Assembly (NCBI GenBank): GCA_002470695.1
Contig: DKNM01000101.1
Span: 9,241 to 44,116 of the forward strand
DNA length: 34,876 nt
Reading direction: 5' to 3'
Source: Candidatus Neomicrothrix sp. UBA7388
GTDB lineage: Bacteria > Actinomycetota > Acidimicrobiia > Acidimicrobiales > Poriferisodalaceae
In this document: positions 1 through 34,876 of the stretch, piece after piece
How the letters are laid out: every line of letters starts with the position of its first letter
Numbering within the stretch: the first letter of the stretch is position 1
Made by a program: the position numbers and the translations under genes
The notes under the pieces: generated by a model
What the model saw: the letters and a program-made list of their open reading frames with translations, nothing else
What the model was told of the DNA's origin: nothing
Databases searched by the model: none

Positions 1-140
1 CGAGCTCGACTCAACAAATACGGATATCGAAGTCGACCAATCCGCAGCCGAGGCTGGCTAGCCCTATATTCAGGGCTGATGGCGAGACTGCGTAATCGGT
101 CGTTATTTGCGGTAGCGTCGGGATTCCGACAACGGTCGGA
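1..140. other. Non-coding left edge upstream of tRNA-Pro
   Basis: I see no convincing gene here. The only minus-strand open frame runs through the tRNA and has no protein-like features. A 5-bp inverted repeat (GTCGG, loop GATT, CCGAC, 117-130) lies just before the tRNA. It could be a processing hairpin or the tail of an upstream terminator, but no T-run follows it. Confidence 0.4.
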
Positions 141-217
<77 letters not shown>

Positions 218-231
218 TCTCAGGGTTCGGC

Positions 232-248
232 ATCGCCTGTGAGGCGAT
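232..248 (+). terminator. Hairpin just downstream of tRNA-Pro
   Basis: ATCGCCT (232-238), loop GTG, AGGCGAT (242-248) makes a perfect 7-bp stem 15 bases after the tRNA CCA. There is no T-run after it, so a classical intrinsic terminator is not proven. It may instead be a 3'-end processing or Rho-linked structure. A second, looser inverted repeat (ACCACC at 250-255, GGTGGT at 279-284) follows. Confidence 0.4.
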
Positions 249-363
249 TACCACCTAACCGATTGCCCTACAGCGCACGGTGGTGATGAAAAAGCGAACT
301 CACACAAGATTGCCAGACGAGAGTTGAGTGGGTAGAAAACTTCAGGGAGCGGAAGGGGTTTAG

Positions 364-1077
364 ATGATTGATCCAAATGGAAGAGTAATGATGGTTAGCG
401 GCGCCAACCGAGGTATTGGAGCAGCTCTGGCAGAAAGATTCCATTCCGATGGGTGGGCTCTAAGCCTCGGGGCCCGTAACCGGGAGGAGCTTGAGGAGTC
501 TGTAACCCGATGGGGGGACGACAACGTTCGTTGTTACCACTACGACGCGCTCAACAGCTCGACCGCAGATGCGTGGGTCGAAGAAACCCTCAGTGACTTC
601 GGGCGCATAGATGGGCTCACAAATAATGCCGGTGTTGGGCACATGGAAAGCTTGTCCGATCTCTCAGAAGAAATTCTCGACGAGATGTGGTCGGTTAATG
701 TCAAAGGCCCGTTACGTCTCATTCAAAGAACTCTTCCTCACCTAGCTAGCTGCGGCGAGGGGAGAATTGTTAACGTTGTGTCGCTTTCAGGTAAGAGGGT
801 GAAGGGAACATTTGCTCCAGGTTATGCGATGAGTAAACATGCACTTCTGGCCCTTCACCACGCTGTCCGGCATGCGACCTTTGAGCATGGTATTCGCGTC
901 ACTGCAATTTGCCCTGGTTACGTCGAAACAGACATGACAGCGTCCTTCGGAGTTGACCCCAGCATTATGATCCAGGCCGCAGATCTGGCGGAGACTGTCG
1001 CCACAATTGTGCGACTTCCCAACACCGCAACCGTGGCGGAAATTCTGATGACATGCGAACCCGAGGTCTTGGGATAA
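364..1077 (+). CDS. SDR family NAD(P)-dependent oxidoreductase
   Basis: A classical short-chain dehydrogenase/reductase of 237 residues, the usual size for the family. Visible motifs in order are the cofactor glycine motif SGANRGIG (12-19), NNAG (87-90), the catalytic serine region (S140/S142), the YxxxK pair (Y154, K158) and the PGYVETDM substrate/cofactor loop (184-191). It should be cytosolic and interconvert an alcohol and a ketone; the substrate cannot be read from the sequence. The ATG at 364 is preceded by the purine-rich GGAAGGGG. It is followed after 8 bases by an AMP-forming ligase and then an MDR-family reductase on the same strand, so the three probably form one catabolic operon. 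Confidence 0.9.
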   Translation: MIDPNGRVMMVSGANRGIGAALAERFHSDGWALSLGARNREELEESVTRWGDDNVRCYHYDALNSSTADAWVEETLSDFGRIDGLTNNAGVGHMESLSDLSEEILDEMWSVNVKGPLRLIQRTLPHLASCGEGRIVNVVSLSGKRVKGTFAPGYAMSKHALLALHHAVRHATFEHGIRVTAICPGYVETDMTASFGVDPSIMIQAADLAETVATIVRLPNTATVAEILMTCEPEVLG

Positions 1078-1085
1078 TTGGGACG

Positions 1086-2579
1086 ATGAATATTGCCGAA
1101 CTTCTCAGTAGAAACCCAAATCCAAACGAAGTAGCCCTCATAGATTGCTCCAAGACACCTGCTAGTGAACTATCGGCATCGCAAATCACACGTCAGATGC
1201 TTATTTTTGCTGAATGGCTTCGACAGGCAGGTTTCGAGGCAGGTTCCCGGGTTGGTCTACTGGCCGGCAATTTAGGCGAGTACTTCACTGTGATGTTTGG
1301 AGCTCCAGCAGCAGGGATGGTTTTCGTTCCACTGAATACGCGACTCCCAGAAGAGACACTGAAGTACATTGCCAAGGACGCTGATATCAAGATGCTTTTT
1401 TGCGATGATGACCATGCAAATTTCGTCTCTGATATACCGACGATGACTATTGGTTCCAAAGAGTGGATCGACCTTATGGGAGGGTCACCTGCGGAATCTC
1501 TAGCCCAAGTCGACCCACACGACGTAGCGGTGCAGATTTACACCTCCGGATCCACTGGTCGTCCTAAAGGGGTACTGCTCTCTCACGAAAACATAACGTT
1601 CACTGTGCTGGAGTACGGTTCAACATTGCCCGGAGAAGTAATGCTCGTCTCCGCACCGCTCTACCATAAGAATGCTTCGATGTCTTCGAAGCTTGCCTTT
1701 GCGAGCGGTGGCAAAGTCGTACTTCTCCCTCAATTTTCGGCTTCTGCTTATTTGGATGCTATTACCTCTTATGGCGTCACCATGTGCTCGGGCGTGCCAA
1801 CCATGTACGCGCTCATCACGGCTGAACTTCACAACTCGTCAGAAGAGCGCGATCTGTCGTCTGTGGAGCGAGTCTTTATCGGTTCAGCCCCATTAACCGA
1901 AGCGTTGTTTGACGATATTCAGGATCTCTTCCCAACAGCATTCGTTACGAATGGCTACGGCACTACCGAAGCTGTCTTGGAGTTCGGGCCACACCCAGAG
2001 GGTCTTGAGCGGCCCAAAATTTCACTCGGTTATGAACACCCAGACGTTGAATTGAAACTCGTTGATCCGATTAGTGGCGCAGAAGGGGCCAGCGGCGAAT
2101 TATGGGTCAAATCGAAGGGAGTGATGCTCGGTTATCACGGTCTGCCCGAAGTAAACGCAGAGCGTTTGACTGATGGCTGGTATCACACGGGCGATTTGAT
2201 GAAACGGGATAGTGATGGTTGGTATTTCTTTGTTGGACGAGTCGACGATATGTTCGTCTGCGCCGGGGAAAATATTTATCCCGACGCAGTGGAACAGATG
2301 CTTGAACGCCATGTTGAAATTCATCAAGCCGTGGTTGTGCCAGTTGCAGATGAGCTCAAAGGCCAATTACCTGCAGCTTTCATTAGATGCGAAGCGGACA
2401 GCGTTCTAAGCGAAGCGGAGGTAAAGGACTTCGCTCTTAAAAACGGTCCAGCCTATGCTCACCCAAGATATGTCTGGTTTGTGGATGAAATTCCACTTGC
2501 TTCTACAGCCAAAATCAATCGTTCAGCGTTAATGCGCAAAGCCGCAAACTTAGTGAACTCAAATGGGGGAAACTCGTGA
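1086..2579 (+). CDS. AMP-forming acyl-CoA synthetase (class I adenylate-forming)
   Basis: This protein should activate a carboxylic acid with ATP to an acyl-adenylate and then a CoA thioester. It carries the AMP-binding signature YTSGSTGRPKG (152-162), YGTTEA (291-296), YHTGD (366-370), the hinge GRVDD (384-388) and a C-terminal catalytic lysine (K476). I chose the ATG at 1086 (497 residues). An in-frame ATG at 1053 would overlap the upstream gene by 25 bases and add an unconserved leader. The usual TGK before the catalytic lysine reads TAK here, a mild deviation. The gene ends in a GTGA overlap with the next gene, so translation is probably coupled. Family members act on fatty, aromatic or alicyclic acids; the substrate is unknown. 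Confidence 0.88.
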   Translation: MNIAELLSRNPNPNEVALIDCSKTPASELSASQITRQMLIFAEWLRQAGFEAGSRVGLLAGNLGEYFTVMFGAPAAGMVFVPLNTRLPEETLKYIAKDADIKMLFCDDDHANFVSDIPTMTIGSKEWIDLMGGSPAESLAQVDPHDVAVQIYTSGSTGRPKGVLLSHENITFTVLEYGSTLPGEVMLVSAPLYHKNASMSSKLAFASGGKVVLLPQFSASAYLDAITSYGVTMCSGVPTMYALITAELHNSSEERDLSSVERVFIGSAPLTEALFDDIQDLFPTAFVTNGYGTTEAVLEFGPHPEGLERPKISLGYEHPDVELKLVDPISGAEGASGELWVKSKGVMLGYHGLPEVNAERLTDGWYHTGDLMKRDSDGWYFFVGRVDDMFVCAGENIYPDAVEQMLERHVEIHQAVVVPVADELKGQLPAAFIRCEADSVLSEAEVKDFALKNGPAYAHPRYVWFVDEIPLASTAKINRSALMRKAANLVNSNGGNS

Positions 2580-3589
2580 AAGCAATCGTCTTCGATGAAC
2601 ATGGCTCAATCGATGTGCTTCGTTACCGCGAAATTGATGCCCCAGATCTGCTCCCGGGCGAGGTTCGTGTGGCGGTTCGTTCATGTTCGTTGAACTATCA
2701 CGATGTCTTTACTAGGCAGGGAATGCCAGGTATCAAAGTGCCCCTCCCCGGAATACCTGGGTGTGACTGCGCAGGTGTTGTCTCAGAAGTAGCAGACGAC
2801 GTATCCGGTTGGTCAATCGGCGATCGGGTTCTCGTAGATCCCGTGAAATACGAAGACGGCAAGATGTGGATGATCGGCGACACTCTGTGGGGCGCCTATG
2901 CCGAGTATGTCGTCGTAACTGCGGAGCAACTCATCGGCCTTCCAGACGACATCTCTTTCGACGATGCTGCTTGTTTACCAGTGGCATATGGCACTGCACA
3001 CCGGATGATGTTTACGCGGGGACAAGTCACGGCGGACGATTCAGTACTGATTTTGGGTGCAAGCGGTGGCGTCGGGACCAGCGCCTTGTTGCTTGCAAAA
3101 ATGCGCGGAGCGAAAGTGATCGCAGCAGCAGGAACTGACGAGAAGTGCGCTCAGCTAGCGGACCTGGGAGCAGATGAGACAATCAACTACTCCAGCACCG
3201 ACTTCGTGAAGTACTGCAGAGAACAGACGGGCAGTCTGTTTAGTGGTGGCGGTTACGACGTGGTAGTCAACTTCACCGGCGGAGATACCTGGGCGGCTTC
3301 CCTCAAGTGTGTGAAACAAGGAGGTCGTGTGCTCACCTGCGGAGCTACGGCGGGCTTTGATCCCAAGACTGACTTACGTTTTATTTGGACCGCCGAGATG
3401 GACATAAGAGGATCTAATGGCTGGAAACGCAGCGATCTCGATCAACTGTTGACTTTGACTCGCACCGGTGAATTCTCTCCCGTGATTGATTCTCGCGTGG
3501 ATCTCAAAAACGGGATACAGGCTCATCAAGCACTTGAGGAGAGAGCCTTTTTCGGCAAGATTGTGATCAATGCGAGCGCCCCGGCTTAG
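2576..3589 (+). CDS. MDR-family (quinone oxidoreductase-like) dehydrogenase
   Basis: A medium-chain dehydrogenase/reductase of 337 residues. An N-terminal GroES-like domain contains the SLNYHD and GIPGCDCAGVV motifs, and a Rossmann fold shows GASGGVG near residue 160. The four-cysteine structural-zinc lobe of alcohol dehydrogenases is missing. Zinc-free quinone oxidoreductase or enoyl reductase activity with NADPH is therefore more likely than classical alcohol dehydrogenase activity. It starts at a GTG that overlaps the stop of the acyl-CoA ligase by 4 bases, with a GGGGGA ribosome-binding site 7 bases upstream. Its position behind a dehydrogenase and a CoA ligase suggests reduction of an enoyl-type intermediate in the same pathway (inference). 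Confidence 0.87.
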   Translation: MKAIVFDEHGSIDVLRYREIDAPDLLPGEVRVAVRSCSLNYHDVFTRQGMPGIKVPLPGIPGCDCAGVVSEVADDVSGWSIGDRVLVDPVKYEDGKMWMIGDTLWGAYAEYVVVTAEQLIGLPDDISFDDAACLPVAYGTAHRMMFTRGQVTADDSVLILGASGGVGTSALLLAKMRGAKVIAAAGTDEKCAQLADLGADETINYSSTDFVKYCREQTGSLFSGGGYDVVVNFTGGDTWAASLKCVKQGGRVLTCGATAGFDPKTDLRFIWTAEMDIRGSNGWKRSDLDQLLTLTRTGEFSPVIDSRVDLKNGIQAHQALEERAFFGKIVINASAPA

Positions 3590-3667
3590 CCAGTAAGGCT
3601 CAGCCGGATTTGAGACTGCAACAAAGCAGCGAACTCCGTCGACCAGGCACTAGAGCAGCTTTTTCTT

Positions 3668-4318
3668 TTAGGGTTCGACCAAGACAGACACGATGCTTTC
3701 GCCATCAATGTTGTCTCCTAGTTCTGCATGTACAGATGAAATTTGGACTGGCTCTGGACGAAAGATGATGTCGCCCTGGTCCACCACGCCAGTTGATGTG
3801 ATTCCAAGGGATAGCTGCCATGCTCGAATCGAAGACACGGTTAGAGGGGTTACGTGATGATCGATAGTGAGATCAGTAGCTAAACCGGAGACCGCTTCGT
3901 CTACCGCATAACCCAAATCGACCAAGTTTCGTTCCAACTGTGCGACATCGGGACCATCCGCGATCTTGTATCGAATCGTTCGATGCATTGGCAAAGAACC
4001 CTTCAGGAGAATTACTGGTTTGTCATCAATCGCGTATAAAGCTGTACCAAATTCGATTAGGTCACCTGCCGCAGGGAGCCAGGTAACTTTGCCTACCGCA
4101 GCGTTGCTGAGTTTTTGAGACGGACCGTCCATAACAACGGTCTGGTCAGCAACCGTATTTGAGTTCGCCCCACCAGCCGGTGCGATAATCCTTGTTGATA
4201 TCGGTTCCGCTATTTCAGGGGTCTGTTTCTTCGGCGTTCCAATCATTCCAATAGCAATGATTACGGCACATGCAACGCTCAAAACCAGCACCAATGCGAT
4301 AGTCAAACTTTTTTTCAT
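3668..4318 (-). CDS. Membrane-anchored peptidoglycan-binding-like protein, short form
   Basis: Residues 5-27 form a hydrophobic signal anchor after MKKS. The rest resembles actinobacterial proteins that join an adaptor-like (HlyD/MacA-type) hairpin to a PG_binding_1 fold. Visible features are a GKVTWLPAAGDLIEFGTALYAIDDKPV segment equivalent, DVAQLERNLVDLGY around residues 128-141, and AWQLSLGITSTGVVD around 170-184. Relatives that I know are usually well over 300 residues and sit beside MacB-type ABC genes. This one stops at 216 residues, soon after the PG-binding domain, and no transporter is adjacent. It may be a shortened remnant or an independent cell-envelope protein. No clear ribosome-binding site is visible before its ATG. 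Confidence 0.6.
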   Translation of the reverse strand: MKKSLTIALVLVLSVACAVIIAIGMIGTPKKQTPEIAEPISTRIIAPAGGANSNTVADQTVVMDGPSQKLSNAAVGKVTWLPAAGDLIEFGTALYAIDDKPVILLKGSLPMHRTIRYKIADGPDVAQLERNLVDLGYAVDEAVSGLATDLTIDHHVTPLTVSSIRAWQLSLGITSTGVVDQGDIIFRPEPVQISSVHAELGDNIDGESIVSVLVEP

Positions 4319-4451
4319 TCGCTTTCACGCCCGTTGAGGAAGACCAAGGGACACCAGACTAGGGGGCAAATCGGCTTTGGCATGCTCCCACTGTCGCATG
4401 CTCACGAGCCGAATGTCGGCTTGTTCGTATTTTCGGCTCTATCGTCGTGTC

Positions 4452-5791
<1,340 letters not shown>

Positions 5792-5832
5792 CTAGGCTTT
5801 GGGCCGACTTTGGTCTCTATTTACTTGCTGCG

Positions 5833-6306
5833 TCAATCAAGGCCATATGCGGCGTGCAGAGCTACCGTTGCGCGGTCGACATCCGCTTCGGACACCACAC
5901 AACTGATTCGAATGGGTGAGGTCGCTATCATCTCGATGTTGACATCGATTTCAGCGAGAGTTTCGAACATAGTTGCTGCAACTCCGGGGTTTGAAGCCAT
6001 TCCTGCCCCAACTACTGACACACGGCCGAGATCAGGGTCCGCCATGACACCAGCGAAATTAAGTGTTTCAGCAAGTGTCTCACAGGTGCTTGTAGCAACC
6101 TCTAAGTCGTCTAAGGGGACTGTGAATGAAATATCTGTCCGACCATTTTCGCTGACGTTTTGCACGATCATGTCGACATTGACTGATGCCTCTGCAAGCG
6201 TACGGAAAACCTTTGCTGCTAACCCAGGCTGGTCCTGAACGCCACTCAGCGTTACCTTCGCTTGGCTGGTGTCCGGCACAATTCCTTTAATGATGGCTCT
6301 TTCCAT
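5833..6306 (-). CDS. Aspartate kinase beta subunit (internal in-frame start)
   Basis: In several Gram-positive bacteria, including Corynebacterium and Bacillus, lysC encodes a second, regulatory polypeptide from an internal start. Here an in-frame ATG at 6306 (M247 of the alpha chain) begins MERAIIKGIV, which corresponds to the start of the Corynebacterium glutamicum beta subunit. It is preceded by a perfect AGGAGG (complement of 6315-6320) at 8 bases spacing, a far better ribosome-binding site than chance would give inside a gene. The product, 157 residues, would be the two ACT domains that pair with the alpha chain in an alpha2beta2 enzyme and bind lysine or threonine. Confidence 0.75.
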   Translation of the reverse strand: MERAIIKGIVPDTSQAKVTLSGVQDQPGLAAKVFRTLAEASVNVDMIVQNVSENGRTDISFTVPLDDLEVATSTCETLAETLNFAGVMADPDLGRVSVVGAGMASNPGVAATMFETLAEIDVNIEMIATSPIRISCVVSEADVDRATVALHAAYGLD

Positions 6307-7044
6307 ATCAGGGTCCTCCTCGACAACCCAAGTTCCGGGCTCCCACGTAAAAGCTGAACGGACGTGAAGCGGCACCCCAAATGCTCGTGCTACTTCCACT
6401 GACCGCATGACGGGTTTGGGGCAACCTACGGCGGTCATTTCCAATAATTCGTCAAACGAAATTGATTCCATCCGTTTTGCGCCCGGGCAAACTCGCGGAT
6501 CTGTAGTGAACACGCCTGATACGTCCGTATATAACTCGCATGCATCAGCACCGAGTCCATGAGCTAGCGCGACCGCAGTGGTATCAGAACCGCCTCTGCC
6601 TAAAAAGGTGACGTTATTCTCACCAGACATTCCTTGGGCTCCAGCGACCACAGCCACTCTGTCCTTATCGACGGAGTCACGTACCCTGTGAGGGTCAACC
6701 GACAAAATTTTTGCATTGCGGTGATTGTTGTCTGTTTCGAATCCGGCTTGGCTTCCAGTGAAAGAATCGGCCGGAACTCCGGCTGCATGAAGCGCCATGC
6801 ACATTAGGGCAATGGACTTACGCTCCCCGGCAGTGATCAGCATGTCCATTTCCCGACCGGGCGGTTCGCCATTTACCTCATCGGCCAAACGGAGTAGCTC
6901 ATCAGTCTCTTTTCCCATTGCGCTAACTACCAGAACTACTTGATCGCCTCGACTGCGCGTTCGTTTAACGTGATCCGCGACTTCACGCATTCGATCTGCA
7001 TCTGCGACTGAGGTGCCACCAAATTTTTGAACGACTAATGCCAC
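5833..7044 (-). CDS. lysC: Aspartate kinase, alpha subunit
   Basis: This enzyme phosphorylates L-aspartate, the committed step of the aspartate family of amino acids, and is normally feedback-inhibited through its ACT domains. The 403 residues comprise an N-terminal amino acid kinase domain with KFGGTS (7-12) and GRGGSDTT (149-156), then two ACT domains from about residue 250. The region normally written GAKVL near residue 209 reads GCPKPV, which is unusual. The gene contains an in-frame internal start for a separate beta subunit, annotated separately. It is divergent from the cyclophilin gene across a 133-bp intergenic region that should hold both promoters. No lysine riboswitch-like structure was recognised there. 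Confidence 0.96.
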   Translation of the reverse strand: MALVVQKFGGTSVADADRMREVADHVKRTRSRGDQVVLVVSAMGKETDELLRLADEVNGEPPGREMDMLITAGERKSIALMCMALHAAGVPADSFTGSQAGFETDNNHRNAKILSVDPHRVRDSVDKDRVAVVAGAQGMSGENNVTFLGRGGSDTTAVALAHGLGADACELYTDVSGVFTTDPRVCPGAKRMESISFDELLEMTAVGCPKPVMRSVEVARAFGVPLHVRSAFTWEPGTWVVEEDPDMERAIIKGIVPDTSQAKVTLSGVQDQPGLAAKVFRTLAEASVNVDMIVQNVSENGRTDISFTVPLDDLEVATSTCETLAETLNFAGVMADPDLGRVSVVGAGMASNPGVAATMFETLAEIDVNIEMIATSPIRISCVVSEADVDRATVALHAAYGLD

Positions 7045-7177
7045 AACTTCTGATCGTACCCTTCGCCAGCCACCATGCCGTGCGTCATTTATGGTCTAGT
7101 TCATATGGGTTTCAGGTCAATGACTTGCTACCTTCAATAATGAATCGGCAAATACGAGGGATTAGCAGTCCGAGATT

Positions 7178-8005
7178 ATGAGTAACACTAAGCGCGAACG
7201 CCAAAGAGCTCGACGTCAAGCTCAATTAGACGCCGACCAAAAAGCAGCGAAATCTTCTAAGCGTTCGAAAGTTATCTTCCGGTGGGCAGCAATAGCTGCG
7301 GCAGTGGTGCTCGTCGCGTTTTTGTGGAGTCTTACCGGCGGCGAGTCCAGTGATCTCAGTGATGTTGATTCGGCTGAAGAGGCTTCAATCGGCGCCAAAA
7401 CTTTAGGTATTGAGGGGTGCCCTAGCGCTACTGACTCCGCTGCCCCTAAAACTCAGTTTGCAACCCCTCCGCAGGTTTGCATCGATACTGGGCAGCTCTA
7501 CTCAGCGAAATTTGTCACGAGCCTTGGCGATTTTACAGCGGTGCTTGATCCCACATCAGACTGGCGCAGCGTGAACAACTTCATCTTCTTGGCGCGACAC
7601 CGCGCATATGATGGGACCCTTTTCCATCGAGTCATCGAAGACTTTGTCATTCAAGGAGGGGACGTTGAGGGCTTAAACGGACTCGGCGGACCCGGCTATA
7701 AATTCACTGGCGCCTACGGACCCGAAGAAGGATATTCAGTTGGTTCGCTGGCAATGGCTAATCAGGGCACACCGAACACTAACGGTTCACAATTTTTTGT
7801 TGTGAGTGGACCTTACGGAGCAGCTCTCGATCCAAATTATTCACTGATGGGCCACATTGTCGAAGGGCTAGACGTTGTCTTACGCATTCAGCAAGTGGAG
7901 ACAGATTCACAAGATTTGCCGCTCGAACCAGTATCCATCAGTTCAGTAGCAGTAGATATCGCTACTAGTACAGAAATTGATAGCTACAAAGATTTGACCG
8001 AATAA
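7178..8005 (+). CDS. Membrane-anchored cyclophilin-type peptidyl-prolyl isomerase
   Basis: This is a proline cis-trans isomerase that probably assists folding outside the membrane. A basic N-terminus (residues 1-31) is followed by one transmembrane helix (about 32-52), an acidic linker, a two-cysteine segment (C81, C101) that could form a disulfide, and a cyclophilin domain (about 106-255). Catalytic and binding residues seen are the FHR motif (149-151), IQGGD (158-162) and GSQFF (203-207). This anchored layout is common in Actinobacteria. It is 275 residues long and followed by the aat gene on the same strand. Confidence 0.92.
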   Translation: MSNTKRERQRARRQAQLDADQKAAKSSKRSKVIFRWAAIAAAVVLVAFLWSLTGGESSDLSDVDSAEEASIGAKTLGIEGCPSATDSAAPKTQFATPPQVCIDTGQLYSAKFVTSLGDFTAVLDPTSDWRSVNNFIFLARHRAYDGTLFHRVIEDFVIQGGDVEGLNGLGGPGYKFTGAYGPEEGYSVGSLAMANQGTPNTNGSQFFVVSGPYGAALDPNYSLMGHIVEGLDVVLRIQQVETDSQDLPLEPVSISSVAVDIATSTEIDSYKDLTE

Positions 8006-8067
8006 TCATTCGGCTTTGAGTGTCACGGCCTCCAATGCGTATGCTCAAGGGCATGCGAGGGGATACT

Positions 8068-8760
8068 TTGACTGGTCCAGTGGAGCCTAAACCGAGCGGC
8101 TGGACTTTTCCGCCTGCTCACAGTGCAGATGAGAATGGATTAGTGGGTGCCGGAGCGGACCTTGAGGCGGGGACATTATTAGCTGCCTACAGCTCTGGTT
8201 TATTCCCAATGCCTTTAGGGGATACTTTAGGTTGGTGGTCTCCCGACCCCAGAGGAGTGCTGCCGCTCTCCTACCTCAAAGTCGGCAGATCTTTGCGACG
8301 CGCTTGCAAAGACTTTGAAATTCGCGTGAACCACGCGTTCGATCAAGTGATTGATGCGTGCGCAAGCCCGGTGCGTCCTCACGGATGGATCGATGCCAAC
8401 ATTCGAGATGCATATATAGAGTTGCATCGTCTGGGCTGGGCGCACAGCGTTGAGGCCTGGCGCGACGATGAATTAGTCGGGGGACTTTATGGGGTTGCCA
8501 TCGGGGCATTTTTTGCTGGCGAATCTATGTTCCACTCAGCTCCGAACGCGTCCAAAGTCGCGCTAGTGGCACTGGTTGACGCCATGAAGGTGACCGGCGG
8601 CGCTTTAATCGATATTCAATGGAATACTCCGCATCTAGAGAGTCTCGGAGCGGTAGAGATTGGCAGAGAAGAATACTTGGAATTGCTCGGAGAGGCGGTC
8701 GATAGGCCCCTTGCAGAAGTGTGGGCACGCCCAATGAATTTCACATTGCTTGATGATTGA
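8068..8760 (+). CDS. aat: Leucyl/phenylalanyl-tRNA-protein transferase
   Basis: This enzyme transfers Leu or Phe from aminoacyl-tRNA to the N-terminus of proteins bearing basic N-terminal residues, marking them for ClpS/ClpAP degradation. Recognisable family blocks are GLFPMP, the WWSPDPRGVLPL region, GGLYGVAIGAFFAGESMF and the IDIQW segment with HLESLGA. The frame is open from a GTG at 8020, with ATGs at 8035, 8041 and 8053. I favour the TTG at 8068 because GAGGGG lies 5 bases upstream and homology begins just after it. If the GTG at 8020 were used the protein would have 246 residues instead of 230. It lies between the cyclophilin and ecm genes. Confidence 0.88.
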   Translation: MTGPVEPKPSGWTFPPAHSADENGLVGAGADLEAGTLLAAYSSGLFPMPLGDTLGWWSPDPRGVLPLSYLKVGRSLRRACKDFEIRVNHAFDQVIDACASPVRPHGWIDANIRDAYIELHRLGWAHSVEAWRDDELVGGLYGVAIGAFFAGESMFHSAPNASKVALVALVDAMKVTGGALIDIQWNTPHLESLGAVEIGREEYLELLGEAVDRPLAEVWARPMNFTLLDD

Positions 8761-8806
8761 GAGCTAAGGGAAACCTCTAGGATCATCGTCGAAGCGAGGA
8801 GCGTTC

Positions 8807-10768
8807 GTGACCGACGCAATTAAATCCACGAGGGATCGCCCATGGGTTATGCGCACCTACTCAGGGCATAGCACTGCAAAAGCTTCAAACCAGCTCTACC
8901 GAAGCAACTTAGAGAAAGGCCAAACAGGCCTTTCAATAGCTTTCGATTTACCTACCCAAACGGGCTATGACCCGGACCATCCGCTAGCGAGCGGAGAGGT
9001 AGGCAAAGTCGGAGTTCCTATTTACCACCAAGGCCAAATGCGCACGCTCCTGGATCAGATCCCTTTGGATCAGATGAATACATCTATGACAATTAATGCC
9101 ACAGCGGCATGGTTGCTTGGGCTCTACATCGCTAATGCAGAAGAACAAGGGGTGTCGACTACTGCGTTGAGAGGCACAACTCAGAACGACATAGTCAAGG
9201 AATATCTGAGTCGCGGTACATATATTTTCCCACCCGATGCGAGCAAGCGACTTATCGTCGACATGATTGCCTATTGCAGCGAGCATGTACCTCTCTGGAA
9301 TCCGATAAATATTTGCAGCTATCACTTGCAAGAGGCAGGCGCCACACCAGTTCAAGAAATTGCTTATTCATTGGCCAATGCGATTGACATTCTTGATGCA
9401 GTTCGCGATTCAGGCCAAGTTCCCCCAACGAGTTTTCCCCGGGTAGTTGGCAGCATCTCCTTCTTCGTGAATTCAGGAATTCGTTTCGTAGAAGAAGTGT
9501 GCAAGATGAGAGCTTTCACACAAATGTGGGATGAAATTTGCCAAAGCCGGTACCGAGTCGACGACCCCAAACTCCGTCGGTTCCGCTATGGAGTCCAAGT
9601 CAACTCGCTGGGTCTAACCGAGGCGCAACCTGAAAATAATGTGCAGAGAATCATTCTCGAAGCTTTGGGCGTCACGCTCTCGAAAAACGCGCGAGCCCGT
9701 TCACTTCAGCTCCCAGCCTGGAACGAAGCGCTGGGGTTGCCTAGGCCGTGGGACCAGCAGTGGTCACTGCGAATCCAACAAGTACTTGCGCTCGAAACTG
9801 ACCTTCTCGAGCACGAGGATATCTTTGACGGCTCTCACGTTATCGAGAGCAAAACTTCAGAATTAGTAAATGACGCGTACAGAGAATTAGAAGATGTCTT
9901 AGAGCTGGGGGGAGCCTTTGAGGCAATCGGTGAGTTGAAACAGAGACTTGTAATCAGCCACACCGAACGTATGCGGCAGATCGAGTCCTCCGAGCTAACG
10001 GTGGTAGGAGTTAACGCTTTTGAAGATACGGCCGAGTCTCCGCTAGGAGGAGACGGAAGCTTTCTGAAGGTAGACCCTGCCGTTGAAACTGAGATGGTGG
10101 CAGATATCGATAACTGGCGCTCATCACGATCTCAGCTTGAGGTGAATCAGGCATTAGAGAATCTCAGACAAGCGGCTGATGGTGAAGAGAACATAATGCC
10201 TGCGACGATCGCCGCCGCCAAAGCTGGCGCAACAACAGGCGAGTGGACGGAGGTTCTGCGGGACGTATTCGGCGAGTATCGCGGACCAACCGGAATTCAG
10301 ACAGCTTCAGGCAACTCACCTGGGTTACGAAAAGTTGCCGATAGGTCACAACGACTTAGCGCCGGACCGCCCCGTATTCTGGTCGCAAAACCAGGACTCG
10401 ACGGGCACTCAAACGGAGCTGAGCAAATCGCGGTTGCGGCTCGCAACGCGGGTATGGAAGTCGTCTACGACGGCATAAGAGTAACTCCAGACCACATAGC
10501 AGCAACTGCGCGAGATGAGGATGTCGACGTTATTGGACTTTCAATTTTGTCTGGTAGCCACCTGCAGCTTGTGCCCTTGGTTTTAGATGCCCTCCAAGAT
10601 CATGGGGTGAAGGCACCTGTAATTATTGGTGGAATTATCCCTGAGGACGATCAGCAGGCACTAATTGACGTTGGTGTCGCCCGCGTCTATACCCCGAAAG
10701 ATTACGAAGTAACCAAGATAATGAACGACGTCGTTGACTTAGTTGAAGAAAAGCGATCCAAGGAGTAG
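8807..10768 (+). CDS. ecm: Ethylmalonyl-CoA mutase (B12-dependent acyl-CoA mutase)
   Basis: This adenosylcobalamin-dependent isomerase should convert (2R)-ethylmalonyl-CoA to methylsuccinyl-CoA in the ethylmalonyl-CoA pathway of acetate and C2 assimilation. The 653 residues contain the mutase TIM barrel, including GTTQND, the NICSYHLQEAGATPVQE block and the ENN motif with KNARAR. A C-terminal B12 domain shows DGHSNG (D532, H534, G537), GLSILSGSH and IIGG. Both domains are in one chain, as in MeaA-type mutases. The GTG start is supported by AGGAG 6 bases upstream. The alternative is another small-chain mutase such as methylmalonyl-CoA mutase. Sequence blocks and the crotonyl-CoA carboxylase/reductase and epimerase genes at the right end of the window favour Ecm. 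Confidence 0.87.
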   Translation: MTDAIKSTRDRPWVMRTYSGHSTAKASNQLYRSNLEKGQTGLSIAFDLPTQTGYDPDHPLASGEVGKVGVPIYHQGQMRTLLDQIPLDQMNTSMTINATAAWLLGLYIANAEEQGVSTTALRGTTQNDIVKEYLSRGTYIFPPDASKRLIVDMIAYCSEHVPLWNPINICSYHLQEAGATPVQEIAYSLANAIDILDAVRDSGQVPPTSFPRVVGSISFFVNSGIRFVEEVCKMRAFTQMWDEICQSRYRVDDPKLRRFRYGVQVNSLGLTEAQPENNVQRIILEALGVTLSKNARARSLQLPAWNEALGLPRPWDQQWSLRIQQVLALETDLLEHEDIFDGSHVIESKTSELVNDAYRELEDVLELGGAFEAIGELKQRLVISHTERMRQIESSELTVVGVNAFEDTAESPLGGDGSFLKVDPAVETEMVADIDNWRSSRSQLEVNQALENLRQAADGEENIMPATIAAAKAGATTGEWTEVLRDVFGEYRGPTGIQTASGNSPGLRKVADRSQRLSAGPPRILVAKPGLDGHSNGAEQIAVAARNAGMEVVYDGIRVTPDHIAATARDEDVDVIGLSILSGSHLQLVPLVLDALQDHGVKAPVIIGGIIPEDDQQALIDVGVARVYTPKDYEVTKIMNDVVDLVEEKRSKE

Positions 10769-10780
10769 GGCTGCTAATTA

Positions 10781-11911
10781 TCAATCAGTCATCCAGTTTG
10801 ATTTGACGTCGGGGATCGCGTCATTGTCGGCCCCCTTTTCACGACCAGCCCATCTAACTTGTCCTGGCGTCCGGGAGAGTTGAGCTACCAAGGCTTGCAT
10901 CAGAATTCCGTCAACCTTGGTCAGTGACCCGCGCGCTGCGACATGCTCGTCTGCCGCCAGCTGACCGACATCTAAGACCGGGGCAGCTGCTGCCTCAGCA
11001 TCGTTAAATTTTTCTAAGGCATCGGCCAGAGTTCGTTCCTTCACCCAATCCGCCATGAGCCGATCAACCTCGTCTCGATGCGCAATACGGCCGTCGAAAG
11101 TCGTAAATCTCTCGTCGTCAGCAACACCAATTAACTCCATAACTCTTTGGGCTACGGAGTCACTCGAGGTGCTTACCGCCAACCATCCCCCATCGGATGC
11201 TTGGTAAGTACCCCGCGGCACGCTGTAGGCAATTCCCGACCCAAGTCGTGGCTGGAGATATCCATGATTGTCCCAAGCTGAAAACAGTGGCCCCATGATT
11301 TGCATCATCGTTTCCAAAAGATTCACGTCAACGGTCTGACCGCCACCTGCGTGCACGGCCACCATGGTCGCAAAAGCTGCCCCTAGCCCAGCTAACTCAT
11401 CTGTCAGAGCTATTGGGGGAAGGAGGGGTCCTCCATCTGCCTCACCGTTCATAGCCGCAAAACCGCTCATCGCTTCTGCCAGGGTGGCAAAACCTGGTCT
11501 GTTGCGGTACGGGCCGCTTTGCCCGAATCCAGTTATCCGAGTAATCGTCAATTTCGGATTTGACTGAAACAGTTCTTCGGGAACTAAACCCAATGCTTCG
11601 AGTTTGCCTGGCCTCAGATTTTCTACCAACACGTCAGCTTCACCTAGCATCCGCTTCATTGTCGCCAAATCTTCACGGGTGCGCAGGTCCAGCGTTATCG
11701 CCCGCTTACCGCGATTAGTTAGCTTCCACCAGAGGGTCTCGCCATCCGGCGCTCGCCAGCCGATATTACGAGAGGTATCACCTGTGGGCCGTTCGACTTT
11801 GACGACGTCAGCTCCAAAGTCGGCGAGATATCGCGCACAGTGAGGGCCCGCAAAAACAGTCGATAGATCAATTACTTTCAAGTTGCTGAGAGGCAGGGGG
11901 CTTTCTGTCAC
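10781..11911 (-). CDS. CaiB/BaiF family (class III) CoA transferase
   Basis: Class III CoA transferases move CoA between a donor thioester and a free acid through an aspartyl-CoA anhydride. The N-terminus VIDLSTVFAGPHCARYLADFGADVVKVE block (about 13-40) is characteristic, as is ENLRPG (97-102). D171 in the LTDELAG segment is placed like the catalytic aspartate of formyl-CoA transferase. The 376 residues are normal for the family. It is the last gene of a minus-strand run after the acyl-CoA carboxylase beta and epsilon genes. Substrates cannot be assigned; a 2-methylacyl-CoA racemase-type function is also possible within the superfamily. It ends 12 bases from the convergent ecm stop. Confidence 0.87.
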   Translation of the reverse strand: MTESPLPLSNLKVIDLSTVFAGPHCARYLADFGADVVKVERPTGDTSRNIGWRAPDGETLWWKLTNRGKRAITLDLRTREDLATMKRMLGEADVLVENLRPGKLEALGLVPEELFQSNPKLTITRITGFGQSGPYRNRPGFATLAEAMSGFAAMNGEADGGPLLPPIALTDELAGLGAAFATMVAVHAGGGQTVDVNLLETMMQIMGPLFSAWDNHGYLQPRLGSGIAYSVPRGTYQASDGGWLAVSTSSDSVAQRVMELIGVADDERFTTFDGRIAHRDEVDRLMADWVKERTLADALEKFNDAEAAAAPVLDVGQLAADEHVAARGSLTKVDGILMQALVAQLSRTPGQVRWAGREKGADNDAIPDVKSNWMTD

Positions 11912-12025
11912 CTCGGAATTCTCCCATGAGTGTGGAATCCGCGCACTTCTTATAGGACAACCTTGGCTTCCTGAACCGGAGATACGCCCAACTCAGCGCA
12001 CAGGAAGCTCGGAATTCGCAGGCTT

Positions 12026-12214
12026 TCAGTAAGAACGTTGAGGCCAGCTTGGACTCTGAGTCCACCAACGCCCACTAAACCTCCATTGCGAAGATGCTGA
12101 TTCTTCACTTCCTGTGACCGCCTGCGGCCAAAGCAGCTCAATAGCGGTTGCTACGGCCGCAGCTTCCTCGTCAGTAGGAGAAGGTTGGATATTTCCGATG
12201 AGTGGACTACTCAT
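12026..12214 (-). CDS. Acyl-CoA carboxylase epsilon subunit
   Basis: A 62-residue protein matching the weakly conserved actinobacterial epsilon subunits (AccE/PccE type), small proteins that bind the beta carboxyltransferase and stimulate activity of the complex. What shows this is a G-x-PT-x-EE-like opening (GNIQPSPTDEEAAAVATA, residues 7-24), an acidic/polar middle and the tryptophan-rich end WRFSGRWW (43-50). Its ATG overlaps the stop of the carboxyltransferase gene by 4 bases (ATGA), the arrangement expected for this subunit. The 114 bases between its stop and the CoA-transferase start hold no other gene that I can support. Confidence 0.75.
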   Translation of the reverse strand: MSSPLIGNIQPSPTDEEAAAVATAIELLWPQAVTGSEESASSQWRFSGRWWTQSPSWPQRSY

Positions 12215-13767
12215 AACGGGACGTTTCCATGCTTTCGTTTTGGTAAATCTTCGCGCTTGCTCTCGATCATCCGAAATGCCGCAACTACTTTTTGGCGCGT
12301 CTCTGCGGGATCGATAACAGCATCAACAATGCCCCGCTCTGCGGCGACATATGGATTTGCGTACTTTTCGGTGTACTCATCAACAAGCTCAGCTTTGCGC
12401 GCGTCGGGATCAGCAGCCTGCTGCAGCTCTCTCCTGCTCAAAATTTCCACTGCTCCCTGCGGGCCCATCACAGCAAGCTCAGCTGTGGGCCATGCAAACG
12501 AGACGTCACAACCAACAGATTTGGAATCCATTACGACATAAGCGCCACCATAAGCTTTTCTTGTGATGACCTGTACTCGAGGAACTGTGGCCTCGCAGTA
12601 GGCATAAAGGAGTTTCGCCCCGTGTCTGATGATCCCACCATGTTCCTGGTCAACACCTGGCAGAAACCCGGGTACGTCGACGAAGGTGAGTAACGGCAAA
12701 TTAAATGCATCGCAGAAGCGGACGAAACGGGCTGCTTTTTCTGAAGATTCGATATCTAACACACCAGCCATAATCATCGGCTGGTTCCCTACAACCCCAA
12801 CGGACCGACCATCAACCCGCGCAAACCCACAGACAATGGAACCTGCCCAACCTGCGTGGTATTCCAAGAACTCTCCGTCATCAACAACTTCGGATATGAC
12901 AGCTTTCATGTCATAGGGCACATTTGAGCTGTCCGGCAAAATGTCTCTCAAAGCTGGACAATCGCGTTGCGGATCATCTGCCTCGTCCATAACAGGAGCA
13001 CTATCTAAGTTATTCGAGGGCAGGAAAGACAGAAGATATTTGACGTCATCAAGCACGCTCTTCTCATCAGACGCCACAAAGGAAGCAACGCCTGACTTTG
13101 TACTGTGTGATCCTGCACCGCCGAGTTCTTCAAGCGTGACTTCCTCACCGGTCACTGTCTTGACCACGTCCGGACCGGTAATAAACATATGGCTGCTGTC
13201 GCGAACCATAAAAATAAAATCCGTCATTGCAGGCGAATAAACCGCTCCACCTGCACAGGGGCCAAGAATCACACTTATCTGCGGGATCACACCTGAAGCT
13301 TGAACATTGCGCCGAAAGATTCCCCCATAACCAGCTAAGGAAACAACGCCTTCCTGGATACGGGCTCCCGCACCGTCGTTCAGTCCAATCATCGGAGCGC
13401 CGACGGACTCCGCTAAGTCCATAATCTTATGCATCTTTTCGGCAAACACTTCTCCCAAAGCGCCACCGAAAACGGTGAAATCTTGACTTGCGACGAAAAC
13501 CTTGCGCCCGTCAACAGTGCCCCACCCAGTGATGATTCCGTCCGTATAAGGACGCCCATCTAATCCAACGTCGTGTGCTCGATGACGGGCGAGCATGTCT
13601 AACTCGTGAAAGGAGCCATCATCAAGTAAGTACTCGATCCGCTCGCGCGCCAACATTTTTCCTTTTTCATGCTGCCTCGCTACAGCCCTCTCGGGTCCAG
13701 CATTAAGCGCAGCTTGGCGACGTTCTTCGAGATCTTTTAAACGATCGGACATGCTTGGATTTGCCAC
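12211..13767 (-). CDS. Acyl-CoA carboxylase beta (carboxyltransferase) subunit
   Basis: This is the biotin-dependent carboxyltransferase chain, most likely of propionyl-CoA/acetyl-CoA carboxylase, which makes (S)-methylmalonyl-CoA or malonyl-CoA. The 518 residues contain both crotonase-like halves. The N-domain carries GYGGIFRRN (147-154) and GPCAGGAVYSPA (169-180). The C-domain carries RKAYGGAYVVMDS (403-415) and AWPTAELAVMGPQGA (425-439). D421 sits where Streptomyces PccB has Asp422, a residue linked to propionyl preference; this is a hint, not proof. The biotin carboxylase/BCCP partner is not in the window. The epsilon gene overlaps its 3' end. A promoter-like region with a dyad lies just upstream (13821-13850). 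Confidence 0.92.
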   Translation of the reverse strand: MANPSMSDRLKDLEERRQAALNAGPERAVARQHEKGKMLARERIEYLLDDGSFHELDMLARHRAHDVGLDGRPYTDGIITGWGTVDGRKVFVASQDFTVFGGALGEVFAEKMHKIMDLAESVGAPMIGLNDGAGARIQEGVVSLAGYGGIFRRNVQASGVIPQISVILGPCAGGAVYSPAMTDFIFMVRDSSHMFITGPDVVKTVTGEEVTLEELGGAGSHSTKSGVASFVASDEKSVLDDVKYLLSFLPSNNLDSAPVMDEADDPQRDCPALRDILPDSSNVPYDMKAVISEVVDDGEFLEYHAGWAGSIVCGFARVDGRSVGVVGNQPMIMAGVLDIESSEKAARFVRFCDAFNLPLLTFVDVPGFLPGVDQEHGGIIRHGAKLLYAYCEATVPRVQVITRKAYGGAYVVMDSKSVGCDVSFAWPTAELAVMGPQGAVEILSRRELQQAADPDARKAELVDEYTEKYANPYVAAERGIVDAVIDPAETRQKVVAAFRMIESKREDLPKRKHGNVPL

Positions 13768-13820
13768 AACATGGGAGCGTAGCGCCCCGCGGCTCGGTGT
13801 CCCATCTCATAAACACGCGA

Positions 13821-13850
13821 CTTTTAGCATTGACCTAATAAGGTCAGCAA
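13821..13850 (-). promoter_or_regulatory. Candidate accD promoter with operator dyad
   Basis: On the minus strand a -35-like TTGCTG (complement of 13845-13850) and a -10-like TAAAAG (complement of 13821-13826) are separated by 18 bases. Between them sits a perfect 6-bp inverted repeat, TGACCT-n4-AGGTCA (13831-13846), so a repressor bound there would block the polymerase. The promoter elements are only moderate matches. The dyad is clear. It lies in the 95-bp gap between the VOC gene and the carboxyltransferase gene. Confidence 0.4.
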
Positions 13851-13862
13851 AACATAGGCCTT

Positions 13863-14222
13863 TTATCGGGGTTGGTTGAGTTCAATCATGTTGCCAGAGG
13901 GGTCAAAGAAGAACGTCTGACGCGCAGTTGATCCGGGAAGAGCTTTCGGATCTTTGACTTCAACTCCTTTGTCGCGAAGCTCTTGAACTGTTCTGTCAAT
14001 GTCGTCCACGCGAAAGGCCCAGTGCTGGCCTTTGGGCGGCTTCCACCCCTGCACCTCAATAAGGTGAACCTCCCCACCCCCAGGCGTCTGCAACCAGCGG
14101 CCGTTGAAAGGGAAGTCCGGACGATCAAGAATTTTCATACCCAGTATCTCGGTGTAGAACGGTGCTGTTGCGTCTACGTCTGAGCAGTTAATTGATACAT
14201 GGTGAACTGGTCCAAGCTCCAT
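13863..14222 (-). CDS. VOC family (glyoxalase/dioxygenase-fold) protein
   Basis: A 119-residue protein made of two beta-alpha-beta-beta-beta modules of the vicinal oxygen chelate fold. The four expected metal ligands are visible: H8 (VHHVSI), H53 (VHLIEV), H67 (QHWAFRVDD) and E114 (MIELNQ). This suggests a metal-dependent lyase, isomerase or dioxygenase, or a small resistance-type protein. The substrate is unknown. It lies 9 bases downstream of the exonuclease gene and 95 bases upstream of accD on the same strand. The sequence differs clearly from the true epimerase at 34125-34526, so I do not call it methylmalonyl-CoA epimerase. Confidence 0.82.
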   Translation of the reverse strand: MELGPVHHVSINCSDVDATAPFYTEILGMKILDRPDFPFNGRWLQTPGGGEVHLIEVQGWKPPKGQHWAFRVDDIDRTVQELRDKGVEVKDPKALPGSTARQTFFFDPSGNMIELNQPR

Positions 14223-14231
14223 CGTCTCATC

Positions 14232-15113
14232 TTAGGTCCGATCGGCTAAGAGCTTCTCAGTTCGTTCGAAGAGAGTTGCTAGTTCATGTTGCGTGCAGAA
14301 CTCTTCAAAACTCGCATCAGGGCCATTCCAGAGAAGCGCGTCCGTAGTCTCTGACACCGGTGCGTTATCCCTCAGGGTTGCTAGCGACTTAAATAAGGCC
14401 GCTTTTTCGCGCCCGCGGCTCAATGTTTCCGCCAGCTTGGCACTTGAACGAACCTTGACCTGCCATGTGGAGGCGTCATTCGGGATGTCTTCAATTGAGC
14501 CGTAGCAAGCCAGCAGAGTTGCTGCAGATTTCGCTCCCCATCCCGACAACCCAGGAAACCCGTCTGCAGCGTCGCCAACGAGTGCTAGGTAGTCAGGAAT
14601 TGAACTTGGGGGTACACCGAATTTGTCACGAACCTCATCTACTCCAGAGATTTGGTTTTTTCTGCGGTCCCACTGGAAGATCTTTCCCCCCACACATTGC
14701 GCTAAGTCTTTGTCCGGGCTGCAAATCAATACCTGACTAACCCGACTGTCCTTCGCAGCCATTTTTGCCCCAGTCGCTAATGCATCATCCGCTTCGAATT
14801 CAACCATCGGCCAGACCTGGAGCCCTAAAGCACGCAATCCCTGCTCTAAGGGAAGAAACTGGGAAACAATTTCAGGGTCGATTTCACTCCCATCCTTATA
14901 GCCGGGCCACATATCATTTCTGAAAGATCTGATCGTCTGATCAGTCGCAACGGCGACGTGGGTGGCTCCCTGCTCAAGCATGCCTAGAACGCTTCCTAAG
15001 ACGCCTCGCAACGCGCCGATTTCTGTACCGTTTGATGTTTTACGCGATGGCACGGCAAAAAAATGTCGAAAAAGTTCGTATGTTCCATCGATCAGGTGCA
15101 CTTGGAAAGACAT
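14232..15113 (-). CDS. 5'-3' exonuclease (FEN/PolI N-domain type)
   Basis: A stand-alone 5'-nuclease of 293 residues like the N-terminal domain of DNA polymerase I. It should remove RNA primers or flaps with two-metal catalysis. Acidic motifs are visible in order: LIDGTYELF (7-15), the TDQ motif with FRNDMWPGYK (58-73), EADDALA (106-112), SPDKD (132-136), and VGDAADGFPG followed by the helix-hairpin-helix SGWGAKSA. The Arg/Lys of the helical arch are present. It is the first gene of a minus-strand run leading to the VOC gene and the acyl-CoA carboxylase genes, and it is divergent from the acyl-CoA ligase at 15195. Confidence 0.9.
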   Translation of the reverse strand: MSFQVHLIDGTYELFRHFFAVPSRKTSNGTEIGALRGVLGSVLGMLEQGATHVAVATDQTIRSFRNDMWPGYKDGSEIDPEIVSQFLPLEQGLRALGLQVWPMVEFEADDALATGAKMAAKDSRVSQVLICSPDKDLAQCVGGKIFQWDRRKNQISGVDEVRDKFGVPPSSIPDYLALVGDAADGFPGLSGWGAKSAATLLACYGSIEDIPNDASTWQVKVRSSAKLAETLSRGREKAALFKSLATLRDNAPVSETTDALLWNGPDASFEEFCTQHELATLFERTEKLLADRT

Positions 15114-15139
15114 TTGGTGTTCTCACTGGACTTATTAGG

Positions 15140-15157
15140 ACACTAGCGGTCTAGTGT
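15140..15157. promoter_or_regulatory. Perfect dyad in divergent promoter region (candidate operator)
   Basis: ACACTAG-CGGT-CTAGTGT is a perfect 7-bp inverted repeat with a 4-base spacer. It lies in the 81-bp region between the divergent exonuclease gene (start 15113) and the acyl-CoA ligase gene (start 15195). It has the size of a TetR- or FadR-like operator. No regulator gene is adjacent to it, so the protein that binds it would have to be encoded elsewhere. A short self-complementary TTGATCAA (15168-15175) follows. Confidence 0.4.
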
Positions 15158-15194
15158 TAAACCAACATTGATCAACAGACCGAGGTATTGCGTT

Positions 15195-16730
15195 ATGAAA
15201 GTACCCTTCACAGTTTCTGATTTCTTGTACCGGGCAGAAAACGTTTATTCAGACCGCGTAGCTCTGGTAGACGAGCCAGATATGCCTGGTGGTGGGCTGG
15301 GGCAGCTCACCTGGGGCGAGTTCGGCGTCAAAGTCAGAGAACAGGCGGCGAAATTAGATCAGCTAGGCATCGGTGTTGGTGAGCGGGTAGCCATGGTCTC
15401 GCAAAATTCAGGAAGGCTAATGACTTCCTTTTGGGGGGTTTCCGGTTACGGCCGCATTTTCGTTCCCATCAACTTTCGACTCAGTCACGATGAAATTTCG
15501 TACATCGTTGACCACTGCGGCGCGTCGATGCTCTTAGTTGACCCATCAATGGAAGACACCTGCAAAGACATTGACGTTGAGCACTTTGTGGTTATGGGCA
15601 CCGACAGCGACGATCAGATGTACCTCTCCGGGGGGGAGCCCGAACTCTGGACCCCTAACGAAGACGTCACTGCGACCATCAACTACACCTCAGGGACAAC
15701 GGCTCGACCAAAAGGCGTTGAACAGACTCATCGAGCTTTGTGGGTAAATGCAACTACTTTTGGCTGGCACGCGGGCGTCAGCGATCGCGACAACTATCTA
15801 CATACGCTTCCGATGTTCCATTGCAACGGCTGGGGTATGCCATATGCAGTTACGGGAATGGGCGGAAAACATGTTGTTCTCCGAGAGGTGCGCGGAGAAG
15901 ATATTCTCCATCGCATTGAAGAGCACGACATAACTTACATGTGTGGCGCCCCCGCAGTGGTAGCAGCGATTCTTGAAGCAGCCCAAGACTGGGAGGGTGA
16001 AATTCCTGGACGAGGCCGCGTTCGAATGGTCGTGGCAGGTGCTCCCCCACCGACAAAGACAATCGCCCGAATGGAAGAAGAACTGGGTTGGGAGTTCATT
16101 CAGATTTACGGTCTTACAGAAACTGCCCCGTTGTTGACCATGAACAGATGTCGATCCGAATGGGATGACTTTGAGCCTGAAGAAAAAGCGAAGAAGCTAA
16201 GTCGAGCCGGGGCACCCGCTATCGGCGTCAAGATTGAAGTTGACAAGCAGGGTGAGATTCTTGCGCGTTCAAACGTTGTCTTAGAGGGTTACTGGGATCA
16301 ACCTGAAGCAACTGCCGACGCCATAGTCGATGGTTGGTTCCACACCGGAGATGGCGGGTCGATGGACGATGAACATCACGTCACTATTTCAGACCGCAAG
16401 AAAGACGTAATTATTTCTGGTGGTGAAAATGTCTCATCAATCGAAGTTGAAGATGTGCTCTTTGGCCATCCTGCGATCGAAGAAGTAGCAGTGATCGGCG
16501 TTCCTCACGAAAAGTGGGGCGAAACTGTCAAAGCACTCGTTGTTGTCTCAGAGGGACAATCCACCTCCGAACAAGAGCTAATTGACTACTGCCGCGAAAA
16601 GATGGCTCATTATAAGTGTCCAACCTCAATCGAAATCAGAGAAGAATTAGCGCGCACTGCCACCGGGAAGCTTCAGAAATTTAAGCTCAGGGCGCCTTAC
16701 TGGGAAGACATGGAAAAGCAAATCAATTAG
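15195..16730 (+). CDS. AMP-forming fatty acyl-CoA synthetase
   Basis: This fatty-acid (or related acid) CoA ligase has 511 residues. Motifs are TSGTTARPKG (165-174), the PMFHCNGWG substrate-tunnel block (206-214), YGLTET (305-310), WFHTGD (381-386), RKKDVIISGGENVSS with catalytic K492 in TATGK, and an intact C-terminal domain. These blocks match medium/long-chain FadD-like ligases better than the ligase at 1086. I chose the ATG at 15195. An in-frame TTG at 15168 lies upstream, but the GAGG at 15181 gives a plausible site only for 15195, and MKVPFTVSDFLYRA is the family-like start. Transcription may be controlled through the dyad at 15140-15157. Confidence 0.9.
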   Translation: MKVPFTVSDFLYRAENVYSDRVALVDEPDMPGGGLGQLTWGEFGVKVREQAAKLDQLGIGVGERVAMVSQNSGRLMTSFWGVSGYGRIFVPINFRLSHDEISYIVDHCGASMLLVDPSMEDTCKDIDVEHFVVMGTDSDDQMYLSGGEPELWTPNEDVTATINYTSGTTARPKGVEQTHRALWVNATTFGWHAGVSDRDNYLHTLPMFHCNGWGMPYAVTGMGGKHVVLREVRGEDILHRIEEHDITYMCGAPAVVAAILEAAQDWEGEIPGRGRVRMVVAGAPPPTKTIARMEEELGWEFIQIYGLTETAPLLTMNRCRSEWDDFEPEEKAKKLSRAGAPAIGVKIEVDKQGEILARSNVVLEGYWDQPEATADAIVDGWFHTGDGGSMDDEHHVTISDRKKDVIISGGENVSSIEVEDVLFGHPAIEEVAVIGVPHEKWGETVKALVVVSEGQSTSEQELIDYCREKMAHYKCPTSIEIREELARTATGKLQKFKLRAPYWEDMEKQIN

Positions 16731-16755
16731 CTTTCCGCGTTAATTACCAACAATG

Positions 16756-16787
16756 GGAGTGGTGACTCTTGGAGTTCCTACTCCTAG
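16756..16787. promoter_or_regulatory. Tandem dyads upstream of merR-men operon
   Basis: Two inverted repeats of the form GGAGT-n4-ACTC lie head to tail with a 15-base period: GGAGT-GGTG-ACTC (16756-16768) and GGAGT-TCCT-ACTCC (16771-16784). The second extends imperfectly outwards (CTT/TAG) to 16768-16787. They end a few bases before the regulator's ATG at 16797. This is where an autoregulatory MerR-family protein would be expected to bind. The ribosome-binding purines AGAGG (16791-16795) come only one base before the ATG, which is unusually close. Confidence 0.45.
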
Positions 16788-16796
16788 ACTAGAGGT

Positions 16797-17444
16797 ATGC
16801 GTGTTGAACAGCTGGCAGGCAGAGCAGAACTGAGCGTAGATACCGTTCGCTACTATCAAAAGCTTGGGCTCCTGCACCCACCGTTAAAAGAAGGCCGAGT
16901 CGCTTTATACAACGAGTCCCATGCGCACCGACTGGAGGAAATACGAAATCTTTCCGAAGAAGGATTCAGTCTTGCCCAGATTCAAAGTCTCGCTGCAAGC
17001 GAGCCACATCCTCTTCTCCAATCGCTAAATGACGCAACCGAGTCTCTTTCACTGGGTGATCTTGTAAACGCTTCGTCTCTCGACGAAGACATGGTGAGAC
17101 TCGCAATCGACGCGGGCCTGATTCGACCTATCTCGCCGGGAAACAACAGATTTGCATCAAGTACTCTCCCTATGTTGCGAGCCGGAGCAGATCTACTTGA
17201 CGCCGGAGTTCCACTCGACCAATTGATTCAATTGGCAATTCGCCACGCCGAGCATGTTGAGAATGTCGCTAAAGACGCAGTCGCTCTTTTCGCTGAACAC
17301 TGGGGCGGAGCTCCAAGCACTTCCCAAACAGCTGCCGTAGAGGACATAGTGCCTCTCGTTACCGATCTCGTTGCAGAACACTTTCGCCAAACATTAATTG
17401 AGCAGGTCAGTCGTCACGTCCTCAGGGGAAGCGATTCGCCATGA
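16797..17444 (+). CDS. MerR family regulator with two DNA-binding modules
   Basis: A 215-residue transcription factor. Residues 1-66 form a typical MerR winged helix-turn-helix (LAGRAELSVDTVRYYQKLGLL, broken at GLL-HPP, then the EIRNL...GFSLAQIQ helix). A second, more diverged MerR-like module follows at about 82-150 (LSLGDLV...LAIDAGLIRP...LRAGADLLDAGVPLDQLI). The C-terminus is helical, with VAEHFR. This two-module layout is known among actinobacterial MerR proteins of unknown ligand. No cysteine-rich metal site is visible. Its stop overlaps the menF start by 4 bases, making it the first gene of the menaquinone operon and a likely regulator of it (inference). Confidence 0.85.
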   Translation: MRVEQLAGRAELSVDTVRYYQKLGLLHPPLKEGRVALYNESHAHRLEEIRNLSEEGFSLAQIQSLAASEPHPLLQSLNDATESLSLGDLVNASSLDEDMVRLAIDAGLIRPISPGNNRFASSTLPMLRAGADLLDAGVPLDQLIQLAIRHAEHVENVAKDAVALFAEHWGGAPSTSQTAAVEDIVPLVTDLVAEHFRQTLIEQVSRHVLRGSDSP

Positions 17445-18721
17445 AAACTGCTTCCCCTCCAACAACAGTGACACTCGTTCGAAAACAATTAGATAGCCCG
17501 GTGGATTTACTTGCTCTTTGGGCAAATTCTCAAGTCACACAAAAAGCTTATTGGGCAATACCGGAACAAGATTTTGAATTCGTTGCATTAGGCGTTTGCG
17601 CCAGTTTCAAAACGAACGACAGACGCAACCGCTTTCAACGAATCCGGGAACTTATAGAGGAAGTCGAAATCAACGTCGAAGGTGATGCAGGCCCTGAGTT
17701 CAGTGCCGGCGTGCTGATTGGCGGCTTTTCGTTCAGTAACAGACAGATAGAGCGTCACCCAAATTGGTCGGCGTTCGGAGGCGGAGAACTAGTTCTTCCT
17801 GAAATTTTCGCAATTCGCTCGGGGAAAGAAACCTGGATTACTCGAACCGAAGGCTCTGAAATACCCGATCTAAATGGGACATTGAGTAGCGACCTTGGTT
17901 GGACAACTAAGCCCGATCATCAGACCGACCCGGCCTATCTAAGACTTGTCTCATCAGCTCTGCGTGAGATTGAAGCCGGACTTATGGACAAAGTCGTCAC
18001 AGCGCGTTCGCTTACCATCTCAGCTGATCTCAGTGCCGGAGCGGTCCTAAGGCGCCTAAAGGAGCGTCACCCTTCATGTGCAACTTTCGCTTTCACTCAA
18101 GGTACTCAGGTTTTCCTAGGCGCCAGCCCGGAACGGCTCGTAGGTGTCAATCAAGACAGGGTTGAGACTGCAGCGCTAGCCGGGTCGCGACCTAGGCATG
18201 AACACCCTGGAGCCGACGCTCGCTTGCGGGCGGAACTTCTCGCAGATCCAAAAGAACGAAGGGAGCATGAAATCGTTATCCGAGATATCAAGGACTGTTT
18301 AAACGCTGCAGGGGTGCGGCTCAACGAACCAATAACTACTGGAGTAATGAAGTTGCGCCAGATTCAACATTTACATACGCCTATCTCGGGTTCATTACCG
18401 ACGAGCGGTCGTATTCTTGACTTGGTAGAAGTGCTCCACCCGACGCCAGCCGTAGCTGGACTGCCTCGTGAATCAGCTCAAGACTGGATTGACGACAACG
18501 AAGCCATGGACCGCGGTTGGTACGCTGCACCAATCGGGTGGATGACACTAAATGGCAGCGGAGAATTTAGAGTGGCGCTTCGATCAGCACTCCTTACCAG
18601 GGATTCTTTAACTCTGTTTGCCGGCGGTGGCATTGTCGAAGGCGCAACTCCGGCTCAGGAGCTCGCCGAAACGGCAACCAAGTTTGAAGCTCTTCTCGGC
18701 GCTCTTGACTTAAGCCCCTAA
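17441..18721 (+). CDS. menF: Isochorismate synthase (MenF)
   Basis: This enzyme isomerises chorismate to isochorismate, the first committed step of o-succinylbenzoate-type menaquinone synthesis. The 426 residues carry the chorismate-binding enzyme blocks in the C-terminal half: GASPERLVGV (from about 227), LAGSRPRHE, the EHEIVIRDI magnesium-site glutamates, HLHTPISG (about 309-316), HPTPAVAGLP and GWYAAPIGW. Anthranilate or aminodeoxychorismate synthases belong to the same superfamily, but the direct coupling to menD makes isochorismate synthase by far the best call. It overlaps merR by 4 bases and is followed after 5 bases by menD. Confidence 0.93.
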   Translation: MKTASPPTTVTLVRKQLDSPVDLLALWANSQVTQKAYWAIPEQDFEFVALGVCASFKTNDRRNRFQRIRELIEEVEINVEGDAGPEFSAGVLIGGFSFSNRQIERHPNWSAFGGGELVLPEIFAIRSGKETWITRTEGSEIPDLNGTLSSDLGWTTKPDHQTDPAYLRLVSSALREIEAGLMDKVVTARSLTISADLSAGAVLRRLKERHPSCATFAFTQGTQVFLGASPERLVGVNQDRVETAALAGSRPRHEHPGADARLRAELLADPKERREHEIVIRDIKDCLNAAGVRLNEPITTGVMKLRQIQHLHTPISGSLPTSGRILDLVEVLHPTPAVAGLPRESAQDWIDDNEAMDRGWYAAPIGWMTLNGSGEFRVALRSALLTRDSLTLFAGGGIVEGATPAQELAETATKFEALLGALDLSP

Positions 18722-18726
18722 GACCT

Positions 18727-20430
18727 ATGTCTGAAGATTCCGTCTATCAAGCATGCGCTACCTTCGCAATGGAGTTGGCAAACCAAGGCGTGGCGCACGC
18801 CGTTATTTCGCCCGGTTCGCGATCGACACCGCTAACCCTTACCTTTGCCCAAACACCGGGAATCACAACTTGGACGAGACTCGACGAACGCTCAGCAGCT
18901 TTCTTCGCTTTAGGCATAGCGAAAACCTCGGGCGTACCAGTGGCATTGGTTTGCACTTCAGGCACTGCGGCCTCAAATTATCTCCCAGCTATTACAGAAG
19001 CCAACCTAAGCGACATACCCCTCATAGTTCTAACAGCCAATCGCCCTCCCGAACTCAGAGATTGGGGGGCTGCGCAGACCATCACTCAAACCAATATTTA
19101 TGGCGACAACGTCCGGTGGTTTGAGGAACTTCCCATCTTCGACAAATCAAACGCATCCTGGTTTCAACGAGTCGCAGCGCGCGCTTACCAGACATCCATA
19201 GGATCACGTCCCGGCCCGGTTCATCTCGACTGGCCTTTTCGGGAGCCGCTCGAGCCAGTTAGCAACTTCTCGCTTCCCGAAAATAGTCCAAAGATTAGGG
19301 CTACCAATCCAACCCAACGACTAGCACCTGAAGTGAACAATGAAATTGCGGCCGTTATCGAAAATGCCTCGCAGGGCCTCGTGATCGCCGGGCCAATGAA
19401 TCAGGGATCCCAGTGGCACGACGCAGTCGCTCTTCTTTGCAAACGGACCGGTTTCCCCTTGTTAGCAGATCCACTTTCACAGCTTCGCTTTGCTCAAGAA
19501 GACGTGCAAGTCATCACACATCACGACCATCTGTTACGAACTTCGTGGGCTGATCGAGCAGTCCCCGAGGTCGTAATTCGTGTAGGCGGTCCACCTACCT
19601 GCAAACCGCTCCGACTTTGGTTGGAACGGCACCAACCCAGGATGATCATGTTTGACCCAGCAAACACTTGGGCGGACCCTAGCTTCACGGTGACAGACCT
19701 AGTCCCAGTTGGACATGAGGGCCTTGGAGAAATAGCGCTGATAGTCCAAGATCGAGTATCTGACAAGTCATGGGGCCCGCGTTGGGTGAATGCGGATACT
19801 TTAGCGGGCGAAACCATTAACGAAATCCTCGATAGTGAACGGTTATCTCAACCAGCTATAGCTCGAGAAATCGGGCGTCAACTTTCAGCAGCAGATGCTC
19901 TCTACGTATCAAATTCAATGCCTGTTAGGGATATCGATAGTTTCTTGGAAGCCGACACGAGCCTCTATCGAATATTCGGCAACCGCGGGGCTAGCGGCAT
20001 TGATGGCGTGATTTCAAGCGCCGCGGGCGCAGCGGTTCAGGGGAAAGCAACGACGCTGCTAATCGGAGATCTTGCCTTTCAACACGACATCGGCGGCCTC
20101 ATTGCTACCAAAAACGATGGAAGTGACTTAACTATCCTTCTACTCGACGATAACGGCGGTGGCATATTCAACTATCTGCCGATTGCTCAGGTCACTGAGT
20201 CTCAGCTATTTTCTGAATTCTTCACCACGCCACAGGGACTGAATTTCTCTGAGCTAGTCAAGTCTTTAGGTATCGCTTATCACGAAGCACCGGATCTTAA
20301 CTCGCTTAAGGATCTTCTTAAAACTCGCAACGGCCTGCGGGTAATCCGGGTACCAATTGACTCGTCCTTTGACATCGACCAGCACCGTCGCCTGGCAGCA
20401 GCTGTTGAAGAAGCAACCGCAGGATTATGA
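18727..20430 (+). CDS. menD: 2-succinyl-5-enolpyruvyl-6-hydroxy-3-cyclohexene-1-carboxylate synthase (MenD)
   Basis: This thiamine diphosphate enzyme joins 2-oxoglutarate (after decarboxylation) to isochorismate to give SEPHCHC. The 567 residues match the family. The N-terminal ISPGSRSTPL (27-36) is diagnostic for MenD. The DERSAAFFALG segment contains the cofactor-activating glutamate, and the C-terminal magnesium/ThDP motif runs from LLIGDLAFQHD (about 444) to the LLDDNGGGIFNYLP block. It starts with ATG 5 bases after menF and ends in a 4-base overlap with menH, so the two are probably translationally coupled. Confidence 0.96.
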   Translation: MSEDSVYQACATFAMELANQGVAHAVISPGSRSTPLTLTFAQTPGITTWTRLDERSAAFFALGIAKTSGVPVALVCTSGTAASNYLPAITEANLSDIPLIVLTANRPPELRDWGAAQTITQTNIYGDNVRWFEELPIFDKSNASWFQRVAARAYQTSIGSRPGPVHLDWPFREPLEPVSNFSLPENSPKIRATNPTQRLAPEVNNEIAAVIENASQGLVIAGPMNQGSQWHDAVALLCKRTGFPLLADPLSQLRFAQEDVQVITHHDHLLRTSWADRAVPEVVIRVGGPPTCKPLRLWLERHQPRMIMFDPANTWADPSFTVTDLVPVGHEGLGEIALIVQDRVSDKSWGPRWVNADTLAGETINEILDSERLSQPAIAREIGRQLSAADALYVSNSMPVRDIDSFLEADTSLYRIFGNRGASGIDGVISSAAGAAVQGKATTLLIGDLAFQHDIGGLIATKNDGSDLTILLLDDNGGGIFNYLPIAQVTESQLFSEFFTTPQGLNFSELVKSLGIAYHEAPDLNSLKDLLKTRNGLRVIRVPIDSSFDIDQHRRLAAAVEEATAGL

Positions 20431-21233
20431 GATTCCTCTGCGACGGCATAAATCTTGAAGTGGACCAAGTAGATAGCGGACAGCCAGTCTTGCTTATTCA
20501 TGGCTTCACCGGTGCTGGGGTCACCATGCGACCACTAGCTACTCGCCTCGACGGACACAAAATCATGCCCGACTTAATTGGCCACGGGAAAAGCGAAGCT
20601 CCCGCCCAACTATCCCCTTACACATTGCCGAGCATGTCAAAGCAACTATCTGAACTGCTACACCAACTAGGCACAGAACGAGCGGCAGTAGTCGGTTACT
20701 CCTTTGGGGGCCGTATTGCTCTGAACTTTGCGCTAAGCCACCCCCACCATGTTGAGTCTTTGACTCTCATCGGAGCCTCCCCGGGAATTTATGATGACGA
20801 TGCTCGCGAACAGAGAAGACTGGCCGACTTGCAATTAGCAAATTCCATTTCTCAGAATGGACTCAGATTTTTTATCGAAAAATGGCTTTCTATGCCCATG
20901 TGGGAAAGTTTGCGCGAGCACATGACACGAGAGCAATTAGAAAATTCCATCATTCAACGACTCAGCAGCCACCCATTAGGTCTCGCGAACAGTCTTCGCG
21001 CAGGCGGTACAGGAAACATGGCGCCCCTCCATGAACAGATCGCCGATATCGCCTTTCCAACGTTGCTCGTTACCGGAGATCGCGATCTCAAGTTTCTCAA
21101 TATTGCGCGAGAAATGTTAAAGGACCTACAAAAAGGATCTTTGAAAGTAATTCAAGGTGCCGGTCACGCCACGCACATCGAGCGACTCGACGAAACGGCT
21201 GAAGTTATAAATAGGCACTTGTCATGCAAATAA
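20427..21233 (+). CDS. menH: SHCHC synthase-type alpha/beta hydrolase (MenH)
   Basis: MenH removes pyruvate from SEPHCHC to give 2-succinyl-6-hydroxy-2,4-cyclohexadiene-1-carboxylate. This 268-residue alpha/beta hydrolase has the HGFTGAG oxyanion segment (25-31), the nucleophile S92 in GYSFGG, an acid residue D218 or D220 in VTGDRD, and H247 in GAGHATHIE. Its position between menD and menC, with short overlaps on both sides (4 and 10 bases), supports the assignment. Without context it could only be called an alpha/beta hydrolase. Confidence 0.88.
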   Translation: MRFLCDGINLEVDQVDSGQPVLLIHGFTGAGVTMRPLATRLDGHKIMPDLIGHGKSEAPAQLSPYTLPSMSKQLSELLHQLGTERAAVVGYSFGGRIALNFALSHPHHVESLTLIGASPGIYDDDAREQRRLADLQLANSISQNGLRFFIEKWLSMPMWESLREHMTREQLENSIIQRLSSHPLGLANSLRAGGTGNMAPLHEQIADIAFPTLLVTGDRDLKFLNIAREMLKDLQKGSLKVIQGAGHATHIERLDETAEVINRHLSCK

Positions 21234-22171
21234 GGCTCGCTACTCGGACACTTCGACTACGCCAACCTTTACGGACCGCTCACGGAACTACCACCGAGCG
21301 TCACTCTGTCGAAATTGCAATATCGGATCAGGGGCTAGTAGGCCACGGCGAAGCCGCCCCCCTCCCCGGCTTTGGCTTGGAGAGCTTCGATGATGCTCTT
21401 CATTCGCTCCAAGAATGGGCTAACGATCATCATAAATTTCCGACCTCGCCTGCGGCGCGCAGTGCTGCGTTAGCTGCTCTTGATGATTTAGCGGATGCCA
21501 AAACGAACAAAGTCAAGCCCCCGGCGTCCGTGCTTGTTCAAGCGCTCGTCGGAGCAACCGATTTGGAAGGAATGAAAGAAGAAATCCAAGCTGCTGTTAG
21601 GCATGGCTACAAGGGAATTAAATTAAAGGTCGGATCGACGGATCCTGAAACTGACTATAGAAGAATTTGCGAAGCCATTGAGCTAACTCACGCCAGTACC
21701 ACGTTGCGCCTTGACGCAAACGGAGGCTGGTCAGCCGAGGAAGCTATGAGCGTTCTCCGCCCTATTGAGAGCAGATTCGTAGATCTAATTGAAGAGCCAA
21801 CATCCAACCCATCGGATTGGCAAAAGATTGCCGACACAACAGGCCTTCTTCTAGCGGCAGACGAGAACCTAGTCAACGAAAAGCAAGTCGAAGGTCTACT
21901 GATGAACGCCGCTGTGGGCGCATTAATTTTGAAGCCTTCGATACTCGGCGGCGCATCCGGAACAAGATCAATCGCAGAGTTAGCGGCCGAAAATAAGTTA
22001 AGAGTGATCATCTCGTCATTCCTTGACGGTCCAATTGCGCTCCGAGCCGCTAGAGATCTGGCAATAGAATTGGCGCCAAAAGAGATTCACGGCCTAGGAA
22101 CAGCAGGTCTCTTTGTTGAAAGATTTCCCAAGGATGTAACCCCCGATCAGGGCTATCTGCACCGGTCGTAA
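21224..22171 (+). CDS. menC: o-Succinylbenzoate synthase (MenC)
   Basis: An enolase-superfamily dehydratase that converts SHCHC to o-succinylbenzoate. The 315 residues show the muconate-lactonising fold signature KLKVG with base K135, metal ligands D164 (LRLDANGGW), E190 (IEEP) and D213 (ADE), and the second base K237 (LKPS). Dipeptide epimerases and N-acylamino acid racemases share these motifs, but the operon position fixes the call. The start ATG overlaps the end of menH by 10 bases. It is the last gene of the plus-strand men operon and ends 17 bases from the convergent menE. Confidence 0.92.
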   Translation: MQIRLATRTLRLRQPLRTAHGTTTERHSVEIAISDQGLVGHGEAAPLPGFGLESFDDALHSLQEWANDHHKFPTSPAARSAALAALDDLADAKTNKVKPPASVLVQALVGATDLEGMKEEIQAAVRHGYKGIKLKVGSTDPETDYRRICEAIELTHASTTLRLDANGGWSAEEAMSVLRPIESRFVDLIEEPTSNPSDWQKIADTTGLLLAADENLVNEKQVEGLLMNAAVGALILKPSILGGASGTRSIAELAAENKLRVIISSFLDGPIALRAARDLAIELAPKEIHGLGTAGLFVERFPKDVTPDQGYLHRS

Positions 22172-22188
22172 CTTCTTACCGAGCGGGA

Positions 22189-23289
22189 CTACAGGCGATG
22201 GCGTTCGACCTTACCTAGAGAGGTTTTAGGCAACTCGGCCACAAACTCAACTGAACGTGGAGCGCAATATGCTGGTAGGTGTTCCCTGACGAAGTCACGA
22301 AGAGATTCAAGAGTTGGAACTTTTTTATCCGGCTTTACGACAGCAACCACTATCTCGCCCCATTCAGGGTCGCTACGACCGGTAATCGCGCATTCAACCA
22401 CTCCTGGGGCTTTCATCAAAATCCGCTCAACGGCCGCTGGCCAGACGTTTTCGCCGCCAGTAATAATCATTTCGTTTACGCGGCCGTGGACACTCAAGAG
22501 GCCCGAGGAATCGATTTCACCTGAGTCACCGGTTGGATACCAACCGTCATGAGTAAAAGCCTCGCTGCCATCCCGGTAACAACGAAACAACATTGGACAA
22601 CGAATCTGGATTTCTCCCTTCACAGTCCTTAGTTCCACACCTCGCAACGCCTGCCCGTTATAAACAACCCCGCTACCGGTCTCAGTCATCCCGTATGTAG
22701 CAATGACGTTCGCGGGGCGATTCACAGGCACCGAGGAGCCACCTACTAAAATTTTTCTGAACAAGCTCGCATCGATTCGCTGCATCGCAGTGGGCACTAG
22801 AGATACGAGCGAAACTCCCTCACGCGCCGCTGACGTAACCAATTCTGCATCGAAGCCATCATGGACTTCTAATGCTATTCCAGCTTGTAATGCACGAACG
22901 ATGACCGAAAAACCGCCAACATGACTTAAGGGGAGGCAAGCTAACCATTTATCTAAGCCAGCTTGTACTTCGAGGAACTCGTTCGTAGCCAAAGCATTAG
23001 CCGCAAGCGCGCTGTGCGTTAGTACTACACCCTTCGGCGCGCCTGTACTGCCGCTAGTCGCCACAACCAAAGCATCACCGCTCTCTACCGGCCTACCAGG
23101 AAGCGTGGTAGTACCGTCGCGCTCAACAACAAGGGATGCTCCCATGCGACGAATCAAGTCTTGTTGAGATTTTTTAGGGAGTCGTTGATCAATCGGCAAA
23201 ACTGCGTCCCCGTTTTCCCAGACGTTTTGCACTGCGTCAACGAACAATTGTCCGCCGGGGAGACAAAGCGCTGCAAGACGGTTCACCAT
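22189..23289 (-). CDS. menE: o-Succinylbenzoate-CoA ligase (MenE), short actinobacterial form
   Basis: This AMP-forming ligase activates o-succinylbenzoate to OSB-CoA. It has 366 residues rather than the roughly 450-500 of other ligases because the N-terminal lobe is reduced; short forms of this size are normal in Actinobacteria. Motifs are TSGSTGAPKG (78-87), the CLPLSHVGG block, TYGMTETG, YPTGD, GRVNEMIITGGENVWP and a C-terminal TSLGK with the catalytic lysine. It faces the menF-D-H-C operon, so the pathway is split over two convergent transcripts. Upstream on its own strand lie the TSUP gene and psuG, with which it may be co-transcribed. An in-frame GTG follows the ATG directly. Confidence 0.92.
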   Translation of the reverse strand: MVNRLAALCLPGGQLFVDAVQNVWENGDAVLPIDQRLPKKSQQDLIRRMGASLVVERDGTTTLPGRPVESGDALVVATSGSTGAPKGVVLTHSALAANALATNEFLEVQAGLDKWLACLPLSHVGGFSVIVRALQAGIALEVHDGFDAELVTSAAREGVSLVSLVPTAMQRIDASLFRKILVGGSSVPVNRPANVIATYGMTETGSGVVYNGQALRGVELRTVKGEIQIRCPMLFRCYRDGSEAFTHDGWYPTGDSGEIDSSGLLSVHGRVNEMIITGGENVWPAAVERILMKAPGVVECAITGRSDPEWGEIVVAVVKPDKKVPTLESLRDFVREHLPAYCAPRSVEFVAELPKTSLGKVERHRL

Positions 23290-23302
23290 CCAAACGTTAT
23301 CG

Positions 23303-23330
23303 GCCTTCTAGATCGCCCGAACTAGAAGGC
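23303..23330 (-). repeat. 9-bp inverted repeat spanning the TSUP stop codon
   Basis: GCCTTCTAG (23303-23311) and CTAGAAGGC (23322-23330) pair perfectly around a 10-base loop. The stem includes the stop codon and last codons of the TSUP gene and lies 14 bases upstream of the menE start. There is no U-run on either strand, so it is more likely an RNA stability or translation-coupling element than an intrinsic terminator. Confidence 0.45.
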
Positions 23331-24045
23331 TGACGGTGCAAGCCATAATTACGCAAGTGACCGCCGCATCAAAACGCTCGGCATTTAATCGACGTCCCAG
23401 TCGAATACCTAGGGGAAGCGCAATCGCGACTACCAAACAAGCGAATAGCGCCGCCATGATTCGAAACTCCGACCACTGGCCAATGATTGTCAACGTTGCT
23501 AGCTGGCTAATACCTGTCAATAAGAAAATCGCAGCGTTGGAGGCAACAAACCGCTCACGAGGCACACCTAATCCCTGAAACCAAGCCGCCACTAGAGGCC
23601 CGGAAATCCCAATCGCGCCTTGAGCTACACCACAGGTAACCGCTACTGGGGTTCTAGCGACTTTTTGAAACCTTTGAGACCATCGCGGCTCTTTTGCTGA
23701 GAATTTCCAGATCAAAAACGCTATTAACGCCGATGCGAGAAATAGGAGCAAGATGCGCTCTTCAACTCTGACCAGCAACCAAGCGCCCAGAATCGCTCCT
23801 ACAGCTCCCAACGCAGCAAATGAGGCCAAGCCGAGATTGTCGCGAAATTCAGATCGGTATTCTCTAACTAGCATCGCGTTACTTACCGCAGTTGGGGCAG
23901 ACATAATCACTACTGCGTCTTGAATCCCAACGAACGACGCCATAACAGGTACGGCAGTTAGTGGCAGACCAAGCCCAGTCGTGCCTTTGACCACCGATCC
24001 CAATATGACTGCGGTTGCTATAACAAGCAACTCTTCGAAACTCAT
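23308..24045 (-). CDS. TSUP family membrane transporter (TauE/SafE type)
   Basis: A 245-residue, very hydrophobic protein with about seven to eight predicted membrane spans. It opens with a glycine-rich stretch (GSVVKGTTGLGLPLTAVP, about 16-33) and has a related repeat GVAQGAIGISGPLVAAWF near the middle (about 140-157). This duplicated G-x-GG-like pattern is typical of the TSUP (DUF81) family. Characterised relatives export sulfite or small organosulfonates; the substrate here is unknown. The start overlaps the stop of psuG by 4 bases (ATGA), so it is probably co-expressed with that gene. Confidence 0.85.
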   Translation of the reverse strand: MSFEELLVIATAVILGSVVKGTTGLGLPLTAVPVMASFVGIQDAVVIMSAPTAVSNAMLVREYRSEFRDNLGLASFAALGAVGAILGAWLLVRVEERILLLFLASALIAFLIWKFSAKEPRWSQRFQKVARTPVAVTCGVAQGAIGISGPLVAAWFQGLGVPRERFVASNAAIFLLTGISQLATLTIIGQWSEFRIMAALFACLVVAIALPLGIRLGRRLNAERFDAAVTCVIMACTVSLLVRAI

Positions 24046-24941
24046 AACGCCGCTAATTCAACGGCGACACGTGCAGCTATAGACGCATTATTCTCCGCTA
24101 GTGCCAGATTTGCCGCAACACTCTGACCTTCGGTCGCAGTTTCGATAGCTGCCAGAACATGCGGCGTGATTTGGGCGCCAGAAATTTTTTGCTGCTCTAC
24201 TCGCGCGAGGCTTTCGGCTATCGCTGCATTGATACTCTGCGCGTCTAACTCCGCATCTTCGGGTATCGGCACAGCGAGGAGACTCCCACCTTGACCAAGG
24301 GCTCGCCTTGATTGGTGAATCTTGGCAACCTCTAACGCGCTATCAACTCGATGACCGACACGCAGGCCCGAGTTTCGGGTATAGAACGCAGGGAAATCAT
24401 ATGTTTTCCATCCAAGAACTGGGACCGAGTGCGTCTCTAAAAATTCCAGTGTTCGAGGTAAGTCAAGAAAAGCCTTGGCGCCTGCACTCACTACGAGAAC
24501 ATTACGCCGGGCAATAGCATTGAGGTCTGCCGAGATATCCCCAGTTTCAGCACTCGAGCGGTGAACTCCTCCGATGCCCCCTGTGGCAAAAGTCTTGATG
24601 CCGGCACGTTCGGCTATAGCCAAGCTGGCGGAGACAGTAGTTACGCCTTCCGCTAATTCTTGGGCAGTAGCTACCGATAAGTCTCGTTCCGCAATTTTTA
24701 CTCCACATGAGAGAACACGCTGATGCAATTCCGTCGGAACGCCGGCCCATATACGTCCATCAATAACCGCAGTGAGTGCCGGAACGGCGCCAAGTGCGCG
24801 GATCGCACTCATGCAACGATCGAGAGCTTGTTCATTTGCCGGTGATGGGAGGCCCAAATTTGAAAAGATTGTCGTTTCAAGAGCCACTACCGGCTTTAAA
24901 GCTGAAAGGGCTGAACTTACTTCGTCGTTGGAATCAATCAT
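24042..24941 (-). CDS. psuG: Pseudouridine-5'-phosphate glycosidase
   Basis: PsuG reversibly breaks the C-C glycosidic bond of pseudouridine 5'-phosphate to give uracil and ribose 5-phosphate. Family blocks are VALETTIFSNLGLP (19-32, with catalytic-site E22), the CGVKIAERDL lysine segment, TFATGGIGGVHR, the DISADL metal site and VVSAGAKAFLDLPRTLE with its conserved lysine. I chose the ATG at 24941 (299 residues) because GAGGAG lies 6 bases upstream. The in-frame ATG at 24983 has no such site. No pseudouridine kinase (psuK) is in the window. The product uracil is the substrate of the divergent upp gene, whose start is 71 bases away. Confidence 0.92.
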   Translation of the reverse strand: MIDSNDEVSSALSALKPVVALETTIFSNLGLPSPANEQALDRCMSAIRALGAVPALTAVIDGRIWAGVPTELHQRVLSCGVKIAERDLSVATAQELAEGVTTVSASLAIAERAGIKTFATGGIGGVHRSSAETGDISADLNAIARRNVLVVSAGAKAFLDLPRTLEFLETHSVPVLGWKTYDFPAFYTRNSGLRVGHRVDSALEVAKIHQSRRALGQGGSLLAVPIPEDAELDAQSINAAIAESLARVEQQKISGAQITPHVLAAIETATEGQSVAANLALAENNASIAARVAVELAAL

Positions 24942-25012
24942 CTGCCGCTCCTCGATGCCTCCAGCATGGCAGTCATTCTGCATCTAGCCGCGCCTGCTTC
25001 TACTGTGTGGTT

Positions 25013-25633
25013 GTGTTTACTCTCCTTGATCACCCTCTAATCTCCTCATATACCGACCGACTACGATCATCGACAACCGGAACCGAGGAGTTTCGTCAAC
25101 TGCTCCGTCAAATAGCGCAGTTAATGCTTCCCTTTGCCACACAAGACTTACCAACAACCGAAATCTCGATATCTACACCCCTTCAAGAGACAAGAGGGGT
25201 TCAGATAACTGGAGGTTCGCCGGTACTTATTTCGGTGCTCAGAGCCGGTAACGGTCTCCTGGACGGCGTTCTGACACTCCTACCAGACGCGGATATTGGC
25301 TATATCGGCCTCGCAAGAAACCACGAAACGCTGGAAGCAGAGGAATACCTTGTAAAGCTCCCTGACGTTTCAAATCGCCGCGTGCTCATTGTTGACCCAA
25401 TGCTTGCAACTGGACACACCGCCGTTGCAACACTTGAGCGAGTAATGAAGGGAAATCCTGCGGAGATAACGATGATGAACGTAGTCGCGTCACCTGAAGG
25501 CGTGGCGCACGTTGAAGCTCACCACCCAGAGGTTCATATTGTCTGCGCTGCATTAGATTCAGGTTTGAATGACTCAGGCTATATTTTGCCGGGCTTAGGC
25601 GACGCGGGTGATCGATTGTACGGAACACAATAA
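25013..25633 (+). CDS. upp: Uracil phosphoribosyltransferase
   Basis: This enzyme makes UMP from uracil and PRPP. From the GTG at 25013 the product has 206 residues, the normal length, and begins FTLLDHPLISSYTD like family N-termini. A longer frame back to 24776 would run antisense through psuG and is not credible. Motifs are LISVLRAGNGLLDG, the PRPP loop VDPMLATGHT and the uracil-binding GYILPGLGDAGDRLYGT. The PRPP loop normally reads ATGGT or ATGGS, so the second glycine is a histidine here. It overlaps the next gene, mtnA, by one base (TAATG). No obvious Shine-Dalgarno sequence is visible, and a GTG at 25007 is an alternative start. Confidence 0.9.
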   Translation: MFTLLDHPLISSYTDRLRSSTTGTEEFRQLLRQIAQLMLPFATQDLPTTEISISTPLQETRGVQITGGSPVLISVLRAGNGLLDGVLTLLPDADIGYIGLARNHETLEAEEYLVKLPDVSNRRVLIVDPMLATGHTAVATLERVMKGNPAEITMMNVVASPEGVAHVEAHHPEVHIVCAALDSGLNDSGYILPGLGDAGDRLYGTQ

Positions 25634-26691
25634 TGAAGCAACCGACACCACCCATAGAGTGGGTGGACGATCACATACGAATCATTGATCAAACACTGTT
25701 ACCGAGTGAGCTAAAAATCATTGAGATCAGAACTGCTGCCCAAGCTGTCGATGCAATCCAACGCCTGGCAATCAGAGGAGCTCCAGCTCTAGGGGCCTTT
25801 GGGTCGCTAGCTCTCGTAGTTGCATTAGACGAATATCATTCAAAGTCTCTTAACGAAGCTATTAGCCATCTGGAGAGTTGCAGAGTATCAATAGGGGACG
25901 CGCGCCCCACAGCGGTTAATTTGCGTTGGGCAGTAGATCGTGTCATCGATCGAGCCATCGCCAGGTCAAGCGATCTAGAAAATCTGAGAGACAACCTCCT
26001 TCGCGAAGCTCATTTGGTGGCAGCCGAAGACGCTGAGGCTTGCGCAGAAATAGGTCGTCTCGGTCGCGAACTATTGCGCGACGCCGTCGTTATCGGCACT
26101 CACTGCAATGCTGGCCGACTAGCTACTGCGGGAACAGGGACCGCCTTAGCGCCTATGTATGCAAAATTCGAAGCCGGGGAAAAACTCCGGGTCCTAGCCT
26201 CCGAGACGCGCCCATTGCTTCAGGGAGCGAGGCTCACAGCCTGGGAACTCAACGACGCGGGAATCGACGTGACTGTCGTACCCGATGCAGCTATGGCCTC
26301 AACAGTACTTTCGGGCGAGGTCGACGCTTACATAGTCGGCGCCGACCGGATTGCCGCTAACGGCGACGCAGCTAACAAAGTGGGCACCGTTGCTCATGCG
26401 TTGGCTGCACAAGCGGCAGGAATTCCATTTTACGTTGCAGCGCCAACGTCGACCATTGACGTTCAACTGGAACTTGGTTCAGAGATCGAAATTGAGCAAC
26501 GCGATGCCAGCGAGGTCCATGAGATTCGGGGGGAAAGACTCACCCCCCTTGGTGTGAGTGCAGCGAATCCTGCGTTTGATGTGACACCAAATCACTTGAT
26601 TACTGCAATCATTACGGAGGCCGGAGTGCTGAAACCTCCATTTATGGATTCAATAGCTAAAGCAATGGGACGGGTCGGAGGATCGGCATGA
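25633..26691 (+). CDS. mtnA: S-methyl-5-thioribose-1-phosphate isomerase
   Basis: MtnA interconverts 5-methylthioribose 1-phosphate and 5-methylthioribulose 1-phosphate; homologues also act on 5-deoxyribose 1-phosphate. The 352 residues show RGAPA (48-52), the catalytic cysteine C158 in THCNAG, ETRPLLQGARLTAWEL (191-206) and D238 in GADRIAANGDAANK. These distinguish it from the related eIF2B and ribose-1,5-bisphosphate isomerases. It lies in a tight plus-strand operon upp-mtnA-aldolase/dehydrogenase, with overlaps of 1 and 4 bases. The next gene could act directly on its product. Confidence 0.93.
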   Translation: MKQPTPPIEWVDDHIRIIDQTLLPSELKIIEIRTAAQAVDAIQRLAIRGAPALGAFGSLALVVALDEYHSKSLNEAISHLESCRVSIGDARPTAVNLRWAVDRVIDRAIARSSDLENLRDNLLREAHLVAAEDAEACAEIGRLGRELLRDAVVIGTHCNAGRLATAGTGTALAPMYAKFEAGEKLRVLASETRPLLQGARLTAWELNDAGIDVTVVPDAAMASTVLSGEVDAYIVGADRIAANGDAANKVGTVAHALAAQAAGIPFYVAAPTSTIDVQLELGSEIEIEQRDASEVHEIRGERLTPLGVSAANPAFDVTPNHLITAIITEAGVLKPPFMDSIAKAMGRVGGSA

Positions 26692-28661
26692 AAAACCAAT
26701 GGGACGCGAACGAAGCCGCTCTATTCGAGGGTCCGCTCGGAGAATGCGTCTACGGGTCACGAGTGCTAGGCGCGAACCCGAGCTTAGTTTTGCACGGCGG
26801 TGGCAATACATCGGTTAAGACTGTCGGTCACGACATTCACGGCGACGAAATAGAGATTTTGTATGTCAAAGGCAGCGGCTGGGATCTGGCAACTATTGAA
26901 GCAGAAGGTTTCGCTCCTCTTCGCCTAAACGAGGTCAGACGATTGGCTGAACTTCCGGAGCTCACCGATACGGAAATGGTGAATCAACTAAGACTTAACC
27001 TTCTCGATGCTTCAGCGCCGAACCCTTCGGTCGAAGCGATACTTCATGCTTCGTTGCCCTTTCAAGCAGTGCAACATACCCATGCAGACGCCGCTCTCGC
27101 CCTCACAAATACCGAAGATGGGGAGCGTCGAGTAAGGGAGCTATGGGGAGCAACGGTTGTCATAGTCCCTTACGTAATGCCTGGCTTCGACTTGGCGAAA
27201 GTCTGCGCAGTCGAATTCGAGAAGCAAGCAACAGCTGACACTGTCGCGATGGTGCTCATGAACCATGGGGTTTTTACCTTCGGTGACACCACAAAGCAGG
27301 CATACGACTCGATGATTGAAGTGATTACTGCGGCAGAAGAGTACTTATCTAGCCAAGCCGGGGTAGATATCAATTCCTCAGCAACCAAATCTGGCCCAGA
27401 TCTCACCGGGACCTCAGCAATCAACCAGGCTTCGTTGAGAAAACAATTGTCAGATGCCGCGCGTCGCCCAATGCTTTTGAGTCGAACCTCCAACAAATCC
27501 GCTGCCGAGTTTGCGAAGCGAAGCGATCTAGCCGAAATAGCTACAAGAGGTCCAGCAACCCCCGACCACATAATTCGAACCAAACAATTCCCACTAATAG
27601 GTCGAGATATCGACAAATTTATCTCGAATTACCATGACTACTTTGAACGCAATAGCCACCGTTTCCCCGGGGTGCAGCAACTAGACCCAGCACCACGAGT
27701 GGTTCTTGACCCTGAATTAGGCCTTCTAACAGCTGGAGTGAAGATCAGCGATTGCAGCATCGCCGCCGATATTTATCTGCACACAATCGACGTGGTCGAG
27801 GCAGCCGAAGCGCTGGGCGGCTTCGTAGCACTTCCCGAATCAGATCTTTTCGAAGTCGAATACTGGGAACTTGAACAAGCCAAATTAAACAAATCCAATG
27901 CAACACCTCCCCTATCGGGCGAGGTGGCGCTAGTCACTGGTTCAGCTTCTGGTATCGGGTCGGCATGCGCTCACGCGCTCCTTAGACAAGGCGCGTCTGT
28001 TATCGGAATCGACCTGAATAACGACGACGGTTCCGACACCGCAAGTTTTCTTCAACTCCAAGCTGACGTAACAAATAGAGCATCTTTACTAGCGGCCGTT
28101 GAAGAGGGTGTGCGGCACTTTGGAGGAATCGACATTTTGGTTGCGGCTGCTGGCATTTTTGGCGTATCTCATGAGATCGCGAAGATTATCGAAACCGATT
28201 GGGAACAGACACTCGCAGTCAATTTGAATGGGGTCAGTAATCTATTTCACGTCGCCCACCCCTATCTAGCACTTGCCCCTAAAGGCGCTCGGGTTGCTCT
28301 TGTGGGATCAAAAAACGTTTTAGCACCTGGCAAAGGTGCAGCGGCTTATAGCGCGTCGAAAGCCGCCGTTACCCAGCTCGGTCGCGTCGCCGCTCTTGAA
28401 TGGGCAGAAGACGGAATCGTAGTAAACACGATTCACCCCGATGGTATTTTCGATACCGGACTCTGGTCAGAATCGTTAATAGAAGAAAGAGCAAGCCGTT
28501 ACGGCCTTACAACCTCTGAGTACAAGAAACGGAATCTCCTCGGCAAAGAAATAACCAGTAACGATGTTGGCGAACTTGTCGCGATCATGTGTGGACCATC
28601 GTTCAGCCGCATCACTGGTGCGCAGATCCCGGTAGACGGAGGGAGCGACCGAGTAATTTAA
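26688..28661 (+). CDS. Bifunctional class II aldolase / short-chain dehydrogenase fusion
   Basis: Two enzymes in one 657-residue chain. Residues about 15-395 are a class II (zinc) aldolase: HGGGNTS (36-42), E116, zinc ligands H130 and H132, and H193 in NHG. Residues about 408-657 are an SDR: TGSASGIG (417-424), AAAG (486-489), S541, Y554 and K558, and a C-terminal PVDGGSDR. Such fusions are known as rhamnulose-1-phosphate aldolase/lactaldehyde dehydrogenases (YuxG/RhaE-like). No rhamnose gene is present here. The direct 4-base overlap with mtnA suggests instead that it cleaves 5-methylthio- or 5-deoxyribulose 1-phosphate to dihydroxyacetone phosphate and an aldehyde, then converts the aldehyde. 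Fold is certain; substrate is inferred. Its stop codon overlaps that of the convergent ABC ATPase gene. Confidence 0.85.
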   Translation: MKNQWDANEAALFEGPLGECVYGSRVLGANPSLVLHGGGNTSVKTVGHDIHGDEIEILYVKGSGWDLATIEAEGFAPLRLNEVRRLAELPELTDTEMVNQLRLNLLDASAPNPSVEAILHASLPFQAVQHTHADAALALTNTEDGERRVRELWGATVVIVPYVMPGFDLAKVCAVEFEKQATADTVAMVLMNHGVFTFGDTTKQAYDSMIEVITAAEEYLSSQAGVDINSSATKSGPDLTGTSAINQASLRKQLSDAARRPMLLSRTSNKSAAEFAKRSDLAEIATRGPATPDHIIRTKQFPLIGRDIDKFISNYHDYFERNSHRFPGVQQLDPAPRVVLDPELGLLTAGVKISDCSIAADIYLHTIDVVEAAEALGGFVALPESDLFEVEYWELEQAKLNKSNATPPLSGEVALVTGSASGIGSACAHALLRQGASVIGIDLNNDDGSDTASFLQLQADVTNRASLLAAVEEGVRHFGGIDILVAAAGIFGVSHEIAKIIETDWEQTLAVNLNGVSNLFHVAHPYLALAPKGARVALVGSKNVLAPGKGAAAYSASKAAVTQLGRVAALEWAEDGIVVNTIHPDGIFDTGLWSESLIEERASRYGLTTSEYKKRNLLGKEITSNDVGELVAIMCGPSFSRITGAQIPVDGGSDRVI

Positions 28662-30184
28662 GCTGAGCTCTTAGAATCGGTGATTCCAGCCATCAGAAGG
28701 CCAATCTTCTCCCTGTTTGAGTCTTCGGCATCGAGAACATCCATGAGTTCTCCGTCATAAAGCACAGCAATCCGGTCGGAAAGACCCAAGATTTCATCTA
28801 ACTCAGCAGATACCAGCAGAACCGCAGTACCTTTATCGCGCTGATCCAAAATCCGACGATGAATGAATTCGATTGCTCCAATATCGATTCCGCGGGTTGG
28901 CTGAGCCGCTACAAGCAAATCAATGTCGTCACTAAATTCTCTGCCGACAATTAGCTTCTGTTTGTTACCGCCGCTGAGACTTGATGCTGGTACCGAGGTG
29001 CTAGGCGTCCTGACATCAAACTCGTCAACTACTCCCTCCGCATGCCGCTTTATAACGTCACGTCGAAGAAAGCCCCGTAGAGAGAAGGGTTTGCGGTGAT
29101 AACGATTAAGTACGGAATTTTCTTCAAGAGAATAAACGCCAATAAGACCGTGTTTTTCGCGATCTTCCGGAATGTGGGCAACTCCTTTTTCTGCGATTTG
29201 TCTCGTGGACCCAGAAGTGAATTCATCACTGCCGATCTTCATTAAGCCTGATGACAAACCCCGAAGTCCCGTGATCGCTTCCACAAGCTCTCTTTGACCA
29301 TTTCCCTCTACACCTGCGACGCCGAGAATTTCACCTTCGCGAACTTCGAAACTCACTTCATTGAGAGCAATTTGACCCCGATCATCCTCAACCGAAAGCT
29401 TTTCAAGTTCGAGCACTACGTCCCCAGGTTCTGCAACCGACTTGTCGACTCGCAGCATCACGCTCCTGCCAACCATCATTTCTGCAAGACCATTCTCACT
29501 TGTTTCACCAGGTGTTGTTTGCCCGACCACCTCGCCGTTGCGTAAAACAACGATGTCGTCTGCGACTGCAAGCACCTCACGCAACTTATGAGTAATGAAC
29601 ACTACTCCGAGCCCCGTTTGCGTTAATTCACGGAGCACACCGAGCAAGTGATCCGCTTCTTGCGGAGTCAGAACCCCTGTGGGTTCATCCATTATCAACA
29701 CGTCGGCGTTCCGGTAAAGAGCTTTCAAGATTTCCACCCGCTGCTGCATACCTACCGGAAGATCTTCCACCACCGCATCAGGATCGATTTCCAGACCATA
29801 CCGACGAGATAACTCAATAACGCGCCGTCGAGCCTCACCTAAATCGACGAGACCTCTAAGAACCGGTTCCGCTCCAAGCACGATATTTTCCACGACTCGC
29901 ATCGGAGGCACCAACTGAAAATGTTGATGAACCATACCGATACCTCGCGATATAGCATCATCTGGGCCGCGCAGATCTACCCTTTCGCCCTTGATAATCA
30001 CATGACCTTCATCAGGTCGGTACATGCCGAAGAGGATGTTCACGAGAGTGCTTTTGCCAGCTCCATTTTCACCTAGGAGAGCCAGGATGCGTCCTCTTTC
30101 AAGCTGCAGGGAGACCTGGTTGTTAGCAAGAACACCGGGGAAACGCTTTGAGACGTCATGAGCACCTAGAAGAATTTCCGACAT
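28658..30184 (-). CDS. Nucleoside/BMP-type ABC transporter, tandem ATPase
   Basis: A 508-residue protein with two fused ATP-binding domains. The first has an intact Walker A, GENGAGKST (38-46), a Q-loop, Walker B VLIMDEPT and a degenerate signature LPVGMQQR. The second has a degenerate Walker A (GVEGNGQRE), a good signature LSGGNKQK and the TRGIDIGA segment. This asymmetry is usual for ATPases paired with RbsC-like permeases in sugar and nucleoside uptake. I chose the ATG at 30184 because GAAGGG lies 6 bases upstream; a TTG at 30190 is too close to it. It is the last gene of the bmp-permease-permease-ATPase operon. Confidence 0.92.
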   Translation of the reverse strand: MSEILLGAHDVSKRFPGVLANNQVSLQLERGRILALLGENGAGKSTLVNILFGMYRPDEGHVIIKGERVDLRGPDDAISRGIGMVHQHFQLVPPMRVVENIVLGAEPVLRGLVDLGEARRRVIELSRRYGLEIDPDAVVEDLPVGMQQRVEILKALYRNADVLIMDEPTGVLTPQEADHLLGVLRELTQTGLGVVFITHKLREVLAVADDIVVLRNGEVVGQTTPGETSENGLAEMMVGRSVMLRVDKSVAEPGDVVLELEKLSVEDDRGQIALNEVSFEVREGEILGVAGVEGNGQRELVEAITGLRGLSSGLMKIGSDEFTSGSTRQIAEKGVAHIPEDREKHGLIGVYSLEENSVLNRYHRKPFSLRGFLRRDVIKRHAEGVVDEFDVRTPSTSVPASSLSGGNKQKLIVGREFSDDIDLLVAAQPTRGIDIGAIEFIHRRILDQRDKGTAVLLVSAELDEILGLSDRIAVLYDGELMDVLDAEDSNREKIGLLMAGITDSKSSA

Positions 30185-30186
30185 AC

Positions 30187-31179
30187 TCAACCCTTCTCGT
30201 ACGTCTGGCCAAGAGCAGCCGGATCGCGCATCGACCCGATGAGGCCACTAAGGGCTACGACAAGGATTGTGACGATAAAGGGGAGCATGCCTACAAATTG
30301 CGGCGGGATATCAAAGGTATTATTTAATTGAAACTGGTTCTGAAGAGCAGTTGTAAATCCAAAGAACAACGCTGCTGCGTAGGCCCCGAACGGAGTTCGA
30401 CGGCCGAAAATCATAACCGCAAGCGCTAAGAATCCTCGACCTCCCGACATCGCGCGGCTGAACGTACCCACCGCTTCAAGAGCAAGATAAGCCCCTCCTA
30501 AACCCGCTAATCCTCCTGCAATAGTCACATTAAAATAGCGAAGTCGCAGCACATCGATGCCGACCGTGTCAGCGGCACCGGGGTGTTCTCCAATCGCTCG
30601 AGTACGCATTCCCCAGACTGAGCGGAACAAAGCAACGTGAACGACGATCAACAAAGCCATCGTCAAATACGTAAGTGGCGGGCGACTGAACAAAACCGTG
30701 CCGACAAGGGGTATATCTGCAAGTGGGCCTAAGTCAATGTTTGTGTACTTACCTACGCCGAGCGAACGGCTGCGGTCGTAAAAGAAGGAGGTCAAGCCCA
30801 GTGCTGCAATGTTGAGAACCGTTCCTGCAATAATTTGATCGACTTTCAGACCAACCGCCATAGCGGCAAGCATCCAACCCATGAGCAGTCCCATACCGAT
30901 TCCGGCAATCGTTCCAAGGAACAAAGAACTGGTCATAGAGGCAACCGTGAATGCCGCGAAAGCTGAAAGCAAGAATTGGCCTTCTATACCTATGTTCACT
31001 ACACCTGACCGCTCACCGATCATTCCACACATCGCCCCAAGCGCCAGGAGTGTTGCAGCCCGAACCGTTCCAGCAAGAACAGCTGTAGTTTGTGGGCCGT
31101 TCGCTGCGTAGAAGATCCAAATGACAACAAGCAATACAATTAGGCCCGCATAGAGCAGCCGTTTTTGGTGGAGCTTCAT
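30187..31179 (-). CDS. ABC transporter permease, nucleoside type (second permease)
   Basis: A 330-residue integral membrane protein of the BPD_transp_2 (LivH/RbsC) superfamily with about eight to ten predicted spans. The block GERSGVVNIGIEGQFLL (about 55-71) and the later segment MRTRAIGEHPGAADTVGID (about 194-212) are hallmarks of permeases paired with BMP lipoproteins (YufQ/NupC-like). It overlaps the upstream permease gene by 4 bases and the ATPase frame follows directly, so the three should be made together. The likely substrates are nucleosides, by family; which ones is unknown. Confidence 0.92.
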   Translation of the reverse strand: MKLHQKRLLYAGLIVLLVVIWIFYAANGPQTTAVLAGTVRAATLLALGAMCGMIGERSGVVNIGIEGQFLLSAFAAFTVASMTSSLFLGTIAGIGMGLLMGWMLAAMAVGLKVDQIIAGTVLNIAALGLTSFFYDRSRSLGVGKYTNIDLGPLADIPLVGTVLFSRPPLTYLTMALLIVVHVALFRSVWGMRTRAIGEHPGAADTVGIDVLRLRYFNVTIAGGLAGLGGAYLALEAVGTFSRAMSGGRGFLALAVMIFGRRTPFGAYAAALFFGFTTALQNQFQLNNTFDIPPQFVGMLPFIVTILVVALSGLIGSMRDPAALGQTYEKG

Positions 31180-32246
31180 GACCTCCCCCAGCCAGCTCCG
31201 AGTTGAAGTTGCTCTGAAGCGTCATGACGCATCCGCAAAACCCAGCGCAGAATAATAGGTGCAGCTACGAAAAATAGAATCAAGGCCTGGATGACGTCAA
31301 TCAGTTCCGGGGCCACTCCGGCCTTAAATTGCATCCGAGCTGCACCGGCTTCCATTAGACCGACTAATAGAGCGGCGGGCACCACTCCAAGCGGATTAGC
31401 ACGCGCGAGCAGCGCGATCGTGATTCCCTCGAAACCAAGACCTACGTTAACCCCCGCCTCAAATCGGCCATCAACTCCCAGACTTTCTACGGCTCCGCCA
31501 AGACCAGCCAAGAGTCCCGCGACTGCCATGGTCAAAGCCATAATTCGGCCGACCCTGATACCCGCGTAATCCGCTGCATGTCTATTATTTCCCACGCTTT
31601 TGACTTCAAAGCCGAAAGTCGTGCGCTCAAGAATCATCCAACAAGTAATCGCCGTGATCACAGCGAGCAGGAATCCGACTGGGACCGCTCCAAAGGTAGG
31701 GATAACGGCCGAATCTTCGACTAAGGGAGTGCGCGCAACAATGTTGCTGCCAGAATTATCCTTCCAAGGATTAGCTGCCAACCAATCAGTCAAATTGCCA
31801 GCAACAAAATTGAGCATGATGGTCACGATCACTTCGTGAGCACCAGTCGTCGCCTTTAACGTACCGGCAATTCCGCCCCAGACTGCCCCTGCTATTCCAC
31901 CCGCCAACAACGCCACCGGTAAGTGAATAACCAGGGGTAAACCGTCGATTCCAAAGCCAACCCCTGCTGCAAAAACAGCCCCAACAAGCAATTGGCCCTG
32001 TCCCCCGATATTGAACATGCCTGCTTTGAACGCAAAAGCTACGGCAAGTCCGCCAAAAATCAACGGTGTTGCTTTCTGGAGCGTACGCAGAACAGCGTCG
32101 GAATCTCCAGCGCCGCCAACTAGCAACGCCTTGTAGGCAGTTCCTGGAGACGCATTTTGCGTCAAGATAAGAATCGCTCCGATAACTAATCCGAAGACGA
32201 CCGCTGCAATCGGGATAGAAATAGTTCTAAGTAAGGAACGGCTCAT
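31176..32246 (-). CDS. ABC transporter permease, nucleoside type (first permease)
   Basis: A 356-residue membrane protein related to YufP/NupB-type permeases. Visible features are an N-terminal span (about 8-30), the segment ATPLIFGGLAVAFAFKAGMFNIGGQGQLL (about 59-87, family signature FNIGGQGQ), and the EVKSVGNNRHAADYAGI loop (about 214-230). It pairs with the next permease to form the heterodimeric channel. It is separated from the upstream lipoprotein gene by 58 bases that hold a very stable hairpin (32258-32288). That hairpin may keep permease expression below that of the binding protein. Confidence 0.92.
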   Translation of the reverse strand: MSRSLLRTISIPIAAVVFGLVIGAILILTQNASPGTAYKALLVGGAGDSDAVLRTLQKATPLIFGGLAVAFAFKAGMFNIGGQGQLLVGAVFAAGVGFGIDGLPLVIHLPVALLAGGIAGAVWGGIAGTLKATTGAHEVIVTIMLNFVAGNLTDWLAANPWKDNSGSNIVARTPLVEDSAVIPTFGAVPVGFLLAVITAITCWMILERTTFGFEVKSVGNNRHAADYAGIRVGRIMALTMAVAGLLAGLGGAVESLGVDGRFEAGVNVGLGFEGITIALLARANPLGVVPAALLVGLMEAGAARMQFKAGVAPELIDVIQALILFFVAAPIILRWVLRMRHDASEQLQLGAGWGRS

Positions 32247-32257
32247 AACGCGACTCG

Positions 32258-32288
32258 GGGGGCACTATCCGCAACGGATAGTGCCCCC
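32258..32288 (-). repeat. Perfect 14-bp hairpin between binding-protein and permease genes
   Basis: GGGGGCACTATCCG (32258-32271), loop CAA, CGGATAGTGCCCCC (32275-32288) form a perfect 14-bp stem. On the transcribed minus strand it follows the lipoprotein stop codon by 16 bases and precedes the first permease by 11. No U-run follows, so complete termination is unlikely. mRNA stabilisation of the lipoprotein message or partial attenuation, as between other binding-protein and permease genes, is the best explanation. Confidence 0.7.
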
Positions 32289-32304
32289 ACAGAGTTATAT
32301 CCGC

Positions 32305-33384
32305 CTATTCGGGCATCGGGTTTATTGACCCGTCTGCAAGGCCGGCTCGTACTTCTTCGATCGTTGCACGCATTTCGTCAGTGACCATGCTTTCGAAATC
32401 GTGATACGGAGCTATATCAACGTCACCCAGGAAGTTACCACCCGTAAGAGTTCCGGCCTTGGCCGCAACCAATAGGTCGGCAACACCCTTGACGATGTCT
32501 TTCATCGCACTAGTAACCAAGCAGGGGTGAGCTTCGGGCACCGTTCCCCACTGATCCCAGTCAACGCCTACACAGAGAGCTCCTTCTTCAGTCGCCACTT
32601 CGATGAGAGCACCGTTACCGGTCGCTCCACCTGCACCGAAAATGATGTCGGCTCCTTGGTCAAGCGCCTGTCGGGCAGTTGTCGCACCCCACTCTGGGTC
32701 TCCGAAAGCAACGTCTAATCCACCAGGGTGGTAGGTCGAGATGGTCTGAACATCAGGATTTGTGTATTTTGCTCCGTTTTCCCAGCCTTCTTTGAAAAAG
32801 ACGACCGGTGGGACAAGGTCAGTACCAAGGACCGCGCCCACGATATTGGTCTTTGTCAGCATTCCAGCAAGGGCACCGGCAAGGAACCCGGACTTAGCTT
32901 CTTCAAAGACCAGTCCAGCTAAATTAGGAATAGCTTCGCCTTGAAACTGGTCAACACCGATAAAGAGCACATCGGGGTTCGCTTGGGCTGCCTCTATCGT
33001 CGCTTCACCTAAACCGAAACCGACAGTGATGATAACGCTCGCCCCGTCATCTAAGAACAACTGAATATTGTTTGCATAGTCCTTGGACTCTTCAGTTTCA
33101 ATGTAGTCAGTAGTCGCACCTTCAATTTGGGCTGCGCCTGCAAGTGCGCCTTCCCACGCGGATTGGTTGAAGGCTTTATCGTCAACCTTCCCGGTATCCG
33201 TTACTAGACCAATCTTGAACTCTTCTACTGGCTCCTCTTCTGCTGGCGCCTCTTCTTCAGCACTACTGCTGCTGCCCGATTCGCTGCCACTGCTACTTGA
33301 AGAGTCGCTATCGCTTCCGCATGCCGCTGTTAAGAGTCCAAAGACCATTAACAGAGCAAGGAAACGCCGCCACATCGAAGTCAT
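32305..33384 (-). CDS. BMP family substrate-binding lipoprotein (nucleoside ABC transporter)
   Basis: The extracellular binding component of the transporter. A lipoprotein signal peptide occupies residues 1-21, with LLTAAC putting the lipidated cysteine at C22. A low-complexity Ser/Asp/Glu linker (about 23-53) tethers the domain. The BMP (PnrA/TmpC-like) domain follows with FKIGLVTDTGKVDDKAFNQSAWEG (about 56-79), IITVGFGLGEAT, LFIGVDQ, the ADIIFGAGGATGNG block and VGVDWDQWG. BMP proteins studied so far bind purine or broad-range nucleosides. The ATG at 33384 is preceded by AAGGATGGGA. It heads the transporter operon and has a structured leader (33402-33445). Confidence 0.94.
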   Translation of the reverse strand: MTSMWRRFLALLMVFGLLTAACGSDSDSSSSSGSESGSSSSAEEEAPAEEEPVEEFKIGLVTDTGKVDDKAFNQSAWEGALAGAAQIEGATTDYIETEESKDYANNIQLFLDDGASVIITVGFGLGEATIEAAQANPDVLFIGVDQFQGEAIPNLAGLVFEEAKSGFLAGALAGMLTKTNIVGAVLGTDLVPPVVFFKEGWENGAKYTNPDVQTISTYHPGGLDVAFGDPEWGATTARQALDQGADIIFGAGGATGNGALIEVATEEGALCVGVDWDQWGTVPEAHPCLVTSAMKDIVKGVADLLVAAKAGTLTGGNFLGDVDIAPYHDFESMVTDEMRATIEEVRAGLADGSINPMPE

Positions 33385-33401
33385 ATTCCCATCCTTGTTG
33401 T

Positions 33402-33445
33402 TAGGGTTTCATCCCCTCCCGAGACGACAACCGTCCCAAACCCTA
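33402..33445 (-). promoter_or_regulatory. Structured 5' leader before the BMP gene (candidate cis-regulatory RNA)
   Basis: On the transcribed minus strand an outer 8-bp stem, TAGGGTTT (complement of 33438-33445) with AAACCCTA (complement of 33402-33409), encloses an inner hairpin. The inner hairpin is GGGACG, loop GTTGT, CGTCTC (33421-33437), with 6 pairs including one G-U. A purine-rich strand GGGAGGGGATG is left unpaired on the 3' side. The element ends 17 bases before the start codon and directly precedes the ribosome-binding site region. I do not recognise it as a known riboswitch class. A tiny frame ATG-AAA-CCC-TAA lies on its 3' side, but its Shine-Dalgarno spacing is too short to trust. 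Confidence 0.4.
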
Positions 33446-33484
33446 GTGCTGTTTTGACTCTTTCTAAAGACCAAAAGCCACTTT

Positions 33485-34105
33485 CTACAGGTTGGCGTGT
33501 TGGCGAATCCAAGTATGCATAGCTATGCCCGATGCAACACCCGCGTTTATAGATCGCGTCGATCCAAATTGAGTGATTGAAAGAACAAGTTCGGCCACAT
33601 CCCGCACCGCTTTAGACAGTCCAGGACCTTCTTGGCCGAAGACCAAAACACAGTGACGCGGCAGGCGAGTGGTCTCGATCGGCTGCGATCCAGGGAGATT
33701 ATCGATACCGACCACGCTCAGCTTTCGGCTCGTCACCGTTTCAACGAAATCATCAACGCTCTCATGGTGTTCAAGGTGTTGGTACCTGTCAGTGACCATG
33801 GCACCTCGTCTGTTCCACTTTCGTTGCCCAACGATGTGCACGGCTTCGGCAAGAAACGCATTCGCGTTGCGCACGACAGTCCCGATGTTGAGATCGTGCT
33901 GCCAGTTTTCTATGGCTACGTGAAACGGGTGACGCCGTTCATCTAAGTCCTCGACTATCGCCTCTCGTTTCCAATAGCGATACTCATCTATTACGTTCCG
34001 TCTGTCACCATCCCGCAACAGCGCCTCGTCAAACTTTTCATCGTTAGGCCAAGGCTCGGGATGGGGTCCGACTCCTACTTCTGGTAAATCGGGTTGCACA
34101 AACAA
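33485..34105 (-). CDS. SpoU/TrmH-family RNA 2'-O-methyltransferase
   Basis: A SPOUT-superfamily methyltransferase of 206 residues that should transfer a methyl group from S-adenosylmethionine to a ribose 2'-OH in tRNA or rRNA. The three SpoU motifs are visible: motif 1 NIGTVVRNANAF (73-84), motif 2 VLVFGQEGPGLS (about 153-164) and motif 3 ITQFGSTRSINAGVASGIAMH (about 177-197), which form the C-terminal trefoil knot. An N-terminal extension of about 60 residues rich in charged residues precedes it. The target nucleotide cannot be predicted. It lies 19 bases after the epimerase gene and 100 bases before the transporter operon. Confidence 0.9.
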   Translation of the reverse strand: MFVQPDLPEVGVGPHPEPWPNDEKFDEALLRDGDRRNVIDEYRYWKREAIVEDLDERRHPFHVAIENWQHDLNIGTVVRNANAFLAEAVHIVGQRKWNRRGAMVTDRYQHLEHHESVDDFVETVTSRKLSVVGIDNLPGSQPIETTRLPRHCVLVFGQEGPGLSKAVRDVAELVLSITQFGSTRSINAGVASGIAMHTWIRQHANL

Positions 34106-34124
34106 TCAGCTCATCATGGGATAG

Positions 34125-34526
34125 CTATTCCTGAACGAGTTCAATCAGGGTTCCAAAACTGCCTTTGGGGTGCATAAACGCGACTGTCGTCCCACGAGAG
34201 CCCGGCCGTGGTGCTTTGTCGATCGCAGTCGCACCTGCCGCGATCATGGCGTCTAGGGCTGCCTGGCAGTCGTCAACTCTGTAACCAATGTGATGGAGTC
34301 CCTCACCCCGCTTTTCAAGATGTTTCGCTATCGGAGAGTCAGGTCGTGTAGCTGCGGTCAGTTGTATGTAGCTATCCGCGACTTTGACCAGTGCTTCCTC
34401 AACTCCGTCGCTATCCACGATTTCTCGATGATGAACTTCCGCACCGAAAGCCTCCTGGTAATAGCTAATGGCGGCTTCGAGATCGCGAACAGCTATCGCG
34501 ACGTGGTCAATTTCTGTCAGGATCAT
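34125..34526 (-). CDS. mce: Methylmalonyl-CoA/ethylmalonyl-CoA epimerase
   Basis: A VOC-fold metalloenzyme that swaps the (2S) and (2R) forms of methylmalonyl-CoA; in ethylmalonyl-CoA pathway organisms it also handles ethylmalonyl-CoA. The 133 residues show the expected metal ligands H8, Q55, H79 and E129, and an acid residue at E43/E44 where the catalytic glutamate is expected. The C-terminal GSFGTLIELVQE is family-typical. It overlaps the 3' end of the crotonyl-CoA carboxylase/reductase gene by 4 bases (ATGA). That makes a role between Ccr and Ecm, encoded at 8807-10768, very likely. Confidence 0.92.
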   Translation of the reverse strand: MILTEIDHVAIAVRDLEAAISYYQEAFGAEVHHREIVDSDGVEEALVKVADSYIQLTAATRPDSPIAKHLEKRGEGLHHIGYRVDDCQAALDAMIAAGATAIDKAPRPGSRGTTVAFMHPKGSFGTLIELVQE

Positions 34527-34876
34527 GATCCATTCTCCGTTGCATCAAGTGAGTCAGCATGTCGTTGGAAAAGAGTAATTTTTTCCTCGCCGATAGCTTC
34601 GCGCTTTTCTGGGTTAGTCACACCGAGACCTGCTTCAGGCGATAGGCAGAGCACTCCCAGCTTTCCTTCGTGCTGATTGTGATGGACCTGATAAGCAGCT
34701 TCTCCGGTGTCTTTCAGATCAAAGGTCTTGGAGAGAATGGGTTGAATTCTGCCTTCATCAAGCAGTCGATTCATTTCCCAAGCTTCGGAGTAGTTCGCAA
34801 AATGGCTCGAAACAATTTGTTTTAGTCTCATCCAAAGGTGACGATTGTCGTACTCGATCATGTAACCCGTTGTCGC
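34523..34876 (-). CDS. ccr: Crotonyl-CoA carboxylase/reductase, C-terminal part (cut by window edge)
   Basis: Only the last 117 codons are inside the window; the reading frame is open through the right edge. The segment GYMIEYDNRHLWMRLK, followed by SSHFANYSEAWE and by GKLGVLCLSPEAGLGV, is characteristic of the C-terminus of crotonyl-CoA carboxylase/reductases. These MDR-superfamily enzymes reductively carboxylate crotonyl-CoA to (2S)-ethylmalonyl-CoA using NADPH and CO2. The apparent ATG at 34861 is an internal methionine, not the start. The stop overlaps the epimerase start by 4 bases. With the epimerase and ecm it marks the ethylmalonyl-CoA pathway, or at least ethylmalonyl-CoA formation. 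Confidence 0.88.
   Translation of the reverse strand, partial: ATTGYMIEYDNRHLWMRLKQIVSSHFANYSEAWEMNRLLDEGRIQPILSKTFDLKDTGEAAYQVHHNQHEGKLGVLCLSPEAGLGVTNPEKREAIGEEKITLFQRHADSLDATENGS

Follow-up and report, generated by a model that had tools for sequence, protein, structure and literature searches.

mtnA coupled to a class II aldolase–dehydrogenase fusion in Candidatus Neomicrothrix, a possible variant of the DHAP shunt

In this study, we describe an operon of Candidatus Neomicrothrix sp. UBA7388 in which mtnA overlaps a gene that fuses a class II aldolase to a short-chain dehydrogenase (SDR), and we show that this pairing recurs in numerous bacteria that are not closely related. The operon lies in a 34,876-nucleotide stretch of contig DKNM01000101.1 (hereafter the window). 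The fusion pair probably breaks down the sugar left from used nucleosides, and we consider it fairly likely that the operon encodes a variant of the dihydroxyacetone phosphate (DHAP) shunt in which one chain performs the final two steps, on the candidate substrates proposed below. Aldolase–dehydrogenase fusions as such are already known from RhaEW, a fused L-rhamnulose-1-phosphate aldolase and L-lactaldehyde dehydrogenase (PMC3870299). Among the articles listed in searches of the open PMC library, we found no report of an mtnA-linked fusion of this type.

Gene layout and integrity of the fusion protein

The mtnA and fusion reading frames share bases 26688–26691 (Table 1), and this four-base overlap, together with every residue named in the initial annotation, was confirmed by ORF and residue checks. 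Base 25633 is common to upp and mtnA, a one-base overlap that had been missed previously; the upp ORF probably exceeds the gene in length, with the true start near 25004. A upp-family gene also stood directly before mtnA in 18 relatives (L007–L021 and L023–L025). The convergent ABC importer is possibly a nucleoside importer and a putative member of the mtnA–fusion system; its genes also matched NCBIfam 'putative B6 transporter' models, with scores below those cut-offs. The PF04227 protein is a neighbor of the operon and only a putative member of the system. MtnA was the only PF01008 match in the genome and had C158 and D238, which we take to be the positions that are catalytic in B. subtilis MtnA.

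Table 1. Features of the operon and its surroundings, in window coordinates.
Feature	Position	Strand	Size or extent	Supporting match
PF04227 pseudouridine-5'-phosphate-glycosidase-type protein	24042-24983	-	divergent from upp	PF04227, 320 bits
upp, uracil phosphoribosyltransferase	24776-25633 (ORF)	+	match over ORF residues 83-285	TIGR01091, 236.3 bits (cut-off 208.35)
mtnA, S-methyl-5-thioribose-1-phosphate isomerase	25633-26691	+	352 aa	TIGR00512, 386.7 bits (cut-off 279)
Class II aldolase-SDR fusion	26688-28661	+	657 aa	NF006196, 926.6 bits (cut-off 831)
Class II aldolase domain of fusion	26775-27347	+	residues 30-220	PF00596
SDR domain of fusion	27912-28646	+	residues 409-653	PF13561, PF00106; NCBIfam SDR models over 409-653
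Four-gene ABC importer	28658-33384	-	convergent	PF00005 ATPase, two PF02653 permeases, PF02608 BMP/PnrA-like binding protein

The NF006196 model ('bifunctional aldolase/short-chain dehydrogenase') spanned the whole fusion (residues 1–657) above its cut-off, placing the protein in the PRK08324-type group. In the aldolase half, the motifs GGGNTS (at 37) and KGSGWD (at 61), the metal ligands H130, H132, and H193, and E116 were all in place; E116 corresponded in alignment to the Glu of the fuculose-1-phosphate aldolase 2opi, and 3m4r was the closest solved chain to this domain. The SDR half retained TGSASGIG at 417, D442, N512, S541, Y554, and K558, that is, the glycine-rich loop and the N-S-Y-K set of classical SDRs, with the individual roles of these last four residues presumed here. 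An AlphaFold2 model of the fusion had a mean pLDDT of 90.7 and a pTM of 0.88, and fold comparison returned the two known domain types, with the middle region (about residues 240–405) barely probed.

Recurrent linkage of mtnA and the fusion

The coupling of the two genes suggested in the initial annotation held in a genome-context survey. Linkage of mtnA and the fusion goes beyond local chance, given that mtnA was present in the locus DNA of 50 of the 73 relatives with a full-length fusion, a sample biased toward the query and with many close Acidimicrobiales, and, at a distance of at most 8.5 kb on the fusion's own contig, in all five carriers of this fusion type among a 129-genome draw that covers one class. 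Any PF01008 match was found in only 39 genomes of that draw. In 41 of the 50 relatives, mtnA and the fusion shared a strand and lay no more than 411 bp apart, with mtnA upstream in 22 and downstream in 19. The linkage, in both gene orders, was found in Actinomycetota, Beta- and Gammaproteobacteria, an Opitutaceae member, and others. The counts exclude five of the 78 sampled loci, which had no single full-length fusion frame (L072, L077, L081, L083, and L084); three of these (L072, L077, and L081) had an mtnA match in the locus. Twenty-three of the 73 relatives had no nearby mtnA, 14 of them with short flanks. Of the 47 loci flanked by 5 kb or more on each side, nine lacked mtnA, which counts against a DHAP-shunt role.

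A probable pathway and its alternatives

In the proposed shunt variant, a deaminase and a methylthioinosine-type phosphorylase encoded on another contig would be the probable upstream steps. MtnA would convert the resulting sugar 1-phosphate, from MTA or 5'-deoxyadenosine and perhaps also ribose 1-phosphate, to a ribulose 1-phosphate, which the aldolase half would split into DHAP and an aldehyde of two carbons. This aldehyde would then be either oxidized or reduced by the NAD-type SDR half of the fusion, which would remove a reactive product and pull a cleavage whose equilibrium lies far toward condensation; the aldol equilibrium is about 1e-4 (PMC6079011). A cleavage that alone runs backwards may thus be the reason for the fusion, whether or not the aldehyde would be physically channeled between the halves. 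Given that the aldehyde-handling enzyme of the DHAP shunt is described as a putative alcohol dehydrogenase (PMC5893883), the SDR half is a candidate for this step that is fixed to the aldolase chain itself. The single-protein shunt raised in the initial annotation did not hold, since the route still depends on MtnA and on a phosphorylase or kinase.

Several neighborhoods are consistent with the DHAP-shunt variant. An MTAP-type gene was found by mtnA in one genome (G034) and, over the cut-off, beside mtnA in locus L079; in another genome (G074), such a gene preceded the fusion match by about 24 bp. In addition, mtnK–mtnA pairs were located about 4–5 kb from the fusion on Mariluticola and Rhizobium rosettiformans plasmids. 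In the genome under study, the MtnA component of the shunt was present above its cut-off (Table 1), and eight radical-SAM matches also count in favor of this variant. A search for mtnP or mtnK was only partly successful: a methylthioinosine-phosphorylase-like (MTAP/MTIP-like) gene that could feed MtnA was found directly after a deaminase-family gene, whereas MtnK was represented by a 20.3-bit fragment, with no full match in the genome. The phosphorylase-like protein had an NFAAG motif in place of the NPAAG of 3ozb and the TDxD of four MTA phosphorylase-like chains. Its scores were just under both curated cut-offs (234.3 against 274.85 and 220.3 against 223), its gene is on a different contig from the operon, and the deaminase-family gene passed no cut-off, all of which count against the shunt variant. 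The same is true of the aldolase half, which fell outside the Ald2/DrdA subfamily by every test run here, and of upp, which is more in keeping with pyrimidine salvage than with the release of adenine. We rejected classical methionine salvage as an outlet for the MtnA product because this 91% complete genome had neither an MtnD (ARD, PF03079) match nor an MtnB-type protein; one of its three PF00596 proteins was the fusion, and the other two had PRK06208 as their best match.

The two proteins could instead serve ordinary nucleosides, imported and phosphorolysed to ribose 1-phosphate, with MtnA forming ribulose 1-phosphate and the fusion yielding DHAP and glycolaldehyde, then glycolate or ethylene glycol. 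This alternative, which we regard as credible though rather doubtful, had not been raised in the initial annotation and fits several neighborhoods. It is favored by upp preceding mtnA here and in the 18 relatives, by the BMP/PnrA-like importer adjoining the operon, by a uridine-phosphorylase-like gene 4–7 bp after the fusion ORF in three loci (L036, L042, and L052), although the L042 copy scored 141.7 bits against a cut-off of 280.3, and, in L038 and L091, by a purine nucleoside phosphorylase that exceeded its cut-off and followed the fusion at about 1.0 kb. Two genomes with the fusion (G058 and G082) had no MTAP-type match above 82 bits, which also counts against the DHAP-shunt variant. The genome under study had a DeoD-type phosphorylase and no match to the phosphopentomutase family searched; however, it had no TIGR02644 match, and neither of its two PF01048 proteins was a uridine phosphorylase. 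Halophilic archaea cleave nucleoside-derived ribulose 1-phosphate by a class II aldolase (PMC9700705), and the promiscuity of the methionine salvage enzymes permitted ribose conversion according to a review (PMC6302742). On the other hand, several lineages have MTAP- or mtnK-type genes beside mtnA and the fusion, and the activity of this MtnA on ribose 1-phosphate is hypothetical. We consider it somewhat unlikely that the two proteins, MtnA and the fusion, constitute a bypass leading straight from the ribose 1-phosphate of any phosphorolysed nucleoside to DHAP, with glycolate or ethylene glycol as the other product. If true, such a bypass would take the place of phosphopentomutase and of the pentose phosphate pathway in handling nucleoside carbon, and would occur in several phyla besides the marine and sponge-type Acidimicrobiia.

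It is improbable that mtnA and the fusion are co-transcribed yet act on different sugars, the fusion family being general ketose-1-phosphate aldolase–dehydrogenases. The members without nearby mtnA (23 of 73, 14 of them short-flanked) would fit such a role, as would other partners, namely an LsrF-type protein and an FGGY kinase in L085 and UPF0261-type pairs in seven Bacteroidota loci. Two plasmids have transketolase parts and a gene for a RuBisCO-like protein after mtnK–mtnA (in L089, the first transketolase part only), so that MtnA has another possible outlet there. However, direct mtnA adjacency recurs in both orders in several phyla, and searches of the genome under study revealed no MtnB or MtnD outlet.

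Separation from rhamnose-locus enzymes and comparison with known systems

That the fusion is an ordinary RhaEW of L-rhamnose catabolism, beside mtnA by accident, is very improbable despite its identical architecture, a TIGR02632 (RhaEW) match, and RhaD in some database names, and we rejected a rhamnose role given that gene context, genome content, and residues are all against it. The TIGR02632 score was 442.9 bits, below the cut-off of 567.75, no RhaI match was found in the 91% complete genome, no rhamnose genes were seen among the window ORFs, and no locus labeled mtnA-linked had a rhaI or rhaB match. All 57 of the mtnA-linked fusions compared had E116 and Y162, whereas all 10 rhamnose-side sequences had D116 and W162; these counts are not independent events because the sequences are related. 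The non-rhamnose assignment of the initial annotation was thereby upheld. In a tree, five rhamnose-side rows formed one group (support 100). When six plasmid sequences were added (four from rha loci, L109, and the unassigned L107), the rhamnose side split from L107 and the rest at a support of only 40, and the other 66 rows stayed together (support 100); 17 rows were left out of the trees, mostly near-copies, as well as two incomplete ones and L087. The rhamnose-named protein group is thus separable by gene context and one catalytic residue, so that annotations could be corrected.

RhaEW belongs to the same family as the fusion and has its domains in the same order, with the class II aldolase ahead of the NAD-type SDR on a single chain, and its formation of DHAP and an aldehyde that the same chain converts resembles the activity proposed here (PMC3870299). 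As reported there, RhaEW yields neither DHAP nor lactate without NAD+, a precedent for a fused mechanism. In contrast to the fusion, RhaEW acts on L-rhamnulose 1-phosphate and, according to its authors, always lies within rha loci (PMC3870299). Known rhamnose fusions have rhaI or rhaB as neighbors, and the 10 rhamnose-side sequences compared here had Asp116 and Trp162 and lacked the SDR Asn at 512.

The non-carboxylating pentose bisphosphate pathway of halophilic archaea also takes nucleoside ribose to DHAP and glycolaldehyde via ribulose 1-phosphate and a class II aldolase, but it passes via ribose 1,5-bisphosphate, using a kinase and a phosphatase, and is described with a separate glycolaldehyde reductase rather than a fusion (PMC9700705).

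The DHAP shunt, composed of MtnP or MtnN/MtnK, MtnA, and Ald2/DrdA, likewise follows MtnA with a class II aldolase that cleaves 5-methylthio- or 5-deoxyribulose 1-phosphate to DHAP and an aldehyde (PMC5893883, PMC6079011, PMC10986504, PMC12632272). Its aldolase is described as a stand-alone protein, with a separate putative alcohol dehydrogenase reducing the aldehyde (PMC5893883), whereas the operon described here has dehydrogenase and aldolase joined in one chain.

The mtnA-fusion pair and its surroundings

The window carries mtnA followed by a fusion gene, whose product joins a class II aldolase domain through a middle region to an SDR domain. The initial annotation had described an overlap of four bases between the two and a set of active-site residues; this observation is confirmed, as the fusion gene begins inside mtnA and every residue lies at the position named. 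An upp (uracil phosphoribosyltransferase) ORF precedes mtnA and shares one base with it. MtnA, the sole PF01008 match in its genome, scores over the cut-off of the curated methylthioribose-1-phosphate isomerase model. The fusion reaches the cut-off of NF006196 (bifunctional aldolase/short-chain dehydrogenase) and falls below that of TIGR02632, the model for the rhamnose enzyme RhaEW; its whole-chain structure model is confident (mean pLDDT 90.7, pTM 0.88). The SDR half has N512, S541, Y554, K558 and D442, the last an Asp that we take to favour NAD. Glu116 aligned with the Glu of fuculose-1-phosphate aldolase 2opi and probably corresponds to Glu76, the base proposed for DrdA (PMC6079011).

Positions of genes and gene groups in the window and in fetched loci with fusion relatives
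Sequence	Feature	Position	Strand	Remark
Window	mtnA	25633-26691	+	last four bases shared with fusion gene
Window	fusion gene	26688-28661	+	657 residues
Window	TauE/SafE permease and PF04227 genes	23308-24983	-	overlap by 4 bases; families recur jointly in the same 17 fetched loci
Window	menF-, menD-, menH-, menC-, menE-like run	17441-23289		before the mtnA/fusion locus; classical menaquinone-pathway genes, by eye
L102 (Rhizobium rosettiformans plasmid)	fusion, sugar ABC transporter, mtnK, mtnA	5734-17115		then split transketolase-type genes and a RuBisCO-like protein
L089 (Mariluticola plasmid)	fusion, sugar ABC transporter, mtnK, mtnA	6751-15784		then a first transketolase-type gene, up to end of fetched stretch
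L053	LsrF-type gene	4842-5675		adjoins fusion, between it and mtnA
L085	LsrF-type gene	6053-6934		adjoins fusion; with FGGY kinase

Recurrence of the pair and the rhamnose enzyme

Named genomes, scanned once, yielded 78 loci, 73 with a full-length fusion, and mtnA lay within the examined locus DNA in 50 of these 73. In 41 of them it was on the same strand within 411 bp, upstream (22) or downstream (19), and in the other nine it was 0.9-3.5 kb away. With at least 5 kb on both sides (47 loci), mtnA was present in 38. Among 129 genomes drawn from the class, 39 had any PF01008 match and four a full-length fusion match over the NF006196 cut-off, while in a fifth, G074, the match was split over two contigs; mtnA was on the same contig in all five (0.05 to 8.5 kb away). 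The mtnA-fusion order was found in Actinomycetota having both adjacent, whereas Beta- and Gammaproteobacteria and one member of the Opitutaceae have the reverse; from this we infer more than one origin of the pairing. The genes also adjoin in a Gemmatirosa plasmid record, and on the Mariluticola and R. rosettiformans plasmids mtnK-mtnA lies ∼4-5 kb from the fusion; the gene sets of these two plasmids possibly mark a branch point after MtnA. The LsrF-type genes scored over the cut-off for 3-hydroxy-5-phosphonooxypentane-2,4-dione thiolase. In seven Bacteroidota loci (L054, L056, L057, L059, L064, L075, L078), all lacking mtnA within the examined DNA, the fusion is repeatedly accompanied by members of two neighbour families, one being PRK02399 'hypothetical protein'.

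Five same-class full-length fusions under the cut-off (L094-L098) adjoin rhamnose isomerase and/or rhamnulokinase genes (rhamnulokinase only in L097) in loci with no mtnA match, and plasmids supplied another four, each from an annotated rha locus (L104, L105, L106, L108) whose gene listing shows no mtnA. These and L109, assigned by annotation, made up a rhamnose side of ten sequences; the less complete G036 and G027 copies were left out of the residue comparison. Position 116 was Asp in 10/10 of them and Glu in 57/57 mtnA-linked sequences (window included), 14/14 short-flank sequences and 13/13 long-flank sequences with no assigned neighbour, and position 162 split identically, with Trp on the rhamnose side and Tyr in the others. 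The tree branch parting the rhamnose side from L107 and the rest was weak (support 40). Identity with RhaEW is rejected by the TIGR02632 score, the neighbours and residues 116 and 162. The non-rhamnose assignment of the initial annotation is supported, with no RhaI match in the 91% complete genome and rhaI or rhaB matches in none of the mtnA-linked loci; together with the recurrent mtnA linkage, this supports its interpretation in part.

Candidate substrates

Two PF01048 proteins are encoded in the genome. One is a DeoD-type phosphorylase whose gene follows ahcY; the other, of MTAP/MTIP type (methylthioadenosine/methylthioinosine phosphorylase), is encoded directly after an amidohydrolase gene, whose family includes MTA/SAH and 5'-deoxyadenosine deaminases. 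Neither the MTAP/MTIP-like protein nor the amidohydrolase reaches a curated cut-off. For base recognition the MTAP/MTIP-like protein has the stretch NFAAG, which resembles NPAAG of 3ozb, which we take to be a methylthioinosine phosphorylase (database entry name, methylthioadenosine phosphorylase), the other four chains compared having TDxD, and therefore we infer that it would use methylthioinosine after deamination. A search for mtnP and mtnK, suggested earlier, yielded this sub-threshold candidate and, for MtnK, a 20.3-bit fragment only. No MtnD, DeoB or TIGR02644 match was found in the 91% complete genome, and the lack of MtnD speaks against a complete classical methionine salvage pathway. 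Eight radical-SAM matches suggest that the organism makes 5'-deoxyadenosine.

We consider it fairly probable that 5-deoxy and 5-methylthio sugars lead into a DHAP shunt here. In G034 an MTAP-type match follows the mtnA match at a distance of 51 bp, in G074 one lies ∼24 bp ahead of the fusion match, an MTAP over cut-off stands beside mtnA in L079, and two plasmids carry mtnK. Against this reading count the nine long-flank loci lacking mtnA, the location of the sub-threshold phosphorylase on another contig than the fusion, and the tests run on the aldolase half, which did not place it with Ald2/DrdA. A general nucleoside route delivering plain ribose 1-phosphate seems less likely; in its favour stand upp before mtnA in 18 relatives, uridine-phosphorylase-like genes just 3' of the fusion, a purine nucleoside phosphorylase ∼1 kb beyond it in L038 and L091, the missing DeoB (phosphopentomutase) match in this genome, and two class genomes (G058, G082) with no MTAP-type match above 82 bits. 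The BMP/PnrA-like importer at the locus also fits it, but could carry other cargo, the nearest NCBIfam name being a putative B6 transporter, below cut-off. The enzymes may act on both substrate types.

Proposed route and known systems

In the proposed DHAP shunt, a phosphorylase would convert the nucleoside to a 1-phospho sugar, MtnA would isomerize this to a ribulose 1-phosphate, the aldolase half would cleave it to DHAP and an aldehyde, and the SDR half would convert the aldehyde to an acid or alcohol. Fusing the two activities likely makes thermodynamic as well as detoxifying sense, because the aldol equilibrium (∼1e-4) favours condensation (PMC6079011) and RhaEW without NAD+ formed neither DHAP nor lactate (PMC3870299). 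Our comparisons with the literature draw on PMC12632272, PMC10986504, PMC6079011, PMC8102628, PMC6302742, PMC3870299, PMC9700705, PMC10418091 and PMC5893883. The SDR half may oxidise or reduce the aldehyde. RhaEW oxidises its aldehyde and shows no activity with NADH (PMC3870299), but the rhamnose-side sequences have F, M or L (10/10) at residue 512, where 57/57 mtnA-linked ones keep the classical SDR Asn, although RhaEW enzymes are active dehydrogenases. Described DHAP shunts end in a reduced alcohol (PMC10986504, PMC5893883).
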